Below the pieces are notes generated by a model, which made no database searches, had not been told where the DNA came from, and worked only from the letters and a program-made list of their open reading frames with translations. This document shows positions 1-64,000 of a DNA stretch of 64,000 nucleotides, one piece after another. The position numbers and the translations under genes are program-made. The DNA is from Frankia casuarinae (GTDB taxonomy: Bacteria; Actinomycetota; Actinomycetes; Frankiales; Frankiaceae), in contig NC_007777.1 of NCBI RefSeq assembly GCF_000013345.1, positions 1,860,001 to 1,924,000 on the forward strand, given 5' to 3'. Positions within the stretch are counted from its first letter, which is position 1. Each line of letters opens with the position of its first letter.

Positions 1-242
1 AGTTGGTGTCCGCGGCCATCGTCACCGCCCACAACCATGTGCTCCGACGCTGGCTCCGAGGCGAGACCACCTCCCCCGGCGAGGAGTTCAACCGTGCGAT
101 GGAGGTGGCGCTCGAGCATCTCGAAACACCTGCTGAAGCCGGGACAGCCGTTGTCATATTCCGCACCTCCGCCGGCGTGGACGCCGTGGTCACCCGGCTG
201 CGTCGGGCACTTGAAGAGGAACAGCGGCGCCCCTTGAGCTAG
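1..242 (+). CDS. C-terminal end of a TetR-family regulator (5' truncated by window edge)
   Basis: The reading frame is open from the first base and stops at TAG 240-242, so only about 79 residues of the C-terminus are visible. The stretch AHNHVLRRWLRGE followed by a long amphipathic helix resembles the last helices of actinobacterial TetR proteins with a fatty-acyl or drug-like ligand domain; the DNA-binding domain would lie outside the window. The call rests on resemblance to that C-terminal pattern only, so another helical protein is possible. Confidence 0.45.
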   Translation, partial: LVSAAIVTAHNHVLRRWLRGETTSPGEEFNRAMEVALEHLETPAEAGTAVVIFRTSAGVDAVVTRLRRALEEEQRRPLS

Positions 243-506
243 CGAGGGTGTCTGAAAGGGATGCCGGCGGACCTACTTCGCGGTACTGGTCACGGAAGGG
301 GACGCCCCGGACCGCGCCGGGGAACGGTGGCGATCGACCGAAGGGCAGGATGGGCACACGGTCCGGGGCGGACACCGCCCGCCCGGCTGCTCTGCTCGTT
401 GCCCCGCTCGGTCCGTTACCCTGCTACCCCATCCGAAGCTGGAGATCGTCTTGTCCCACCCCGAGGAAGCGGTGATTCTCATCGTCCCGGCGTCCCGGCG
501 GCTACC

Positions 507-2726
507 ATGATCGGACGCGAACCCTTCCGCGGCGCGGTCCTCGATGCGGTGCTGGAACGGATCACCTATGCCAACGAGGAGACCGGCTACACGGTCGCGC
601 GGGTTGACACCGGGCGCGGCGGTGACCTGGTGACCGTCGTCGGGGCGTTGCTCGGCGCGCAGCCGGGGGAGTCGCTACGGATGCGGGGGCGATGGGGTTC
701 GCACCCGCAGTACGGCCGCCAGTTCCAGGTCGAGGATTACACGACCGTGCTGCCGGCGACCGTCCAGGGCGTGCAGCGCTATCTCGGCTCGGGCCTTATC
801 AAGGGCATCGGTCCGCGCCTGGCCGAACGCATCGTCGAGCATTTCGGGGTCGCGGCGCTGGACGTCATCGAAAAGGAGCCGGAACGACTCATCGAGGTGC
901 CGAAGCTCGGCCCGAAGCGTACCAGGGCGATCGCCGAGGCGTGGGAGGAACAGAAGGCCATCAAGGAGGTGATGGTCTTTCTTCAGGGGGTGGGTGTGTC
1001 CACCTCGCTGGCGGTGCGGATCTACAAACAGTACGGGGACGCGTCGATCGGTGTGGTGCGCAATGAGCCCTACCGGCTGGCCACGGACGTCTGGGGCATC
1101 GGGTTCCGCACCGCGGACACCATCGCGAAGGCGGTGGGGATTCCGCATGACAGTCCGCAGCGGATCAAGGCTGGCCTGCTGTTCACGCTGTCCGAGGCCA
1201 CCGACGGCGGTGGCCACTGCTTTCTGCCCGAGCCCCGGCTCATCAGCGACGCCGTGCAGATTCTCCAGGTCGACACCGGTGACGTCATCGAGTGCCTGGG
1301 GGAGCTGGTCGCCGAGGACGGGGTCGTCCGGGAGGAGGTTCCAAGCGAGGATCCGGCGACGCCGACGGCCGCGATCTACCTGGTGCCGTTCCACCGGGCC
1401 GAGATATCCGTTGCCGGCCAGTTGCGCCGCCTGCTGAATACCGGCGCGGACCGGTTGGCCGCCTTCGCCTCGGTGGACTGGGACCGGGCGTTGGGCTGGC
1501 TGCGGGAGCGGACCGGGGTCGAGCTCGCGCCGGCCCAGCGCGATGCGGTGCAGCTTGCCCTGACGTCCAGGGTCGCCGTGCTGACGGGCGGACCGGGCTG
1601 CGGCAAGAGTTTCACCGTCCGCTCCATCGTGACGCTCGCACTGGCCCGGCAGGCGAAGGTGATCCTCGCCGCGCCGACCGGCCGGGCCGCGAAGCGGCTG
1701 ACCGAGCTGACCGGGCACGAGGCATCGACGGTGCACCGGCTGCTGGAGCTGCGGCCGGGCGGTGACGCCGCCTTCGACCGGGACCGCCCGCTCGACGCCG
1801 ACCTGATCGTCGTTGACGAGGCGTCGATGGTCGACCTGCTACTGGCGAACAAGCTTGCCAAGGCGGTTCCGCCCGGCGCGCATCTGCTGCTGGTCGGCGA
1901 CGTCGACCAGCTGCCGTCGGTCGGTGCCGGCCAGGTGCTACGCGACCTGCTCGCCGAGGGGACGCCGATCCCGCATGTCCGGCTCACCCAGGTCTTCCGA
2001 GCGGCGACCGAGTCCGGGGTGGTGACCAACGCGCACCGCATCAACCGTGGTGACTATCCGCTGGTCCGGGGACTGCCCGACTTCTTCTTGTTCGCCGCCG
2101 AGGAGGCGGAGGAGGCGGCGAAAATCACCGCGGAGGTGGTCGCCCGGCGGATTCCGGCGAAGTTCGGGCTTGATCCGCGCCGGGACGTGCAGGTACTGAC
2201 CCCGATGCACCGCGGCCCGGCGGGGGCCGGCGCGCTGAACACCCTGCTGCAGGAGGCCCTGACGCCGTCCCGCCCGAACGTGGCCGAGCGGCGCTTTGGC
2301 AGCCGGACGTTCCGGGTCGGCGACAAGGTTACGCAGGTGCGCAACAACTACGACAAGGGCGCGAGCGGGGTCTTCAACGGCACTCTCGGCGTGGTCACCG
2401 CGCTGGATGTGGAGAACCAGACGCTCACCATCCGGACCGACGAGGACGAGGACATCGACTACGACTTCGGGGAGCTCGACGAGCTGACCCACGCCTACGC
2501 GGTGACGATCCACCGCTCCCAGGGCAGTGAGTACCCCGCGGTCGTCATCCCGCTCACCACCAGCGCCTGGATGATGCTGCAACGCAATCTGCTCTACACG
2601 GCCGTCACCCGGGCGAAGAAGCTGGTCGTGCTGGTGGGATCCCGCCGGGCGATCGGCCAGGCGGTGCGGGCCGCCGGTCACGGCCAGCGGCACACCGCGC
2701 TCGACCACCGGCTGCGTAGCGGGTGA
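507..2726 (+). CDS. recD2: RecD2-like ATP-dependent DNA helicase (SF1B)
   Basis: 5'-3' DNA helicase of the RecD2 type, acting in DNA repair without RecBC. The 739-residue product is the usual family length. It has an N-terminal OB-like region (about 1-90), helix-hairpin-helix repeats with IKGIGPRLAERI near residue 96 and VPKLGPKRTRAI near 130, Walker A GGPGCGKS at 361-368, Walker B DEASMVD at 437-443, and the C-terminal motif TIHRSQGSEY near 667 followed by LLYTAVTRAKK. The frame is open upstream to 261, but the ATG at 507 begins the family-typical sequence and the 82 upstream codons look non-conserved. The ribosome site before 507 is weak. The gene stands alone. Confidence 0.93.
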   Translation: MIGREPFRGAVLDAVLERITYANEETGYTVARVDTGRGGDLVTVVGALLGAQPGESLRMRGRWGSHPQYGRQFQVEDYTTVLPATVQGVQRYLGSGLIKGIGPRLAERIVEHFGVAALDVIEKEPERLIEVPKLGPKRTRAIAEAWEEQKAIKEVMVFLQGVGVSTSLAVRIYKQYGDASIGVVRNEPYRLATDVWGIGFRTADTIAKAVGIPHDSPQRIKAGLLFTLSEATDGGGHCFLPEPRLISDAVQILQVDTGDVIECLGELVAEDGVVREEVPSEDPATPTAAIYLVPFHRAEISVAGQLRRLLNTGADRLAAFASVDWDRALGWLRERTGVELAPAQRDAVQLALTSRVAVLTGGPGCGKSFTVRSIVTLALARQAKVILAAPTGRAAKRLTELTGHEASTVHRLLELRPGGDAAFDRDRPLDADLIVVDEASMVDLLLANKLAKAVPPGAHLLLVGDVDQLPSVGAGQVLRDLLAEGTPIPHVRLTQVFRAATESGVVTNAHRINRGDYPLVRGLPDFFLFAAEEAEEAAKITAEVVARRIPAKFGLDPRRDVQVLTPMHRGPAGAGALNTLLQEALTPSRPNVAERRFGSRTFRVGDKVTQVRNNYDKGASGVFNGTLGVVTALDVENQTLTIRTDEDEDIDYDFGELDELTHAYAVTIHRSQGSEYPAVVIPLTTSAWMMLQRNLLYTAVTRAKKLVVLVGSRRAIGQAVRAAGHGQRHTALDHRLRSG

Positions 2727-2774
2727 CTGGTGAACACCACCTACCATCGGCTCGTAACGGTAACGGCGACACGG

Positions 2775-3002
2775 TCAGCTCGACGCCGCCACGCCCAGGC
2801 TCACGCTGGTTGCCGCGGCTATGACCACTGCCTCCGCTTCCGCGATGACCTTCTTGACGATCGGGGCGACCGGCGTCAGGTCGGTCGCCGTCCGGATCCG
2901 CTCCTTCGCGTGCCCGCGGGACGCGCGCTCGGGTGCCACCACCTCGAGTAGACGGGCCGGGCCCGCGAGCGCGAGCAGGAGAAGTTCCTCGGCGAGCAGC
3001 AT
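2775..3002 (-). CDS. 75-residue GPP34-like mini protein (internally shortened?)
   Basis: A small ORF with a good ribosome site (GAGGAG, 6 nt before ATG 3002). The first residues, MLLAEELLLLAL, match the characteristic start of actinobacterial GPP34 (Golgi phosphoprotein 3-like) proteins. The tail, with VKKVIAEAEAVVIAAAT, resembles their Ala-rich final helix. Full GPP34 proteins are about 210-230 residues, so the central lipid-binding part appears to be missing in frame. It is convergent with recD2. It may be a decayed gene that kept its frame, or a genuine short relative. Family assignment is from memory of the motif and unverified. Confidence 0.42.
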   Translation of the reverse strand: MLLAEELLLLALAGPARLLEVVAPERASRGHAKERIRTATDLTPVAPIVKKVIAEAEAVVIAAATSVSLGVAASS

Positions 3003-3152
3003 CGTCGTCTCCTCATTCGTCGGCGTTCGTGCCCCGGACCCTTACCTGGTCCGGGGACGGGGGCGCCCGGTCGGCCGGCTGGCAATCCCCGGTCGCGAAG
3101 CCGACGCCCACAACGGCGTATATCGGCCTCCGGCCGCTATGAACCATGTCAC

Positions 3153-3172
3153 ATCTACCGCTGACGTTAGAT
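3153..3172. promoter_or_regulatory. Candidate MerR-type operator upstream of the MFS gene
   Basis: The 20-bp dyad ATCTACCGCTGACGTTAGAT has matching outer arms (ATCTAnCG / CGnTAGAT, 8 of 10 paired positions). It lies 20 bp before the exporter start. MerR-family operators are typically dyads of this size sitting between promoter elements, and a MerR gene follows the exporter, so this is a plausible binding site. Inferred only. Confidence 0.4.
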
Positions 3173-3192
3173 AGAGGCGCTACCTTCGTGCG

Positions 3193-5025
3193 GTGACGAC
3201 TTCCGACACCGCCGCCGGCACCCTGTCGCTTGAGGCCGACGAGGTCCTGGCCCGGCCCGGTCCGGACAACTACAAGTGGATCGCGCTGTCGAACGCGACC
3301 ATTGGCATCCTGATGGTGACGATCAACAGTTCGATTCTTCTCATCGCCCTTCCGGATATCTTCCGGGGAATCGAGATAGACCCGCTCGCACCGGAGAACA
3401 CCTCGTACTTCCTCTGGATCCTGATGGGATTCCTGCTGGTCACCTCGGTGCTCGTGGTGAGTCTGGGGCGGGTCGGCGACATGTTCGGCCGGGTGCGGAT
3501 GTACAACCTCGGCTTCGCGATCTTCACGCTGTTCTCGATCCTGCTCGCCGTCACCTGGATGCATGGCACGGCAGCCGCCTGGTGGATCATCATCATGCGG
3601 GTGCTGCAGGGCGTGGGCGGTGCCTTCCTCTTCGCCAACTCCAGCGCGATCATCACTGACGCCTTCCCGGAGGACGAACGCGGGCTCGCCCTGGGGGTCA
3701 ACGGCGTCGCGGCGATCGTCGGATCATTTCTGGGGCTGTTGATCGGCGGTCTGCTGGCGCCGGTCGAATGGCATCTGGTCTTTCTTGTCTCGGTGCCGTT
3801 CGGCATCTTCGGGACGGTCTGGGCCTACCTGAAGCTGCGCGACAACGGGGCGCGCACCCAGGCCCGGATCGACTGGGCCGGCAACATCACGTTCGCGGTC
3901 GGCCTCATCGCGATCCTGACCGGCATCGTCTACGGGCTGCAGCCCTATGGCGGTCACACGATGGGCTGGACCAAGCCGTTCGTGCTGAGCTGCCTGTTCG
4001 GTGGTCTCGCGGTGCTGATCGGCTTCGTCGTCATCGAGCTGCGCTCCGCCGACCCGATGTTCCGCCTGGACCTGTTCCGGAGCCGGACCTTCACCATGGG
4101 CAGCATCGCGGCTCTGCTCGGCGCGCTCGCCCGTGGTGGTCTGCAGTTCATGTTGATTATCTGGTTGCAGGGGATCTGGTTGCCGCTGCATGGCTACAGC
4201 TTCGAGAAGACCCCGCTGTGGGCCGGCATCTACCTGATTCCGGTGACCGTCGGATTCCTGGTGGCGGGGCCGCTGGCCGGCCGGTTCGCGGACCGCTACG
4301 GTGCGCGTCCGTTCGCCACCCTGGGACTGGTGATCACGGCGGTGGCGTTCCTGCTGTTCGACGCCATTCCCATCGACTTCGACTATCCGTGGTTCGCGCT
4401 GATCCTGTTGCTGATGGGCCTGTCCATGGGCCTGTTCGCGGGGCCGAACACCAGCAGCGTGATGAACACCCTGCCGCCCAACCAGCGCGGTGCCGGTGCC
4501 GGCATGCTCAACACGTTCCAGAACTCGGCCAGCGTGCTGTCCATCGGTGTTTTCTTCACCATCATCGCGCTCGGGCTGGCCGCCAGCCTTCCGGACGCCA
4601 TGTACTCCGGGCTTGTCGGGCAGGGCGTCTCCCCGGCGAAGGCGCACGAGCTGGCGAACCTGCCGCCGATCGGCAGCCTGTTCGCCGCGTTCCTCGGGTA
4701 CAACCCCACCGAGCGACTGCTCGGCCCGGACACCCTGTCGCAGCTCGACCCGGCGAAGGCCGACTTCCTCACCGGGCACACCTTCTTCCCGAACCTCATC
4801 TCCGGGCCGTTCGGTGACGGTCTGCGCCTCGCCTTCGCCTTCGCCGCCGTCGCCTGCCTGGTCGCCGCGGGCTTCTCCTGGCTGCGCGGGAAGCAGCGGC
4901 CGCACGTGCGCCGTCCGCTGCTCGAAGAGACGGCCGAGGGGCTGGCCGGCGCGGGCGACATCGCGGCGATGGAGGACGGTGCCGGGAGCGCTCTTTCGAG
5001 CAGCCCCCTGGCCGCCGAGCGATAG
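3193..5025 (+). CDS. MFS drug/metabolite exporter, DHA2 (EmrB/QacA) type
   Basis: Integral membrane protein of 610 residues with about 14 hydrophobic segments, as in DHA2-family proton-driven exporters. The N-terminal segment carries [23 protein letters not shown], a typical first helix for this group, and the loop after helix 2 has the [16 protein letters not shown] signature (motif A). A long extracytoplasmic loop lies at about 470-530 and a charged cytoplasmic tail follows. The start is GTG 3193. A MerR regulator begins 40 bp downstream, so the pair is probably an inducible export unit. The substrate cannot be deduced. Confidence 0.9.
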
Positions 5026-5065
5026 GCCGCGGGCTAGGCCGAGCGTGAGAAAGGCCCTGACGTCG

Positions 5066-5647
5066 ATGATCAGAGCCGCCGATGGCGCCGTGCGGGCCGA
5101 TGGCGCCGTGCGGGCCGATGGCGCCGTGCGGAACAATTGCCTGGTGCGGGACGGCGACGCGGCCAAGAGCCCGGTCAAGAGCGCGGCCAAGAGCGCGGTC
5201 AAGGATGCGGCTCGTGACCTGCGCGGGATCGGTCAGGCCGCGCAGGAACTGGGCGTCTCGGTGCGGGCCCTGCGGTATTACCAGGAGGTGGGGCTGCTCA
5301 CCCCGTCCGGGCGCACCCTGGGCGGGAACCGGCTGTACGCGGATTCCGACCTCGCCCGGGTGCGGCGCATCCGCGAGCTGCAGACGCTGCTCGGCTTCAA
5401 CCTGGACGAGATCCGCACGATCCTCGCCTACGAGGATCGTCTCGCCCAGGTCCGGCAGGAGTACCACGCGGCGTCCGACGACGCGGACCGCATCCGGCTG
5501 CTGACCGAGGGCACGTCGGCCTACCGGAGGCTCCGCGTCGAGATTGACGAGAAAATCAGCCGGCTGGTGGCCTTCCGTGACGAGATCGACGAACGGATCG
5601 AGCGGGCGGACCGGCTGGCCAAGGGGGTCGCCGACAGCTCTCAGTGA
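5066..5647 (+). CDS. MerR-family transcriptional regulator
   Basis: A 193-residue protein with a MerR winged-helix domain from about residue 53 (GIGQAAQELGVSVRALRYYQEVGLL, then NRLYADSDLARVRRI) followed by a long dimerisation coiled coil (about 120-190). The first 50 residues are low-complexity: DGAVRA repeats encoded by tandem 18-bp units, then KSPVKSAAKSAVK, which is not usual in MerR proteins. The start could be ATG 5066 or a codon further in, nearer the domain. It probably controls the exporter just upstream. The stop overlaps the convergent phosphatase gene by 7 bp. Confidence 0.88.
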   Translation: MIRAADGAVRADGAVRADGAVRNNCLVRDGDAAKSPVKSAAKSAVKDAARDLRGIGQAAQELGVSVRALRYYQEVGLLTPSGRTLGGNRLYADSDLARVRRIRELQTLLGFNLDEIRTILAYEDRLAQVRQEYHAASDDADRIRLLTEGTSAYRRLRVEIDEKISRLVAFRDEIDERIERADRLAKGVADSSQ

Positions 5648-6741
5648 TCATCCGATCGTCGGGTTGGGCCGGCGTGCCGGGTCGGTCCGGGAACCTCGAC
5701 CGCCAGGAGCGCCACATCGTCGTTCAGCGTCGATCGCGTCCAGTCCCGGACCCGGTCGGCGAGATCGGTCAGCGCCTCGTCGAGTGACGTGTGGGCGAAC
5801 GCGGCCTCGGCCGCGGGCAGCAGGGGGAAGAAGGCGCCGGTCGTGGGGGCGCGTGCCTCGGTGATGCCGTCGGTATAGAACAGCAGGCGATCCCCCGCCC
5901 GCAGCACGGTGTCCGTCACGTTGCTCCCGTCCGTGATCAGCCCGAGCGGTGGCAGCCTGGACGAGACAGTGAGCAGATCCGCCTGCCCGGCACGAACGAG
6001 AACGGGATCGGGATGTCCCGCGTTCGCCAGCGTCAGACGGCTGCCGTCGACCTGCCCGACGACCGCGGTGACGAAGTCGTCCAGGCAGCTGGCATCGGCG
6101 ACCTCCGCGTCGAGGTTCGCCAGCAGATCGCGCAGGCCGCCCGTGCGTCGACTCATCAGCCGGAAGCAGCTGAGCACCCGGCTCGCGATCCGCACGGCGT
6201 CGAGCCCCTTGCCCCGTACGTCACCAATGAGCAGGCGGGTTCCCCACGGGCTGTCGACGACCTCGTACAGATCCCCACCGATCATGGCCTCCACGGTGGC
6301 ACTCTCGTAGCGGACGGCGAACCGCAGCCCGCCGGACGACGACGGGACGGGACTGAGGATCGTCTGCTGCGCCACCTCGGCCACCCGAGTGACGTTCTGC
6401 AGCTTCGTCTCGCGTCGGATGTTGTATCGGCTGACCAGGACGGCCATCACTCCGCCGGCCGTGACCCCGACCAGCCGGACCACCTGGGCCGTCGGGCCAC
6501 CGCCGCTCCGGCCGAACAGGTCATCGTGCAGACCCAGCAGGATGCCCGCCAGGACCGCCGCCACCCCGTAGCCTGCGGTCAGCCGGGGTCCGGCGAACGT
6601 GGCCGCGAGCATGGGGCTCAGAATCGCGAGTCCGATCACGTTCCATTTCTGGTTGCTCAGTTGCAGTCCGACCACCAGGGCGAGTATGAGCATCGGGGTG
6701 ATCGGGGCGATCGGGGCGAACCAGCGCAGCACCCTCAGCAC
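5641..6741 (-). CDS. Membrane PP2C-type (SpoIIE/RsbU-like) serine phosphatase
   Basis: A 366-residue protein with about five membrane segments in residues 1-125 followed by a cytoplasmic PPM/SpoIIE phosphatase domain. Metal-binding signatures are visible: IGGDLYEVV, IGDVRGKGLDA, FYTDGITEAR and the final NDDVALLAV. Proteins of this layout dephosphorylate anti-sigma-factor antagonists in partner-switching stress responses, or control cell-envelope events. The partner is not in the window. The start is GTG 6741, and the 17-bp start region is duplicated just upstream, so the exact start is uncertain. Confidence 0.88.
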   Translation of the reverse strand: MLRVLRWFAPIAPITPMLILALVVGLQLSNQKWNVIGLAILSPMLAATFAGPRLTAGYGVAAVLAGILLGLHDDLFGRSGGGPTAQVVRLVGVTAGGVMAVLVSRYNIRRETKLQNVTRVAEVAQQTILSPVPSSSGGLRFAVRYESATVEAMIGGDLYEVVDSPWGTRLLIGDVRGKGLDAVRIASRVLSCFRLMSRRTGGLRDLLANLDAEVADASCLDDFVTAVVGQVDGSRLTLANAGHPDPVLVRAGQADLLTVSSRLPPLGLITDGSNVTDTVLRAGDRLLFYTDGITEARAPTTGAFFPLLPAAEAAFAHTSLDEALTDLADRVRDWTRSTLNDDVALLAVEVPGPTRHAGPTRRSDDH

Positions 6742-6766
6742 CTCAGTACCGCAGCACCCTCAGCAC
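6725..6766. repeat. 17-bp direct repeat covering the phosphatase start
   Basis: CGCAGCACCCTCAGCAC occurs at 6725-6741 and again at 6750-6766. On the minus strand each copy begins with GTGCTGAGG, so the start codon and first residues of the phosphatase are duplicated, in different frames because of the 25-bp period. A CCCCGGG/CCCGGGG stem follows at 6766-6786. Confidence 0.8.
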
Positions 6767-6970
6767 CCCGGGAGATCCGCCCGGGGATCTCGCCTTGGCC
6801 AGGCCGCATGGGTGTCTGTCTACCCGCGAGCGGTCCGGACCGAACCCGCCGGAGCCTGCTTCCAGGGGGCCTCACCAGCCAGCATGGACGCGCTGACCCG
6901 GCGGCGGGCCCGGCCCGCCGAGACCTCGATCGCGCGCCTCGCCGAGCAGCTCGCGGCGCTGTGAACCCGT

Positions 6971-7732
6971 TCAGCGGGGTGCCATCCGGATGGCACCGTC
7001 GAGGCGGATGGTCTCGCCGTTGAGCATGGGGTTCGCGATGATCTGGGTCGCGAGCAGGCCGTACTCGTCGGGGGAGCCCAGGCGCGAGGGGTGCGGGACC
7101 TGCTGGCCGAGAGAGACGCGAGCCGGCTCCGGCAGCGAGGCGAGCAGCGGGGTGTCGAACAGGCCGGGGGCGATGGTCACCACGCGGATCTTCAGACTGG
7201 CGAGGTCGCGGGCGATCGGCAGCGTCATGCCGACGATGCCGCCCTTGGACGCCGAGTAGGCGGCCTGCCCGATCTGGCCCTCGAACGCCGCCACGGACGC
7301 GGTGTTGATGATGACGCCACGCTCGCCGTCGATCTCCTCGGTCCTGCTGATCCGCTCGGCCGCGAGTCGGATGACGTTGAACGAGCCGATCAGGTTGACC
7401 TTGACGACCCGCTCGAAGATGGCCAGTGGGAACGGCCCTTCCTTGCTCAGCGTCTTGGCGGCGTTGCTGATGCCGGCGCAGTTGACGGCGATGCGCAGCG
7501 GGCCCAGCTCGGCAGCCACGTCCAGGGCTGCCGTCACGTCCTGCTCGGAGGTGACGTCGCCGGGGCTGAATCGCACCGAACTGCCGAACTTCTCCGCGAC
7601 CGCCGCGCCGTTCGAGGACGGGAGGTCGAGGAGGACCACGCTGGCACCAGCGTCGATGAGCCGGGTGGCGGTGGCAAGGCCGAGGCCGGAAGCCCCGCCG
7701 GTCACCACGGCGACTGAATCCGTGATCTGCAC
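6971..7732 (-). CDS. Short-chain dehydrogenase, 3-hydroxyacyl-CoA dehydrogenase type-2-like
   Basis: NAD-dependent SDR of 253 residues. It has the nucleotide-binding TGGASGLG at 11-18, NCAG near 84-87, catalytic Ser146 and the Tyr159-xxx-Lys163 pair. The C-terminal [12 protein letters not shown] and ending [16 protein letters not shown] are typical of the HSD10 / 3-hydroxyacyl-CoA dehydrogenase subgroup that oxidises 3-hydroxyacyl-CoA in beta-oxidation. The start is GTG 7732 with GGAGAGG about 6 nt upstream; the longer open frame to 7942 lacks conserved sequence. It is monocistronic, between a phosphatase and an LCP gene. Confidence 0.9.
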
Positions 7733-7846
7733 GTGAGTTCCTCTCCGGGAGGGACATCGGCCGGAGGCGCGGCCTTGGCTGTGCGGGGTGGAGCTGGGGG
7801 AACGAGCCGGCCGTCCCCCGACCGGCGACCAGGGGAGGCGGCCATC

Positions 7847-7882
7847 CGTGCACACCCCGGAAGACGTGCACACCCCGGAAGA
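7847..7882. repeat. Two perfect 18-bp tandem repeats
   Basis: CGTGCACACCCCGGAAGA is present twice back to back (7847-7864 and 7865-7882) in the intergenic stretch between the SDR gene and the LCP gene. It could be a tandem regulator site or a simple replication-slippage product; the sequence cannot decide. Confidence 0.8.
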
Positions 7883-7984
7883 GTAGTGCAAGCCGCGCGG
7901 GCGGACAGCGCTCCCGTGGGCCGCCAGCTCCGCGCTGCCCACCGGTTGGCGCGGATTGGGACCGGGCCGGTGGGACCAGGAGGA

Positions 7985-9622
7985 TCAGTAGGTGCAGGTG
8001 GGCGGGCCCGGCGAGGGCGCTCCCGGCGGCGCCGGTCCGGCGGCGGGTCCGGCCGCCGCCGGTGCGGGCGCAGGCGCGGTCCCACCGGCCGTCACACTCG
8101 GCGTCACCACCGCGGTGAAGCCGGAGCCCAGGACGAGCTGGACACCGGTGATGCTCGCATCGGCGAGCAGGACCGAGCCGGGCACCGCCGCGGCGACGGT
8201 GTTCGCCTCGGCCTCCTGCCCGGGGGCGTAGAGCACCCGGGAGGTCTCGTGGGTGAGGACCGAGGCGTTGCCGGCGTTGCGGGCGTGGAAGCCCTTGGCA
8301 GTCAGCTGCTCGGTGACCTTGGAGGCGAGTCCGGCCCGCGACGAGCCGTTGTAGACGGCGACCCGGACCTGGGAGGGCGCGGCGGCGGCGCCGGGAGCGA
8401 GCGCCGGACCGGTCCCCCCGCTCCCGGCGTCGGTGGTAGAACTCGCGCCCTCGGCCTTGCCACCCATCGGCGCGACGATGCGCTGCAGGTCGTCCGGCCG
8501 GTAGAGCTGCACGGAGGCCGGGACTCCGTGCAGGCGGATGTTGCCGTTGTCGTCGATCGCCCCCTCGGCACGGGTCGGCGCGTGGACGGGCACGGTCTGC
8601 ATCTGGAGGCCCCCGGTGGCCAGCCCGCGGACTCGGGTGCCGAGGCTGCGCAGGTCGGCGATGCTGGTGTGGTTGTCGAGGGTGAGCGCGCTCGCTGCCG
8701 CCGATACCAGCTTCTGGGCCTTGATCGGGTTCGTCAGGGTGTCGTCTGCCATGATCTTGTGGAACATCGAGCCGATGAACTGCTGCTGCCGGCGGATGCG
8801 GTCGAAGTCGCCGTCCGGCAGGCCGTGGCGTTGGCGAACGAAGGCCAGGGCCTGGTCGCCGCCGAGCTGGATCGTCCCGGGCCCACCGACGAATCCGCTC
8901 ATCGGGTCGTTGGTGTTCGTGCTCATCCGCCACCGCCCGCGGTCGTCCTGGTAGCGGCTCGGTTTCGCGTCCGACGGCTTGATGCAGACCTGGACACCGC
9001 CGATGGCATCGGTGATCTCCTTGAAACCCTCCAGGTCCATCGAGATGTAGTGGTCGACCTGCAGGCCGGTCAGGCTCTGCACCGTCTGCACCAACAGCGA
9101 CGGGCCGCCTACGGAGATCGCGGCGTTGAACTTGTCGTGCCAGGCCTTGTGACGTTTGCCGGCCCCGTCGGTGTACTCGGGGATCAGCACATACATGTCG
9201 CGGGGGAAGGAGACCATGGTGGTGGTCCCATCCTTCGTCAGGTGCGCGAGGATCGTCGTGTCGGAGCGCTGGCCCGGCGCGTCTCCGTACTTACCGTTGG
9301 TACCGGCGCGGCTGTCGGTCCCGACCAGCAGGTAGTTCGCGGTCCCCACCCCGCCGGAGTCGCCGCCCGAACCGAGGCCGAGGTCGACCCGGTTGACCTT
9401 GCCGTCGACATAGAAGTACGCGGCCCAGCCCCCCACCGTGGCCACGAACACGAGGCAGGACACGCAGGCCAGGAAGACCCGCAACCCGCGACGCCTAGCC
9501 GACCGTCCGCCGCGTGCCGACCCGGATCCCGACCGGCCGGACCCCGATCCCCGCGGGTCGAGCCGGGGTGGAAGCACCCGCGCGTGGTCGGCGGCGTCGT
9601 TCTGCGGGTGCGGTGCGGTCAC
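7985..9622 (-). CDS. LytR-CpsA-Psr (LCP) cell-wall glycopolymer ligase with LytR_C domain
   Basis: LCP enzymes move polysaccharide or teichoic-acid-type polymers from polyprenyl pyrophosphate to peptidoglycan outside the membrane. The 545-residue product has a basic cytoplasmic N-terminus, one membrane segment (about 47-71), an LCP core with LVGTDSRAG, RSDTTILAHL, VSFPRDMYV and FVRQRHGLPDGDFDRI, a LytR_C domain (about 400-490; VRVAVYNGSSRAGLASKV) and a Pro/Ala-rich tail. The start GTG 9622 is preceded by GAGAGGCGGGAA; 24 upstream codons are open but unconvincing. It may attach the polymer made by the exopolysaccharide locus starting at 14 kb, which is inference. Confidence 0.92.
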   Translation of the reverse strand: MTAPHPQNDAADHARVLPPRLDPRGSGSGRSGSGSARGGRSARRRGLRVFLACVSCLVFVATVGGWAAYFYVDGKVNRVDLGLGSGGDSGGVGTANYLLVGTDSRAGTNGKYGDAPGQRSDTTILAHLTKDGTTTMVSFPRDMYVLIPEYTDGAGKRHKAWHDKFNAAISVGGPSLLVQTVQSLTGLQVDHYISMDLEGFKEITDAIGGVQVCIKPSDAKPSRYQDDRGRWRMSTNTNDPMSGFVGGPGTIQLGGDQALAFVRQRHGLPDGDFDRIRRQQQFIGSMFHKIMADDTLTNPIKAQKLVSAAASALTLDNHTSIADLRSLGTRVRGLATGGLQMQTVPVHAPTRAEGAIDDNGNIRLHGVPASVQLYRPDDLQRIVAPMGGKAEGASSTTDAGSGGTGPALAPGAAAAPSQVRVAVYNGSSRAGLASKVTEQLTAKGFHARNAGNASVLTHETSRVLYAPGQEAEANTVAAAVPGSVLLADASITGVQLVLGSGFTAVVTPSVTAGGTAPAPAPAAAGPAAGPAPPGAPSPGPPTCTY

Positions 9623-9780
9623 TTCCCGCCTCTCCTCGAGCGGTCCGGCGAGCAGGGTCCGGCATGGCACGGAAAGTAACACGAATGGTTTCATGCTCCC
9701 TGATGAGGGGTTCAGCCGAGTTTGGCCATATCCGGGTGAGCGGCGGCGGCTTCACCGGCTTCACCGGCGGCGGACGACGA

Positions 9781-10047
9781 TCACATAGTCCGGTCGGGTC
9801 CCGCCATCGCCGCCTGGATGTTTTCGGCGGCCGCGTCGAACAGGCGGTGTGCCAGCTCCGACAACGCGCGCGCGGCGGCCACCTCGTCCCCGATCTCGGG
9901 AACGTCGGACTCCCCGGGGTGCAGCCGGGCCTGCCCCGTCCCGTGTAGATCGTCGCGGGCGCTGCCGTGCAGGGCCGCATCCGCCTGGGTACGGCCGTGC
10001 TGCTCCGTCAGGGAGATCTGCACGGTCCAGGTTCTCGTGGTGGTCAT
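9781..10047 (-). CDS. DUF1876 (dsRBD-fold-containing) protein
   Basis: An 88-residue protein with the layout of the actinobacterial DUF1876 family: TWTVQISLTEQHGRT at the start, then a variable His/Gly stretch, then DVPEIGDEVAAARALSELAHRL. The family has a fold like a double-stranded-RNA-binding domain but its function is not established. ATG 10047 follows GGAGG with 7-nt spacing. It is transcribed towards the LCP gene, with about 160 bp between them. Confidence 0.85.
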   Translation of the reverse strand: MTTTRTWTVQISLTEQHGRTQADAALHGSARDDLHGTGQARLHPGESDVPEIGDEVAAARALSELAHRLFDAAAENIQAAMAGPDRTM

Positions 10048-10124
10048 CTCGGCCTCCGTCCGACGAGTTCTCCTCGGATGAGTTCTTCCTGGTTGTCACG
10101 TGCCCGCGTGGTCCCCGGTGACAC

Positions 10125-10148
10125 GGGGGGGGGGGTGACACGGGGGGG
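10125..10148. repeat. Homopolymeric G tracts (11 and 7) in a GTGACACG direct repeat
   Basis: Eleven consecutive G (10125-10135) and seven G (10142-10148), each preceded by GACAC. Such tracts are prone to slippage and sequencing error. No ORF I support crosses them. Confidence 0.8.
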
Positions 10149-10240
10149 TGACACGGTGCCCGGCCCGGGCACCGGCCGGGCCGGGCACCCACAGGTGGCG
10201 TATGGCCCGTTCATCGGCGCGCTTAATGTTGGGCATCCTC

Positions 10241-10287
10241 CGCCTTCCGGTATTGCCGGGATTCACCGTCCCGGCAACGGGAAGGCG
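10241..10287. terminator. Imperfect 17-pair hairpin
   Basis: The left arm CGCCTTCC + TTGCCGGGA (10241-10261) pairs with TCCCGGCAA + GGAAGGCG (10269-10287), leaving a 7-nt loop and an asymmetric internal bulge. There is no U-tract. It could be a structured leader or an intergenic repeat rather than a terminator. Confidence 0.4.
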
Positions 10288-10367
10288 TGGGGCGCCGCGC
10301 CGGTTGGTCCAGGAGGAACCGGTCCCCGGGAGGGACTGGTCCGAACGCGAGAACGGGAGGCGAGTGG

Positions 10368-13689
<3,322 letters not shown>

Positions 13690-14077
13690 TCCGGGACCGT
13701 CTGATCCGATGATCGTCTGATTCGGTAAGCTGACCAGAAAGCCGAGGAACGCACGACAAGTCACCGGGTGGTCCGCCGCCAGGAGCGGCTTTGCGTCAAA
13801 AAGCGCGAGAGTGCCCCGGGCGTTAAAGACGCGAACACGGCATCCATGGCGGCCATGGCTGCCGCCGTCAAACAGCATGGCTGGAATAAGCCGCCCCCAA
13901 CGGTCAGTTCTGTCGTTCCTGCGTCGAGAATCGGCCGAGCCCGGTCCCAAGACGCGACACGCAAGTTTTTCAATCGCCGGTGACGCCCAGGCCGACCGCT
14001 AGCCTCGCCATGACGGAAAGGAAAGGATAGGTCCACCGTCCGCGGGCAACGGGGTCGTTCATCTTCGGGAGAAAAAT
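13690..14077. other. 388-bp intergenic region before the exopolysaccharide locus
   Basis: No convincing gene. It begins with three imperfect copies of CGTCTGATCCG (about 13683-13722) and later has the palindromic CCATGGCGGCCATGG (about 13846-13860). It is the likely promoter region for the first glycosyltransferase gene, which starts with GGGAGA upstream of GTG 14078. Confidence 0.6.
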
Positions 14078-15469
14078 GTGGGACAGACACGCGACGGGAC
14101 TATCTCGTTGGCTACGGGCGCGAATACTCTCACGTCGGCGCCTGACACCGACTCGACCGAATCTCCCGACATCGGCGACGCAGGACGGGTTCTGATCGTA
14201 GTTCAGAACCTGCCGATTCTGATCGACCATCGGACGTGGCAGGAATGCCAGGCGCTTCGCAACCAGGGCTACCAGGTTGCCGTAATATGCCCACGGGGCC
14301 CGGGGCAGCGGCGTCACCAGATCGTTGACGGTGTCAGCATCTGGACGTATCGTGGCGCACCCCGGACCCAGGGTGTGCTCAGTTACGTCTTCGAGTTCGG
14401 CTACTGCTGGGTGCGAACCGCTGTCCTGTCCGTCGCCGTGGCCCGCCGGCACGGATTCGACGTGATCCAGGCATGTAACCCGCCGGACACGTACTGGGCG
14501 CTCGCGCTGTTCTACAAGCCATTCGGCAAGAAGTTCGTCTTCGACCATCATGATCTCTGTCCGGAACTCTATCGCTCACGGTTCGGTAAGGACGGGGGGC
14601 TGTTGCTCCGCGCGTTGCTGCTGCTTGAACGGATGAATCAGCGGGTCGCTGACCACGTGATCGTGACCAACGAATCTTACCGGCGGCTGGCCCTGACCAG
14701 GGGGCGGCTGCCGTCGGAACGGGTGACCGTCGTCCGAAACGGACCGGACCCCGAACTGATGAAGCCCGCCGCGGAGCGGCCCGAATTGCGGCGCGGCCGG
14801 CAGCACCTTGCCTGTTATCTGGGAATAATGGGCCCGCAGGACGGTGTCGACCGACTCCTCGATGCCATACATCACTATGTCCACGTTCTCGGGCGCACCG
14901 ACTGCGCCTTCGCCCTGCTGGGATTTGGTGACTGTCTGGACGATCTGCGGAAACAGTCGAGCCGGCTCGGTCTCGACGACTGGGTCGAGTTCACCGGGCG
15001 GGCCGACGACCAGATGATCCGGGACTACCTGTCCACCGCCACGGTCGGATTGTCGCCGGACCCGCGGAGCCCGCTGAACGAGGTGTCCACCATGTCCAAG
15101 ACGCTCGAATACATGGCCTATGCGCTGCCGGTGGTGGCCTATGACCTGACCGAGACCCGGGTGAGCGCCGAGGACGCCGCCGTCTATGTACCCTCCGACA
15201 CGGTGGCGGACTTCGCCCGGACCCTCGCCGAACTGCTGACGGACCCGGACCGACGCCGGACCCTTGGCGCCCGGGGTCGGGAGCGCATTGTGAACGAACT
15301 GTCCTGGCGGTATTCGGAGCCCCGCTACGTCGGGGTCCACGACCGGCTACGTGGTCGCCAGGCCGGCCACCCCAGTATCCCGGTCCCTCGTCAGGGCGGC
15401 TTGACCCGCGTGAGCGGCTCGGCAGCGCCGGTTCACGCGACCGGCTCCCGGGAACGAGCGGAACGATGA
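14078..15469 (+). CDS. Glycosyltransferase family 4 (GT-B)
   Basis: A 463-residue GT-B glycosyltransferase. The N-terminal half has VLIVVQNLPILIDHRTWQECQAL and GYQVAVICPRGPG; the C-terminal half has LGIMGPQDGVDRLLDAI, FTGRADDQMIRDYLSTATVGLSPD and MSKTLEYMAYALPVVAYDLTE, the donor-binding E-x7-E region of GT4 enzymes. It adds a sugar to the growing lipid-linked unit at the inner face of the membrane. GTG 14078 has GGGAGA upstream. Its stop overlaps the start of the nucleotidyltransferase gene by 4 bp (ATGA), and it heads the first exopolysaccharide operon. Confidence 0.9.
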   Translation: MGQTRDGTISLATGANTLTSAPDTDSTESPDIGDAGRVLIVVQNLPILIDHRTWQECQALRNQGYQVAVICPRGPGQRRHQIVDGVSIWTYRGAPRTQGVLSYVFEFGYCWVRTAVLSVAVARRHGFDVIQACNPPDTYWALALFYKPFGKKFVFDHHDLCPELYRSRFGKDGGLLLRALLLLERMNQRVADHVIVTNESYRRLALTRGRLPSERVTVVRNGPDPELMKPAAERPELRRGRQHLACYLGIMGPQDGVDRLLDAIHHYVHVLGRTDCAFALLGFGDCLDDLRKQSSRLGLDDWVEFTGRADDQMIRDYLSTATVGLSPDPRSPLNEVSTMSKTLEYMAYALPVVAYDLTETRVSAEDAAVYVPSDTVADFARTLAELLTDPDRRRTLGARGRERIVNELSWRYSEPRYVGVHDRLRGRQAGHPSIPVPRQGGLTRVSGSAAPVHATGSRERAER

Positions 15470-16239
15470 AGGTCGGTATTCTTGCCGGCGGTCTGGGCAG
15501 CCGGTTGGCGGAGGAGACGGTCATCAAACCCAAACCGATGATCGAGATCGGCAACCGGCCGATCATCTGGCACATCATGAAGTACTACGCTCACTTCCAG
15601 TTCACCGATTTTACGATCGCCCTGGGGTATAAAGGCGAATATATCAAACGCTGGCTGGTGGACTACGCGGCGCTGACCAGCGATCTCACGGTGTCGCTTC
15701 GGCAGAGCGCTGTGGAGCGGCACGGGGGTACCTCGGAGGATTGGCGGGTAAATCTGGTCGACACCGGTCAGAATACCGCCACCGGCGGTCGTATCAGGCG
15801 ACTCGCGCCCTGGCTCGGTGACGCGGGGACGTTCATGTTGACCTGGGGGGACGGCGTAGCGGACATCGATCTCAACGCGTTGCGCGACTTCCACCGCTCG
15901 CATGGCAGGATCGCCACGCTGACCGCCGTGCGGCCACCCGCCCGGTTCGGTCACCTCGAGCTGGCCGGGGACCAGATTGTGGAGTTCTCGGAGAAACCAC
16001 AGGCCGGTGAGGGCTGGATCAACGGTGCCTTCTTCGTCCTGGAACCGCAGGTCTTCGACTACATTGCCGGCGACGACACCCAGTTCGAGAAGGAGCCCCT
16101 TGAGAGGCTCGCCAAGGACGGTCAGCTCATGGCGTATCGGCATGGCGGCTTCTGGCAGTGCATGGACACGGTACGCGACCGCAAACTCCTGCAGTCACTG
16201 TGGGATGGTGGCTGTGCGCCCTGGAAGGTATGGGACTGA
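15466..16239 (+). CDS. rfbF: Glucose-1-phosphate cytidylyltransferase-like sugar nucleotidyltransferase
   Basis: A 257-residue enzyme closely matching RfbF/DdhA: GILAGGLGSRLAEETVIKP at residues 4-22 (activation and catalytic Arg/Lys), KPMIEIGNRPIIWHIMKYY, FTIALGYKGEYIKRW, and the metal-binding MLTWGDGVADID. It couples CTP with glucose-1-phosphate to give CDP-glucose, the entry to CDP-dideoxy- and branched sugars. The next gene (6 bp on) is a sugar-nucleotide epimerase/reductase. No CDP-glucose 4,6-dehydratase is seen in the window, so the pathway is incomplete here or the specificity differs. Confidence 0.9.
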   Translation: MKVGILAGGLGSRLAEETVIKPKPMIEIGNRPIIWHIMKYYAHFQFTDFTIALGYKGEYIKRWLVDYAALTSDLTVSLRQSAVERHGGTSEDWRVNLVDTGQNTATGGRIRRLAPWLGDAGTFMLTWGDGVADIDLNALRDFHRSHGRIATLTAVRPPARFGHLELAGDQIVEFSEKPQAGEGWINGAFFVLEPQVFDYIAGDDTQFEKEPLERLAKDGQLMAYRHGGFWQCMDTVRDRKLLQSLWDGGCAPWKVWD

Positions 16240-16244
16240 GCTCG

Positions 16245-17285
16245 ATGCGTATTCTGGTCACCGGACACGACGGATATATAGGAACCCGTCTCATCCCGCT
16301 CTTCCGGGCTGCCGGACACGATGTGGTGGGTCTGGACAGCGGACTGTTCTCCGGGTGTACCCTCGGACCCGATCCGGACTTCGTGCCGGCGTTGAAACTT
16401 GATATTCGGGACGTCCGGCCGTCCCAGCTGGAGGGTTACGACGCGGTGGTCCATCTGGCGGGCATATCCAATGATCCGCTGGGTGATCTGAACCCAGCCG
16501 TGACCTATGACATCAACGCCCGGGGGACGTTGCTGGTTGGGCGTGCCGCCAAGGCCGCGGGCGTACCGCGTTTCGTCTTCTCGTCCTCGTGCAGCCTCTA
16601 TGGTGCGCACGGAGACGCGCCCATCGACGAGTCGGCCGAGTTTCATCCGGTGACTCCCTACGGCGAGTCAAAAGTGATCGCCGAACGAGAGCTCGCCGAG
16701 CTTGCCGATGACGATTTCAGCCCGGTCTTCCTGCGTAACGCCACGGCGTACGGCGTCTCACCCCGACTGCGTGGTGATCTTGTGGTGAACAATCTCACCG
16801 GCTACGCGGTGACGACCGGCGAGGTTTACCTCAAGAGCGACGGGACGCCGTGGCGGCCGCTGGTACACATCGAGGACATCGCCCGGGCGATGCTCGCCGT
16901 GTGCGAGGCGCCCCGCGAGAAGATCCACCTCAAGGCCTACAATGTCGGCCGGTCGGCGGAGAACTATCGGATACGCGACGTGGCCGCGATCGTCGAGGAG
17001 GTCGTGCCGGGCGGCCGGGTGGTCTTCGCGGACACGGCCGGGCCGGACAAGCGGAACTACCGGGTGGACTGCGACCGTATCGCCGAGGAGATACCGGGAT
17101 TCCGGCCGGTGTGGACCGTCCGCAAGGGGGTCGAGGAGCTCTACCTGGCCTACGTCGCCGCCGGGCTGACCAAGGAGGAGCTGATCGGCTCCCGCTTCCA
17201 GCGGATCCAGCGCATCCAGCAACTCATGGCGGACGGTCTGCTCGACGTCACCCTGCGGTCGGCCGCACCGATGCGGGTGCCATGA
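16245..17285 (+). CDS. NAD-dependent sugar-nucleotide epimerase/dehydratase (extended SDR)
   Basis: A 346-residue extended SDR with the Rossmann motif GHDGYIG (7-13), HLAGISNDPLGDL, a catalytic Tyr139-xxx-Lys143 in TPYGESK, and LRNATAYGVSPRLRGDLVVNNL typical of sugar-nucleotide epimerases. ATG 16245 was chosen because the Rossmann strand starts right there; the upstream open frame overlaps rfbF. It lies between the cytidylyltransferase and two methyltransferases, suggesting that it epimerises, dehydrates or reduces a CDP-sugar that is later methylated. The exact reaction cannot be read from sequence. Confidence 0.88.
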   Translation: MRILVTGHDGYIGTRLIPLFRAAGHDVVGLDSGLFSGCTLGPDPDFVPALKLDIRDVRPSQLEGYDAVVHLAGISNDPLGDLNPAVTYDINARGTLLVGRAAKAAGVPRFVFSSSCSLYGAHGDAPIDESAEFHPVTPYGESKVIAERELAELADDDFSPVFLRNATAYGVSPRLRGDLVVNNLTGYAVTTGEVYLKSDGTPWRPLVHIEDIARAMLAVCEAPREKIHLKAYNVGRSAENYRIRDVAAIVEEVVPGGRVVFADTAGPDKRNYRVDCDRIAEEIPGFRPVWTVRKGVEELYLAYVAAGLTKEELIGSRFQRIQRIQQLMADGLLDVTLRSAAPMRVP

Positions 17286-17387
17286 GCGTGCTCGGCCGCC
17301 GCTGCCGCGGCTCGACATACCTGCGGCGACGTACCCGCGGCGGGGCTGCCGGTTCATCCTTCCCGTTCCGACACCGAGGGTCGTTCC

Positions 17388-18578
17388 ATGACTGACCAGT
17401 CCACCGCCTGCCCCGCCTGCGGCGGTTCCCGTCTCACCTCCGTCTATACAAAGGACGACGTCCCGTCGCACAGTTGTCTGCTGCTGGCCGACGAGGACGA
17501 GGCCCGGGCGTTCCCGAAGGGTGATCTGCGGATCGCCTTCTGCGAGCGCTGCGGCTTCATCATGAACACGGCCTTCGATCCGACCAAGAATCAGTACTCC
17601 GCCCGGTACGAGGAGACGCAGGCATTCTCCACCCGATTTCAGGAGTTCGCGCGGGACCTCGCCAAGCGCTGGACCGACAAGTACGATCTGTACGGGAAGA
17701 CGGTCCTGGAGATCGGGTGCGGCAAGGGTGAGTTTCTCGTCCACCTGGTGGAGCAGGGTGCCGGCGCCGGCATCGGGATCGACCCGGGTGTCCGGCCCGA
17801 GCGCATCACCAGCCCGGTTGCCGGCCGGCTGACCTGGATCACGGACCTCTACTCCGAGCGGTATGCGCACCTGACCGCCGATGCCGTCGTGTGCCGGCAC
17901 ACCCTGGAGCACATCGCGCCGGTCGGCGACTTCATGCGGATGATCCGGGCCGCGCTCGGTGACCGGACCGATATCCCGGTCCTCTTTGAGCTGCCGGACG
18001 TCCTGCGGGTGCTGCAGGAGGCGGCGTTCTGGGATGTGTACTACGAGCACTGCTCCTATTTCAGCGCCGGTTCGCTGGCGAGGTTGTTCCGAGCTACCGG
18101 GTTCGAGGTGCTCGACGTCTCCCTCGACTATGACGATCAGTACCTGCTGATCGAGGCGCGGCCGTCCACCGTTCCGGCGGCCGGTGACCCGCTGCCGATC
18201 GAGGACGACCTGGCCACCCTGCGCGTCGGGGTACGGCACTTCCAGCGTGAGGTGGCCACGACGCTGAACCGGTGGAGCGAGATGCTGTGGCGCGGGCACC
18301 AGCGCGGCGAAAAGGCGGCGATCTGGGGTTCGGGCTCCAAAGGTGTGTCGTTTCTGGCGACCCTCGGCCCGGCCGCCGACCTGGTCCGCTACGCCGTCGA
18401 CATCAACCCGCACAAACACGGCATGTTCATGGCGGGCAGCGGCCACCGTATCGTCCCGTCCGAGTGGCTGCGGGAAGATAGGCCGGATCTTCTGATCATC
18501 ATGAATCCGATCTATCGTGACGAGATCGCGGGGGAGTTGACCCGGCTGGGCGTCGACACCGAGCTGAGGGCCGTCTGA
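17388..18578 (+). CDS. SAM-dependent sugar C-methyltransferase (Methyltransf_13/14 type), copy 1
   Basis: A 396-residue protein with an N-terminal zinc ribbon (CPACGG near 10, CERCGF near 50), a class I SAM domain (VLEIGCGKGEFLVHLVEQG near 105-123, CRHTLEHI near 168) and a C-terminal Methyltransf_14-like domain (AAIWGSGSKGVSFLATLG near 308, then NPHKHGMFMAG). This is the layout of NDP-sugar C-methyltransferases acting on 4-keto-deoxysugars. ATG 17388 is 102 bp after the epimerase. The next gene is a paralogue with the same architecture, one base pair away. Confidence 0.88.
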   Translation: MTDQSTACPACGGSRLTSVYTKDDVPSHSCLLLADEDEARAFPKGDLRIAFCERCGFIMNTAFDPTKNQYSARYEETQAFSTRFQEFARDLAKRWTDKYDLYGKTVLEIGCGKGEFLVHLVEQGAGAGIGIDPGVRPERITSPVAGRLTWITDLYSERYAHLTADAVVCRHTLEHIAPVGDFMRMIRAALGDRTDIPVLFELPDVLRVLQEAAFWDVYYEHCSYFSAGSLARLFRATGFEVLDVSLDYDDQYLLIEARPSTVPAAGDPLPIEDDLATLRVGVRHFQREVATTLNRWSEMLWRGHQRGEKAAIWGSGSKGVSFLATLGPAADLVRYAVDINPHKHGMFMAGSGHRIVPSEWLREDRPDLLIIMNPIYRDEIAGELTRLGVDTELRAV

Positions 18579-18632
18579 GTGAGCAATGTCTGTCTGGTGA
18601 GCAACGTCTGTCCGGTGACCAATGTCTGTCCG
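18579..18632 (+). repeat. Triple 18-bp tandem repeat at a translation start
   Basis: Units 18579-18596, 18597-18614 and 18615-18632 each read GTGA(G/C)CAA(T/C)GTCTGTC(T/C)G. Each begins with an in-frame GTG, giving three possible starts for the methyltransferase. Confidence 0.9.
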
Positions 18633-19823
18633 GCATGCCAGGGCACCGCGCTCGAAGACCTGGTACGTGTTGAGCGTTCGCCGGTGATGACCGGCGTGCT
18701 GTGGCCGTCGCGGGAAGCCGCCATGACCGCGCAGCGCCGTGCTCTGGAGCTGTCGCTGTGTGCCGAGTGCGGCACCGTGGTCAATGTCGCGTTCGAGGCC
18801 GGCCTCGTCGAGTACGGCGGCGAGTATGACAACTCGCTGCACTTCTCGCCCGCCTTCCGGGCGTACGCCGAGGCGTTGGCGGACCGTCTGATCGTCCGGC
18901 ATAACCTGGTGGGGCGGGAGGTTGTCGAGATCGGGTCGGGCAAGGGGGACTTCCTGCGCCTGTTGTGTGCCCGGGGACTGTGTGCCGGAACCGGGTACGA
19001 CCCGACCTACATCGGCCCCGAACGTGCCGACGACGCCGCGGTGACCTTTGTGGTCGACCTGTACGGTTCGCGCTATTCCCATCTCCCGGCGGATCTTGTC
19101 GTCTGCCGGCACGTCCTCGAGCACGTGTCCGATCCACTGGGCTTTCTGACCGATATCCGCAATGCGCTGGGCGGCCGGGACGCGTCGCTGTATCTCGAGG
19201 TGCCCAACGGCGGCTTCGTCCTCGGCGAGGCGGGGGTGTGGGACTTCATCTACCCGCACGTGTCGTACTTCTCGCCGGCTGGACTTCGGCGGGTGGTGAG
19301 CGCGGCCGGGTTCACCATCACCGACGCCGGAACATCCTACGGTGACCAGTTCCTCTGGATCGAGGCCAAGACGGCGCCGACGACCCGTCCGTCCGGTCGG
19401 ATCGGACCGGCCGCCGGCGAGGACGTGGTGGCGACGGACCGCTTCGTGGTCCAGGCCAGAAAGTTCGGTGACGTCTACCGGGAGGTTGTCGGGCGCTGGT
19501 CCGCGCATCTCGCCGACCTGGCGACGGACGCCGATTCCGCCTGGGACGCGCCGCGTGCGCTGGTCTGGGGCGCGGGGTCCAAGGGGGTGGCATTCCTCAA
19601 CGTGTTGGACGTCGGTTCCGCCGTGCGGGGAGTCGTCGACCTCAACCCGCGGAAGAGGGGCCTGTTCGTGCCCGGCACCGGGCATCCGGTGTTGGCACCC
19701 GAGGACCTGTCGGTGGAGCGGGTGGGGCGCGTTTTTCTTCCGAATCCGCTGTATCTGGACGAGGTGCGCGGCCGGTTGGCGGAACTGGGTGTGCCCGCGG
19801 AGGTCGTGCCACTTAGCAGCTGA
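18579..19823 (+). CDS. SAM-dependent sugar C-methyltransferase (Methyltransf_13/14 type), copy 2
   Basis: A 414-residue paralogue of the preceding gene. It has a zinc ribbon (CPAC near 17, CAECGT near 66), a SAM motif VVEIGSGKGDFLRLLCARG, CRHVLEHVSDPLGFL, LEVPNGGFVLGEAGVWDFIYPHVSYFS, and a C-terminal WGAGSKGVAFLNVLD. GTG 18579 directly follows the previous stop. The first 18 residues are three near-identical SNVC(L/P)V units, each with an in-frame GTG, so translation could start at any of three codons. The pair may methylate two positions, or two sugars, of one CDP-hexose pathway. Confidence 0.88.
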   Translation: MSNVCLVSNVCPVTNVCPACQGTALEDLVRVERSPVMTGVLWPSREAAMTAQRRALELSLCAECGTVVNVAFEAGLVEYGGEYDNSLHFSPAFRAYAEALADRLIVRHNLVGREVVEIGSGKGDFLRLLCARGLCAGTGYDPTYIGPERADDAAVTFVVDLYGSRYSHLPADLVVCRHVLEHVSDPLGFLTDIRNALGGRDASLYLEVPNGGFVLGEAGVWDFIYPHVSYFSPAGLRRVVSAAGFTITDAGTSYGDQFLWIEAKTAPTTRPSGRIGPAAGEDVVATDRFVVQARKFGDVYREVVGRWSAHLADLATDADSAWDAPRALVWGAGSKGVAFLNVLDVGSAVRGVVDLNPRKRGLFVPGTGHPVLAPEDLSVERVGRVFLPNPLYLDEVRGRLAELGVPAEVVPLSS

Positions 19824-19874
19824 CAATCTCGTCAGCAGAGGTTCGGCTCCGGTCGGACGGAGGGACGATGGAGA

Positions 19875-20966
19875 ATGGCCATACCTGTCGACAGCGGCAC
19901 CCAGGACGAGGCCCGACCCAAGGGACCTGATCGCCAGGCGGGGCGTGGTGTCGTGGGGCGTGATGTTGTGGGGTGTGATGTTGTGGACCGTGGTGTTGTG
20001 GGGCCCGGTGTCCCGTCACCCCACCCGGACGCCCGGCCGCTCGTGACGGTGGGACTACCCGTCTTCAACGGGGAGAACTTCCTGGCTCGGGCGCTGGAGT
20101 CGATCGTCGTGCAGGACTACCCGAATCTTCAGATCGTCGTCGCCGACAACGGCAGCACCGACCGAACCGAGCAGATCTGCCGGGAATTCGTCCGCCGGGA
20201 TCCGCGGATCGAGTACCACCGGAGTCCGGTGAACCGCGGCGCGGCCTGGAACTACAACCGGATCGTCCACCTCGCCGCGGGAACCTACTTCAAGTGGGCC
20301 GCCCATGACGACCTCTGCGCCCCCGCGTTCGTCAGCCGGTGCGTCGAGGCCCTGACTGCCGCGTCGTCCGCCGCCGTCCTGGCCTACCCCAAAACGGCGC
20401 TCATCGACCTGAACGATACGGTGACCGGTGGCTTCGAGGATGGGATGAACCTGTGTGAGCCGACGCCGCACGAGCGTCTGCGACACTTCCTGTCGACCCG
20501 TACGGAATACCATCCGGTATTCGGCGTCATACGGGCAGAAGCGCTCCTGAAGACGGATCTCATCGGAAAGTACGTCGGTTCAGACGTGGTTCTCCTGGCG
20601 CAGCTCGCCCTGGGCGGCCAGTTTGTCGAGGTGCCCGAACGCCTGTTTCTCAGGCGTTTCCACGAGAATACTTCTATGAATGCCAACCCAGATGCCGCGG
20701 AACGCGCTCTGTGGTTTGACCCGCACCGGCGGGCGCCGTCGCTGCCGATGGTGGAGAAGACCATCAGGATGGTTCACGTGATCCTGTCCCACGACCGGCT
20801 CGACCGGGCCGAGCGGGCTCGCTGCCTGGCGGTTCTGGGGCGGCAGTGGGCATTGCCCCATGCTCGGCACATGGGTGGCGAGGTACGCGCGGCATTCGGG
20901 ACCCGAATCGGGACCCGAATCGGGACACGAATCGCCGCGAAGTTCCCCTCCCAGCGGTCCAGGTAG
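19875..20966 (+). CDS. Glycosyltransferase family 2 (GT-A)
   Basis: A 363-residue inverting GT2. From residue 55: LVTVGLPVFNGENFLARALES, VVADNGSTDRTEQIC and the metal-binding region GTYFKWAAHDDLCAPAFV. The usual DxD appears as HDD, a variant common in this subgroup. The first 50 residues are low-complexity (GVVGRDVVGCDVVDRGVVG), encoded by repeats of TGTGGGG/TGTTGTG type, and the C-terminus has a triple GTRI repeat. It lies 51 bp after the methyltransferase, probably the same transcript. Specificity unknown. Confidence 0.87.
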   Translation: MAIPVDSGTQDEARPKGPDRQAGRGVVGRDVVGCDVVDRGVVGPGVPSPHPDARPLVTVGLPVFNGENFLARALESIVVQDYPNLQIVVADNGSTDRTEQICREFVRRDPRIEYHRSPVNRGAAWNYNRIVHLAAGTYFKWAAHDDLCAPAFVSRCVEALTAASSAAVLAYPKTALIDLNDTVTGGFEDGMNLCEPTPHERLRHFLSTRTEYHPVFGVIRAEALLKTDLIGKYVGSDVVLLAQLALGGQFVEVPERLFLRRFHENTSMNANPDAAERALWFDPHRRAPSLPMVEKTIRMVHVILSHDRLDRAERARCLAVLGRQWALPHARHMGGEVRAAFGTRIGTRIGTRIAAKFPSQRSR

Positions 20967-21152
20967 CGCGGCGACACGCGGGTCGGCCTGCATATCGGCG
21001 CGGCGCAGGGCGACTACATTGAATCGGTCCAGGCTGATGATGGGATCGGTTCAGGTGCATGAATCCTTGGAGCCCCGAATGACAGAACCTTCCGGTCATG
21101 GTGCGGACCAGGCCTCGCCGTCGGCGTCGTCGGCTTACCGGGGGAGTCCGAC

Positions 21153-21920
21153 ATGGACATCGTGACGGTCTCCAGAACGGCGTTCCGCCGATGGTATGTC
21201 ATGCTTCCGATCCTGCTCGCCACGGCGGCCGCAATCGGGATCACGATGTCTGTCGCCAAGCCCGTCTACCAGACGAAGGCCATGGTCCTCGTGGTCGGCC
21301 CGTCGGTGGAGCAGAAGCTCGCCGCATCCTCCTCCGGTTCCGGGTTTATCCTGCAGCCCGTCAACCCGCTTTCCTACTTCGGCGATTCGCTCAAGTCGCT
21401 GGCTCTCACGGAGTCGAAGATCATGGACTCTCGCCAGGTACGGGAGGAGATCCGTTCGGCTGGATTCCATGGTGACTACGAGATCTCGGTGCAACCGGAG
21501 ACGGTATTCCTCGACATAACGGCCACGGCCGCCGATCCCACCGAGGCCACTCGCACCCTGGATCAGGTGGTACGTGTGATCACCGCGAAGTCGAACGGCC
21601 TGCAGTCTGCTGTGCCGCCGGACCAGCGTTACCGGATAGCGCCGCTGTCCGAGCCGCCGCTGATGAGCGTGCGACCCGCCCGCAGCCTCAAGCTGCTTGG
21701 CACCGTCGCGTTCCTCGGCGTAGCGGCGGCGCTGGGGCTGGCGCTTGCCGTCGACGCCGAGGTCGGGCGCCGGGCCCGGTCACGGTCACGGGCGGAGCAT
21801 TACGGTGCCGCCCGGGCAGGCGCCAGCCGCGGCCGGGGTCGGCGCGGACGGCACGCACTGCCCGAAGATTCCATGGCGGGCACTCGACGGGTCGCCTGGC
21901 GGTTCGAGGCGAATCGGTGA
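21153..21920 (+). CDS. Wzz-like chain-length/export regulator (no kinase domain)
   Basis: A 255-residue protein with two membrane segments (about 15-36 and 177-199) flanking an extracytoplasmic domain. This is the topology of Wzz/CapA-type polysaccharide co-polymerases that set chain length in Wzx/Wzy systems. The N-terminal VSRTAFRRWYVMLPILLATAAAIGI is typical, and the basic Arg/Gly-rich tail has no Walker motifs, so there is no fused tyrosine kinase. ATG 21153 has GGGGAG upstream. The ligase/polymerase gene begins 34 bp downstream. Confidence 0.82.
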   Translation: MDIVTVSRTAFRRWYVMLPILLATAAAIGITMSVAKPVYQTKAMVLVVGPSVEQKLAASSSGSGFILQPVNPLSYFGDSLKSLALTESKIMDSRQVREEIRSAGFHGDYEISVQPETVFLDITATAADPTEATRTLDQVVRVITAKSNGLQSAVPPDQRYRIAPLSEPPLMSVRPARSLKLLGTVAFLGVAAALGLALAVDAEVGRRARSRSRAEHYGAARAGASRGRGRRGRHALPEDSMAGTRRVAWRFEANR

Positions 21921-21954
21921 GAGGCGAACCGGTGATCAGCGGGCTGGTGGCCGG

Positions 21955-23424
21955 ATGACCGCCGGCTCTCTCGTCGGCCGGGCGGCGCCGGGGGTCGGGC
22001 CGTTCGGTACCGGCCAGGCACCCGGCGTCGCCGGGCCGGTGCTCGCCGCGGTCGCGTTCGGATCCGCCACCGTAGCGGCGGCGATGGTGCTCGGGCCGGT
22101 CGGGCCGGCCGTGGTGCTGGCCGTCCCGGCCGTGGCGGTACCCCTGCTGGCGAGTCGGCGGGACGCGGTGACGCTGCTGACATCGATGGTCTTCGTTCTC
22201 TTTGCCGTGCCGGCGACCTACCGGCTCCCCCCGCTGGGGAAGTTGACCGTGCCCGTCGGCCTCTGCTGTCTTGCCGGCTGGCTGGTTCACCAGGCCGCAC
22301 GACGTGCCCGCTTCGACCCGGTGTTCCAGCCGGTGCGGGCCGCGACGCTGGTACTCGTATGGGTTCTCACGCTCAGTTTCGCGATGATGTTCACCCGCGT
22401 GGTGGAGGCGACAGAGGTCAGCTCCGCTCATCGCAGTCTCGTGACGGTGGTGGCACAGGCCGGGGTGACGCTGTTGGCCGCCGATGCGATCCGGTGCCGG
22501 ACCCGGCTGGACAGCCTGCTGCGCCGGGTGGTGCTGGGCGCCACCTTCATGGCCGCCATCGGCGGGATCGAGTTTCTGACCGGTCGTAACTACAGCGCCG
22601 TCCTGGTCCCCCCGGGACTGTCGCTCAGTCCGGACGTCGATCGCATTGACGTCCGGTCCGGCTTCGAGCGGGTCGCCGCGACGGCCGTGCATCCGATCGA
22701 GTTCGGGGTTGTCCTGGCCGTGGTGTTGCCGTTGGCCCTGCACTACGCCATTGCCGCCCGCGGGTGGGCGCGGGTCGGTGCCTGGGCCCAGGTCGCCGTC
22801 ATCGGGGCCGTCCTGCCGATGAGCGTCTCGCGAAGCACCGCCGTGAGCCTCGCCGTGGCGATCCTGACCCTGACGGCGATCTGGCCGGTTCGCCGCCGCC
22901 TCAACGGCCTGCTGGCGCTGGCCGGGTCCGTCCTCGTCCTGCACACGGTGTTTCCCGGTCTGATCGAGGCGACCGTCTCGCTGTTCCTGCGGGCCGACGC
23001 GGACCCCAGCGTGACCGGCCGCACCGAGGACTATGCCCCGGTCTGGAAGTTGTTCACGCAAAGGCCGCTCCTCGGCCGTGGGCTGGGCACGTTCACCCCC
23101 CACCAGTACTTCTACCTTGACAATCAGCTACTCGGCTCGGTGCTGGAGACCGGAGTCGTCGGGACAACCGTGCTGCTGGTCTGGGTCGCCGTCGGTCTCT
23201 CGGTGGCCCGTGGGGCGCGGCGGTGGGCCCGGGAACAGCGTGACCGGGAGCTCGGCCAGGCGTTGACGGCCTCGATCCTCGCCGGGGTCGCCAGTTTCCT
23301 CACCTTCGACGCCCTGAGCTTCGCGTTGCTCGCCGGCCTGCTGTTCCTGCTCATCGGCTGCGCCGGAGCACTCTGGCGGATGACCGCCGCACCGGCGGTC
23401 CTGGCCCCCGGGGGGCAGCGGTGA
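21955..23424 (+). CDS. O-antigen ligase/polymerase-like membrane protein (Wzy_C)
   Basis: A 489-residue polytopic membrane protein with about 11-12 helices and a large extracytoplasmic loop. The loop carries the Wzy_C/WaaL pattern RTEDYAPVWKLFTQRPLLGRGLGTFTP followed by DNQLLGSVLETGVVG. Such proteins polymerise undecaprenyl-linked repeat units or ligate the finished chain at the outer face of the membrane. The start is ATG 21955; the open frame further upstream runs under the wzz-like gene. The stop overlaps the flippase GTG by 4 bp, coupling the two. Confidence 0.87.
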   Translation: MTAGSLVGRAAPGVGPFGTGQAPGVAGPVLAAVAFGSATVAAAMVLGPVGPAVVLAVPAVAVPLLASRRDAVTLLTSMVFVLFAVPATYRLPPLGKLTVPVGLCCLAGWLVHQAARRARFDPVFQPVRAATLVLVWVLTLSFAMMFTRVVEATEVSSAHRSLVTVVAQAGVTLLAADAIRCRTRLDSLLRRVVLGATFMAAIGGIEFLTGRNYSAVLVPPGLSLSPDVDRIDVRSGFERVAATAVHPIEFGVVLAVVLPLALHYAIAARGWARVGAWAQVAVIGAVLPMSVSRSTAVSLAVAILTLTAIWPVRRRLNGLLALAGSVLVLHTVFPGLIEATVSLFLRADADPSVTGRTEDYAPVWKLFTQRPLLGRGLGTFTPHQYFYLDNQLLGSVLETGVVGTTVLLVWVAVGLSVARGARRWAREQRDRELGQALTASILAGVASFLTFDALSFALLAGLLFLLIGCAGALWRMTAAPAVLAPGGQR

Positions 23425-23510
23425 CCCAGCCGGCCGTGACCCAGCCGGCCGTGACCCAGCCGGCCGTGACCCAGCCGGCCGTGACCCAGCCGGCCGTGAC
23501 CCAGCCGGCC
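23421..23510 (+). repeat. Six perfect 15-bp tandem repeats at the flippase start
   Basis: GTGACCCAGCCGGCC is repeated six times without a mismatch, and a seventh diverged unit follows. Every unit begins with an in-frame GTG and encodes (M/V)TQPA. Perfect identity implies recent expansion; copy-number change keeps the frame. Confidence 0.95.
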
Positions 23511-25085
23511 GTGACCCGGTCGGCCGCCCCGTCGGGGGCGAGGGAGACCGTGGCGGAACCGTCGCCGCCCCGTCGGGCGCCGCGCGGTTCGATGGCCAGC
23601 GGCGCCCGGTGGATGTCGGTGAACCAGGTTGTCGTGCAGGTCACCCGCCTGCTGGTCCAGGTCGTCCTGGCGCACCTGCTCGAACCGCGGGCGTTCGGTC
23701 TCATGACGATGGCGCTGGTCATCGTGATGTTCCTCGAAATTCTGCGGGGTTTCGGGACCGGCATGGCGGTCGTCCAACGAGACAAGATCAGCGAGCGGCT
23801 GCTCAGCAGCGTCTTTTTCCTCAATATCGGGCTTGGTCTGGTCATCTCGGGCCTGCTGGCGTTGCTGGCGCCCGGCCTGGCCAGCCTGTACGGCGACTCG
23901 GCGCTGACGCCCGTGCTCCAGGTCCTGGGCCTCGGCCTGCTGCTCGCCAGCCTCGGTGACCTGCAACAGTGGCTGCTCCGCCGGGAGATGAAGTTCGGTG
24001 CCGTCGCCGCGGCGAACATCATCGGGACGGCGGCCAACGCGGCCTGCTCGATCGTGCTCGCTCTGCTGGGCTACCAGGTGTGGTCACTGGTCATCGGCTA
24101 TCTGGTCGGATTCGGGGTCACCACCCTCGTCGCGTGGCTGCAGTCGCCGTGGCGTCCCAGGGCCTCGTTCAGCCCCGCCGAGGTCAGGTCCGTGCTGCGT
24201 TTCAGCGCCAACCTGAGCGGGTTCAGCGTCTTCAACTTCTTTCTGCTGCACGGCGACAAGGTGATTGTCGGGCATTTCCTCGGAGCCCAGCAGTTGGGCT
24301 ACTATGGCCTGGCGCAGCGGGTGCTCATGTATCCGGTGAGCACTGTTTCCACGGCGTTTCAGGAAGTCATGTTCGCCGGTCTTTCCCGGCTCCAGAACGA
24401 TCACTCCGCGATCCGCCGGGTCTATTTCCGGTCATGCGCGGTCGCCGCTCTGGTCTGTTTTCCGGTCATGGCTGGACTCACTGTCGTCGCGCGCGACGTC
24501 GTCCTGGTCGTGCTCGGCGCGCGCTGGGAACGGCTGGTGCCGCTCATCTGGCTGCTCGCCCCGATCGGCGGCATCCAGTCGGTGAGTTTCAGCGTCGGAG
24601 TCCTCTACAACGTGAAGGGAAGAACCGACCTGCTGCTGCGCTGGGGAATCTTCTCCGGCCTGCTGATGCTCGGCAGCTACTTCGCCGGCCTGCCGTGGGG
24701 AATCAACGGGGTCGCGGCGGCGTACGCCATCGTGATCGTCCTCCTGCTGCCGCCCGGCTTCGCGATTCCCTTCAGCCTGGTGGACGCGAAGCCGCGCGAG
24801 CTGGTCACCGCGGTCTGGCCGCACGTCGTGGCGACCGCGGGGACCGTCGCCGTGATGGCCGCCGTCCAGTGGCTCACCCACGGGTTCCGGCTCGCCCGCC
24901 CGGTGTGCCTGTTGGCGAGCGTGCTGGCTGGTGCCGCGACCTACGTCGTGATCACGTGGAGGCAACGTCCACCCGCGTTGGCGGACCTACTGCAGTGCGT
25001 CCGGCGCGCGAGCGCCGGCTCGGGGCAGCCTGCTTCGGCGTCGTCGCGCAGAGACGGCGCGCTGGGCCCGACGGCTCACGGGTGA
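23421..25085 (+). CDS. Wzx-like lipopolysaccharide/EPS flippase (MOP superfamily)
   Basis: A 554-residue membrane protein with 12-14 helices, matching the MOP-type polysaccharide flippases (SGARWMSVNQVVVQVTRLLVQVVLAHLLEPRAFGLMTMALV at the first two helices; KVIVGHFLGAQQLGYYGLAQRV mid-protein). It would flip the lipid-linked unit to the periplasmic face. Translation starts inside a six-copy 15-bp repeat, giving an N-terminus of repeated TQPAV units, so several GTG starts are available. It overlaps the upstream Wzy-like gene by 4 bp. Confidence 0.9.
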   Translation: MTQPAVTQPAVTQPAVTQPAVTQPAVTQPAVTRSAAPSGARETVAEPSPPRRAPRGSMASGARWMSVNQVVVQVTRLLVQVVLAHLLEPRAFGLMTMALVIVMFLEILRGFGTGMAVVQRDKISERLLSSVFFLNIGLGLVISGLLALLAPGLASLYGDSALTPVLQVLGLGLLLASLGDLQQWLLRREMKFGAVAAANIIGTAANAACSIVLALLGYQVWSLVIGYLVGFGVTTLVAWLQSPWRPRASFSPAEVRSVLRFSANLSGFSVFNFFLLHGDKVIVGHFLGAQQLGYYGLAQRVLMYPVSTVSTAFQEVMFAGLSRLQNDHSAIRRVYFRSCAVAALVCFPVMAGLTVVARDVVLVVLGARWERLVPLIWLLAPIGGIQSVSFSVGVLYNVKGRTDLLLRWGIFSGLLMLGSYFAGLPWGINGVAAAYAIVIVLLLPPGFAIPFSLVDAKPRELVTAVWPHVVATAGTVAVMAAVQWLTHGFRLARPVCLLASVLAGAATYVVITWRQRPPALADLLQCVRRASAGSGQPASASSRRDGALGPTAHG

Positions 25086-25119
25086 ACCCGATGGCTCAAC
25101 GGTGAAGGAGTTCACTCTT

Positions 25120-26310
25120 ATGAAAGACGCCCCCACGGCGGATCAGCGGGACGTGGTGCTGGCCCTGCCGATCGAGACGCTCCAGGACATGGCGATCAGG
25201 GCGTACATGCGTCCTCCCGATCGTCTCCTGCTAACCCTGCTGCGATCGCCCCGGGTCCGGCGCGTGGTGGTGGCCGAGCCGTTCCGGAGCCATCTCGGTA
25301 CGGTGCTGCGGGGCGGCCGGAGCACCGTCCTGCCACCGTCCGGTGGCGTTGAGGGGCATCTGGTGTCGCCGCAGCGGTGGCGCCGCAAGGACCCGGTGAC
25401 GCTGCCGTCGCTGCGGGCGGCCTATCGGCGGTATGACAGGAGGCTCGGCCGGGCCGCGGCCCGAGCCGGCTGTAAACGACCCGTCGTGATCACCATGTAT
25501 CCGCCGCTGGCGGGCTTTGCCGACATGTCCTGGGCCGGCTCGGTCATGTACTACGCCCGGGACGACTGGGCGACCTACCCACCGCTACGGCGGTGGCATC
25601 CGGCCTTCCGGCATGCCTACGAGGAGATCCGGCGCCGGCGGCTGCCGGTCATCGCGGTGTCCAGGCCGCTGCTGGAACGCCTCCATCCCACCGGTGCCGG
25701 GCTGGTCGTGCACAACGGTGTCGATCCGGCCGAGTGGCTGCGCCCGCCGTCCCCGCCGGACTGGCTCCGGCGCCTCCCGCGGCCGTGGTGCGTGTATGCG
25801 GGCACCGTCGACACTCGCCTCGATCTGGACATGATTCGCCGCCTGGCGTCGGCCGGCACCGTGATTCTGGCCGGCCCCATCCCGGACGAGGCCTCCGTCC
25901 GGTCGCTGCGGTTGCTGCGGTCGGTGCGGTTGCCTGGGCATCTGCCCCGGCCGGCCGTGACCGGTCTGATCGCCGCGGCCGACGTGTGCCTGCTCACCCA
26001 CCGGAGCACTCCGTTGACCGAGGCCATGGACCCCATCAAGATCTACGAATATCTGGCGGCCGGGCGTCCCGTCCTCGCCACGGACCTCGCCCCGGTTCGG
26101 GGCATCGGGCGGCGGGTCCGGCTGCTGCGCCCGGGGGACGATCCGGTGGCGGCGATGAACGAGGTCCTGATCTGGCCGGCCGTCACGGAGGCTGACCGGC
26201 TGGATTTCGTCGCGGACAACAGCTGGTCCGCTCGGCACGTCGCCTTCCTGGACTTCGTCCTTGGCCCGGCCGCGCCGGCCGAATCCCGTCTTCTGGCGGT
26301 GCAGGCGTAG
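25120..26310 (+). CDS. Glycosyltransferase, GT1/GT4-like (GT-B)
   Basis: A 396-residue GT-B enzyme. The C-terminal donor domain has PWCVYAGTVDTRLDLDMI, ILAGPIPDEASV, DVCLLTHRST and the signature MDPIKIYEYLAAGRPVLATDL; the N-terminal half has VMYYARDDWATYP. ATG 25120 was chosen over GTG 25102 because AAGGAG sits 9 nt before it. The gene follows the flippase by 34 bp and belongs to the same operon. The acceptor and sugar are unknown. Confidence 0.87.
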   Translation: MKDAPTADQRDVVLALPIETLQDMAIRAYMRPPDRLLLTLLRSPRVRRVVVAEPFRSHLGTVLRGGRSTVLPPSGGVEGHLVSPQRWRRKDPVTLPSLRAAYRRYDRRLGRAAARAGCKRPVVITMYPPLAGFADMSWAGSVMYYARDDWATYPPLRRWHPAFRHAYEEIRRRRLPVIAVSRPLLERLHPTGAGLVVHNGVDPAEWLRPPSPPDWLRRLPRPWCVYAGTVDTRLDLDMIRRLASAGTVILAGPIPDEASVRSLRLLRSVRLPGHLPRPAVTGLIAAADVCLLTHRSTPLTEAMDPIKIYEYLAAGRPVLATDLAPVRGIGRRVRLLRPGDDPVAAMNEVLIWPAVTEADRLDFVADNSWSARHVAFLDFVLGPAAPAESRLLAVQA

Positions 26311-26404
26311 ACCGGCTGGCGGTCCTCGCTCGGGTCTGCGGACCCGCGAAAAGAGCCGGTATGGCGCGGCCTCCGGCTCAGTGGGATATCCCTGGAAGGA
26401 TTCG

Positions 26405-27364
26405 ATGGCTCGCGCTGAGTTGACCAATCGACGCCGGTATGTCCTGATTGGATCCGTGGCGATGCTTGCGGTGCTGGTGGCGGGCGGTGGGCTGCTGGTC
26501 GCCCTTCGCTCGAGAGGCGGGCCCGCGCGGACGGCGGGCGCACCGGCCCCCGCCACTGTCCCGGCCGGGGTTTCACCGGATGGCGCTGCCGCGACCCGCG
26601 GCCTACCAGGGGACGACCAGGCCGCGGCCCGAGGATGCGACCGCAAGCCGGACGCCTCGAACACCGGCCCCGCGCCCGGATCCCGGTTCCAGCCGATGCC
26701 CGCCGGGAAACTGGCCACTCCCGGACAGGTACTGGAGAACAAGGAGTTCTCCGGACTCATCGACATCTACGCCGACAACGTGACGATAAGAAACTCGATC
26801 GTCCACGATGGCATCCGCGTGCGCGGAAGCCACGTGCTGATCGATCACGTGGCGACAAGTGGGATTGCGATCAGCGGTGGCACCGGTCACGTCATCCAGT
26901 ACAGCAATCTTTCCGGTGGCGACGACGGCTTCCACATCTCGTCCACGCTCGAACCGGTTTCCGGCGTCATCATCCGCCATAACTACGTCCACGACCGAAG
27001 GCCGCCGAAAGGGGCCCACACCGACGGCATCCAGGTCCGCGGCGTCCGGAAACTGAGTGTGGTGTGCAACAACATCGACCTCTCCCCGTACGACAAGACC
27101 CAGACAGCCGTCGTCTTTCTGGAGTGGGCGAACGGAGGCAACCGTGACGTGGTCGTCGACCACAATTGGTTGAACGCCGGCGGAACGACGCTCGTGGTCG
27201 CCGCCAAGAATCTCCGCGTGACGGACAACCGTTTCGGCCGCGGCTTCCGCTGGAATGTCTGCCGGCTGGGCAACGACGATGCCGGTAGGAGCACTTTCTT
27301 CAGTGCCGGGAATGTCTGGGCGGACAACGGCCGGCCGGTGGTCCTGTGTGGCCAGACCCGATGA
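26405..27364 (+). CDS. Secreted or membrane-anchored right-handed beta-helix protein
   Basis: A 319-residue protein with a basic start and one hydrophobic segment (about 13-32; YVLIGSVAMLAVLVAGGGLLVAL), then a Pro/Ala linker. A region of short N-rich strands from about 115 follows (IYADNVTIRNSIVHDGIRVRG, GHVIQYSNLSGGDDGFHIS, HNYVHDRRPPKGAHTDGIQV), typical of pectate-lyase-like parallel beta helices. GGAAGG precedes ATG 26405. Within the locus it may cleave or bind the exported polysaccharide. No catalytic residues can be assigned, so enzyme activity is inference. Confidence 0.75.
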   Translation: MARAELTNRRRYVLIGSVAMLAVLVAGGGLLVALRSRGGPARTAGAPAPATVPAGVSPDGAAATRGLPGDDQAAARGCDRKPDASNTGPAPGSRFQPMPAGKLATPGQVLENKEFSGLIDIYADNVTIRNSIVHDGIRVRGSHVLIDHVATSGIAISGGTGHVIQYSNLSGGDDGFHISSTLEPVSGVIIRHNYVHDRRPPKGAHTDGIQVRGVRKLSVVCNNIDLSPYDKTQTAVVFLEWANGGNRDVVVDHNWLNAGGTTLVVAAKNLRVTDNRFGRGFRWNVCRLGNDDAGRSTFFSAGNVWADNGRPVVLCGQTR

Positions 27365-27402
27365 CCTGTGTGGCCGGACCCGATGTGTGGCCGGACCCGA
27401 AG
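27343..27402. repeat. Three copies of a TGTGTGGCC(A/G)GACCCGA unit at a gene end
   Basis: Imperfect tandem copies start at about 27343, 27365 and 27384. The first covers the final codons and stop of the beta-helix gene, the others lie downstream. The repeat has probably extended the 3' end by slippage. Confidence 0.7.
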
Positions 27403-27407
27403 TAAGG

Positions 27408-28367
27408 TCAGGGACACGACGTCGACGTTGACGGTGCCGGGCTGCCTCCGCGGCTGCTGCCGTCACGCTCCCACGTGCCGAGGTCCCCGCGACGCACCTT
27501 CCGGCGGGCGAGCACCTTCGCCACGGTGGAGACCGCGAGGTACGCCGGCGCCGCGCCGAGCAGGCGGGGCTCGGCGCGGACCACCCTGAGCCAGTCCACG
27601 GACCCGCCGACGATGCCACGACCATCCTTCGTGGAACCGCCCGCGGGCGCCAGCCCGAGGGCGCGCAGTTGGGCGTTGCCGGCGAAAACCCGGCTCTTTT
27701 GTCGAACGAGGTCGCGTGCGGTCCGGGCCGGATGTACGACGAAACAGGTGCCGTCGACCGTGGATCGCTCATCCGGTGCGAACCGGTGATAGAGGAAGAA
27801 GTCATCCGCGATTGCGTCCGGGAAACGATCGAAACAGGCCCGGCCCTGCTCGCTCACTCCGATGACCCCACCGATTCGGCCGTTGCGCACATAGGGCAGC
27901 CGCAGCCAGATGCGGTAGTAGTCGCGTACTACACGGCTCGTGCCGGCAAGACGGATTGTCAGGTGCGGTGATGCGGCCAGTGCCGGGCCGGTCCGCAGCA
28001 CGTCGGCCACCTGTAGCAGGTCGGCGCCGGACACCTCCAGGTCGGCGTCCACATAGAATCGCGGGAAGGTGGTGACCTCGGCGTCGCCAAGGTTCAGCGC
28101 GGCCGCCTTGCCGGCCTTCGCGGTCTCCACGCAGCGGACACCTCGGTCGCGGACCCGACGGGCGGTCTCGTCGGAGCAGCCGTTGGCGACCACGACGATC
28201 TCCAGGTCCTCGGGGGCGGCGCCGTCGGCGAGCCGGTCAAGGCAGCGGCCGATCACGGCCGCCTCGTTATAGGCCGGAATGACGACGCTTGCGCGCGCAT
28301 GCTTATAGTGCGCCGGGGTGGCGGGGGTTTTTCCGCTCACCCGGTCGGCGCGATCTGACTGTTGCAT
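27408..28367 (-). CDS. Glycosyltransferase family 2
   Basis: A 319-residue GT2 with VVIPAYNEAAVIGRCLDRL near residue 28, EIVVVANGCSDETARRV, AGKAAALNLGD and the metal-binding region FYVDADLEVSGADL. The domain ends without transmembrane helices, though there is a moderately hydrophobic C-terminus. The start is ATG 28367, or a GTG 12 nt upstream. The gene lies opposite to its neighbours, between the beta-helix gene and a divergent GT4. Confidence 0.85.
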   Translation of the reverse strand: MQQSDRADRVSGKTPATPAHYKHARASVVIPAYNEAAVIGRCLDRLADGAAPEDLEIVVVANGCSDETARRVRDRGVRCVETAKAGKAAALNLGDAEVTTFPRFYVDADLEVSGADLLQVADVLRTGPALAASPHLTIRLAGTSRVVRDYYRIWLRLPYVRNGRIGGVIGVSEQGRACFDRFPDAIADDFFLYHRFAPDERSTVDGTCFVVHPARTARDLVRQKSRVFAGNAQLRALGLAPAGGSTKDGRGIVGGSVDWLRVVRAEPRLLGAAPAYLAVSTVAKVLARRKVRRGDLGTWERDGSSRGGSPAPSTSTSCP

Positions 28368-28526
28368 GACAAAATCCACGGTCTGATCACCCCAGGCCGG
28401 CGCCGGCCCGCGCGACGCAGTCGTATTCAGGTAGGCGGGCGGCACACACGGTAGACCATCGTGACCGGACCGGGCGCGTGCGTGGGGACCCGACGACACT
28501 TCCCGTGGTGACGCCCGGCGCTGGCG

Positions 28527-29642
28527 ATGAGAACTCTCGTGAACTACCAGAACTTAGGTGGACTAATGGTCGAATGTAATCTTGCGCTTCACTACAGCGG
28601 CGGCCTTGACGCGAACAAGTGGCGCGAGCGTCACGGTCGCGGCGAGGTTCCGGACGCTCTTCCGTATGGGTTCGATCGGTTGGCGCGCTATTCAGTGAAA
28701 GTCTCTCCGGTTAGCTTGCGGGTATCCCGGGACGCGTTCTTCGTTCGTGGTCCGCGTATTTTCGGCGGCTATGAGTGGGTGGAGACCGCGGCCTCCCGCC
28801 GAACGGTCGGTGGCTCGGACGTCGTCTTGTGCTGGGACGAGCGGGTCGGGGTCCCGGCGGCGCTGATGGCGGGAACGCGAAACCATCCCCCCGTCGTGAC
28901 CGGCGTGATCTGGCTGGCCGATGTCGCCGGTCGACGGCCCGGCTCGCTGAAGATCGCCCGTTGTGCCCTGCGAAGGTCCAGCCGGATATTTACGCTTTCC
29001 ACCGCCCAGATTCCGCCGCTCCGAACGCAGCTGGGCATTCCTGAAGGACGTTTCTCGCACGTCCTGTTCGGGGTCGACTCCACATTTTTCCGGACCTCTG
29101 TCAACCCTCCGAAGAAAGGGCTCGTGGTGAGTGTCGGAAATGATCGGCACCGCGACTTCGAAACGTTGATCCGCGGCCTGTCCCAGGGGTGGAGCAGGCT
29201 GGCGGAGCTGAGGCTGGCGGAGCTGAGACTCGAGCTGGTGACAGCCCGAAACGTGGCCGTGCCACCGTGGCTCGGCCGGCGTCGGAACCGTCTTACTCTT
29301 CCCGAGGTGAGCGATCTGTACAGGGCCGCGTCGATGGTGGTCGTCTGCCTCCGGCCCAATCTTCACGTGAGCGGCGTAACCGTCGTGCTGGAGGCGATGG
29401 CCAGTGGTCGTCCCGTCGTGGTGACCGATACCCCCGGCATCCGGGACTACGTCGATCACGGCCGTACCGGGATTCTCGTTCCGCCCTACGACACCGATGC
29501 GCTCGCTGAAGCGGTCGTGCATCTGGTGCTCGACCCGGACCGGGCGGCCGCGCTCGGTGCGGCCGCCCGCCTGGACGTCGAGCATCGCCTGAACACGGAA
29601 GCTCAGGCCCGCCGGTTCGCGACTTTGTTGAGAGAGCTCTAG
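28527..29642 (+). CDS. Glycosyltransferase family 4
   Basis: A 371-residue GT-B enzyme. The C-terminal part shows LVVSVGNDRHRDFETLIRGL, LPEVSDLYRAASMVVVCLRPNLHVSGVTVVLEAMASGRPVVVTDTPGI and GILVPPYDTDALAEAV, the classic GT4 donor site with the E-x7-E region. A tandem RLAEL duplication sits near residue 225. It is divergent from the GT2 gene. The start region MRTLVNYQNLGGLMVE has no strong ribosome site. Confidence 0.87.
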   Translation: MRTLVNYQNLGGLMVECNLALHYSGGLDANKWRERHGRGEVPDALPYGFDRLARYSVKVSPVSLRVSRDAFFVRGPRIFGGYEWVETAASRRTVGGSDVVLCWDERVGVPAALMAGTRNHPPVVTGVIWLADVAGRRPGSLKIARCALRRSSRIFTLSTAQIPPLRTQLGIPEGRFSHVLFGVDSTFFRTSVNPPKKGLVVSVGNDRHRDFETLIRGLSQGWSRLAELRLAELRLELVTARNVAVPPWLGRRRNRLTLPEVSDLYRAASMVVVCLRPNLHVSGVTVVLEAMASGRPVVVTDTPGIRDYVDHGRTGILVPPYDTDALAEAVVHLVLDPDRAAALGAAARLDVEHRLNTEAQARRFATLLREL

Positions 29643-29689
29643 CCCAGCCCGGAAAACGGAGAATCCGTGGTCAGGAGAAATACCGACAG

Positions 29690-30388
29690 ATGGGCGTTCG
29701 GGACCGGCCGGGGTCCTCGGGCACCGACGGTTTCCTCGGTCGTGGTCGGACACAGGCATGTTTGAATGACGGTGTGGTTTCCGCTGCGTCGTCACCGCCG
29801 GCCGGTGAGCGGGGGTCATCCGGTCCCCCGCCGGGGGCGGGCCGGGCTGCGCGCCACCGGCGGGGACGAGCGGGGCGACGCCGGCTCATCGTGATGCTGT
29901 TCGCGGTGTTCCTGGCAGGTTTCACCGCGCTTACCCTTCGGCTGTTCGTATTCCCCGCCGCCGACGTGCCCGTCCAGGCGGACGCCATCGTCATGTTGGC
30001 GGGTCCGGGGGACAGAACCGGCAAGGCGATCGAGTTGGCCCGTACCGGTTACGCTCCCGTCCTCGTGATGTCCACCCCAGGGACGCGGGGGTGCTCGGCC
30101 CACGAGGCACCGAAGGCGGAGGTGATCTGCTTTTCTCCGCACCCGGTGACTACGCGGGGCGAGGCGCGGGCAGCCGCTGAGCTCGCCGCCCGACATGGCT
30201 GGACCAGGATCCTCTTCGTCACCGGCCGCGCGCAGGACACCCGCGCCCGCATCCGCATCAGCCGCTGCTTCCACGGTGATCTGCGGGTCACTGTGGTCGG
30301 TCCGCGTCGCCTCCGGGAATGGCCTTATGCGATCGCCTACGAGTGGGGCGCCCTCGCCAAGGCGCTGATCTGGCAGCGAAGCTGCTGA
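29690..30388 (+). CDS. YdcF/SanA-like DUF218 membrane protein
   Basis: A 232-residue protein with a disordered Gly/Pro/Arg-rich N-terminus, one membrane segment (about 65-88) and a DUF218 domain: ADAIVMLAGPGDRTGKAIELARTGYAPVLVMS, then TRGEARAAAELAARHGWTRILFVTGRAQDTRARIRISRCF. DUF218 proteins (ElyC, SanA, YdcF) are linked to envelope polysaccharide or lipid-carrier metabolism. Here it sits between glycosyltransferase genes, fitting a role at the membrane in polymer assembly. The true start may be further in, for example GTG near 29783. Confidence 0.8.
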   Translation: MGVRDRPGSSGTDGFLGRGRTQACLNDGVVSAASSPPAGERGSSGPPPGAGRAARHRRGRAGRRRLIVMLFAVFLAGFTALTLRLFVFPAADVPVQADAIVMLAGPGDRTGKAIELARTGYAPVLVMSTPGTRGCSAHEAPKAEVICFSPHPVTTRGEARAAAELAARHGWTRILFVTGRAQDTRARIRISRCFHGDLRVTVVGPRRLREWPYAIAYEWGALAKALIWQRSC

Positions 30389-30588
30389 CCCCGAGGAGCA
30401 GACCAGGAGACCGGGTGGGAATACTGGCCCACGTTGCGAGGATCCGGAATACGCCAGAAACGCCCGCCGGCCTGCGGTCGGATAACCAACCGAACGACAA
30501 CCCGTCGTCTAGGGTGAGGCAGGAACTGGCGGCCGGGGCCAGCCGGCACGATTCGCGTTACGGCCGATGGCCGGACCACCACTGCCGA

Positions 30589-30620
30589 CACAGATTACCT
30601 GGGTCACAGATTACCTGGGT
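30589..30620. repeat. Two perfect 16-bp tandem repeats before a GT2 gene
   Basis: CACAGATTACCTGGGT occurs at 30589-30604 and 30605-30620. It ends 12 bp before the start codon at 30633, next to the ribosome site GGAGAGG. Confidence 0.9.
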
Positions 30621-30632
30621 CTGGAGAGGGAA

Positions 30633-31574
30633 ATGGGCGTCGACGTCTCGATCCTGATCGTCTCGTACAACACCGGCGCGATGACGGCGGCATGCCTGGA
30701 GTCCTGTGCGGCCACGTCCGACGGCCTCGCGACCGAGATGATCGTCCTGGATAACGCCTCCACGGACGACTCCGTCTCGATCATCCGTGATCGGTTTCCC
30801 AGCGTGAACCTGATCGAGCAGAGGACGAACCTCGGCTTCGGTCGGGCGGTCAACCTCGCGGCTTCCCAGGCGAAGGGGGAGTACCTGCTCCTCCTCAACC
30901 CCGACACGGTGGTGCTCCCCGGCGCGGTCGCGAACCTGCTGGACTTTGCGCGGGCCAACCCTAGGCACGGCATCTACGGCGGTCGCACCCTCGGTCCAGA
31001 CCACACCGTCGACCCCAGGTCGTGCTGGGCTGTTCCGACCGTCTGGAGCCATGTGTGCTTCGGCCTCGGACTGTCCACCGCCTTCCGGCGTTCGGCCCTG
31101 TTCGATCCCGAATCGATGGGACCGTGGCCTCGCGACACGGTTCGGACCGTGGGGGTGGTGACGGGCTGCCTGCTGCTCATCCCACGCGCGCTGTTCGAGC
31201 AGCTCGGTGGCTTCGACTCCCGTTTCTTCATGTACGGCGAGGACGTCGACCTGTCGATCCGGGCCCGCCGGGCCGGCCTGGATCCCGTGATCACACCCGC
31301 CGCGGTCGTGGTTCACCATGGCGGTGCGTCCTCCGCCGGATGGGCGGACAAGCACGTGCTGGTGATGACGGGCAAGGTGACATTGGCGCGGACCCATTGG
31401 ACCGGGTGGCGCCGGACGGTGTGTCTGGCGATGCTGGTCCTCGGGGTGGCGCTGCGGGCGGCCCTCGCCACGGTAATCGGCCGGCCGGCCGGCACCGGGA
31501 GCGGCGGCTGGCGCGTCGTATGGACCCGGCGGGCCGACTGGCGGGCCGGCTATCCGCCCCTTCCGCCAGCCTAG
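30633..31574 (+). CDS. Rhamnosyltransferase-like glycosyltransferase family 2
   Basis: A 313-residue GT2 resembling the WsaF/RfbN-like rhamnosyltransferase group: VSILIVSYNTGAMTAACLES, MIVLDNASTDDSVSIIRD, NLGFGRAVNLAASQAKGEYLLLLNPDTVVLPGAV and FFMYGEDVDLSIRARRAGL. ATG 30633 has GGAGAGG 5 nt upstream; the open frame continues up to 30567 through a 16-bp repeat. It ends 4 bp inside the convergent glycosylphosphotransferase gene. Confidence 0.87.
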   Translation: MGVDVSILIVSYNTGAMTAACLESCAATSDGLATEMIVLDNASTDDSVSIIRDRFPSVNLIEQRTNLGFGRAVNLAASQAKGEYLLLLNPDTVVLPGAVANLLDFARANPRHGIYGGRTLGPDHTVDPRSCWAVPTVWSHVCFGLGLSTAFRRSALFDPESMGPWPRDTVRTVGVVTGCLLLIPRALFEQLGGFDSRFFMYGEDVDLSIRARRAGLDPVITPAAVVVHHGGASSAGWADKHVLVMTGKVTLARTHWTGWRRTVCLAMLVLGVALRAALATVIGRPAGTGSGGWRVVWTRRADWRAGYPPLPPA

Positions 31575-33142
31575 AATGCGCCGGACCGCCGCAGCACGGC
31601 GCTAACAGTCCGGGCGATGATGGCGAGGTCGAGCATGATCGACCAATTCTCTACGTAGTAGAGGTCGAGTCGCACCCCGTCCCGCCAGGGCAGTTCTGAA
31701 CGCCCATTCACCTGCCACAGTCCGGTCAGGCCGGGCTTGACCTTGAATCGACGGTGGACGGAGTCGTGATATTGAGCGACCTCTGCCGGCAGCGGCGGCC
31801 GCGGCCCCACCAGCGACATCTCGCCGCGGAGGACGTTGACGAGTTGCGGCAGCTCGTCGATCGACAGGTGCCGTAGCGTTCGTCCGACCCGAGTGACGCG
31901 GGGGTCGTCGCGAATTTTGAAAAGTGGTCCGTCGGCCTCGTTGCGCTCCTCCAGCGCTGCCCGGCGCCGTTCGGCATCCACGTACATCGTCCGGAACTTG
32001 AGGATCTGGAACTCGCGGCCGTCCTTACCCACCCGGGTCTGGCGAAACCATGCCGGTCCGGTGCTGTCAACCTGGATGGTCAACGCGACGAGAAGCAGCA
32101 GCGGGGACAGGGTAACGAGGGCCACGGCGGCAAGGACCCGGTCGAAGATGTCTTTGGCCACCTTTCGCCAACCGGTATAGACCGGGCTCTCCACGTGTAG
32201 CAGGGGGAGACCGGCGATCGGCCGCAGGGATACCCGCGGCCCGGCGATTCCGGCCATGCTCGACGCGATGACAAGATCGACACCGGTCCCCTCGAGGTCC
32301 CAGGCGATCCGCTTGGCGGCTTCGATGTTGACCGCCACGGACGAGGCGACCACCACCGTGTCGGCCATGGCGCGGGCGACGGTGGACCGCAGCGCCGGCA
32401 GGGCGCCGAGGACGGGAAAGGGAGAATAATCGGCCGAGTAGTCGTCCTGCCGGGGTAGACATGCGCCGACGATCTCGAATCCGGCTGCGGGTTCATATCG
32501 GAGCTCGCTGACGAGTTCGGCCACCGTGCTACGGTCGCCGACGACGACGACCCGGTGGCGGGCACGGCCGGCCTGCCGAGCCGCCACCAGCCGTCGGCGG
32601 GCGAGCATCCGACCGGTAATCAGCAGCAGTAGCCCCAGCGGCAGGACCACCAGACAGAACCCGCGAGCGACTTCTGCGCGCAGGACGTAGGAGAGGATCG
32701 CCGTCGTGCCCCACAGTCGGAATGTCGCGACGCTGATCCGCCGGTATTCCTCGGTTCCGATGCCCAGATATTTCGTCTGATAGGTGTCGGCGGCGCCGAG
32801 CATGGCGATCCAGCCCAGTCCGATACCTATCGCGACGGAAAGATATGACGCCCCGTGGACGGTTGGGTTCGCATTCATGCCGAACCGGAGGAGATAGGAA
32901 CAGGTAAGCGCGACCGTGATTGCCGTGGCATCGATGATGAAGATTCTGGCGGTCAGCCTGACCTTCCACTCCGGCGGCCCGGCTGCCGGCGGCTCTGGTT
33001 GCCGTTGTCGCGGAATAGCCGGGACGGTCGTGTCCCGGGGCGTGGCCGCCACCGACGAGAGCACCGCGGGGTCCTCGTCCCGCCCCCCGGTCGAGTCAGA
33101 CACCTCGGGCCTTCGTCGTGCGGTGTCCCCGGCCTTGGCCAT
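31571..33142 (-). CDS. Polyprenyl glycosylphosphotransferase (EPS initiating enzyme)
   Basis: A 523-residue initiating enzyme of the PHPT/WcaJ type. It has four to five N-terminal helices, a CoA-binding-like middle domain (RVVVVGDRSTVAELV), another helix, and a catalytic sugar-transferase domain with KDIFDRVLAAVALVTLSPLLLLVAL, ILKFRTMYVDAE, TRVGRTLRHLSIDELPQLVNVLRGEMSLVGPRPPLP and KPGLTGLWQVNGR. It transfers a hexose-1-phosphate to undecaprenyl phosphate, starting each repeat unit. The start is set at ATG 33142 because CGGAGA lies upstream; ATG 33163 and 33184 are alternatives. Confidence 0.93.
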   Translation of the reverse strand: MAKAGDTARRRPEVSDSTGGRDEDPAVLSSVAATPRDTTVPAIPRQRQPEPPAAGPPEWKVRLTARIFIIDATAITVALTCSYLLRFGMNANPTVHGASYLSVAIGIGLGWIAMLGAADTYQTKYLGIGTEEYRRISVATFRLWGTTAILSYVLRAEVARGFCLVVLPLGLLLLITGRMLARRRLVAARQAGRARHRVVVVGDRSTVAELVSELRYEPAAGFEIVGACLPRQDDYSADYSPFPVLGALPALRSTVARAMADTVVVASSVAVNIEAAKRIAWDLEGTGVDLVIASSMAGIAGPRVSLRPIAGLPLLHVESPVYTGWRKVAKDIFDRVLAAVALVTLSPLLLLVALTIQVDSTGPAWFRQTRVGKDGREFQILKFRTMYVDAERRRAALEERNEADGPLFKIRDDPRVTRVGRTLRHLSIDELPQLVNVLRGEMSLVGPRPPLPAEVAQYHDSVHRRFKVKPGLTGLWQVNGRSELPWRDGVRLDLYYVENWSIMLDLAIIARTVSAVLRRSGAF

Positions 33143-33532
33143 ATTGGTTGTTCTCCGCTCCATCGGATGGCAGTGGGTGTTCATAGTTGCTGCTGGATTG
33201 GACCTGGAACGATCCTTCTTCCGTAGCCAGCGAAGGTGAGCCAGTCGGTGAGCAGCCCCAGCGACCCGCCGGTCGTGGCGAACGTACGCACCTCAGTGGT
33301 CGCGCGTCCAGAACCCCGTCTGGACACCTCGTCTGAACGTGTATCGCTGCCGCGACCGTGTCCCGGTGAACGCATCCGCTGGCCATGCCCCGACCGGCCG
33401 GGGAAACGGTTGAGCCGCCGGTTGCGTGCCATCCGCCGCCGGCGATGAGGAAATATCCCGACCCCCGTCGGCGACACGCCAGCATCCCGGGTTTCCAGAG
33501 CTATCAACATCCATTATCTAGAGTCACGGCGC
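33143..33532. other. 390-bp divergent intergenic region
   Basis: It lies between the divergent initiating enzyme and a GT2 gene and includes up to 42 bp of possible N-terminal extension of the former. No supported gene; short ORFs on both strands lack ribosome sites and recognisable sequence. It should contain the promoters of both transcripts. No clear operator was found. Confidence 0.55.
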
Positions 33533-34480
33533 GTGACGAGCGCGTGGTCGGAAGCTCGGCAGGACGAAATTCCACCGTGGTCCACCGACTATCCAGGTCT
33601 GTCCAGGGGGGCGTCCTTGTCTGGTTCGGGTGATTCGCCATCGGTAAGTGTGGTGATTCCGGCGCTCAACGAGGCGCGGAATCTGCGGGAAGTATTCGGC
33701 CGACTTCCGGTGGACGCCGAAATAATCCTGGTGGACGGGAACTCCACCGATGACACCGTCCGACTGGCCCGCGAGCTACGCCCCGACGTGGTCGTCGTCC
33801 GCCAGACCCGATACGGCAAGGGCAACGCCATGGCCTGCGGCTTTGCCGTGGCATCGGGGGACATCGTGGTCACGCTCGACGCCGACGGCTCGGCCGACCC
33901 GGCCGAGATACCCTCCTTCGTCGCGGCCCTCGTCCAGGGCGCCGACTTCGTCAAGGGAACCCGATTCGCCCACCGTGGCGGCAGCAACGACATTACCCTG
34001 CTGCGTACTCTTGGAAATCTCTTCTTCTGTCATCTGGTCAACCTGCTCTTCCACCGCCGGTTCACCGACCTGTGCTACGGCTACAACGCATTCCGGCGAG
34101 ATTGTCTGCCGATGCTCGGGCTGATGCCGGGAGAAACCGACGGCATTCGGCGGCATGGCGACGGCTTCGAGATCGAAACCTTGATCACCCTCCGTGCGAC
34201 CAAGGCCTGCCTGCGGGTCACCGAGGTCGGCAGCTTTGAGCACAAGCGCCTTCACGGCGCGAGCAACCTGAATGCGGGCCGGGATGGTATGCGCGTCCTG
34301 CGGACCATCCTCGTCGAATGGTCGGAAAACCTTACCGCCCGGTCACGAAACCGCGCCAGGTGGGACGGCATGCTGCTCAGCAGTCCCGGTCAACCGGTAT
34401 CGACCATCGTCAGCCAGCGACGTCCGGGCGACCTTCCCCATGGCCGGCGCAGGACAACCGGCGCGACGGAATACGCGTGA
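33533..34480 (+). CDS. Glycosyltransferase family 2 (dolichyl-phosphate-mannose-synthase-like)
   Basis: A 315-residue GT2 with VSVVIPALNEARNLREVFGRL near residue 38, EIILVDGNSTDDTVRLAREL, RYGKGNAMACGFAVASGDIVVTLDADGSADPAEIP and GTRFAHRGGSNDITLLRTLGNLFFCHLVNLLF. This is the DPM1/GtrB-like pattern, lacking the C-terminal helices of full GtrB. Such enzymes make polyprenyl-phosphate sugars used outside the membrane. GTG 33533 is the first start; a TTG nearer the domain is possible. Its TGA overlaps the next ATG by one base. Confidence 0.86.
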   Translation: MTSAWSEARQDEIPPWSTDYPGLSRGASLSGSGDSPSVSVVIPALNEARNLREVFGRLPVDAEIILVDGNSTDDTVRLARELRPDVVVVRQTRYGKGNAMACGFAVASGDIVVTLDADGSADPAEIPSFVAALVQGADFVKGTRFAHRGGSNDITLLRTLGNLFFCHLVNLLFHRRFTDLCYGYNAFRRDCLPMLGLMPGETDGIRRHGDGFEIETLITLRATKACLRVTEVGSFEHKRLHGASNLNAGRDGMRVLRTILVEWSENLTARSRNRARWDGMLLSSPGQPVSTIVSQRRPGDLPHGRRRTTGATEYA

Positions 34481-36276
34481 TGACCCCCCCGGCCGGCCCG
34501 CGGCTCTCGGTGGTCATCTGTGCCTATACCGAACGGCGCCGGCACGATCTGCAGCGCGCGGTGACCAGCATCGCCGAACAGACCAGGAAGGCCGACCAGC
34601 TGATCCTCGTCATCGACCACAATGACCGGTTGCGCCGGTGGGCCGAGGCTGCGTACCCCGGTGCCACCGTGATCCCCAACACCGGCCGCCGTGGCCTGTC
34701 CGGTGCCCGCAACTGCGGCGTCGGGGCCGCCACCGGCGACGTGGTCGCCTTCCTGGACGACGACGCCCACGCCGAGCCGGACTGGCTGGCCCAGTTGGCC
34801 GCCCACTACACCGACCCCCGGGTCGCCGGGGTCGGCGGTGCCGCCATGCCGGTGTGGCCGCACCGCCGACCCCGCTGGTTCCCCCCCGAGTTCGACTGGG
34901 TGGTCGGATGCAGCTACGTCGGGCTGCCGACCGACACGGCTGCGGTCCGTAACCCGATCGGAGCGGGGATGTCGTTCCGGCGGGCCGTGTTCGATCGCGT
35001 CGGCGGGTTCACCGAGGGGCTTGGGCGGGTCGGCACCACACCGCTGGGCTGCGAGGAAACCGAGTTCGGTATCCGCCTTCAGGCGATCCTCCCGGACGCT
35101 GTCGTCCGCTACGAGCCACGGGCACGGGTCTGGCACCAGGTAACCGGCGACCGGGCCTCCCTGCGGTACTTCCTGGCACGCTGCCATGCCGAAGGCCTGT
35201 CCAAGGCCGCGGTAGCCGACCGGGCCGGGGCGGACGCGGCGCTCGCCACCGAACGGCAGTACCTGAGGCGGACGCTGCCCCGAGCACTGGCTCGTGACCG
35301 CCACAGCCTGGGCACCTGGCCGCGAGCCGGGGCCGTGCTGGTCGGCACCGGGTCCACGGCCATCGGCTACGCACGCGGCCGGCTACGCCTCGCCGCCGGC
35401 CGGCGTGACACGCCACGTCAGCCGATCCCGTCGGAGGTAGCTGTGATCCCGATTCTGCTGTACCACTCGGTGACCGATTATCCGGTGGCGAGCTATCGAC
35501 GTTGGACGGTCGATACCGCAACCTTTGTCCGCCATCTCACCCTCATTGCCGGTTCCGGCCGGGTACCGCTGACGGTGTCCGAGTATGTCGAACGGAGGCG
35601 GCACCAGACCCTGCCTCCGCGACCGGTCCTCATCACCTTCGACGACGGATTCGCCGACAACCTGGCCGCCGCTCGTGAGGTCGTCGCGCACGGGCTCACC
35701 GCGACCTGCTACGTCGTCACCGACTGGATCGGCCAGGTCGGCATGCTGCGCGGCGCCGACCTGCGGACCCTGGCCGGCCTCGGGGTCGAGATCGGTGGTC
35801 ACAGCCACACCCATCCCCGGCTCGACGAGCTTCGCCCCGACGAGGCGCGCCGGGAGATCAGCGACTGCAACGCCCGGTTGACCGCTGCGATCGGCGCACC
35901 GGTGGGCTCCTTCGCCTACCCCCACGGCAATTACGACCATGCCGTTCGGCGGCTCGTCGGGCAGGCCGGCTTCACGTCCGCCTGCGGGGTGCGCAACATG
36001 ATGTCGCACGGCGCCGACGACCCGTTCGCCCTTGCCCGACTGACCGTGACGGTCGACACCCCGGACCGGCAGATCAGGGCGTGGCTGGACGGGGCCGGCC
36101 GCGCGGCCCCCGCTCGGGAGTTGCTGCGTACGCGGGGCAGCCGGCTCTCCCGTCGAACGAGGGCTCGGCTCCTCGGCCCGCGTCTACCCTACCGACCAAT
36201 CGTCACCGATCTGCCCGTACCAGCCGATCTGCCCGTACCAGCCGTCCCGGCGGCGTTCGGGGAGGTGCGGCCGTGA
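34480..36276 (+). CDS. GT2 glycosyltransferase fused to a NodB-type polysaccharide deacetylase
   Basis: A 598-residue two-domain protein. Residues about 8-260 form a GT2 domain (LSVVICAYTERRRHDLQRAVTSI, GLSGARNCGVGAATGDVVAFLDDDAHAEPDWL, EETEFGIRLQ). Residues about 320-560 form a NodB/CE4 deacetylase with ILLYHSVTDYP, ITFDDGFADNLAAA (TFDDG metal motif), GGHSHTHPRL (H-x3-H) and FAYPHGNYD. It could add an N-acetylated sugar and deacetylate it. The C-terminal tail has a duplicated ADLPVP unit. It is the second gene of a coupled four-gene run. A similar fusion lies at 43403-45283. Confidence 0.9.
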   Translation: MTPPAGPRLSVVICAYTERRRHDLQRAVTSIAEQTRKADQLILVIDHNDRLRRWAEAAYPGATVIPNTGRRGLSGARNCGVGAATGDVVAFLDDDAHAEPDWLAQLAAHYTDPRVAGVGGAAMPVWPHRRPRWFPPEFDWVVGCSYVGLPTDTAAVRNPIGAGMSFRRAVFDRVGGFTEGLGRVGTTPLGCEETEFGIRLQAILPDAVVRYEPRARVWHQVTGDRASLRYFLARCHAEGLSKAAVADRAGADAALATERQYLRRTLPRALARDRHSLGTWPRAGAVLVGTGSTAIGYARGRLRLAAGRRDTPRQPIPSEVAVIPILLYHSVTDYPVASYRRWTVDTATFVRHLTLIAGSGRVPLTVSEYVERRRHQTLPPRPVLITFDDGFADNLAAAREVVAHGLTATCYVVTDWIGQVGMLRGADLRTLAGLGVEIGGHSHTHPRLDELRPDEARREISDCNARLTAAIGAPVGSFAYPHGNYDHAVRRLVGQAGFTSACGVRNMMSHGADDPFALARLTVTVDTPDRQIRAWLDGAGRAAPARELLRTRGSRLSRRTRARLLGPRLPYRPIVTDLPVPADLPVPAVPAAFGEVRP

Positions 36277-37673
36277 CCACCACGCCGCCGGCCATGATGC
36301 TGCCGGGCGACGGTCCGATCGCGCTGCACGAGGTAGAACTGTCCGCGCCGCTTCCGGTGCTCACCGGTGACGGGCCGGCACAGGTGCTGGTCCGGCTGCA
36401 CGGCCGTCCCCTGGGGGTGGTCGCTGCGACGCTGTCCCCGGCCGGCCTGCGCCCGGACCAGCTCGCCGGCCGGGTCATGGACAGACTCGGGCCGGACGTG
36501 GCCGCCCACCTGACCGCGGACGGGCTCGCGGTTCCCGAAACGGTCCCGATCGACGGAGTTGTGACGTCAGACGTCTGCCGGCCGGTGCTCCCCGCCGAGC
36601 TCGCCGGGACCGTCGTCGTGACAAGCTGCGTCGCCTCCCCCTCGCTGGCGGCCACGCTCGCGGGAATCCTGGCGCAGTCCGTGCCAGCGCAGGAAATCAT
36701 CGTGGTCGACAACCGGCCGCGCACGAGCGGCATCCGCGAACAGCTCAGTCGGATGGCCGGCGAGGTGCGCTACGTCGCCGAGCCAGAGAGGGGGCTTTCC
36801 CGGGCCCGCAACGCCGGACTGGCCGCCGCGACCACACCGGTGGTCGTCTTCACCGACGACGACGTCGAGGTCGACCCGCGCTGGTTGGAGTTCCTCCTGT
36901 CCGGGTTCGCCGCCGGCTCGGGTGTCGTCGACGAGACGGTGGGGTGCGTCACCGGGCTGATCCGGCCACTGGAGCTCTCAACCCCGGCGCAGGTGTGGTT
37001 CGAGCAGTTCGGCGGCTTCGGCAAGGGCTTCGTCGGACGCCGGTTCGACCGCACCGAAAATCGATCAGGCGACCTGCTCTATCCCTATACCGCGGGCGTG
37101 TTCGGCAGCGGCGCGAACAGCGCTTTCCGGACTGATACGCTGCGTCAGCTTGGTGGTTTCGACGAATTTCTCGGCACGGGCACCGCGGCCCGCGGTGGCG
37201 AGGATCTCGACATCTTCCTGTCCGTGGTGCGCAGTGGCCACGTCCTGGTCTACGAGCCGGCCGCGCTGATCCGCCACCTGCACAAGCGGACCACTGTCGA
37301 ACTGCGGCGCCAGATGTACGACTACGGGGCCGGCCTCGGGGCGATGGTCACCAAACGCATCGCGACTCAACCCGCCGAACGCCTCCAGATCGCCCGTCTC
37401 GTCCCCGGCGGCCTGCATCATCTTCTCCACCCACGCAGCAGCAAGAACGCCGGCAAATCCCGTGACTATCCCCGGTCCCTGACCTTGATCGAGTTGGTCG
37501 GTGTGGCCCGAGGGCCGGTCGGCTATGCCGCCAGCCGGGCCCTCGCCCGGCGCCGGCAGCGCGATCTTCCTCATGACCACGCACCGACTCCCGGTGCTCC
37601 CCCCGCCCCCTTTCCCAGGGCGCCCATCCCCGAACCGCGGATCTCCACCGTGACCACTGGAGCGCAACCATGA
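36273..37673 (+). CDS. GT2 glycosyltransferase with conserved N-terminal accessory domain
   Basis: A 466-residue protein. Residues about 15-115 form an accessory domain (VLVRLHGRPLGVVAATLSP, then DQLAGRVMDRLGPDVAAHLTADGL) shared with the gene at 42072-43406. From about 120 follows a GT2 domain with VVVTSCVASPSLAATLAGIL, IIVVDNRPRTSGI, GLSRARNAGLAAATTPVVVFTDDDVEVDPRW and GGEDLDIFLSVVRSG. GTG 36273 follows GGGGAGG and overlaps the previous stop by 4 bp. Function of the accessory domain is unknown to me. Confidence 0.87.
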   Translation: MTTTPPAMMLPGDGPIALHEVELSAPLPVLTGDGPAQVLVRLHGRPLGVVAATLSPAGLRPDQLAGRVMDRLGPDVAAHLTADGLAVPETVPIDGVVTSDVCRPVLPAELAGTVVVTSCVASPSLAATLAGILAQSVPAQEIIVVDNRPRTSGIREQLSRMAGEVRYVAEPERGLSRARNAGLAAATTPVVVFTDDDVEVDPRWLEFLLSGFAAGSGVVDETVGCVTGLIRPLELSTPAQVWFEQFGGFGKGFVGRRFDRTENRSGDLLYPYTAGVFGSGANSAFRTDTLRQLGGFDEFLGTGTAARGGEDLDIFLSVVRSGHVLVYEPAALIRHLHKRTTVELRRQMYDYGAGLGAMVTKRIATQPAERLQIARLVPGGLHHLLHPRSSKNAGKSRDYPRSLTLIELVGVARGPVGYAASRALARRRQRDLPHDHAPTPGAPPAPFPRAPIPEPRISTVTTGAQP

Positions 37674-38059
37674 GCAGCGTGTACGCCCGCCGAACAACGC
37701 AGGCGGCGCTCGTGGCGGTAACCGTGATGCTCGCCTTTCTTGTGGTCTGCCGAACAGATTCTCCGGTACGGGTCCTGCTCGCCGTCCCCGCCGCCTTCCT
37801 CCTTCCCGGGGCCGCCGTGCTGGCCAGGCTCCCGGTCGACGGGACGGCGGCATGGATCGGGCTTGCCGTCGCCATCAGCCTTGCCGTCGACGTCCTGACC
37901 AGCATGCTCATGGTCTGGTCGGGATGGTGGCACCCAGCCGTGATGCAGTCCGTCGTGGGACTTGCCTGCTGCGCGGTCCTCATCCACAGCCTGCGCGCGG
38001 AGCTGCGCGCCCAGCCGCGCGCCCGGCCGCGCGCTGACGGGAAGGTGCGAGGGCGTTGA
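37670..38059 (+). CDS. Small membrane protein of the EPS operon
   Basis: A 129-residue protein with four predicted hydrophobic segments (about 10-27, 30-50, 58-80, 86-106) and an Arg/Pro-rich cytoplasmic tail. Not recognised beyond topology. Its start overlaps the GT2 stop by 4 bp (ATGA), and its stop overlaps the next start by 4 bp (TTGA), so it is translated as part of this operon and may be a partner of the large membrane protein that follows. Confidence 0.75.
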   Translation: MSSVYARRTTQAALVAVTVMLAFLVVCRTDSPVRVLLAVPAAFLLPGAAVLARLPVDGTAAWIGLAVAISLAVDVLTSMLMVWSGWWHPAVMQSVVGLACCAVLIHSLRAELRAQPRARPRADGKVRGR

Positions 38060-39954
38060 CCGGCAGACCGCTGCTTCCGCCGGAGATACCGGATCCCCGG
38101 CTCGGCCAGAACGCGGCTTCCCAGCCCCACGCCGCGGCTGCCCGGGCCCGCCTGCGCTCGGTCCGTCAAAGACGGCCCGAGGACCCCGGAATCCGGCGGC
38201 CGGCGCGGTTGTCAGGCCCCTTCGCGACGGGCCTTCGCTGGCTGTTTCCGCTGGCGGTCGGCATCACCCTCTGGGGGCTGTCACTGCGGTGGATCCACGT
38301 CGAGAACCTCACCGACTACGGTCTCCCGCCGGCACTGCCCATCGCCTGGTACGTCGGCCTGGGCGTGCTCCTGCTCGGCGCTGTCGGCGCCGTCGGGCGG
38401 GCCCGCTTCCAGCCGTTCATCGCGGCGGCCTACCTGCTTGCCTGCATTCTCGTGCTCTACGGCACCCTTCCGCTCATCCTGGACGTTCCGCACTACCCCT
38501 GGGTGTACAAGCACATCGGCGTGGTCCGCTATATCGAGCAGCATGGCGGCGTCGACATCGACATCGATATCTACCACCGATGGCCCGGCTTCTTCGCCGG
38601 TACCGCGGTCTTCGGCTCGCTTGCCGGCCGACCCAACCCGATCGCCTTCGCCGCCTGGACCGAGGTCTTCTTCACCGGCATCGACGCCCTTCTCGTCTGG
38701 GCGGCCACCAGGACGCTGCTTCGCGAGCCACGGATCGCTGCGGGCGCGGCACTGGTCTTCGTCGTGACGAACTGGGTCGGGCAGGACTATTTCGCCCCCC
38801 AGGCCCTCAGCCGGACGCTGGCCCTCGCCCTGTACCTGGTGCTCCTGCGGCAACTCCGCACCGGCGCGCCGAGGGCCATCCTGCGGCGGACCGTGCGGTC
38901 CGCCGGAGTCCACAGCAGAAGGCCGCCGCTGCGCTTCGCCGCCCCGCCAGGCCCAACCTGGCCGCTGCCGGTGGCGGTCGGCGTCGTGCTGCTCCTGGAC
39001 GGGGCGGTGGTGGTCAGCCACCAGTTGACCCCGTACCTGCTCCTCCTCGGAGTCGGTGCGCTGACCGCGGCCGGGCTTGTGCGGCCGCGGTGGGTGGTGG
39101 TCGCCATGGCCGGTCTGACGATCGCCTATCTGATCCCGCACTTCGCCTATGTTCAGGATCATTTCGGGGTCTTCAGCAGTCCCGACCCGTTCGCGAACGC
39201 CCGGTCAGAGGAGCCGCCGCTTCCTTCGTCGGGGAAGCTGGCCAAAACCACCGGACTGATCCTGACCGGCACGGTCTGGGCCCTGGCCGGAGTCGGCGGG
39301 CTGCGCCGGCTGCACCGCGGTGACGGCCGGGTGCTCCCGCTCATCCTGCTGAGCATCGCACCGGGCGTCATCCTGTTCGGGCAGAGCTACGGCGGTGAAA
39401 GCATCCTGCGGGCGATTCTGTTCTCCCTGCCCTGGTGCGCGCCGTTGGTGTGCTGCGCCGTCGCGCCGATGACCGGGCGGTGGCGACGGCGGCACGTCCT
39501 GGCGGGCTGCGGCGGGATTCTCCTCCTCGCCACGCTCTTCATGCCCGCCTTCTTCGGGAAGACGGAACTGAATCTCATGAACGCCGACGAGGTCCAGGCC
39601 GGTGATTATCTGTACGCGCACGCCCGGCCCGGGTCGGTGGCCGTGCTGACCGGGGCCACCTTCCCGAGCCGCTACGGGGCTCGATATCCCGAGGTGGACG
39701 ATGTCCTGATCACCGACACCTTCGGCGAGCGCGCAATCAGGCCATCGACGGTGAATGCCGTGGCCGACTTCATCGGAACGTACCCGGGACGGGGTTACCT
39801 CGTTTTCTCGACGGCACAGGAGGTGTATGACCGTGTATACCGGACGGCGACCGCCGGTGCGCTGCGGGCGGTGGAGACGGCCGTCCGCTCCTCGCCGCGG
39901 TTCCGCCTCTGGTACGCGACCCGGAACACCCGTATCTACGAACTCGCCGGATAG
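38056..39954 (+). CDS. Large polytopic membrane protein, possible GT-C-type transferase
   Basis: A 632-residue protein with a basic N-terminus, about 11-12 membrane helices and a soluble C-terminal domain (about 500-632) that reads ADEVQAGDYLYAHARPGSVAVLTG, resembling the tail of actinobacterial GT-C or oligosaccharyltransferase-like proteins. Helix 1 is followed by an acidic segment (HVENLTDYGL), and another acidic run VDIDIDIY sits near 170, as in polyprenyl-phosphate-dependent transferases. It could transfer or polymerise sugar outside the membrane. It starts with TTG overlapping the previous stop. Family assignment tentative. Confidence 0.78.
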   Translation: MTGRPLLPPEIPDPRLGQNAASQPHAAAARARLRSVRQRRPEDPGIRRPARLSGPFATGLRWLFPLAVGITLWGLSLRWIHVENLTDYGLPPALPIAWYVGLGVLLLGAVGAVGRARFQPFIAAAYLLACILVLYGTLPLILDVPHYPWVYKHIGVVRYIEQHGGVDIDIDIYHRWPGFFAGTAVFGSLAGRPNPIAFAAWTEVFFTGIDALLVWAATRTLLREPRIAAGAALVFVVTNWVGQDYFAPQALSRTLALALYLVLLRQLRTGAPRAILRRTVRSAGVHSRRPPLRFAAPPGPTWPLPVAVGVVLLLDGAVVVSHQLTPYLLLLGVGALTAAGLVRPRWVVVAMAGLTIAYLIPHFAYVQDHFGVFSSPDPFANARSEEPPLPSSGKLAKTTGLILTGTVWALAGVGGLRRLHRGDGRVLPLILLSIAPGVILFGQSYGGESILRAILFSLPWCAPLVCCAVAPMTGRWRRRHVLAGCGGILLLATLFMPAFFGKTELNLMNADEVQAGDYLYAHARPGSVAVLTGATFPSRYGARYPEVDDVLITDTFGERAIRPSTVNAVADFIGTYPGRGYLVFSTAQEVYDRVYRTATAGALRAVETAVRSSPRFRLWYATRNTRIYELAG

Positions 39955-39969
39955 CACCTGGACCCTGCC

Positions 39970-40017
39970 GCGGCCCCGTTCGCCGCGGACTCTGCCGCTA
40001 TCGGCGAACGGGGCCGC
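39970..40017 (+). terminator. Strong 16-bp perfect hairpin after the EPS operon
   Basis: GCGGCCCCGTTCGCCG (39970-39985) pairs perfectly with CGGCGAACGGGGCCGC (40002-40017) across a 16-nt loop, starting 15 bp after a stop codon. There is no T-run, as is usual in actinomycetes. It supports placing the next gene's start downstream. Confidence 0.65.
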
Positions 40018-40060
40018 CGGCCAGAGCGGTGCCCAGAGCGGTGCGCTGTACCGCAACGGC

Positions 40061-41323
40061 ATGGCGTTGGCGATGAGCGGCGGCCTCTCGTCGTTGGTGG
40101 GCAGCCTCTACTGGGTGCTGGCCGCCCGGCAGGCCGACCGGCCGTCGGTCGGCGAGGCCACCGCCCTCATTTCGGCCCTCACCGGTCTGTCCTACCTGTG
40201 CCAGCTGGGCCTGGGGGGCGCATTGACCGCCTTCCTGCCGCAGGCGGGGGGCCAGGCGCGCCGCCTGGTCGTCGGCGCCTACGCCGGCGCGGCCGGCCTC
40301 AGCCTGCTGGTCGGTTTGAGTTTTGCCTTGCTGGCCGCCCGGATGAGCCCGGCTCTCGCAGTTCTCCAGTCACCCCGGATCGCCCTCTTCTTCGCCATCT
40401 CGGTGGCGATCTGGTCGCTGTTCGCACTGCAGGACAACGTCTTCACTGGCCTGCGGAAGGCGGTCGTCGTACCGATCGAGAACACCGCTTACAGCGTCGT
40501 CAAGCTCATTCTGCTCGTCACCTTCGGTGGCGGGGTGAGCGGACTGGCATTGTTCACCTCCTGGGTGATGCCCGCGGCGGTAGCCGTCATACCGGCGTCG
40601 GTCATGCTGCTGGTGTGGCTGCGACCCGCCGGACGTGCGCCAAGCCCACCCGGGCTGGCCGCGGACTTCCGAAAATACCTGGCCGGCGACTCGCTGGCGG
40701 AGCTGGTGTCCCAGCTCAGCACGACGCTCCTGCCGATGATTGTCATCGCCCGGATCGGGGCGACGGAAGGGGCCGCGTTCGGAATCAGTTGGTTGATCAT
40801 ATGCACGGTCGACGAAATCCCCTGGAGCCTCGGGACCTCGCTCACGGTCGAAGGCGCGCAGCCCGGCGCCGACTCTCGCCGCCTCCAACGGGCGATGCTG
40901 CGCCGCATTCTCCCGATTGTTATCGGAATCGTCCTCGCCCTCATCGTCGCCGCGCCGCTTGTACTGGCTCTCTTCGGCCCCTCCTACCGGGCCGACGCGA
41001 CCACTGTGCTTCGACTGCTGCTGTTGGGCTCGGTCGCCCGCACAGTCGTCATCCTGGAGCTGTGCACGGCCCGCGCGCAGCGGAGGGCCGGGTGGCTCGT
41101 GTGTATCGAGGCGCTGCTGGCGGTGCTGGTGCTGCCCAGTCTCTGGCTGCTGGGTGGGAGCCTGGGACTGGCGGGGGTCGGCCTGGCCTGGTTCGGATCA
41201 CAGACCGCGACCGCGTGTGTGGTGCTCGCCGCGGGTCGAACCGGCGATGACCAGGTCGACTCGCCACCCTACCGCGGCTTCTCCGCCCGCCCACAGGTCA
41301 GCACCGGAAAGCGCGCGTCCTGA
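40061..41323 (+). CDS. Second Wzx-like/MATE-like flippase
   Basis: A 420-residue polytopic membrane protein, about 12 helices, of the polysaccharide-flippase type (LSSLVGSLYWVLAARQADRPSVGEATALISALTGLSYLCQLGLGGALTAFLPQ at the start; LVSQLSTTLLPMIVIARIGATEGAAFGISWLI in the middle). ATG 40061 was chosen because the open frame further upstream, with a good AGGAGG before ATG 39827, would overlap the previous gene by 128 bp and run through a strong hairpin. That longer form (498 residues) remains possible. It converges with, and overlaps by 55 bp, a methyltransferase gene. Confidence 0.83.
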   Translation: MALAMSGGLSSLVGSLYWVLAARQADRPSVGEATALISALTGLSYLCQLGLGGALTAFLPQAGGQARRLVVGAYAGAAGLSLLVGLSFALLAARMSPALAVLQSPRIALFFAISVAIWSLFALQDNVFTGLRKAVVVPIENTAYSVVKLILLVTFGGGVSGLALFTSWVMPAAVAVIPASVMLLVWLRPAGRAPSPPGLAADFRKYLAGDSLAELVSQLSTTLLPMIVIARIGATEGAAFGISWLIICTVDEIPWSLGTSLTVEGAQPGADSRRLQRAMLRRILPIVIGIVLALIVAAPLVLALFGPSYRADATTVLRLLLLGSVARTVVILELCTARAQRRAGWLVCIEALLAVLVLPSLWLLGGSLGLAGVGLAWFGSQTATACVVLAAGRTGDDQVDSPPYRGFSARPQVSTGKRAS

Positions 41324-42075
41324 ACATCGAGATCCTTGCGACTGACGTCGCCGACTGCCAGACCCAACAACGCCGAGACACCGGCCAGGACGTTTCCGAA
41401 ACCCTCCACCGTGGCCTCGATCCCGACTCGGGCGAGTTCGGCGCGAAGACCCGGCGGCGTCCAGCGCCACTTGTCGTCGGCCCCGTCGTCCACGTCAATA
41501 CGTCCCAGTGCCGGAACCGAGATCAACAGGACGCCGTTCGGTCGAAGCGACCGCCACAGATTCTCCAGACAGCAGCCCGGAGAGGTGTACTGAAGGACCT
41601 GAGTGAGAATCACACAGTCGAACTCGGCGGCGGGCAGACTGTCCGCGACATCGAGGTCGACATGAAGATCGGCATGATGGTTCGTCTTATCCCGGTCGAT
41701 GATCGTAATCCGACCCGGAGTTCCGAACCGCGAGCTGTATTCCGCGTTTTTGACCTCCAGTACATGCCCCCGGATATCGTTGGCATGCCGACTGATCCAC
41801 TGTTCGATATAGTGCCGGTCGACCGGCAGCCCGCGGTCCCATCCGTAACGGTCGCTGAACGGCCTGACCCGTTTCATGTTCCCCCACGACACCCGGCGCC
41901 CAGGCGCGTTCCGCAGCGTCCAGTACGCCATCTGCCGCACCACTTGCGGCGATCGCCGGTAGTAGCCGAGAGCCCACTCCGGCGGGAATCTCTCCCGCTC
42001 GACCGCCGGGTTCCCCGCCCTGGGCCTGTCACGTTGCATCACGTCACGCGTCACAGCCTTTCCGGTCGTCGTCAC
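41269..42075 (-). CDS. SAM-dependent methyltransferase (class I)
   Basis: A 268-residue protein whose C-terminal half looks like a Methyltransf_11 domain: GHVLEVKNAEYSSRFG in place of the usual VLEIGCG, then FDCVILTQVLQYTSPGCCLENLWRSLRPNGVLLISVPALG. The glycine-rich SAM loop is therefore atypical. The N-terminal half (RRSPQVVRQMAYWTLRN) is common in methyltransferases next to GT2 genes. It is the last gene of a minus-strand operon, overlapping its upstream GT2 gene by 4 bp. A sugar or polymer methylation role is inferred. Confidence 0.82.
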   Translation of the reverse strand: MTTTGKAVTRDVMQRDRPRAGNPAVERERFPPEWALGYYRRSPQVVRQMAYWTLRNAPGRRVSWGNMKRVRPFSDRYGWDRGLPVDRHYIEQWISRHANDIRGHVLEVKNAEYSSRFGTPGRITIIDRDKTNHHADLHVDLDVADSLPAAEFDCVILTQVLQYTSPGCCLENLWRSLRPNGVLLISVPALGRIDVDDGADDKWRWTPPGLRAELARVGIEATVEGFGNVLAGVSALLGLAVGDVSRKDLDVQDARFPVLTCGRAEKPR

Positions 42076-43406
42076 CGCCAGGCGGCCGTTTGCCGCTCCC
42101 GGGCGTAGAGCAACGGTCCGGCGGCGTAGCCGGCGAACTCCCGCAGCAGGGCACCCTTCGGGGCCTGGACCCGCCCGTCGAGCCGCTGGCTCGTCGCATG
42201 GCCGATGCGGGCCATCCCACGCAGGCCTCGTGGGATGCGACGTACCACCTCACCCCGGGTCGACCGCTGGAGAAGCAGCTTGGCCAGGAAGGCCGTGAAA
42301 CCGGAGCCGTAGCCGAACATCTGAGCGAGCAGCGCCGCGTCGTCGGCGCGGTGGTGATGCCAGACGAAGGCGGCTGGTTCGTACGCGATCGCTCGGCCCG
42401 CCCGCAACATGCGCACGAAGAGATCGAGGTCCTCGCCGCCCCGGCTCCTGGTGCCCGCTCCCAACGCCTCGTCGAAGCCACCCAGGTCCCGCAGGAACGC
42501 GACGTCGAACCCGACATTCGCGCCGGTGCCGACGAAACCTATATAGGGGTACAGCGGACCGTGCCGCTCGTTGTCGGCGAGGTCGAAAAGCACCGGCTCG
42601 CAGCGGGTGGACCAGTACGACGCCCGGGCGTCGAAGTAGACTTCGGCCGCGCTCACGATGCTCGCCGTGCAGACGAGTCCCGTGACGCACGCAACGTCCG
42701 GCCGGCGCCGGAAACCCCGAACCAGCCCGTCGATCCAGCCGGGGTCAACCGAGACGTCGTCGTCGGTATAGGCGACGTACACCCCCCGCGCCAGCGCGAG
42801 CCCGCGGTTGCGGGCGCGGGAGAGACCCGGGCGTGGTTCGGGGACATAGCGGAATCGTTCGTCGGTGGCCGAAAACGAGTCGACGACCCGCTTCGTGGCG
42901 TCGCTCGACGGGGCATTGTCCACGATGAGGAACTCGACGGCCGGATAGGTGACCTCCGTGAGTCGACGCAGGCAGTTGGCCAGGATCTCACTGCGGTCTC
43001 TGGTGGCGACGACGACGGAGACGAGATCCGTGGAATCGAGATCGGTGGATTGAACCTTGTTCGGGCAGGCCTCGGTGGCCGCGGCAGGCCTGGTGCGGGC
43101 GTCGAGGCGCTCGAGCGGGCGGAGACCCTCGCCGACCAGGTGATCGTTGATGCGCCCGCCGAACTCCGACCAGACCCTGCCGAGCAGCTCATCGACGTCG
43201 ATGCCGGTGGCCGTCCTGGCGGCCGCCGCGTAGCCGAGCGGCTCACCGTGCAGCAGGGCGAGGACCCGCGCACGTCGCTGACGGTCGCGTGGCGGCACGA
43301 CCGAGCGCACGACGCCCCCGGCCGACACCTCGAGCTCACAGCACCAGATACCCTCGTCGGCCGCGGCTGGGCCGGCCGGGGACTCCCGATTCCCGTGCAG
43401 GTTCAT
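42072..43406 (-). CDS. GT2 glycosyltransferase with conserved N-terminal accessory domain, copy 2
   Basis: A 444-residue protein with the same layout as the gene at 36273. An N-terminal domain (about 15-105; RARVLALLHGEPLGYAAAARTATGIDVDELLGRVWSEFGGRINDHL) is followed by a GT2 domain with VSVVVATRDRSEILANCLRRL, FLIVDNAPSSDATKR, GLSRARNRGLALARGVYVAYTDDDVSVDPGW and GGEDLDLFVRMLRAG. It shares 4-bp overlaps on both sides (GT2-deacetylase upstream, methyltransferase downstream), so the three genes form one coupled operon on the minus strand. Confidence 0.88.
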   Translation of the reverse strand: MNLHGNRESPAGPAAADEGIWCCELEVSAGGVVRSVVPPRDRQRRARVLALLHGEPLGYAAAARTATGIDVDELLGRVWSEFGGRINDHLVGEGLRPLERLDARTRPAAATEACPNKVQSTDLDSTDLVSVVVATRDRSEILANCLRRLTEVTYPAVEFLIVDNAPSSDATKRVVDSFSATDERFRYVPEPRPGLSRARNRGLALARGVYVAYTDDDVSVDPGWIDGLVRGFRRRPDVACVTGLVCTASIVSAAEVYFDARASYWSTRCEPVLFDLADNERHGPLYPYIGFVGTGANVGFDVAFLRDLGGFDEALGAGTRSRGGEDLDLFVRMLRAGRAIAYEPAAFVWHHHRADDAALLAQMFGYGSGFTAFLAKLLLQRSTRGEVVRRIPRGLRGMARIGHATSQRLDGRVQAPKGALLREFAGYAAGPLLYARERQTAAWR

Positions 43407-45283
43407 CCGACGCTCCTCGCCTCGTGATCTTCGGCCTCGTGATCTTTGGTGTGTCCGCGGATCGTCCGTTGGACCGGGAGAACTCGACGCAATGCCCCAC
43501 CCAGTTCCCGCTCGATGTCGGGACGGATGTCGGGACGTCGGTAAACCTGCGATCTGCGCACCGTCTCGACGAGCGCATCAACGCGGGTATGGCGCTCCAC
43601 CTCGATCCTGGGCAGGGCATAGCGGTCCTGAGCCGTGGGGAAGGCGCGCCGAGTTTGCAGCGCGAACGCCGCGTCGTATCCCGCCTTCTTCACCATCATG
43701 CGCACGCGCGCGTCATGTTCCCCGTAGGGATAGGCGAACAGGCGTGGCACGGGCAGCCCGATGGCCGCGAGGTCGCCGCGCGCCGCGGAAAGATCGTCCC
43801 ACAGGCCGGCCCCACTCATCCTCGTCAACTGCCCGTGAGTGCGGGAGTGCGCCGCCACTTCCCAGCCTTCCTGGTGAAGGGCACGCAGCCGGCTCGCGTC
43901 GAGGAGCGGCAGCCTGGCGGCGCCGTTCACCGCATCCCACCTGTTCCAACCGCCGATCTCTTTCGTGACCACGAAAACCGTCGCGGGAATACCAAGTTCC
44001 CGAAGGACGGGCACGGCGTGTTCGAACAGACTCGAATAGGCGTCGTCGAAGGTGAGGACCAGCGACTGATGCCGGGCGGGCCGGCCGTCGAGATGATGCA
44101 GGAGTTCATCGACCCCGACGAAGGTGAAGCCGGCGCCCAGCAGGGCTGTCAGCTGGGCCCGGAACTGTGGCGGGGGAACCGCATACCTACTCAGCAGGGG
44201 ATCCGACACGTCCTCTATCGCATGATAGGCAAGGATCCGCAGGCCAACGTCCGGTGCGTGCAGGAGACCGCCGCGCTGGTGGGTTCCCCGCCAGTAGGAG
44301 CAGTCGCGTAGTCCCAGGAACATCCATCTGGTGGGCCGGTCCACCTTCCCGGCGCTGACTCTTCCGAGCACGAGACCCGCCGGGACGCGGGACGCCCAGG
44401 GCGGTGCCGCCGCCGCGGCCCTGGTGAGGCTTCCTCTGATCGTCTTCCCGCCATGCTGGGCAAAGAGCAGGTCACCGAGACCCGGATGTTTTCGGGAAAG
44501 CGCGGCATCGGCCTGCCCGGCCTGCGTCCACTGCCTCAGGTGCGCCTCGGGCGAAACGACGTAACGCTGGTAGGAGACGGCGTCGGCGGCGAATCGAACC
44601 CGCGCACCGCTCTGCAGCAGCCGGTAGAGGAAGTCGGTGTCCTCACCGCCGAAGCTGCCGCCGGCGGTAAAACCCGTGTCGAAACCGCCGAGCCTGGCGA
44701 AGGTCGACGCCCGCATCGACACCTGCCCGGAGAGCAGGTCCGCGACGGTCAGCCGCCCGTCCGACCGCAGCAGCCTCCGGCGGCGTGCCCGGGCCCACCG
44801 GTCGACTCCGTAGGTGAGCACCGTAGGAGGCGAGGCGGGGTGCATCGGGATGTGGCCGACCACGGCGTCGGCGCCGGCGGCGAGAAGCCGCTCATGCTCG
44901 ACGAGGAGCCGCCGGTCCGCCGCCATGTCGTCGTCGAGAAAGAGGATGAACTCGCCGAGCGCGCCCGCGGCGCCACGGTTTCTCGCTGCGGCCGCGCCCG
45001 CGTTCTCCTGCCACAGGATTCGCTTGGAGAACGGCAGAGAGACAGCCTGGAGAGCCTTCTCAGTGCCATCCGTGGAACCGTCGACGACGACGATCAATTC
45101 GCAGGGCCACGGCATATCGAGATACCTGAGTTCCGCAATACTCTGCAATACCACGTCTCGGCGGTTGTATGTCGGCATCACAATGCTGAACCGGACCGAA
45201 CGCCCATTACGGGCGGGCTGCCCCGCCGAATGGTCCGGGATGTCCACGCTCGGTTTCTCACGGTAGCTCATCGCGAATTCCAC
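43403..45283 (-). CDS. GT2 glycosyltransferase fused to a NodB-type polysaccharide deacetylase, copy 2
   Basis: A 626-residue fusion. A GT2 domain lies at about 32-290 (FSIVMPTYNRRDVVLQSIAEL, VVVDGSTDGTEKALQ, GAAAARNRGAAGALGEFILFLDDDMAADRRL, FGGEDTDFLYRLLQSG). A CE4 deacetylase lies at about 350-585 (ILAYHAIEDVSDPLLSRY, LTFDDAYSSLFEHA, AAHSRTHGQLTRM, FAYPYGEHD). The metal motif reads TFDDA rather than TFDDG but keeps the DD pair. It begins at GTG 45283 or ATG 45271 and heads the three-gene minus-strand operon. Confidence 0.89.
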   Translation of the reverse strand: MEFAMSYREKPSVDIPDHSAGQPARNGRSVRFSIVMPTYNRRDVVLQSIAELRYLDMPWPCELIVVVDGSTDGTEKALQAVSLPFSKRILWQENAGAAAARNRGAAGALGEFILFLDDDMAADRRLLVEHERLLAAGADAVVGHIPMHPASPPTVLTYGVDRWARARRRRLLRSDGRLTVADLLSGQVSMRASTFARLGGFDTGFTAGGSFGGEDTDFLYRLLQSGARVRFAADAVSYQRYVVSPEAHLRQWTQAGQADAALSRKHPGLGDLLFAQHGGKTIRGSLTRAAAAAPPWASRVPAGLVLGRVSAGKVDRPTRWMFLGLRDCSYWRGTHQRGGLLHAPDVGLRILAYHAIEDVSDPLLSRYAVPPPQFRAQLTALLGAGFTFVGVDELLHHLDGRPARHQSLVLTFDDAYSSLFEHAVPVLRELGIPATVFVVTKEIGGWNRWDAVNGAARLPLLDASRLRALHQEGWEVAAHSRTHGQLTRMSGAGLWDDLSAARGDLAAIGLPVPRLFAYPYGEHDARVRMMVKKAGYDAAFALQTRRAFPTAQDRYALPRIEVERHTRVDALVETVRRSQVYRRPDIRPDIERELGGALRRVLPVQRTIRGHTKDHEAEDHEARSVG

Positions 45284-45417
45284 CGAGCCAACCCGGATGA
45301 CGCTCGCCCCATGGGCCTGACTCTAGTTCGAGCCGGTCGGTGCGGCGGGACGCGACCCGCGGTCGTGTCGTCCAGGCAGATCAACCTCACGATCGCGTTC
45401 CACGAGCGCGGATAACG

Positions 45418-45570
45418 CTACGCGGCACGCAGCGGCAGAGCCCGGTCCCGGTCACCGGCAACGTACCCGGTCGCTTCCTTCGTTTTCTTCACACCGTTGA
45501 TGCGAAGTAATCCCATGGCGGGTAGTACCAGGGTTAGTAATCCCAGGGCAAGGTTCCTGGGGATGGTCAT
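45418..45570 (-). CDS. Possible 50-residue membrane peptide
   Basis: ATG 45570 reads MTIPRNLALGLLTLVLPAMG, a plausible single membrane segment, followed by a polar tail with KKTKEATGYVAGDRDRALPL. No ribosome site is seen and the family is unknown. Codon choice is less GC-rich (TTA and CTA are used) than in neighbouring genes, which would be unusual for an actinomycete gene. It could be chance. Confidence 0.25.
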   Translation of the reverse strand: MTIPRNLALGLLTLVLPAMGLLRINGVKKTKEATGYVAGDRDRALPLRAA

Positions 45571-45619
45571 GGTGTGTGGGCGATTGCGAACTCCCTCGAC
45601 CGAGGCGTCGCCTGACCGG

Positions 45620-45651
45620 GGCGCCGCTACTGGGCACCCAGTAGCGGCGCC
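45620..45651 (-). terminator. Perfect 15-bp hairpin downstream of the S4-domain gene
   Basis: GGCGCCGCTACTGGG (45620-45634) pairs with CCCAGTAGCGGCGCC (45637-45651). The arms are separated by only 2 nt, so the real loop would be larger. It begins 1 nt past the stop codon of the minus-strand S4 gene, the position of a terminator. Confidence 0.7.
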
Positions 45652-45652
45652 G

Positions 45653-46063
45653 CTACCGCGCATCCGGCCGGCGGGGCTGGTCGCGCAGGCGTTCCAGCGC
45701 CCGCCGGTCGCGCTTCGTCGGCCGCCCGGCGCCCCGATCGCGCACGGCCACCACCGGCGGCACCTCGCGCGCGACCGGCGGGCTGCGGTCGACGAAGGAC
45801 TCCGCGGCAACGGGCGCGCCGACCCGCCTGTGCGGGATCCGGGTGACGACGACGACCCGCTCGTGCCCGGGCTGGCGCACCCGGATCTCGTCGCCGGCCC
45901 GCACCGGATGGGCCGGCTTGACCCGCTCGCCGTTGAGGCGGACATGGCCGGCGCGGCAGGCGGCGGTCGCCTGCGATCGCGTCTTGACCAGGCGCACGCA
46001 CCAGATCCAGGTGTCGATCCGGGCGGTTCCCGCCGGCGACGTCATAGGCGTGGGCGACGTCAT
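45653..46063 (-). CDS. S4-domain RNA-binding protein (Hsp15-like)
   Basis: A 136-residue protein. The S4 domain is at about 15-65 (RIDTWIWCVRLVKTRSQATAACRAGHVRLNGERVKPAHPVRAGDEIRVR), followed by VVVVTRIPHRRVGAP and an Arg-rich tail. This matches the Hsp15 / RlbA-like family, which in E. coli rescues stalled 50S subunits carrying nascent chains. The initiator ATG 46063 has no ribosome site but a TACAGT sequence 7 nt upstream, fitting leaderless transcription. A second Met at position 7 is an alternative start. Confidence 0.88.
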   Translation of the reverse strand: MTSPTPMTSPAGTARIDTWIWCVRLVKTRSQATAACRAGHVRLNGERVKPAHPVRAGDEIRVRQPGHERVVVVTRIPHRRVGAPVAAESFVDRSPPVAREVPPVVAVRDRGAGRPTKRDRRALERLRDQPRRPDAR

Positions 46064-46070
46064 AAGTCTG

Positions 46071-46076
46071 ACTGTA
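46071..46076 (-). promoter_or_regulatory. Possible -10 element for a leaderless S4 transcript
   Basis: On the minus strand TACAGT lies 7 nt before the ATG of the S4 gene. In actinobacteria leaderless mRNAs commonly start at the A of ATG with a TAnnnT box at this distance. No -35 was assigned. Confidence 0.3.
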
Positions 46077-46213
46077 CGAATCGACCGGCCGACCTGTCGT
46101 CGTTCGGGGACGGTCAGGCGGTGACGATCGACCTGCGTGGCGGTAGCAGGGCGCTCGTGACCGCCGCGACCGTGCCGGCGCCGGGACCGGCGTCGGTGAG
46201 AGCCGCGACGGAG

Positions 46214-47368
46214 TCAATGGGGTGGGAAGGCCGTGACGGGCCCGGTGATCGACAGCCGCACGCGGGTGCCGGGTTCGGGAAGCTGGCGCCCCGGCACCCG
46301 CGCCGTCACGGTGCGGCCGGACCGGTCGAGCCGGAGCTGGACGGTGGCGTCGTGGCCGAAGTACCGCACCTCGGTGACCCGGCCGACCACCACGTTCCGC
46401 TCCTTGTTCCGCTCCTTGTTCCGCTCTTCGTTCCGCTCTTCGTTCTCGTTTCGGTCCTGGCTCTCGTGCTGGTTCTGGTTCTCGTTCTGGTTCTCGTTCT
46501 GGTTCTTGTCGCCGTCCGCCGCGGCGAGGAGCCTGATCTGTTCCGGCCGGACGAGCAGGCGCGCCTCGCCCTGGGGAGACCCGGGCCGGACGGCGAGTTC
46601 GCCAAGGTCGCAGGAGGCGGTGAGCCCGGTGACGACGGCGGGCATGAACACGGCGGCGCCGACGAAGGCCGCGACGGTCGGGTTGCCGGGTGAGGCGTAG
46701 ACGCCCTGGGGTGTGCCGGTCTGGGCGATGCGACCGGCGGCCATGACGGCGACCTGGTCGGCCAGTGACAGCGCCTCGTTCTGGTCGTGCGTGACGAGCA
46801 GCGCAGTGGTCCGGTTGGCACGCAGCGCTTCGACGACGGCGCGGGCGGTGTTCAGGCGGAGCCCCGCGTCCAGGGAGGAGAACGGCTCGTCGAGCAGCAC
46901 CAGGGACGGCCGCGGGGCCAGGGCCCGCGCCAGCGCCACGCGCTGCTGCTGGCCGCCGGAGAGCTGATGAGGGAACCGGCGGGCCAGGCTCGCGTCCAGC
47001 CCGACGAGGTCGAGCAGCTCGGCGGCCCGCCCGGCGGATCGGCGTTCGGCGCGGGGCAGGCCGAACCCGATGTTGGCCGCGACGTCCACGTGCGGGAACA
47101 GGGCACCTTCCTGCGGGACGTACCCGACCCGCCGCCGCTGGGCGGGAACGCTGCGACCGGGGCCGAACACCCGTTCGGCGCCGAAGTCGATCGTCCCGCC
47201 GTCCGGGTCGCCGAATCCCGCCACCAGCCGTAGCAGGGTGGTCTTGCCGCAGCCCGACGGCCCGAGCACGGCCGTCACACTGCCGTCGGGCACTCGCAGA
47301 TCGATCCCGGCGAGGGCTGTCGTGGCGCCGAACCGTTTGGTGACCTGGCTGACACTCAGCGCTGTCAC
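46214..47368 (-). CDS. ABC transporter ATPase, ferric/thiamine-type (FbpC/PotA-like)
   Basis: A 384-residue ATPase with Walker A GPSGCGKTT (36-44), Q-loop YVPQEGALFPH, signature LSGGQQQRVALARAL, Walker B LVLLDEPFSSLD, H-loop THDQNEAL, and a C-terminal TOBE-type regulatory domain. That domain is interrupted at about 287-325 by an Asn/Glu/Gln/Arg repeat region, absent from ordinary FbpC proteins. It pairs with the permease gene upstream (4-bp ATGA overlap) and the binding protein, so it energises uptake of Fe3+ or a similar ligand. Confidence 0.92.
   Translation of the reverse strand: MTALSVSQVTKRFGATTALAGIDLRVPDGSVTAVLGPSGCGKTTLLRLVAGFGDPDGGTIDFGAERVFGPGRSVPAQRRRVGYVPQEGALFPHVDVAANIGFGLPRAERRSAGRAAELLDLVGLDASLARRFPHQLSGGQQQRVALARALAPRPSLVLLDEPFSSLDAGLRLNTARAVVEALRANRTTALLVTHDQNEALSLADQVAVMAAGRIAQTGTPQGVYASPGNPTVAAFVGAAVFMPAVVTGLTASCDLGELAVRPGSPQGEARLLVRPEQIRLLAAADGDKNQNENQNENQNQHESQDRNENEERNEERNKERNKERNVVVGRVTEVRYFGHDATVQLRLDRSGRTVTARVPGRQLPEPGTRVRLSITGPVTAFPPH
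46394..46507. repeat. Hexanucleotide-like repeats encoding an N/E/Q/R-rich insert
   Basis: Degenerate copies of GTTCCGCTC(C/T)T and GTTCTGGTTCTC line up over about 114 bp in the ABC ATPase gene. On the coding strand they give NQNE and EERN/KERN units. The base composition (runs of TTC and CTT on the plus strand) differs sharply from the surrounding coding sequence. Confidence 0.85.
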
Positions 47369-48921
47369 GTGCTTCTCCTAGCAGAACGGGTGAGCAGGAA
47401 GGTCGCCGGGGTCGACAGCAGCACCATCAACCCCGCGTAGGGGGCGGCCGCGCCGTAATCGACGTCGCGGACGTTGCTCCAGAACTCGGTCGCCAGGGTG
47501 TCGGTGCCGGTGGGTGACAGCAGCAGGGTCGCGGTGAGTTCGGTGACCACAGCGAGGAACACCAGGATGGCGCCGGCGCCGACGCCGGGGGCGATCAGCG
47601 GCAGGGTGACCCGCAGCCAGGCCCGCGTCGGGCGCAGGCCCAGGGCGTGTGCGACGTCGTCCAGGACGGGTGGCGCCTGCGCGATCGCGCCCCGTACCGC
47701 CACCGTGGCCCGCGGCAGGAACATGATCGCGTAGGCGGCGATCAGGAGGGTGGTGGTCTGGTACACGGCCGGCAGGATGTGCAGCGATACCGTGACGAGA
47801 GCGAGCGCCACCACGATGCCCGGCAGCGCGTTGGCCGTGTAGGTGCTGCGTTCAAGCAGCGTCCCGATCCGGCCCGGGTGGCGTACCGCGAGCCACGCCA
47901 CCGGAAGCGCCAACAGGACGGTGCACAGCGCGCCGGCGAGGCCGAGTCCGGCCGCGGTCGCGGCGGCGGTGGCCAGTTCGACGGCGGGGAAGGCGGCGGA
48001 GGCACCCACCAGCAGCCAGCGGACGAGGCTCACCAGCGGCACGCCGAGCGCCAGGCCCACGACCGCGCCGAGCCCGCCGACGGCGGGGGCGGTGAGCCGG
48101 CCGAGCCGGGCGGGTTGCGCGGTGCGGCTGGCTCCGGGCCCGAGCCGGGCGTAGCGGTGCCGACCGCGCAGGCTCAGCTCGGTGCCGACCAGGACCGCGC
48201 AGTACAGCACCAGGACGCCGGCGAGCATGTTCGCCGCCGGGCCGTTGAACGACGAGCGGTACTGGTCGTAGATGGCCGTGGTGAAGGTGGGGAACCGCAG
48301 CATCTGCAGGGCGCCGAACTCGGCGAGCAGGTGCAGGCCGACCAGCAGCGACCCGCCGAGGACGGCCGGGCGCAACTGCGGGAGCACGACCCTGGTGAAC
48401 GTCCGCCACGGGCCGAGCCCGAGTGACCTGGCGGATTCCTCCAGCGCCGGGTCCAGCCCCCGCAGGGTCGCGCCGACGGGGAGGTAGACCAGCGGGTAGT
48501 AGGCGAGTGTCACGATCAGCAGGGCGCCCGGGTATCCCTCGACGTCCGCGGTCAGCGAAACCCAACCGTAGCTGACGACAAACGCGGGCAGTGCCAGCGG
48601 AGCGGCGAGCAGCACGTGCCAGACCCGTCGTCCCGGCAGGGCCGTCCGTTCCACCAGCCAGGCGGCGGCCGTGCCCAGGACGGCGCTGGCCGCCATCCCG
48701 CCGGTCACGAGCTTGGTGGTGTTGACCAGCAGCTCGCCGACCCTGGGCCGGATCAGCAGCCGCCAGGCCTCCGACCAGCCCACACTGACCGTGTATCCGA
48801 CGACGAAGAACAGTGGGACGGCCGCGAGCAGCGCGACGAGCACGCAGGCCAGCAGCAGCGGGCGCGGGTACGCCGGGCCGGTGCGTACCCACCATCCCGC
48901 CGTCGTGGGCTGGCCGTTCAG
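47365..48921 (-). CDS. ABC transporter permease, iron(III)-type (FbpB-like, two fused halves)
   Basis: A 518-residue permease with about 12 helices in two homologous halves. Each half carries an EAA-type coupling loop (EESARSLGLGPWRTFTRVVLPQLRP and DDVAHALGLRPTRAWLRVTLPLIAP), as in FbpB/SfuB ferric permeases. No ATG, GTG or TTG exists in frame near the expected start. The best candidate is CTG 48921, overlapping the binding-protein stop (CTGA); the next GTG, at 48843, falls inside helix 1. It is translationally coupled to both neighbours. Confidence 0.88.
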   Translation of the reverse strand: MNGQPTTAGWWVRTGPAYPRPLLLACVLVALLAAVPLFFVVGYTVSVGWSEAWRLLIRPRVGELLVNTTKLVTGGMAASAVLGTAAAWLVERTALPGRRVWHVLLAAPLALPAFVVSYGWVSLTADVEGYPGALLIVTLAYYPLVYLPVGATLRGLDPALEESARSLGLGPWRTFTRVVLPQLRPAVLGGSLLVGLHLLAEFGALQMLRFPTFTTAIYDQYRSSFNGPAANMLAGVLVLYCAVLVGTELSLRGRHRYARLGPGASRTAQPARLGRLTAPAVGGLGAVVGLALGVPLVSLVRWLLVGASAAFPAVELATAAATAAGLGLAGALCTVLLALPVAWLAVRHPGRIGTLLERSTYTANALPGIVVALALVTVSLHILPAVYQTTTLLIAAYAIMFLPRATVAVRGAIAQAPPVLDDVAHALGLRPTRAWLRVTLPLIAPGVGAGAILVFLAVVTELTATLLLSPTGTDTLATEFWSNVRDVDYGAAAPYAGLMVLLSTPATFLLTRSARRST

Positions 48922-49931
48922 AGCAGGCCCGCCCGCTGCATCAGTTCGACGACCTTTGGTCCGTTCAGGGTCGAGATGTCGATGTCGGGCGGATCGAGGG
49001 TCGACAGCGGCTTCAGCGCAGGGTTCGTGGGGACCGCGTCGGACACGGCGTACTCCAGGGCACCGCTGTCGACCAGCGCCTTCTGCCCGGCGTCGCTGGT
49101 GAGGAAGGCGACCAGCCGCTGCGCCTCGGCCTGCTGGTCGCTGGCCGCGAGGACGCCGGCGCCGGAGACGCTGACGAACGCGCCCGGGTCCCGGTGGCCG
49201 AAGAAGTGCAGGTCGACGTTCCTGCTGTCCTTGCCCGACTCCGCCTGGTCCTGGTACCAGTAGTAATGGTAGATCACAGCGGCGGGGACCTCGCCCGCGT
49301 TCACGGCGCGCAGCGCGGCGATGTTGTTGTCGTAGATCTTCGCATTGCGTTTCAGCCCGGCGAGCCACTCGGCGGTGGCCCCCTCGCCCTTCACCGCGAG
49401 TACGGCGCTGACGATGGCCTGGAAGTCCGCTCCGGCCGCCGCGACACCGACCTTCCCCTTCCACGCCGGTCCCGCCAGGTCCATGATCGACGTGGGCAGC
49501 TCGTTCTTGGCGACCTGCCCACGGTTGTAGATGAACACCGTCGACCGGGCCGCGAAACCGACCCAGTTGCCGGTGCTCGGGACGTACTGGTCAGGCACCT
49601 GGCCCAAGGTGGCCCGGTCCAGTTTGCTGAAGCGGCCGGCGCGGTCGACCAGCGTCATGGCCGGCGAGTTCTCGGTGACGAAGACGTCCGCCGGCGAGCT
49701 GTCGCCTTCCTGGACGATCTGGTTCGCCAGCTCGGGGTCGCCGCCGCGACGCAACTCGACCTTGATGCCGGTCTGCTTGGTGAACGCGTCCACCATCACC
49801 CGCATCAGGTCCTGGTGCTGCGCGTTGTAGAGCGTGATCGTCTTCCCGTCGTCCCCCGAGCCGCACGCTGACAGGCCGGCCAGGCAGGTGGCCGTCACCA
49901 GCACGACCAAGGTTCTTCCTAACGAACCCAT
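48918..49931 (-). CDS. Ferric-iron-type ABC substrate-binding lipoprotein (FbpA-like)
   Basis: A 337-residue exported lipoprotein with a signal peptide and lipobox LSAC near residue 23. The family pattern ITLYNAQHQDLMRVMVDAFTKQTGIKVELR follows, then DVFVTENSPAMTLVDRAG, and in the C-terminal half VIYHYYWYQDQAESG with the paired tyrosines that bind Fe3+ in FbpA/FutA proteins. ATG 49931 has GGAGGAG 5 nt upstream; GTG 49982 would be a longer, less likely start. An iron-box-like sequence lies 88 bp upstream. It is the first gene of a three-gene coupled operon. Confidence 0.92.
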   Translation of the reverse strand: MGSLGRTLVVLVTATCLAGLSACGSGDDGKTITLYNAQHQDLMRVMVDAFTKQTGIKVELRRGGDPELANQIVQEGDSSPADVFVTENSPAMTLVDRAGRFSKLDRATLGQVPDQYVPSTGNWVGFAARSTVFIYNRGQVAKNELPTSIMDLAGPAWKGKVGVAAAGADFQAIVSAVLAVKGEGATAEWLAGLKRNAKIYDNNIAALRAVNAGEVPAAVIYHYYWYQDQAESGKDSRNVDLHFFGHRDPGAFVSVSGAGVLAASDQQAEAQRLVAFLTSDAGQKALVDSGALEYAVSDAVPTNPALKPLSTLDPPDIDISTLNGPKVVELMQRAGLL

Positions 49932-50018
49932 CGGGCTCCTCCAGCTGAACACTCCACCTGAACCCTCCACCTGGACAGACACGTCCGACCGACCTCGAAC
50001 CCCTAATCGGTGTAGAAG

Positions 50019-50037
50019 TTAACTCATGCTTACCTTA
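50019..50037 (-). promoter_or_regulatory. Candidate DtxR/IdeR iron box before the ferric-uptake operon
   Basis: TTAACTCATGCTTACCTTA on the plus strand (TAAGGTAAGCATGAGTTAA on the coding strand) matches 12 of 19 positions of the DtxR-family consensus TTAGGTTAGGCTAACCTAA. It sits 88 bp upstream of the binding-protein start and overlaps the last codons of the next gene. Confidence 0.55.
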
Positions 50038-52699
50038 GCGCCGTAGAATGTGACGAGTGGCACAAGTCGGGAGCGCTGGCGGGCGAACCGCGGAGCGGAC
50101 GCCTGGCGCCGAGTGGGATCGGCACGCCCGCCGTGAGCCGGCTGAGAAGGCCCATGGCATGGAACGAGACCTTCCACGCGGCGACGCCGACGGTGAGCGA
50201 GGCCAGCAGCGCCAGGACCGGATGGTCGTCCTGCAGAAGGGGGAACACCTGCCAGTGGGTCAGGTAGATGTAGAGCGAGCTGCCGGCCAGCGGGCCCGCC
50301 AGCCGGCGCAGCGGGCGTGGGCAGCGGACGCTCGTGGTCCAGGCCAGCAGGAGCACGCCGCCGAGCACCACGTGCTCCCGGCGTGCGTCAGCGAAGAACC
50401 CGGGGATGGTGAGCGCCGCCGCCGCGGTGAGGGCCAGCCGCTGCCGTACCGTGGTCGCGGCGGCGGTGGCCCATCCCAGCGCGAACAGCCAGAGCACCGC
50501 CACCGACGTCTGGGTGTGGCGTGGTCCCGGCGGTAGGGCCACGACGTCGAAGCGGGTGAGCAGACCGGCGGCGAGGACACCGGCGGCGACGGCCCACGGG
50601 CGGCGCCGCTGCCAGCGGTCGAACGCCGGCACGCCGAGCAGGGCCGCGAGGACCAGCAGGATCTGGACCAGGGCTTCGACGAACCAGAACTCCCAGGGTG
50701 GGCCCGCGCGGTCCGGCCCGAACACGCTGTTGAGCAGCACGATGTTGGCGGGTTCGTGTTCGTCCATGACGAGCACGAGTACGGTGATGAAGACGATGCT
50801 CGGCATCGCGAGGTACGCGATGCTGCGGAGCAGCCCGCGGACCCGGTCGCGCCGCGGCGCCGCGGTCAGGTGGAAACGGGCGAAGTTGTAGCCGGCGACG
50901 GCGATGAGGAGATGGGCGCCCCCGAGGATGCCGCCGACGGCGTCGAAGGTGTTGGCGTGCGTCCCGACGATCAGCACGATCGCAACCGCCCGGAGCAGCA
51001 CGCTGGTCTCGATCGAGCTGCCAGAGCCGCCAGCCCGGCGCTTCGGTCGCGTGGCCGGCTTCAGGTCCCGCACGGCCATGGTGTGCCAGCCGGCGGGCAG
51101 GTGTCCGAGGGCGTCCTCCAGCCGCAGTGACAGTTCCACGTAGGACAGCGAGTCGCCGCCCAGGCTCACGAAGGTGCTGTCGTCGGTGACATCGTCGCGG
51201 TGGAGCAGCTCGGCGAACAGCCGGCGTACGTCGGCTGTTCCGTCCGACGGTCCGTCCCGTCCGGTGGGCGCGGTCGTGCGCGCCGGTCGCGCGTCGCGGG
51301 CGATCTCCTGCAGCGCGACCAGATCCGGTTTGCCGGTGGCCAGGCGGGGCAGGGCGGCCAGGCGGTGGACGCGGACGGCGTTCTCCGGCAGCCGGCAGGC
51401 CCGCGCGACCAGCCGGCGGACCGAAGGCGTGTCCCGGTCACCCTCGATCATCACGTCAACGGCGTCGTCGCCGGTCACGCAGCAGGCGCTGAGCCCCTGG
51501 CCGGCGAGGGTGTCTTCCACGTGTTGCAGGTCGATCCGGATCCCGAAGACCTTGGCGGATCTGGTCTGCCGTCCCACGATCTCGTACAGGCCGTCATCGG
51601 TGCGGCGCGCGACGTCCCCGGTGCGCAGCTCGTCGAGCGTCGGACCGAGCGCGAGGTCCGAGGCCGTCCGCGCGTAACCCATCATGACGTTGGGCCCGGA
51701 ATAGACGAGCTGCCCCAGATCCCCGGTGCTGTCGGTGCTCCCGGTGCGGTCGGCCAGCGGCTCGAGCCGGAACGACCCGCCCGGGACCGGGACTCCGATG
51801 GTGTGGGGGTGGGTCGGCGCGAGGTGCGGCGGCAGGCAGGACATCCGCGCCGTGGCCTCGGTCTGGCCGTACATCACGACGAAGTCCCAGCCGTTGCGTC
51901 GTCCGAGCTCGGCGTAGCGGGCCACCCGGTCCGGCGCCAGTCGACCGCCGGCCTGCGTGATGTAGCGCAGATGCGGCAGCGACATCGCGTCGAAACCGAT
52001 CCTGTCGAGCAGGTCGAACGTGTAGGGGACGCCAGCCAGCGAGGTTCCCTGCCCGTCCCGGAAGAGGTTCCAGAAGCAGGCGTCCACGACGGACAGGGAC
52101 GTCAGGATCAGACCGGCCCCGCACAGGAGGTGACTGTGCACGACCGACAGCCCGTAGCAGTAGTACAGGGGCAGGGTCGTCGCGGCGCGGTCGCCGGGGC
52201 GAAGGCCGAGGCACTCGACGATCGACTCGGCATTGGCCTGCAGGTTCGTGTACGACAGCCGGACCAGTTTCGGTGAGCCCGTCGAGCCCGACGTGCTCAG
52301 CAGCAGCGCGAGGTCCGGATGAAGGTCGTGCTTCGAGCCCTCCCGCCGCTGCTCGACGCGGGTCCGCGTGCCGGCCGGGCGGATCACCACGTCGGGGTCA
52401 TAGGACGTGATCAGGGCGTCGGTCGACGCGGCGTTGTCACCCGGCACCAGCAGGACCGCGTGCCCGGCGGACAGCGCCGCCAGGTACAGGACGAGGACGT
52501 CGATCGTGTTGACCGCCGCGAGGAGCACCAGCCGCCGCCCGGCGCCGAGCCGACCGGCGGCGGCGTCGACGCGTGCCGCCAGTTCGCGGTAGGACAGCCG
52601 GCCCTCAGCCGTGACAACGGCCGTGCGGTCACCGTGCCGTTCAAGGTGGCGGGCGAGGAACACAGTCGAGCTTGCGAGGGACGGGCCTGCCTTGGTCAC
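50030..52699 (-). CDS. Adenylation - carrier - membrane acyltransferase fusion protein
   Basis: An 889-residue three-part protein. Residues about 10-465 form an AMP-binding adenylation domain (LLLSTSGSTGSPKLVRLSY P-loop, VMYGQTEATARMSCLP, LRTGDVARRTDDGLYEIVGR, LATGKPDL). Residues about 480-555 form a phosphopantetheine carrier with GGDSLS and attachment Ser517. Residues about 570-870 form an acyltransferase-3-like domain with about 10 helices (LRAVAIVLIVGTHANTFDAVGG at the start). It would activate an acyl or amino acid, load it on its own carrier and transfer it at the membrane. The start is GTG 52699, 17 nt after an iron box, so production under iron starvation is likely. No ribosome site was found. 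Confidence 0.88.
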   Translation of the reverse strand: MTKAGPSLASSTVFLARHLERHGDRTAVVTAEGRLSYRELAARVDAAAGRLGAGRRLVLLAAVNTIDVLVLYLAALSAGHAVLLVPGDNAASTDALITSYDPDVVIRPAGTRTRVEQRREGSKHDLHPDLALLLSTSGSTGSPKLVRLSYTNLQANAESIVECLGLRPGDRAATTLPLYYCYGLSVVHSHLLCGAGLILTSLSVVDACFWNLFRDGQGTSLAGVPYTFDLLDRIGFDAMSLPHLRYITQAGGRLAPDRVARYAELGRRNGWDFVVMYGQTEATARMSCLPPHLAPTHPHTIGVPVPGGSFRLEPLADRTGSTDSTGDLGQLVYSGPNVMMGYARTASDLALGPTLDELRTGDVARRTDDGLYEIVGRQTRSAKVFGIRIDLQHVEDTLAGQGLSACCVTGDDAVDVMIEGDRDTPSVRRLVARACRLPENAVRVHRLAALPRLATGKPDLVALQEIARDARPARTTAPTGRDGPSDGTADVRRLFAELLHRDDVTDDSTFVSLGGDSLSYVELSLRLEDALGHLPAGWHTMAVRDLKPATRPKRRAGGSGSSIETSVLLRAVAIVLIVGTHANTFDAVGGILGGAHLLIAVAGYNFARFHLTAAPRRDRVRGLLRSIAYLAMPSIVFITVLVLVMDEHEPANIVLLNSVFGPDRAGPPWEFWFVEALVQILLVLAALLGVPAFDRWQRRRPWAVAAGVLAAGLLTRFDVVALPPGPRHTQTSVAVLWLFALGWATAAATTVRQRLALTAAAALTIPGFFADARREHVVLGGVLLLAWTTSVRCPRPLRRLAGPLAGSSLYIYLTHWQVFPLLQDDHPVLALLASLTVGVAAWKVSFHAMGLLSRLTAGVPIPLGARRPLRGSPASAPDLCHSSHSTALR

Positions 52700-52715
52700 C
52701 CAGCCAATGTACAAG

Positions 52716-52734
52716 TAAGGAAAGCCTACCCTAA
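52716..52734 (-). promoter_or_regulatory. Strong DtxR/IdeR-like iron box upstream of the fusion gene
   Basis: On the coding (minus) strand TTAGGGTAGGCTTTCCTTA matches the DtxR/IdeR consensus TTAGGTTAGGCTAACCTAA at 15 of 19 positions. It ends 17 nt before the fusion gene's GTG, where bound repressor would block transcription when iron is plentiful. Confidence 0.72.
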
Positions 52735-53054
52735 GTCATACCTCTCACTGCGCCTACGTCATCGACCTGTGACGTTCGGTGCCGCAGCCGCCCATGGATG
52801 ATCTTGCTGTGTGGCGGTGGCAGTGGCGGCGGCAGCGGTGGTGATGGTGGCCCCCCGCCCCAGGGCGGCACCCACCTGCTGGGAGGAGTTGAGTAACGCC
52901 GCGGGCGATATGGCGTCGTCGTCGGTTCGGAATGATGTCCAGCGGATAAGCGTGGTTCGCCGGGTGGCGGGCATCAGCTTGTTGACCTGTGATGTCGAGC
53001 GCCAGCTGACGGCAAGGTCCTTGTATCGGTGACCGACGAGGGGAGAATAGGATC
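52735..53054. other. 320-bp divergent intergenic region
   Basis: It lies between the iron-box-controlled fusion gene (minus) and the HdeD gene (plus). No supported gene; a 73-codon plus-strand ORF at 52811 starts with Ala/Val repeats and has no ribosome site or family resemblance. GAGGGGAG lies about 12 nt before GTG 53055. Confidence 0.55.
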
Positions 53055-53780
53055 GTGAGCGACATAACTGCCTCAGATCGTCGTACACATGAAAGATCCA
53101 CAAATGTGCCCTGGTTTGGTTTTCTCGCCGTTGGAGCAGCTTTTGCCCTGTTCGCGCTGGCCATTCCGCAGTTCGATCTGACCACGGTATGGTCGATCGC
53201 CGTGCTTCTCGGGATCGTCCTGCTCCTCGGTGCGGTGAGTGAGTTGCTGGCGGCGGCGGCGACGGCCCGGGACTGGCGCTGGTCCCATGCGCTGCTCGCG
53301 GTGCTGTTCGTGGCCGGCGGGGTGGTGGCGCTGGTCTGGCCGGATCCCACGGTCAAGGCAGTGGGCCGGATCGCGGCCTGGTTCTTTTTGATCAAGGGTC
53401 TCTACGACGTCGTCAACTCGTTCGTCGCCCGACGGACTGAGCAGCAGGCCGCGGCCGGGCAGTACGCCACCGCGGCGGAGGGCCGCCCCACCCCGGCCCA
53501 GTGGTGGATGCCGCTGATCGTCGGTGCGTTGGAGATCGGGGCGGCGTTCTGGGTGGTGGGTTCCCAGCGGGTCTCGTTGCCGCTGCTGGCCCTGTGGGTG
53601 GGCCTCACGGCCCTGGCGATCGGGCTGACCAAGATTGCCATGGGGTTCCGGCTGCGGGGCGTTTCCCGACCGCCCGCCTCGCTGGAGGGCCTGGCGATTC
53701 CCGGCTTCGGCGCCGGCGCGGTGGAAGGCAGGCGGCTGGAGGAGGGGCGCGTCCAACGACCCGTGTCCGGGAACCGTTGA
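53055..53780 (+). CDS. HdeD-family (DUF308) membrane protein
   Basis: A 241-residue protein with six membrane segments arranged as repeated pairs, as in HdeD/DUF308 proteins: WFGFLAVGAAFALFALAIP, VLLGIVLLLGAVSELLAA, ALLAVLFVAGGVVALVWPDPTVKAVGRIAAWFFLIKGLYDVVNSF, LIVGALEIGAAFWVVGSQ, LLALWVGLTALAIGLTKI. The WPDPT and (F/W)FL(I/L)KG elements are typical. In enterobacteria HdeD helps in acid stress; in actinobacteria the role is unclear. It is followed by a long bidirectional hairpin. Confidence 0.88.
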   Translation: MSDITASDRRTHERSTNVPWFGFLAVGAAFALFALAIPQFDLTTVWSIAVLLGIVLLLGAVSELLAAAATARDWRWSHALLAVLFVAGGVVALVWPDPTVKAVGRIAAWFFLIKGLYDVVNSFVARRTEQQAAAGQYATAAEGRPTPAQWWMPLIVGALEIGAAFWVVGSQRVSLPLLALWVGLTALAIGLTKIAMGFRLRGVSRPPASLEGLAIPGFGAGAVEGRRLEEGRVQRPVSGNR

Positions 53781-53856
53781 CGATCCCGGGTGGTCCCCGG
53801 ATCCCGGCCCCGGTTTCTTCCCGGCCCATCGGCTTCCGCCACCGCGGTCGGTCTGA

Positions 53857-53906
53857 CCCTGACGCCCCACCGCCCCGACTCGCGTCAGGGCGGTGGGGCG
53901 TCAGGG
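53857..53906. terminator. Perfect 19-bp hairpin after the HdeD gene
   Basis: CCCTGACGCCCCACCGCCC (53857-53875) pairs without mismatch with 53888-53906 across a 12-nt loop. It lies 77 bp after the HdeD stop. The first possible GTG of the ABC gene (53893) falls inside the right arm, which argues for the later GTG 53965. Confidence 0.8.
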
Positions 53907-53964
53907 TTGTGCTCCGCGGGAGGCTCTTCGCCGCCTCGGCGCGCGTCGGCATAGCCTCGGCGGC

Positions 53965-55905
53965 GTGATCCGTGAGCCGCTGCCCGTCCCGTCGGAGACG
54001 GCCTTCCCGTCGTGGGTGATCCGCTTGCATGCGCGTGCGCTCGCGCGGTTGACCGGCGCGCCCGAGGCGCGGCGCAGCGTCCGGTTCTTCGCCGACCAGG
54101 GCCGGGTCGTCGCGGTCCTCGTCGGGCTGTCCGTTCTCGGTTCGGCCGCCGTCGCCGTCGGGCCGTTCGTCCTGCGCCATCTCATCGACACGTCGTTGCC
54201 CACCGGCCAGGTGCGTGACCTCGTCGTCCCCGTTCTGCTGCTGTGCGCGGTGCTGGTGTTCGAGTCGAGCGTGCTTTCGGTGCGCATGGCGCTCATCGCT
54301 CGGCTCGGCGGCGTTGTCTCCGTGCGGATCCGTCAGACGGTGAACGCTCACCTGCAGCGCCTGCCCTTCGCCTTCTTTCCCCGCAGCCAGCAGGGGGAGG
54401 TGATGACGGTGATGTCCACCGACGTCCTGAACGCCCAGAACGCGATTTCCGCCACCGTGCAGGCGGTGGTCTGCCGGATCGCGGACATCGTCGTCGGCTC
54501 GATCGTCGTCTTCGTGCTGGACTGGCGTCTGAGCCTGGCGGTGATGGTCTTCGCGCCGGCCACGCTGCTGATCGTCCGCTCGGGCCGGCGGCGGCTCGCC
54601 GCGCTGTCCATCCGCCAGCGGGAGCTCGACGGTCTGCTCATGGTCCAGGTCGCCGACACCTCGTCGGTCTCCGGGGCGCTGCACGTGCGGCTGTTCGACC
54701 GGGTCGACTACGAGCAGACCCGCTTCGACGCGGCGGGCGCCGAGCTGCTCGCCGCCGCCGAGGATCAGGCCCGGCTGATGTCGCGGGTCCGGTTCCTGGT
54801 CAACCTCGGGATTATCGCGACGATGACGGCGGTGCTGGCGCTGGGGGCCTGGCTGGTCTCCAGCGGTCGCATCACGCTCGGGACGGTCGCAGCCCTGGGC
54901 GGCGCGTTGCTGGTGGCCTTCGGACCACTGTCGTCCGCTGTCAACCTGCGTGCGGAGCTCGCGGGTGCGGGCGCGTCCTTCCGGCGGATCTTCTCCCTGC
55001 TTGACGTCCCGCAGGACGAGGTACGCCTGAGGTTCGAAGGGGCCCGGGCCCCCGCGCTGACCGTCCCCCGCGCACCGCGGTCCGGGACGGAACCGGTGCC
55101 GGCCGCCGCTCGCTGGGGAGTCGATGCCGGCCGGGGACTCGATCTGACGTTCGACGACGTATGGTTCTCTTACGATCTTGCCACGGCCGAGGACCGGCCG
55201 GACGGCGACTGGCCGGACGACGACCCGACGTGGAACCTGCGCGGGGTGACCCTGAAAGTCGCCGCGGGGACGACGACGGCGATCGTCGGGGCCAGCGGGG
55301 CCGGCAAGACGACCATCACCTATCTGGCCAGCGGCATGCACCGGCCGCGGCGCGGCGGCATCCGTCTCGGCGGGGTTCCCCTCGACGACATCCCGCCGGA
55401 TAGTCTGCACACGATGATCGGCGTCGTCCCTCAGGACCCGCATCTGTTCCATGACACGATCGCGGCGAACCTTCGTTACGGCCGGTTGGACGCAACCGAC
55501 GACGAGCTGCGTGCCGCCCTGGCGGCCGCCAGCCTCTCCGCCCTGCTCGACCGGCTGCCCGAGGGCCTGGCGACCCGGGTCGGCGCCCGGGGCTACCGGT
55601 TGTCCGGTGGTGAGCGGCAGCGGTTGGCCATCGCCCGGGTCCTGCTGCAGTCACCACGGGTGCTGGTGCTGGACGAGGCGACCTCGGCGCTGGACACCGT
55701 CTCCGAGGCCGCCGTGCGCACCGCCCTGGACCGGCTCGCGGTGGGGCGGACGTGCCTGGTGATCGCGCACCGGCTGTCCACGGTGATTGACGCCGACCGC
55801 ATCTACGTGATGGACCACGGCCAGATCGTCGAGGACGGCACGCACAGCGAGCTGCTCGCCGACGGCGGCGCCTACGCCCGCCTCTACCGGCCCACCGTCG
55901 TCTGA
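53965..55905 (+). CDS. ABC exporter, fused membrane and ATPase domains (MsbA/LmrA type)
   Basis: A 646-residue half-transporter. Residues about 45-340 form a six-helix exporter domain (RIRQTVNAHLQRLPFAFFPRSQQGEVMTVMSTDVLN is the typical helix 2-3 loop). Residues about 395-645 are the nucleotide-binding domain, with Walker A GASGAGKT (442-449), signature LSGGERQR (546-553) and Walker B VLVLDEATSALD. There is no N-terminal C39 peptidase domain. It ends 54 bp from the convergent M50-like gene and is the obvious candidate exporter for the peptides at 57.6-58.4 kb, which is inferred from position. GTG 53965 lacks a strong ribosome site. Confidence 0.88.
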   Translation: MIREPLPVPSETAFPSWVIRLHARALARLTGAPEARRSVRFFADQGRVVAVLVGLSVLGSAAVAVGPFVLRHLIDTSLPTGQVRDLVVPVLLLCAVLVFESSVLSVRMALIARLGGVVSVRIRQTVNAHLQRLPFAFFPRSQQGEVMTVMSTDVLNAQNAISATVQAVVCRIADIVVGSIVVFVLDWRLSLAVMVFAPATLLIVRSGRRRLAALSIRQRELDGLLMVQVADTSSVSGALHVRLFDRVDYEQTRFDAAGAELLAAAEDQARLMSRVRFLVNLGIIATMTAVLALGAWLVSSGRITLGTVAALGGALLVAFGPLSSAVNLRAELAGAGASFRRIFSLLDVPQDEVRLRFEGARAPALTVPRAPRSGTEPVPAAARWGVDAGRGLDLTFDDVWFSYDLATAEDRPDGDWPDDDPTWNLRGVTLKVAAGTTTAIVGASGAGKTTITYLASGMHRPRRGGIRLGGVPLDDIPPDSLHTMIGVVPQDPHLFHDTIAANLRYGRLDATDDELRAALAAASLSALLDRLPEGLATRVGARGYRLSGGERQRLAIARVLLQSPRVLVLDEATSALDTVSEAAVRTALDRLAVGRTCLVIAHRLSTVIDADRIYVMDHGQIVEDGTHSELLADGGAYARLYRPTVV

Positions 55906-55959
55906 TCGGGTGGGGGCTGTCGGTGGTGGTGCCGTCGCGAGCTGGCCGGCGGGAGGCCG

Positions 55960-57453
55960 TTACCCGCGTCGGCAGCCTTCCCGGTGCGCCCGGACCGCCC
56001 GTAGCACGCCCCGGGCGAGCAGGAACAGCACGAACAGCATCCCGCCGGCCGGCAGCGCGACCAGCAGCGCGGAGACGACCTCCGCGAATGCGGTGACCAG
56101 CTTCCCGTCACGGGTCGCCCGGCCCGCCAGCCCGAGATAGTCCCACATGGCCCGGGTCGTCCGGGTAAGCACGAACGGAACCGAGACCATGAGCACGACC
56201 AGGTTCACCAGGATCAGCGGCGCCGCGAGCAGCGCCCAGGCGGTCACCACGATCCGGGCCGGCCGGGTCAGCCCGTCCGGTCGGCTTCGGATGTCCGGCG
56301 GGGTCAGCCCGTCCGGTCGGCTCCGTCCTGCTGATCGGGCAGGCCGCCCGCGCGGGACGCGGTTGCGCCGCCGTGGCAGCGTCGCGCGTAGCGCCGGCCC
56401 CATCCGGTTGAACAGGTCCGGTACCCCGGCCAGGTCGCTGACGATGTAGTAGCCGTCGAGCCGGACGAAGGGCGCAAGCTGGCGCATGGCATCCAGGTGG
56501 ACAAGGACGACGGCGGTCACCAGCACACCGGCGTGGGTGAGCGCGAGAGCCCCGGCGAGCAGCAGAACGAACAGTCCGTTGAAATAGATGCCGCCGAGGT
56601 CGGTGCGCAGCCGGCCGAGCCGGCTCAGCCGGTAGGAGTCGGTGACGTCGGTGAAGAAGGCCGGCCACACCAGGTACATGCCGAAACCGATGACTCCCGG
56701 GCGGGCACCGCCGTAGTGGCAGGCCGCGGCGTGCCCGCATTCGTGGAACAGTGCGCCGGCGAGGGCCAGGCCGACCACCACCAGGATCAGCGCCGGGGTC
56801 GCGAGCACCTCCGCCGCGCTGTCTCGGACGCTGTGCCGGCCGAACGTCCACACGTCGGTGACCACCAGCAGGGCCAGCAGCAGGGCCACGGCCGCTGGCC
56901 GGAACAGCATCGCGAACACCCGGCTGACCCGGTGCACGGCCGGCGCGGGTAGCAGGGTGTGCCGGGCTGCGAGTGTGAACAGCGCCTTCGCCCGTGGTGC
57001 CGGGGTGACGCCGTTCTCGCTGGCGATCAGGCCGAGTGGCATGAGCCGATCCGCTACGAGGTACGCGACGTCGGCGCCACTCATCCGGCGGGCGCAGACC
57101 ACCGTGACCCGGTCGGCAATCGCGGCGACGTCGCGGGCGCCGTCCGCCGCTTCGAGGATGTGCGCGAGCAGTTCGGTGAGTGCGACGACCTGACCGTCGG
57201 CGCGGCGGGCCAGGAAGACGGGTCGGGCCAGGCCCGACCCGGTGAACTCGCCGAGTAGCGCCAGGCCGTCGGCCCGGCTCGGTCTGGCGGGTACCTCGGT
57301 CGGCCCGGGAACGCCCGTCGGATCGGTGACGCCGGTGACGCCGGTGATATCGGTGACGCCGGTGATATCGGTGAGGTCGGGCGTCCGGTCCGGTTTGGAA
57401 GGCACCGGCGGCATCGTTGTCGGCCGGGTGGACGACCGGGTGGACTCGGTCAT
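55960..57453 (-). CDS. M50-like membrane metalloprotease with PqqD-like N-terminal region
   Basis: A 497-residue protein. Residues 1-45 contain TDITGV/TGVTDPTGV repeats. About 50-135 is a PqqD-like winged-helix region (PVFLARRADGQVVALTELLAHILEAADGARDVAAIADRV), a fold that binds leader peptides in RiPP pathways. About 160-470 is a polytopic membrane domain with zinc motif HECGH (237-241), then LRTDLGGIYFN and the family pattern LDGYYIVSDLAGVPDLFNRM carrying the probable third metal ligand. It would cleave or anchor substrates at the membrane. ATG 57453 was chosen over the open frame to 57825, which overlaps the peptide gene. It lies 148 bp downstream of precursor peptide A. Confidence 0.88.
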   Translation of the reverse strand: MTESTRSSTRPTTMPPVPSKPDRTPDLTDITGVTDITGVTGVTDPTGVPGPTEVPARPSRADGLALLGEFTGSGLARPVFLARRADGQVVALTELLAHILEAADGARDVAAIADRVTVVCARRMSGADVAYLVADRLMPLGLIASENGVTPAPRAKALFTLAARHTLLPAPAVHRVSRVFAMLFRPAAVALLLALLVVTDVWTFGRHSVRDSAAEVLATPALILVVVGLALAGALFHECGHAAACHYGGARPGVIGFGMYLVWPAFFTDVTDSYRLSRLGRLRTDLGGIYFNGLFVLLLAGALALTHAGVLVTAVVLVHLDAMRQLAPFVRLDGYYIVSDLAGVPDLFNRMGPALRATLPRRRNRVPRGRPARSAGRSRPDGLTPPDIRSRPDGLTRPARIVVTAWALLAAPLILVNLVVLMVSVPFVLTRTTRAMWDYLGLAGRATRDGKLVTAFAEVVSALLVALPAGGMLFVLFLLARGVLRAVRAHREGCRRG

Positions 57454-57489
57454 CTGCGTCCCATCCTCATTGTCATGAACTGGCGGGAA

Positions 57490-57521
57490 GCCGGCCGCCG
57501 GTCCGTCGACCGGCGGCCGGC
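57490..57521 (-). terminator. 14-bp hairpin with 4-nt loop between peptide A and the protease gene
   Basis: GCCGGCCGCCGGTC (57490-57503) pairs perfectly with 57508-57521 around the loop CGTC. Lying between a short precursor gene and its downstream enzyme gene, it probably lowers readthrough so that peptide is made in excess over protease. Confidence 0.7.
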
Positions 57522-57567
57522 CGGGTGACCACCCCGGAGGAATCCGGCGGTGTATCTGTCGGTCGTA

Positions 57568-57596
57568 GCGGTAAAGCGGTAAAGCGGTAAAGCGGT
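57568..57596. repeat. Three 9-bp tandem repeats downstream of peptide A
   Basis: GCGGTAAAGCGGTAAAGCGG followed by TAAAGCGGT: the unit GCGGTAAA(G) is repeated three times, ending 6 bp from the peptide stop at 57602. Confidence 0.85.
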
Positions 57597-57601
57597 CGGT
57601 G

Positions 57602-57862
57602 TTATTTCTGTATGATGATGTTGATGCTCGGTACCAGTGTGATGAGAATGGGCAGGAATCCACCGGCGACCTGCGGCTCCGCATGAGCGTCGATCTGTGC
57701 CATTTTCGACCAGGGGGAGCCGACCGGAAAGAAGGTTGGGTCAAACTCCTTCCGACCGATCTCGACCGCGGCGAGAGTCGTCCGTTCGGGTAGTAGTTCC
57801 GCCCATTCCAAGAACAGTTCTCCATTCAGCTCGCCGGCGCAGTTGCCCGTGATATCGTTCAT
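57602..57862 (-). CDS. Putative RiPP-type precursor peptide A (86 residues)
   Basis: A small protein with a polar N-terminus, a conserved block at 21-64 and a 22-residue hydrophobic tail at 65-86 rich in Ile, Leu, Val and Pro (FLPILITLVPSINIII). The block (AELLPER, TLAA, EFDPTF, PVGSP, AQID, EPQ) is 34 of 44 identical to peptide B, whereas the tails match at only 6 of 22 positions. Conserved leader plus variable C-terminal core is the hallmark of ribosomally made, modified peptides. ATG 57862 has GGTGGGAA upstream. It is followed by a hairpin and the M50-like gene on the same strand. There is no signal peptide. Function inferred. Confidence 0.72.
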   Translation of the reverse strand: MNDITGNCAGELNGELFLEWAELLPERTTLAAVEIGRKEFDPTFFPVGSPWSKMAQIDAHAEPQVAGGFLPILITLVPSINIIIQK

Positions 57863-58033
57863 CCTTGTTTCCCACCGATCTGAGTTGCCTCGGATATTCG
57901 GGCGGTGGGAACGCTAGCCACCGCTCAACCTGGTGGCCAGCACCTGCACAAGGTGTGTCACGGTCGTGCCAGCGTCGGTCGAAACTTCGGCTGGCCTTCT
58001 CGGATCGGCCTGACCGAGGCGAGGGCATGCCTT

Positions 58034-58064
58034 CCGGCCGGCCGAAGGATAGTCGGCCGGCCGG
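58034..58064 (-). terminator. 12-bp hairpin between peptide B and peptide A
   Basis: CCGGCCGGCCGA (58034-58045) pairs with TCGGCCGGCCGG (58053-58064), loop 7 nt. It sits in the 304-bp gap 57863-58166, which otherwise shows no gene and should include the peptide A promoter if that gene is separately transcribed. Confidence 0.65.
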
Positions 58065-58166
58065 TGGCCGCGGGTGCACGGTGCCCTTGGCGACCTCGGG
58101 AGAACGTGGTCGGGTGCGGTTACCCGGCCGGGGAGACCGGCGTGAGGAGCAGAATCGTTCCGGAGT

Positions 58167-58415
58167 TCACCACTGCTCGATGCGGTTCCAGCTGTTGGCG
58201 ATGGTCTTGACGAACGCTCCGTCGCTGTAGGCGGTCTGCGGCTCCGGATGATTATCGATTTGGGCATTGTTGCTGCCCGGCGAGCCGACCGGGTAGAAGG
58301 TGGGGTCGAACTCGGTGCGGTTTATCTCGATCGCCGCCAGGGTCATGCGCTCGGGCAGCAGCTCCGCGTGTTCTTGCGCCAGCTCGACGACGTCTGTCTC
58401 CCTGCGGTCCCTCAT
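58167..58415 (-). CDS. Putative RiPP-type precursor peptide B (82 residues)
   Basis: Paralogue of peptide A with a strong ribosome site (GGGGAG, 8 nt before ATG 58415). The conserved block is at 17-60 (AELLPER 17-23, EFDPTF 35-40, PVGSP 42-46, AQID 51-54, EPQ 58-60), then a 22-residue tail at 61-82. The tail is polar and aromatic, with Tyr63, Phe68, Trp76 and Trp82, unlike the aliphatic tail of A. Its first 16 residues are charged (MRDRRETDVVELAQEH). It heads the minus-strand unit B - A - M50 and is divergent from a P450/ferredoxin pair. No Cys is present, so lanthionine or disulfide chemistry is excluded for this peptide. Confidence 0.75.
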   Translation of the reverse strand: MRDRRETDVVELAQEHAELLPERMTLAAIEINRTEFDPTFYPVGSPGSNNAQIDNHPEPQTAYSDGAFVKTIANSWNRIEQW

Positions 58416-58973
58416 CTTCTGGCTCCCCTGTGTGTCGCTCGGTACCCGTCATGACGCAGGATGTGGGCACCGGCCGGTGGCGAGGAATCGGCCGGCGCGG
58501 GGCGGGGTCAGAACTCACCGGAGGGCGCGGATTCCGCGGCATCCGGTGGTACTACCGAACTGTAGGAGCCGCGGTTACCCTCCGCAACACGGATCTTGTC
58601 CTCGGTCGATCTGACCGGTCCAGGCCCACTCGGCGGGTGGTCGGATCATCATCCGCGCCCGGGCGCGAGCCTGGCGTGGGGAAGGCCGATTCTCTACGGA
58701 TGATTCACCATGGCATTTTTCCCGATGGCGATAGATGGGAAATCAAAAATGGTAGACAATATTGAACTATGGTGAATTTTGTCAAAAAATATAAAATAAT
58801 ACTGACGTGTCGAACAATGCCGATCCACTTGTTGATGGATGTTCTCTTCCTCGGGGCTATCTTCGGCGGTGGATATCCGGATGCGGTCCGTTCAAACGAC
58901 AGCAATTTTTCGCGTGGATGGTAGCGTCGTCGGTGTCCGAGGTCCCGCGTGAACGACGAAGGGTGGACAGGCG
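58416..58973. other. 558-bp divergent regulatory region with an AT-rich island
   Basis: It lies between peptide B (minus) and the P450 gene (plus). About 58690-58920 is strongly AT-rich for this genome (for example TTGTCAAAAAATATAAAATA near 58779). It contains an inverted repeat ATTCACCAT (58703-58711) / ATGGTGAAT (58769-58777). Short ORFs crossing it have no ribosome sites. It probably carries both promoters and regulator sites. Confidence 0.6.
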
Positions 58974-60173
58974 ATGGCCGCGGCACCGATAGTTCCGCTG
59001 CATATACGGCGAGCGCAGTTCGATCCGATCGAGGAACTCGTCCGGATCCGGGACACCGACGGCGTCTGCCGCGTTGTCACCGTGTTCGGGATACCCGCGT
59101 ATCTGGTCAGCCGGTACGAGGACGTCCGCGAGATACTCGCGGATCCGGGCAGGTTCAGCAACGTCAATCAGTGGGTCGTAGGTCCTGGCGGTCCCGTCCT
59201 GAGTGATGAGGAAATCGCCGAACTGCGGGCGGGGCAGATGCTCGCGTTCGATCCGCCAGATCACACCCGGCTGCGCCGGATGCTCACCCCGGAGTTCACC
59301 GTGCGCCGGATGCGCGGGTTGGAGCCGCGGATCCGGGACATCGTCGACGCGGCGCTCGACGAGGTGGAACGGGCCGGCCGGCCTGCCGATCTGGTCGCGA
59401 CCTTCGCGCTTCCGGTGCCGTCGCTGGTGATCTGCGAGTTGCTGGGGGTGCCGTATTCCGACCGCGCGGAGTTCCAGCAGCGCACCCGCCGGCAGATCGA
59501 CGCCTCGTTGCCGATCGAGCAGCGGCTGGCCCTGCAGCGCGAGGCCCGTGCGTACATGGCCGGGCTGGTCACGCGGGCGCAGGCCGCCCCGGGCGAGGAC
59601 CTGCTGGGCATGCTGGTGCGCGAGCACGGCGACGAACTGAGCACCGCCGAGCTGGTCGGCATCGCCTCGCTGCTGCTGGTCGCCGGGCACGAGACGACGT
59701 CGAACATGCTTGCTCTCGGCACCCTGGCGCTGCTGCGCCATCCCGACCAGCTCGCCATGGTCCGCGACGATCCGGCCCAGGTCGAGCCCGCCGTCGAGGA
59801 ACTGCTGCGGTGGCTGTCCATCGTGCCCTCCGGTGTGCCCCGCACGACGACGACCGAGGTGGAGATCGCCGGTCACCGCATCCCGGCGGGCGAACAACTG
59901 CTCCTGGCGCTACCCGCGGCCAACCGAGACCCGGCTCTCGTCGGGGATCCGGACCGGCTCGACATCACCCGTGGCGCTCCCGGCCACGTCGCTTTCGGCC
60001 ACGGCGTGCACCACTGCCTGGGAGCGCCGCTGGCCCGGATGGAGATGCGCATCGCGTTCCCCGCGCTGCTGCGACGCTTCCCCGATCTCGCGCTGGCCGT
60101 GCCCTACGAACAGGTCGCGTTCCGTGCCCATCATGTCGTACACGGGCTGCACGCACTCCCGGTCACCTGGTGA
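58974..60173 (+). CDS. Cytochrome P450 (bacterial class I, CYP105/107-like)
   Basis: A 399-residue soluble P450. The I-helix motif AGHETT is at 237-242, the K-helix ExxR is in VEELLRWLS, and the haem-binding FGHGVHHCLGAPLAR has Cys348. The start MAAAPIVPLHIRRAQFDPIEELVRIR is typical of actinomycete P450s of secondary metabolism. It needs ferredoxin electrons, and a ferredoxin gene follows 43 bp later. Substrate unknown. Position suggests, but does not prove, that it tailors the adjacent peptide product. Confidence 0.93.
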   Translation: MAAAPIVPLHIRRAQFDPIEELVRIRDTDGVCRVVTVFGIPAYLVSRYEDVREILADPGRFSNVNQWVVGPGGPVLSDEEIAELRAGQMLAFDPPDHTRLRRMLTPEFTVRRMRGLEPRIRDIVDAALDEVERAGRPADLVATFALPVPSLVICELLGVPYSDRAEFQQRTRRQIDASLPIEQRLALQREARAYMAGLVTRAQAAPGEDLLGMLVREHGDELSTAELVGIASLLLVAGHETTSNMLALGTLALLRHPDQLAMVRDDPAQVEPAVEELLRWLSIVPSGVPRTTTTEVEIAGHRIPAGEQLLLALPAANRDPALVGDPDRLDITRGAPGHVAFGHGVHHCLGAPLARMEMRIAFPALLRRFPDLALAVPYEQVAFRAHHVVHGLHALPVTW

Positions 60174-60216
60174 GACCCGGTCCCTGGTGGAAGAGGGCGG
60201 AACAGGAGGGTGTCGC

Positions 60217-60411
60217 ATGAAGATTGTCGCTGATCGCGCCGTCTGTGTCGGCGCTGGGATGTGCGTGATGACCGCGCCGGAGGTCTTCGATCAGGGTGAC
60301 GACGGCCTCGTCGTCACCCTGATCGAAGAGGTCGCCGCCGGTCGGCTGGACGCTGTGCGCCGATCGGTCGCGCTGTGTCCGTCGAAGGCGCTGCGCGTGC
60401 TGGACGACTGA
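60217..60411 (+). CDS. Ferredoxin (3Fe-4S type) partner of the P450
   Basis: A 64-residue ferredoxin with cysteines at 10, 16 and 54 (CVGAGMC ... LCPSKAL). This is the three-Cys pattern of single [3Fe-4S] ferredoxins that donate electrons to actinomycete P450s; APEVFDQGDDGLV is also family-typical. ATG 60217 has AGGAGGG upstream. It is co-transcribed with the P450. No ferredoxin reductase is nearby. Confidence 0.93.
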   Translation: MKIVADRAVCVGAGMCVMTAPEVFDQGDDGLVVTLIEEVAAGRLDAVRRSVALCPSKALRVLDD

Positions 60412-60917
60412 CGAACGGGTCGGCCGCCCGGCGGGCGTCACGCGGTGCAGTTGCTGGTGAAGCCATCCGTGGGCGGCGTGGATCCCGGGGGCGTGGACAT
60501 GGCACCTCCGATGCGTCGCGACCGGGGTCATCGGGCGCACGTCCGGATGGCGGGCGAGATCCGGTCTCCGCTGATCATAATAGGTTGATGAGCTGACGGA
60601 TCGCGGCGCATCAAGACCCTGATGCGTGGTTCCGTGCCGCTCCGGGGTGCCGTGTTCCGGGGTGCCGTGTTCCGGACCGCCGTGTTCCAGGGGTACCGTG
60701 CTTCCGGTTTTGGGGGCTTTCCCGACCGAGAATTTCCGTAGGCCCGCTCGGCCGAAGGTGGTCCATGAGCCAACGGGCGCGTCCGCACGTCCACCGAGAC
60801 GGCGGCGTATATCTTGGGGTCGCGTCATATCAGTCCCGCGTCCGGAGTAACGTCTCCTTAGCGGTGCCACGCTGATATGCCGGCTGAACCCGACAAAACC
60901 CTCGGAGGAGACAGACT
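60412..60917. other. 506-bp intergenic region before the GH18 gene
   Basis: No supported gene on either strand. It contains a 15-bp tandem repeat array (60646-60707) and ends with the strong ribosome site GGAGGAG before GTG 60918. The promoter of the GH18 gene should lie within the last 150 bp. Confidence 0.55.
60646..60707. repeat. Four 15-17-bp tandem repeats
   Basis: GGTGCCGTGTTCCGG occurs perfectly at 60646-60660 and 60661-60675, then degenerate copies follow at 60676-60690 and 60691-60707. It lies in the intergenic region upstream of the GH18 gene. Confidence 0.85.
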
Positions 60918-62564
60918 GTGTCGGATTCGCAAGGTCTTGTGTTCGCGTCAGCGGAGTGGCTGCCCAACGGAACCGAACATTGGGCCAACTTCAAGGTGAC
61001 CATCTCCAACTACTCCACCGAGGACGTGGTGGATCCGGAGATATCCTGTACGTTCGCCGCGCCCCGGCTCATCCGGAATGTTTACGGACTGGTGTTCAAC
61101 CCAGTTGATCGGCCGACTGACGTCGTCACTGGCCGCCTGGTGTCCGAACGGAAGATCATCCAGGCGAGGGGATCGCAGGAGTTCACCCTCGCGATGCAGA
61201 ACGGTGGTACGGGCGCCGGCTCGGATCCCGCCCTGCTGCCGAACGGCTTCACGGTCAACGGGGAGAACGCCAACCCACCCGAGGACACCGATCCGCCCAC
61301 GGTGCCGGAGAAGCTGCGCATCACCGGCTGGGCGCCGCACAGCCTGCACCTGACCTGGGATCCGTCCACGGACAACATCGCGGTGGCGGGCTACGAGGTG
61401 TTCTACCGGACTCCGGGTGGAGAACCCCGTGTCCTGGCGACCACCGCCGCCGAGGCCACGGTGTCGGGGCTGAACTCGTTGACGGAGTACATTCTGCGGG
61501 TCCGCGCGTTCGACGTCAGCGGCAACCGGTCGGAGCTGTCCGAGGAGGTAGCCGCGTCGACTACCGCCCCCCTCCCGGACCCCGGTACCTGGGATGCGCC
61601 GCGAGCGCCCTTCGTCGACTACACCGCATGGCCGAACCCGAAGCTCGCCGAATACGGCTCCCTGTCCGGAATCGACAGTTTCTTCGTCGGCTTCCTGGTG
61701 GCGCAGCCGGGCGGCGACAAGAAGGTGTACTGGGGCGGCTATCCGAGCTACGGGGAGGCCGCGACAGGCGATTTTGGCAAGGAGGACTTCGCCGCGTTCA
61801 CCGCGCAGGGCGGGAAGGTCATCCTCTCCTTCGGGGGTGCTTCCAACGTCCCCCTGGAGGATGTGGAGACCGACGTTTCCAAGATTGTGGCGACGTATCG
61901 GGCGATCCTCGCGAACTACGGGGTCAGCCATGTCGACTTCGACTTCGAGGGAGCGTTCATCCAGAACCGGGCGGGGTTGGAGCGGCACGTCGCCGCCATC
62001 TCCCAGGTGCTCCCGGCCTACCCCGGCCTGAAGATCTCCTACACGCTTCCCGTCGACGGCGCTCCCGGCAGCCTGGTGGGTTTCAACCCCGACGGGGTGC
62101 GTCTGCTGCATCTGCTCGCCGACGCGGGCGTCCAGCCATCGCTGATCAACGGCATGCTGATGGAGTTCGGCCAGACGGCCCCCTCGGACGCCTATGAGTG
62201 CTGCGTGATCGCGCTTAACGGCATGTTCACGCACATCGCCGGGGCCTGGCGCGACTGGGACGAGCAGAAGGTCTGGCGGCGGATCGGCGCCTGCCCGATG
62301 TTCGGCCGCCACATCAACGGCCGGATCTTCACGCTGGACCACATGCGCCGGCTCGTGGAGTTCGCCCGTACCCACAACATCGGCGCCGTCTCCGGTTGGG
62401 ACGCCACCCGGGACTACAACCAGGGCCGCCTGCCCGAATGCGCCGACTTCAACGGGAACGACCTGGCGAAGTGCACCTACGTCGAGCAGAACCCGTTCGA
62501 CTTCTGCAAGATCATCGCCACCTACCGACCCGAGTCCGTTCCCGCCGCCGCGCTGCGGCGGTAG
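60918..62564 (+). CDS. GH18 (chitinase-like) protein with N-terminal binding-like and FN3 domains
   Basis: A 548-residue three-part protein. Residues about 1-110 look like a cellulose/chitin-binding or immunoglobulin-like beta domain (WANFKVTISNYSTEDVVDPEISCTF). About 128-218 is fibronectin type III (PEKLRITGWAPHSLHLTWDPSTDNIAVAGYEVFYR). About 230-535 is a GH18 barrel with KVILSFGGAS (beta-3) and VDFDFEG, giving putative catalytic Glu344. No signal peptide is visible at GTG 60918, which has GGAGGAG upstream, so export by another route or an intracellular role must be considered. It would hydrolyse or bind beta-1,4-GlcNAc polymers. Confidence 0.87.
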   Translation: MSDSQGLVFASAEWLPNGTEHWANFKVTISNYSTEDVVDPEISCTFAAPRLIRNVYGLVFNPVDRPTDVVTGRLVSERKIIQARGSQEFTLAMQNGGTGAGSDPALLPNGFTVNGENANPPEDTDPPTVPEKLRITGWAPHSLHLTWDPSTDNIAVAGYEVFYRTPGGEPRVLATTAAEATVSGLNSLTEYILRVRAFDVSGNRSELSEEVAASTTAPLPDPGTWDAPRAPFVDYTAWPNPKLAEYGSLSGIDSFFVGFLVAQPGGDKKVYWGGYPSYGEAATGDFGKEDFAAFTAQGGKVILSFGGASNVPLEDVETDVSKIVATYRAILANYGVSHVDFDFEGAFIQNRAGLERHVAAISQVLPAYPGLKISYTLPVDGAPGSLVGFNPDGVRLLHLLADAGVQPSLINGMLMEFGQTAPSDAYECCVIALNGMFTHIAGAWRDWDEQKVWRRIGACPMFGRHINGRIFTLDHMRRLVEFARTHNIGAVSGWDATRDYNQGRLPECADFNGNDLAKCTYVEQNPFDFCKIIATYRPESVPAAALRR

Positions 62565-62572
62565 GTCCGCGC

Positions 62573-62609
62573 CCGCGGCCCGGCGGCGCACGTAGCCGCC
62601 GGGCCGCGG
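62573..62609. terminator. Perfect 15-bp bidirectional hairpin
   Basis: Arms 62573-62587 (CCGCGGCCCGGCGGC) and 62595-62609 pair completely with a 7-nt loop, 9 bp after the GH18 stop, between convergent genes. Confidence 0.8.
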
Positions 62610-62618
62610 TCCGGCTTT

Positions 62619-62638
62619 CCTGGCGGCATTCCGCCAGG
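62619..62638 (-). terminator. Second hairpin serving the minus-strand ligase gene
   Basis: CCTGGCGG (62619-62626) pairs with CCGCCAGG (62631-62638) around CATT, 16 bp past the stop of the minus-strand acyl-AMP ligase. Confidence 0.65.
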
Positions 62639-62654
62639 CGGACCGGCGGATCCG

Positions 62655-64000
62655 TCAGGCGACGGAGGACATCCCCGGTTCCCAGATCTCGAACCCGGCC
62701 GCCAGGTAGCGGTTCCTGGCCGCGGCTCGCATGATCTTGCCGCTGCTGGTCTTCTGTAGCCGGCCCGGCAGGGCCAGCACGAGGTCGTTCACCGAGAGGT
62801 CGTGTTCCCGCGTCACCGCCGCCCGGATCGACGCAGCGACGTCCCTCGCGTCGGCGGTGAGGCGCTGCTCGTCCCTGATCTCCTGCACGACGACCAGCTT
62901 CTCGCTGTCGGCACCGGGAACCGAGAACGCGGCGCACCCGCCGGGGCGCAACGCGGGGTGGGCCGACTGGACGGTGAGCTCGATGTCGTGGGGATAGTAG
63001 TTCCGGCCCCGAATGATCACCAGGTCCTTCAGCCTGCCCACGACGTAGACCTCGCCGTCGACCAGCAGGCCGAGATCGCCGGTGCGCAGGTAAGCCCGGC
63101 CGGTCTCGCCGTCGAACTCGGCGTGGAACACCTCGGCCGTCGCCTCCGGGCGGCGCCAGTATCCCTGCGCCACCTGGTCGCCGGAGACCCAGATCTCGCC
63201 CACCTCGTCCGCGGGGCACGGGCGTCCCGTTTCGGGGTCCACTATCCGGAGCTCCTCCTCCGGGAGGACGAGCCCGGATCCGACGAGACTCCGGCCGCGT
63301 CCGCCCGATGCCGGCACATAGCGCCGGTGACCGAGCGCCTCGACGTCCGCCTCGAGGGCGCGGGGACCGCGGCCCTTCCGGCTGCCGGTCACGAGCAGGG
63401 TCGCCTCGGCCAGGCCGTAGCACGGGTAGAACGCCTTCTCGTCGAACCCGTGGGGCGCGAAGATCGCCGAGAACCGGCGCAGGGTCTCGTGACGGATGGG
63501 CTCGGCCCCGTTGAACGCGACCTTCCAACAGCTGAGGTCGAGGTCCGGCACATCCCCCCGGGCGGCCCGTGCGACGCAGACATCGAAGGCGAAGTTGGGC
63601 CCGCCGCTGGTGTGGGCCCGGTACCGGGAGATGGCCGACAGCCAGCGCAGGGGCCACCGGATGAACGTCATCGGCGCCATGAGGATGCTGGTCGCCCCGA
63701 GGTAGAGCGGCTGCAGGATGTTGCCGATCAGCCCCTGGTCATGGAAGAACGGTGCCCAGCCGACGAACGTCGAGTCCTGATCGTGGTCGAACGCGCGCCG
63801 GATCATCTCCTGGTTCGCGGCGAGGTTCCGGTGGGAGACCATGACCCCCTTCGGATCGGACGTGGAACCGGAGGTGTACTGAAGGAAGGCGACGGAATCC
63901 GGCGGACAGGGCCGGGGGCGGAAGCTCGTGCCCGCCTGGTCCGTCTCGTTCGTCTCGTCCGCCACCTGGTCGACCGGCAGCCAGGGGAGGGGGCCACGGA
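62655..64000 (-). CDS. Fatty-acyl-AMP ligase (FAAL), C-terminal part; N-terminus outside window
   Basis: The frame is open to the window end, giving about 448 residues of a protein normally 570-600 long. Seen are the P-loop YTSGSTSDPKGVMVSHRNL, APFFHDQGLIGNILQPLY, the FAAL-specific HTSGGPNFAFDVCVARA, FNGAEPIRHETLRRF, FYPCYGLAEATLLVTG, LRTGDLG and LPGRLQKTSSGKIMR with the C-terminal catalytic Lys. FAALs form acyl-adenylates and pass the acyl chain to a carrier protein of a polyketide or NRPS line rather than to CoA. The rest of any such pathway would lie beyond the window edge. Confidence 0.92.
   Translation of the reverse strand, partial: RGPLPWLPVDQVADETNETDQAGTSFRPRPCPPDSVAFLQYTSGSTSDPKGVMVSHRNLAANQEMIRRAFDHDQDSTFVGWAPFFHDQGLIGNILQPLYLGATSILMAPMTFIRWPLRWLSAISRYRAHTSGGPNFAFDVCVARAARGDVPDLDLSCWKVAFNGAEPIRHETLRRFSAIFAPHGFDEKAFYPCYGLAEATLLVTGSRKGRGPRALEADVEALGHRRYVPASGGRGRSLVGSGLVLPEEELRIVDPETGRPCPADEVGEIWVSGDQVAQGYWRRPEATAEVFHAEFDGETGRAYLRTGDLGLLVDGEVYVVGRLKDLVIIRGRNYYPHDIELTVQSAHPALRPGGCAAFSVPGADSEKLVVVQEIRDEQRLTADARDVAASIRAAVTREHDLSVNDLVLALPGRLQKTSSGKIMRAAARNRYLAAGFEIWEPGMSSVA

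What the first reader, a model, noticed from the sequence alone, without database searches (positions are those of the whole stretch)
34480..45283. Two GT2-deacetylase fusions in one polysaccharide locus
The genes at 34480-36276 and 43403-45283 each join a GT2 domain to a NodB/CE4 deacetylase. They lie in separate operons about 9 kb apart, with the same neighbour type (a GT2 with accessory domain) next to each. The pairing suggests a duplicated module that adds an N-acetylhexosamine and deacetylates it, perhaps placing positive charges in the polymer. The second has TFDDA instead of TFDDG.
Basis: partly seen in the sequence, partly recalled or inferred. Interest (0 to 1): 0.55.

Follow-up and report, generated by a model that had tools for sequence, protein, structure and literature searches.

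The report
Two unrelated sugar-adding, sugar-deacetylating fusion genes
A Frankia-family bacterium carries, in one sugar-polymer locus, two genes that each join a sugar-adding enzyme to a deacetylase; they look like two separate inventions rather than a copied module, and one is a fused form of a gene pair found side by side in many other bacteria.

Summary
Both genes encode a GT2 domain followed by a CE4 deacetylase domain, both CE4 sites look intact, and each gene overlaps a GT2 gene with an N-terminal accessory domain.

The duplication reading does not hold. A tree of 69 CE4 domains puts the two apart (AU p=3e-5); the GT2 halves score best against different families, and the neighbours are old paralogues (37%).

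34480-36276 is a fused form of a conserved gene pair: CE4 lies directly downstream of the same GT2 in 30 of 80 named loci, in 25 overlapping it by 4 or 8 nt, fused in none. The window keeps a GGAGG-GTG start where free CE4 proteins begin, so a separate CE4 may also be made. 43403-45283 is a rarer fusion (two family members, plus a truncated Solirubrobacterales copy).

Most likely both act at the cytoplasmic face on lipid-linked sugars, like Caulobacter HfsG/HfsH but in one chain, unlike MatB, whose deacetylase is outside.

The first fusion sits in a cassette (AglJ-like GT2, AglG-like GT2, optional CE4, accessory GT2, flippase candidate, membrane protein without a Pfam family) whose membrane protein is predicted to have the GT-C fold of oligosaccharyltransferases. 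My few literature searches listed no description of it.

The parts
33533..34480 (+). P0007, DPM-like GT2 (AglJ-like), 315 aa; first gene of the cassette
   Evidence: PF00535; best NCBIfam AglJ TIGR04182 110.3 bits, cut-off 325; homologue in 72 of 80 named loci
34480..36276 (+). P0001, fusion A: AglG-like GT2 (about 1-300), short linker, CE4 deacetylase (about 322-560)
35433..35445 (+). Possible internal start for a free CE4: GGAGG, 5 nt, GTG (codon 322)
   Evidence: 2 of 830 in-frame ATG/GTG inside window genes have GGAGG at 4-9 nt, this one included; but also only 2 of 47 called gene starts have GGAGG. The place matches starts of free CE4 proteins
36273..37673 (+). P0003, GT2 with N-terminal accessory region, 466 aa
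37670..38059 (+). Small membrane protein (four hydrophobic segments), weak DUF1616 match
   Evidence: (E 0.0042, below cut-off)
38056..39954 (+). P0005 (TMp), membrane protein without a Pfam match; predicted GT-C fold
40061..41323 (+). P0006, membrane protein, flippase candidate; no Pfam hit
   Evidence: a weakly similar gene (27%) in a Deinococcus operon is annotated oligosaccharide flippase
41269..42075 (-). P0008, methyltransferase-like
   Evidence: PF08241 24.4 bits, cut-off 21.2
42072..43406 (-). P0004, GT2 with N-terminal accessory region, 444 aa
43403..45283 (-). P0002, fusion B: EpsD-like GT2 (about 29-240), helical connector (245-336), CE4 deacetylase (about 345-580)

Best explanation
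Each protein is a bifunctional enzyme working at the cytoplasmic face. The GT2 domain adds a sugar to a growing lipid-linked oligosaccharide and the CE4 domain removes its N-acetyl (or another N-acyl) group before the next GT2, the accessory-region protein encoded directly downstream, extends the chain; the finished unit is then flipped and transferred or polymerised. Fusion A is a joined form of a widely conserved neighbouring gene pair and may still make a free CE4 from an internal start. Fusion B is an independent joining of other relatives. Shown by sequence: the domains, intact motifs, lack of a predicted membrane span, conserved adjacency, separate CE4 origins. Inferred: donor sugar, lipid carrier, order of steps, cytoplasmic site, and a free amine in the product.
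For: Domains and active sites. No 19-residue segment over hydropathy 1.6 in either fusion (maximum 1.17 and 1.25; 0.76 and 0.88 in the stretches before the CE4 domain). In 29 of the 30 free CE4 proteins next to the A-type GT2 the first CE4 strand begins 7-15 residues from the called start, which leaves no room for a signal peptide; the 30th lacks that strand as called. CE4 lies directly downstream of the A-type GT2 on the same strand in 30 of 80 named loci, 25 of them overlapping by 4 or 8 nt. Unfused states in the family: adjacent genes with a stop between, and genes with a 4-nt overlap. In other family members the same GT2 is instead fused to an accessory GT2, which fits consecutive steps. 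CE4 tree and AU tests reject P0001 and P0002 as one clade (p 3.1e-5), and P0001 with the three B rows (p 4.6e-4).
Against: No donor, acceptor or product was tested. In 50 of 80 loci no adjacent CE4 was counted, 47 of them without any CE4 in the stretch, so deacetylation is optional and the GT2 need not use an N-acetyl sugar; its best-scoring named model, AglG, is a glucuronosyltransferase. Free relatives of the fusion A CE4 in seven rows, one from this genome, lack both metal His residues. The hydropathy test is blunt: it also missed the signal-like N-terminus of another CE4 of this genome (L006, 1.25), and the C-terminal part of the A-type GT2 reaches 1.63 in one of the 20 members of A1, so a membrane contact there is possible. 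Fusion A as one polypeptide was seen in this genome only, so a sequencing or local mutation effect is not excluded. Only 2 of 47 called gene starts have GGAGG, so the internal start is suggestive, not typical.
Confidence: 0.55

Rival explanations
1. The CE4 domains deacetylate a different residue of the same glycan or precursor than the one added by the attached GT2; the fusion only keeps enzymes of one pathway together.
For: The A-type GT2 is often without a CE4 (47 of 80 stretches have none) and scores best against AglG, a glucuronosyltransferase. In some loci CE4 follows a GT2::accessory-GT2 fusion, so it need not act straight after the first GT2.
Against: GT2-CE4 adjacency with overlapping genes in 25 of 80 loci, and two separate fusions of GT2 to CE4.
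Confidence: 0.27
2. Fusion A is not used as one protein: a stop loss or frame change joined two cistrons, and the working CE4 starts at the internal GTG at 35443. (Compatible with the best explanation for the chemistry.)
For: Internal GGAGG-5 nt-GTG at the homologous start; separate genes in relatives.
Against: The linker reads best in the fused frame by codon score (-2.9 against -8.0 and -10.0); only 2 of 47 called gene starts carry GGAGG, so this is not the usual start signal here.
Confidence: 0.3
3. A duplicated module: both GT2-CE4 plus accessory-GT2 pairs arose by copying within the locus.
For: Same gene order in both operons; neighbours 37% identical, part of the accessory region included.
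Against: CE4 tree and AU tests; the GT2 halves have different best families and different nearest relatives; no accessory-GT2 neighbour was recognised beside fusion B in two relatives.
Confidence: 0.04
4. MatB-like arrangement: GT2 inside, CE4 outside, acting on the exported polymer.
For: MatB joins a GT2 and a CE4 domain (PMC5972031, passages). The CE4 of P0002 is nearest in fold to PplD, IcaB and PgaB, extracytoplasmic enzymes as I recall. The C-terminal part of the A-type GT2 is mildly hydrophobic in relatives (up to 1.63).
Against: 0.76 and 0.88 maximum hydropathy before the CE4 domains of the two fusions; free CE4 partners start at the CE4 strand without room for a signal peptide (29 of 30).
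Confidence: 0.05

Closest known systems
HfsG and HfsH of Caulobacter (holdfast)
   Same: A glycosyltransferase and a deacetylase in one lipid-linked polysaccharide pathway; HfsH is predicted to act on lipid-linked or polymerised substrate (PMC6372794, passages). That HfsG is a GT2 and HfsH a CE4 enzyme is recalled.
   Different: Separate proteins there. The fusions score far below the curated cut-offs of HfsH (37.8 and 31.2 bits, cut-off 400) and HfsG (P0002 30.2 bits, cut-off 500; no HfsG match listed for P0001).
MatB of Streptomyces (PNAG)
   Same: GT2 and CE4 in one protein in an actinobacterium (PMC5972031, passages).
   Different: MatB has a predicted membrane helix between the domains and an extracellular CE4. 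No membrane span is predicted here. I did not compare the sequences.
AglJ and AglG of haloarchaeal N-glycosylation
   Same: Best NCBIfam models for P0007 (AglJ) and for the GT2 half of P0001 (AglG); 20 of 20 members of alignment A1 match the AglG model. AglJ, AglG, AglI and AglE add the first four sugars to dolichol phosphate (PMC3871713, passages).
   Different: Scores are well below the equivalog cut-offs (110.3 of 325; 197.4 of 440). No deacetylase is named in the passages seen.
NodB and NodC
   Same: Chitin deacetylase and chitin synthase as partners (PMC4447401, passages).
   Different: NodB scores 25.3 and 21.6 bits, cut-off 240; no NodC match is listed for either fusion.
STT3, PglB, AglB and other GT-C enzymes (for the neighbour P0005)
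   Same: Predicted fold: Z 23.7, rmsd 5.0, 441 aligned to yeast oligosaccharyltransferase chain 8agc_A; 22.4 to the Archaeoglobus enzyme 3waj; 19.2 to ArnT; 18.8 to PglB.
   Different: About 10% identity; no useful sequence match in Pfam or PDB; the WWD motif of STT3 proteins (recalled) is not in P0005 as read by eye.

Membership tests
CE4 / NodB-homology deacetylase (PF01522) | Domain match above the curated cut-off | tested here: met
   73.5 and 89.5 bits, cut-off 23.1
CE4 / NodB-homology deacetylase (PF01522) | Catalytic Asp, metal Asp and the two His of H-x3-H (roles recalled) | tested here: met
   TFDDG/HSHTH and TFDDA/HSRTH; 58 of 69 CE4 domains compared keep all four; P0001 aligned with 4hd5
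CE4 / NodB-homology deacetylase (PF01522) | CE4 fold | tested here: met
   P0002 model only: Z 29.5, rmsd 2.4, 223 aligned to 6dq3. P0001 was not modelled
CE4 / NodB-homology deacetylase (PF01522) | Deacetylase activity | not testable with these tools
   needs biochemistry
GT2 (PF00535) | Domain match above the cut-off | tested here: met
   95.7 and 75.5 bits, cut-off 23.3
HfsH (NF050820) | Curated equivalog score | tested here: not met
   37.8 and 31.2 bits, cut-off 400
MatB-type GT2/CE4 protein | Membrane helix between the domains | tested here: not met
   hydropathy maxima 0.76 (P0001, residues 245-325) and 0.88 (P0002, 240-350), threshold 1.6; a blunt test, no dedicated predictor was at hand
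AglG (NF041394) | Equivalog score | tested here: not met
   197.4 bits, cut-off 440
AglJ (TIGR04182) | Equivalog score | tested here: not met
   P0007 110.3 bits, cut-off 325
NodB (TIGR04243) | Equivalog score | tested here: not met
   25.3 and 21.6 bits, cut-off 240
Oligosaccharyltransferase STT3/PglB/AglB (for P0005) | GT-C fold | tested here: met
   model pLDDT 88.0, Z up to 23.7; ArnT, Pmt and Aft enzymes share it, so it does not single out oligosaccharyltransferases
Oligosaccharyltransferase STT3/PglB/AglB (for P0005) | WWD motif (recalled) | tested here: not met
   not seen by eye in the P0005 sequence

The most novel reading that the evidence does not exclude
The fusion belongs to an undescribed, widely spread bacterial pathway that builds a short glycan on polyprenyl monophosphate (AglJ-like and AglG-like GT2s, accessory GT2, flippase) and transfers it with a GT-C enzyme of a new family shaped like oligosaccharyltransferases: a bacterial counterpart of the archaeal Agl pathway, in which an optional cytoplasmic CE4, here fused to the second transferase, turns one residue into a free amino sugar before transfer.
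Probability: 0.3. Interest if true: 0.75.

Novelty: new variant of a known kind. Interest (0 to 1): 0.46.

Why it matters
Free amino sugars change charge, adhesion and enzyme resistance of surface glycans. GT2 and CE4 joined twice, and the conserved GT2-CE4 gene pair in Actinomycetota, Chloroflexota and one Rhodobacteraceae MAG, argue that deacetylation is coupled to synthesis inside the cell, which can be tested with two proteins. The surrounding cassette, with a membrane protein that no Pfam model matches but whose predicted fold is GT-C, may be a glycan pathway not yet assigned.

Tried and rejected
Duplication of a module: rejected by the CE4 tree, AU tests, GT2 families and neighbours.

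Frameshift origin of fusion A: one alternative frame of the linker ends in TAG just before the GTG, but codon scores favour the fused frame, so I do not claim a frameshift. A full-span match in a family member (2 TGA inside) proved to be two genes.

'Fusion A only here' rests on 0 of 80 named loci and on gene calls in the relatives' loci. The 393-genome search lists only strong matches and could split a fused gene into two rows, so it is weak support. My gene caller is a simple codon-score program trained on the window; starts are approximate.

My first hydropathy run read some CE4 loci in a wrong frame (L075, L001, L004), and its threshold missed a signal-like N-terminus (L006); I therefore rest the 'no signal peptide' point on the short lead before the CE4 strand.

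Sequence searches of P0005 homologues in Pfam (eight members) and PDB gave nothing useful. Literature: (Frankia, exopolysaccharide, glycosyltransferase, polysaccharide deacetylase) found 0 papers; one search listed four papers, none about such a protein by title or start of abstract; one search listed two, one of them the MatB paper; two searches listed two and one papers, none about this cassette by title or start of abstract. The library holds open-licence PubMed Central only, and other terms might find more. One search looked for the location of HfsH in PMC8449245 and found no passage with the terms used.

Alignment A5 held one wrong row (a GT2 from L164) and was replaced by A6. Rows of A4 (36; one search listed the candidates) and A6 (26) were chosen by hand for spread.
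Full report
What is there. The two open frames are complete. P0001 (34480-36276, +, 598 aa) and P0002 (43403-45283, -, 626 aa) each pass Pfam's cut-offs for Glycos_transf_2 and Polysacc_deac_1. The operons converge: plus-strand genes from 33533 to 41323, minus-strand genes from 45283 down to 41269. Downstream of each fusion, overlapping its stop, is a GT2 with an extra N-terminal region; the two are 37% identical over 407 aa. The window also holds Wzz, Wzy_C, Polysacc_synt and Bac_transf genes and several other glycosyltransferases. The genome is one contig of 5,433,628 bases. Its closest named relatives are mostly Frankia and Protofrankia (top rows), and the length fits Frankia sp. CcI3 at 5.43 Mb (PMC4447401, passages); the exact strain is my inference.

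Active sites. In an alignment of 69 CE4 domains both proteins keep the Asp-Asp and His-x3-His residues and the AYPxG motif; 58 of 69 keep all four Asp and His, 11 do not. Among the 11 are seven free relatives of the P0001 CE4, one at 4637 kb of this genome, with SGHTG, SGHSG or AGHSG in place of HSHTH, and the own-genome CE4 at 922 kb (TFENG). The P0002 model (mean pLDDT 86.9, pTM 0.73) matches CE4 structures at Z 26.9 to 29.5 in the nine best rows and GT-A enzymes at 24.7 and below. The output does not say whether the two domains pack in a fixed way. P0001 was not modelled; it aligns with 4hd5, 4v33 and 6dq3 through the motifs. Hydropathy gives no membrane span in either fusion (maxima 1.17 and 1.25), but the test is blunt: it missed the signal-like N-terminus of another CE4 (L006), and the C-terminal part of the A-type GT2 ranges from 0.66 to 1.63 in 20 members, P0001 being 0.76. 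Better evidence for a cytoplasmic CE4 is that in 29 of 30 free partners the first CE4 strand begins 7-15 residues from the called start.

Not a duplicated module. The maximum-likelihood tree of the CE4 domains places P0001 with Frankiaceae CE4s, then an Acidimicrobiaceae and seven Streptomycetaceae operon-linked CE4s (91/79 and 92/85 support), and P0002 with its two fused relatives elsewhere. Holding P0001 and P0002 together lowers the log-likelihood by 164 (AU p 3.1e-5); holding P0001 with the three B rows lowers it by 36 (p 4.6e-4). The first pair was given by the finding, the second group was named after seeing the tree; long branches are present, so the p-values are a guide. The GT2 half of P0001 scores best against AglG, that of P0002 against EpsD. 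P0004 is 66% identical to a Modestobacter protein and P0003 55% to one of a family member, more than to each other.

Fusion A is a joined gene pair. Among 80 named loci found through the P0001 GT2 family, 33 have a CE4 in the stretch. In 30 it starts directly after the GT2 gene on the same strand: 25 overlap by 4 or 8 nt and five have gaps of 6 to 337 nt. None is fused. L106 and L164 have a CE4 elsewhere, and in L140 the GT2 gene was not called. Owners include Streptomyces, Nonomuraea, Micromonospora, Paeniglutamicibacter, an Anaerolineae MAG and a Rhodobacteraceae MAG. Two family members show the unfused state: genes with a TGA between and with a 4-nt overlap. In other family members the same GT2 is fused to the accessory GT2 instead. 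In the window GGAGG (35433-35437) lies 5 nt before a GTG at codon 322, where free CE4 proteins start. Of 830 in-frame ATG/GTG inside window genes 2 have GGAGG at 4-9 nt, this one included; of 47 called gene starts also only 2 do. No such signal lies in the junction of P0002 or its two relatives.

Fusion B. Matches of P0002 through both domains without a stop occur in 3 of 393 genomes of the class sample, the own one included, at 56-57% identity. A fourth, cut by a contig end, is in a Solirubrobacterales MAG (43% over 250 aa in the GT2 part, TFDDA kept), about 9 kb from an A-type GT2 on the opposite strand. The partner genes differ between these loci.

The cassette. A homologue of P0007 is found in 72 of 80 loci, of P0005 in 48, of P0006 in 43, of P0003 and of P0004 in 39 each (phmmer or hmmsearch at 1e-20). 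Of 48 stretches over 20 kb, 16 hold all four kinds at that strict limit. P0005 has a match in 20 of 58 relatives; in 15 of the 20 one lies on the same contig within about 8 kb of an A-type GT2 match (my comparison; in G004, G009, G010, G012 and G032 it does not, all of them many-contig drafts). A Deinococcus plasmid carries the cassette as six consecutive genes without CE4; a Pseudonocardia plasmid carries P0007-, A-GT2-, CE4- and P0005-like genes interrupted by insertion elements, without a listed flippase. A Rhizobium match looked broken and without clear neighbours. The P0005 model (pLDDT 88.0, pTM 0.88) has the GT-C fold: Z 23.7 to the yeast oligosaccharyltransferase chain, 22.4 to the Archaeoglobus enzyme, 19.2 to ArnT, 18.8 to PglB, 16.6 to AftA. 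TM-scores are modest, 0.35 to 0.46 for the best 24 Foldseek rows. Fold does not give the reaction.

How it most likely works. The CE4 is inside the cell with its GT2 and removes an acyl group from a lipid-linked intermediate before the next GT2 acts. HfsG/HfsH is the nearest working analogue (PMC6372794, passages); MatB differs by its membrane helix and outside CE4 (PMC5972031, passages). The AglJ/AglG resemblance suggests a polyprenyl monophosphate carrier (PMC3871713, passages), but the named-family scores for the fusions and P0007 are below their cut-offs, so membership is not claimed. The optional presence of CE4 and the glucuronosyltransferase identity of AglG are the main arguments against the sugar added by the fused GT2 being the one deacetylated.

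Verdict. Observation confirmed; interpretation partly supported. Two separately formed GT2-CE4 fusions in one locus, one from a conserved gene pair, beside a widespread cassette that deserves study for its own sake.

Noticed in passing
window 38056-39954: Membrane protein (P0005) without a Pfam match, often beside the AglG-like GT2 in other bacteria, predicted GT-C fold nearest to oligosaccharyltransferases.
   Followed up: partly
G000 4637220-4638050 (L008), and L037, L038, L076-L078, L080: Free relatives of the fusion A CE4 in the family have lost both metal-binding His (SGHTG or similar), three also the second Asp of the motif: a likely inactive CE4 clade.
   Followed up: partly
G000 922527-923207 (L007): Another own-genome CE4 with TFENG in place of TFDDG, although its twelve nearest same-genus rows in the tree keep TFDD.
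   Followed up: no
L043-L046, L059, L068, L169: A further CE4 gene near or next to a GT2 gene 34-42% identical to that of fusion A, not fused, in several genomes.
   Followed up: no
window 50030-52714 (-): Protein joining AMP-binding, phosphopantetheine-carrier and acyltransferase-3 domains next to an ABC transporter; could acylate an amine or hydroxyl, no link to the fusions shown.
   Followed up: no
window 15466-18578: Nucleotidyltransferase, epimerase and C-methyltransferase-like genes; relatives lie near the AglG-like GT2 in Mycobacterium, Amycolatopsis and Flexivirga loci.
   Followed up: no

Follow-up and report, generated by a model that had tools for sequence, protein, structure and literature searches.

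A minus-strand cassette of three genes in Frankia casuarinae, encoding two paralogous small precursors (B, then A, in the direction of reading) followed by an M50-type membrane metalloprotease, points to a family of protease-released peptides that we provisionally regard as undescribed. We consider it fairly probable that B and A are leader-tagged precursors which the neighbouring protease cleaves and releases, with no dedicated modification or transporter, and whose products would act jointly at the cell envelope. The cassette lies in a stretch of 64,000 nucleotides (the window, positions 1860001-1924000 of a single-contig genome of 5.43 Mb, whose nearest named relatives are Frankia and Pseudofrankia). 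Open reading frames and their translations place the three genes in one reading direction (Table 1).

Table 1. Features of the cassette and its surroundings (positions in the window, except in the last row, where they refer to the named loci).
Feature	Position	Strand	Evidence
Peptide B precursor, 82 aa, MRDRRETDVVELAQEHAELLPERMTL...NSWNRIEQW	58167..58415	-	ORF, translation, orthologues, leader-profile rank
B leader motif VVELAQEHAELLPERMTLAAIEI	58323..58391	-	Anchored alignment of 23 precursors; blind HMM test
B C-terminal tail, 22 residues, last residue Trp	58170..58235	-	Kept among B orthologues, pN/pS 0.46
Peptide A precursor, 86 aa, MNDITGNCAGELNGELFLEWAELLPER...SINIIIQK	57602..57862	-	ORF, translation, orthologues, leader-profile rank
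A leader motif NGELFLEWAELLPERTTLAAVEI	57758..57826	-	Anchored alignment; blind HMM test
A hydrophobic tail VAGGFLPILITLVPSINIIIQK, 22 residues	57605..57670	-	GG.[LM]P...PSIN near-invariant in A orthologues
M50-type membrane metalloprotease, 497 aa, ATG at 57453	55960..57453	-	ORF; sub-cut-off NCBIfam matches; co-occurrence with A/B
Protease N-terminal PqqD/RRE-like region (weak match)	57019..57276	-	Profile comparison, Pfam
HECGH zinc motif of protease	56731..56745	-	HExxH invariant in nine-protein alignment
LDGYY motif of protease, candidate third zinc ligand D333	56446..56460	-	D333, G334, Y335 invariant in nine-protein alignment
Promoter-like TTGACA-18-TATTGT 5' of B	58756..58785	-	Consensus match only
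Convergent ABC exporter, excluded from cassette	53893..55905	+	Orthologues at unrelated positions, cassette present or absent
SCxxC-domain protein and putative lipoprotein genes	L106 6618-8122; L134 2961-4453; L135 3066-4564; L103 3047-4548

Five promoter-like sites were found where shuffled sequences gave 0.3 on average, four of the five lying on the minus strand where the sequence is AT-rich. Short tandem repeats are present within the protease N-terminus (57320-57380, of GGTGAC/GGTGAT type, TDITGVTDITGV) and between A and the protease gene (57565-57600, TTTACCGC).

Two related peptides with distinct conserved tails

A and B are paralogs (BLASTP, E=1e-26). The first-pass annotation had described a 44-residue block (AELLPER...EPQ), 77% identical between the two, followed by tails of exactly 22 residues with six identities. 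Recomputation returned the same figures (34/44 and 6/22), and the contrast in identity between block and tail has a Fisher p of 1.4e-4. The A tail is hydrophobic (best 19-residue Kyte-Doolittle mean 2.01). That annotation could name no described family for the EFDPTFxPVGSP block, and no curated Pfam or NCBIfam family matches A, B or their relatives, a single sub-threshold LCCL match being judged due to chance.

Among orthologues, the A tails follow the pattern GG[IF]LPILI[ST]L[VI]PSIN[IF]I and the B tails end in ...QW. Their pN/pS ratios are 0.15 in the leader and 0.35 in the tail of A, and 0.27 and 0.46, respectively, in B, with values of 0.66-0.76 at the extreme N-termini of both. The presence of orthologues in two genera and this purifying selection within the genus argue that A and B are more than chance reading frames. 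The hypervariability of tails on which the earlier reading had counted does not extend to orthologues. Members of one orthologue group keep their tails (pN/pS 0.35-0.46), so that A and B would represent two distinct conserved products and not a hypervariable library.

Between genera, wholly different cores stand behind the same leader. In the sister genus, A has a hydrophobic block followed by an acidic stretch that ends in GGWMDFLRRLFG[RM] in most members, and B is rich in Asn, Ser and Val, with a single Trp at its end; the first Trp of the B tail in the window is not kept. Is the A product then simply the C-terminal 22 residues? The long acidic extension in the sister genus suggests that it is not, and the C-terminal boundary of the product is uncertain. 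One genome (G031) has, at 9650-10174 of L083, another B-like gene, an orphan whose end is altered (FINQR) and which no M50 gene adjoins; it is possibly a decaying copy.

Conserved tails could also be signals. M50 proteases liberate regulators and pheromones in other bacteria, and A and B might be pheromone-like peptides freed by a site-2-type protease, with a receptor encoded elsewhere; tails that are kept inside lineages and differ between genera would fit. However, the neighbours of the cassette include no recurrent receptor or regulator gene, and the long repetitive cores of more distant relatives (up to about 280 aa) are unlike pheromones. We consider a signalling role unlikely.

The conserved unit among Frankiaceae

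Of the 13 genomes of the genus, 8 carry the A/B pair, and in the sister genus 7 of 8 do. Strong orthologues of the M50 protease (E<1e-100) accompany it in all 15 of these and are missing from the remaining six of the 21 genomes (Fisher p=1.8e-5). In a third genus, g6, three genomes combine the M50 gene with a single peptide, in which MTTTTGLDAAELAAEHAELLPERSAMAVWDY precedes an unrelated Gly/Phe-rich core. Genes beyond these differ between genera: inspection by eye showed that most of the genus has a LuxR/AAA-type regulator, a HelD-type helicase and a fusion of SulP with carbonic anhydrase there, and that in g6 the neighbours are housekeeping genes, among them glnE, glnA and panB. As judged from these gene neighbourhoods, conservation is confined to B-A-M50.

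The ABC exporter that had been included in the locus does converge on it, but its linkage to the cassette did not survive comparison. Orthologues 72-84% identical are found in many Frankiaceae, including cassette-free species, and in the two complete genomes of the genus that were compared they lie megabases away from it (0.41 Mb versus 5.12 Mb in G001, 5.22 Mb versus 0.26 Mb in G004). We therefore attribute its proximity in the window to chance and reject it as a cassette member. This bears on the idea that A and B form a two-peptide bacteriocin exported by this transporter, which the convergent exporter and the two co-oriented peptides, one of them hydrophobic with GG before the hydrophobic block, might suggest. 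Besides being widespread and remote from the cassette elsewhere, the transporter lacks a peptidase domain, Pfam recognizing ABC_membrane and ABC_tran only; no peptidase-containing ABC transporter, by which such bacteriocins are recognized, is linked to the cassette, and no immunity gene recurs at the Frankiaceae loci. A bacteriocin is thus very improbable.

A P450 gene (58974-60173) lies divergent from and adjacent to B, whose tail has two Trp residues. A and B could then be true RiPP precursors with a modified core, for instance through cross-linking of the two Trp by this P450, or through an enzyme encoded elsewhere. However, the P450 gene stands beside the cassette only in the window and clusters with no gene at the other Frankiaceae loci compared, and we rejected it as a modifying enzyme; sister-genus B, with its single terminal Trp, lacks the first one. 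No dedicated post-translational modifying enzyme recurs at Frankiaceae or phylum-wide loci. We see little chance that the cores are modified. Of the initial proposal of a new RiPP family, the leader-core precursors accompanied by an M50 protease stand, whereas the term RiPP, strictly taken, is unproven, since no modifying enzyme recurs.

Two further genes in the window deserve mention. The ferredoxin gene 3' of the P450 (60215-60411, plus strand) contains an imperfect palindrome, in which FDQGDD..VVTLIE[ED] is read on both strands, and it is overlapped by a minus-strand ORF (60163-60870). A large protein encoded at 50030-52714 (minus strand) combines AMP-binding, carrier-protein and membrane acyltransferase domains.

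The M50 protease

The HECGH membrane metalloprotease first noticed 3' of A and B, on the same strand, is real: HExxH and the downstream Asp-Gly, which together in a membrane protein mark an M50 or site-2-type protease, are invariant in an alignment of nine proteins. It matches two curated families, both below their cut-offs: NCBIfam daptide_HExxH scores 94.9 bits (cut-off 300; aligned over residues 82-360) and YydH/LiaK 46.4 bits (cut-off 225).

The PqqD-like character of its N-terminus is suggestive only. The region is collinear with the PqqD profile over 61 of 66 columns, but the match is weak (p=0.005, probability 7%); in Pfam searches, single family members matched PqqD (0.029) and a winged-helix model (0.0025). 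AlphaFold predictions had pLDDT values too low to use (44 for the protease, 47 for A), and a sequence search of solved structures produced nothing relevant.

A leader motif shared across the phylum

With the M50 protein of a Streptomyces plasmid as query, 12 of the 56 non-Frankiaceae genomes sampled from the class proved to have relatives (13 loci), as did 2 of 55 from other classes of Actinomycetota. The family thus appears scattered across the phylum. At all 36 M50 loci whose upstream flank was covered, a leader-bearing protein adjoins the protease. These comprise 19 Frankia-type loci (L024 among them), L071, two Streptomyces plasmids (L084, L085), 12 loci of the same class (L101, L102 and L104-L113, including one genome's second locus) and two of other classes (L134, where the peptides are divergent in orientation, and L135). 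L103, cut at a contig end, was left out of this count. The profile and linkage check proposed initially therefore came out positively, in that leader-bearing small peptides next to an M50 gene recur across Actinomycetota.

The adjoining proteins follow the leader pattern E-[LI]-x2-E-x3-x-LP-[DE]-[RK]. The part common to the phylum spans only about 23 residues (ELxxExxELLPERxxLxxxx), and the boundary between leader and core had thus been misplaced when the whole 44-residue block was taken as leader. EFDPTFxPVGSP...AQIDxHxEPQ is lineage-specific, and lies at least partly on the core side, since the g6 peptides diverge directly after ELLPER. When 23 precursors were anchored on the Pro, Leu at -1 and Arg/Lys at +2 were found in all of them, although only the other positions are independent, as the precursors were selected by the LP-x-[RK] pattern; among these, Leu/Ile at -9 and Glu/Gln at -6 each occur in 21 of 23.

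A blind profile of 23 positions, built without any Frankiaceae member, ranked B first (E=0.0017) and A second (E=0.46) among 1008 frames of the window. The Frankia leaders are thus at the edge of detectability for a profile of this length (A: E=0.46). In the reverse search, the top five of 2541 frames were all leader peptides of M50 loci. In a held-out test on the two genomes of other classes, each with three leader peptides adjoining the M50 gene, these six peptides took the first six places among 364 frames (E from 2.8e-11 to 2.3e-5). The leader is retained while the core is replaced in the g6 and Streptomyces peptides; a conserved leader before a replaceable core is the arrangement of RiPP precursors.

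Many relatives have cores of the NANxAAPVNAAVAANVLSDxSxAxAxAxQ type, with arrays of up to three precursors. Most also have an SCxxC-type domain 3' of the M50 gene, either fused to the protease or encoded separately as a secreted protein, and at four non-Frankiaceae loci a secreted SCxxC-domain protein is accompanied by a putative lipoprotein (Table 1). Neither the secreted domain nor the putative lipoprotein matches a curated Pfam or NCBIfam family. A resemblance of the secreted domain to BasB of the 'bindosome', for which a literature search gave mainly papers on archaeal surface structures, was rejected as a chance match (E=0.26). Among Frankiaceae only G015 has the SCxxC domain, which suggests that Frankia has the system in minimal form.

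These relatives raise the possibility that the precursors have a structural or amyloid-like role as surface proteins, from which the M50 protease merely strips a chaperone-like leader. The NxNxAAPxxAAVAANV and Axx-Q repeats, the adjoining secreted protein and lipoprotein genes, and the Asn/Ser/Val-rich composition of sister-genus B all favor this view; A and B of the window, however, are short and have no such repeats, and structure predictions gave no usable support (A pLDDT 47). We hold it to be rather unlikely.

Comparison with known systems

Daptide clusters, too, place several small precursors (MpaA) next to an M50/site-2 protease (MpaP); theirs carries an N-terminal RRE, of which the weakly PqqD-like region of the Frankia enzyme may be a counterpart. 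The Frankia protease nevertheless falls far short of the daptide family cut-off, and where daptides have an ELExMEAP leader and an invariant C-terminal Thr (PMC10036551), A and B have ELLPER and end in Lys and Trp. Moreover, enzymes of the MpaB/C/D/M type, such as the oxidative decarboxylase, aminotransferase and methyltransferase that mark daptide clusters, are outside the B-A-M50 unit. Epipeptides (EpeX/YydF, EpeP/YydH) also involve an M50 membrane protease implicated in cleavage and export (PMC10885120), but the score against YydH/LiaK is again far below cut-off, the conserved neighbours of the cassette include no radical-SAM epimerase, and the precursors are unrelated. The pearlin enzymes TglG and TmoG are likewise membrane-bound M50 proteins acting on ribosomal scaffold peptides (PMC10885120); unlike the proposed Frankia protease, they cut a modified amino acid off the C-terminus, in a pathway not seen at the cassette.

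Literature searches for the leader motif, or for an RRE with an M50 protease in Actinobacteria or Frankia, returned only daptides and protease reviews; as subscription-only literature was outside their scope, 'undescribed' is a provisional term.

A proposed model for leader-guided peptide release

Our best reading is that of leader-guided, M50-released peptides without dedicated modification. B and A would be paralogous precursors sharing an N-terminal recognition leader, ELxxExAELLPERxTL, which the candidate winged-helix (RRE/PqqD-like) region at the N-terminus of the protease probably binds. The zinc site of this enzyme (HECGH, LDGYY) may then cleave both precursors within or at the membrane; the C-terminal part would be released outward, the cassette containing no dedicated modifying enzyme or transporter. 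Both the cleavage and the release step have precedents: MpaP, an RRE-fused site-2 protease, is described as removing daptide leaders (PMC10036551), and a role in cleaving and exporting EpeX is assumed for the M50 protein EpeP (PMC10885120). Our guess is that A (hydrophobic, transmembrane-like) and B (polar, amphipathic) most likely cooperate at the cell envelope, the Frankia cassette being a reduced form of the phylum-wide system of leader peptide and M50 protease.

Could the system be wider still? We tentatively suggest, as a possibility somewhat short of even, an unnamed export route of Actinomycetota in which a dedicated RRE-M50 protease would recognize, cut and release peptides and small proteins that bear an EL..E...LP[DE][RK]E leader, unmodified and independently of ABC transporters, to build or decorate the surface together with the secreted SCxxC protein and the lipoprotein. 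With peptides, secreted domain and lipoprotein all outside curated families, this would be a sizeable blind spot in the annotation of Actinomycetota. The leader profile is ready for use in finding many unannotated small proteins. As the proposed release step by leader, RRE and M50 is here separate from any chemistry, the system could reveal the effect of M50-coupled peptide release taken by itself.
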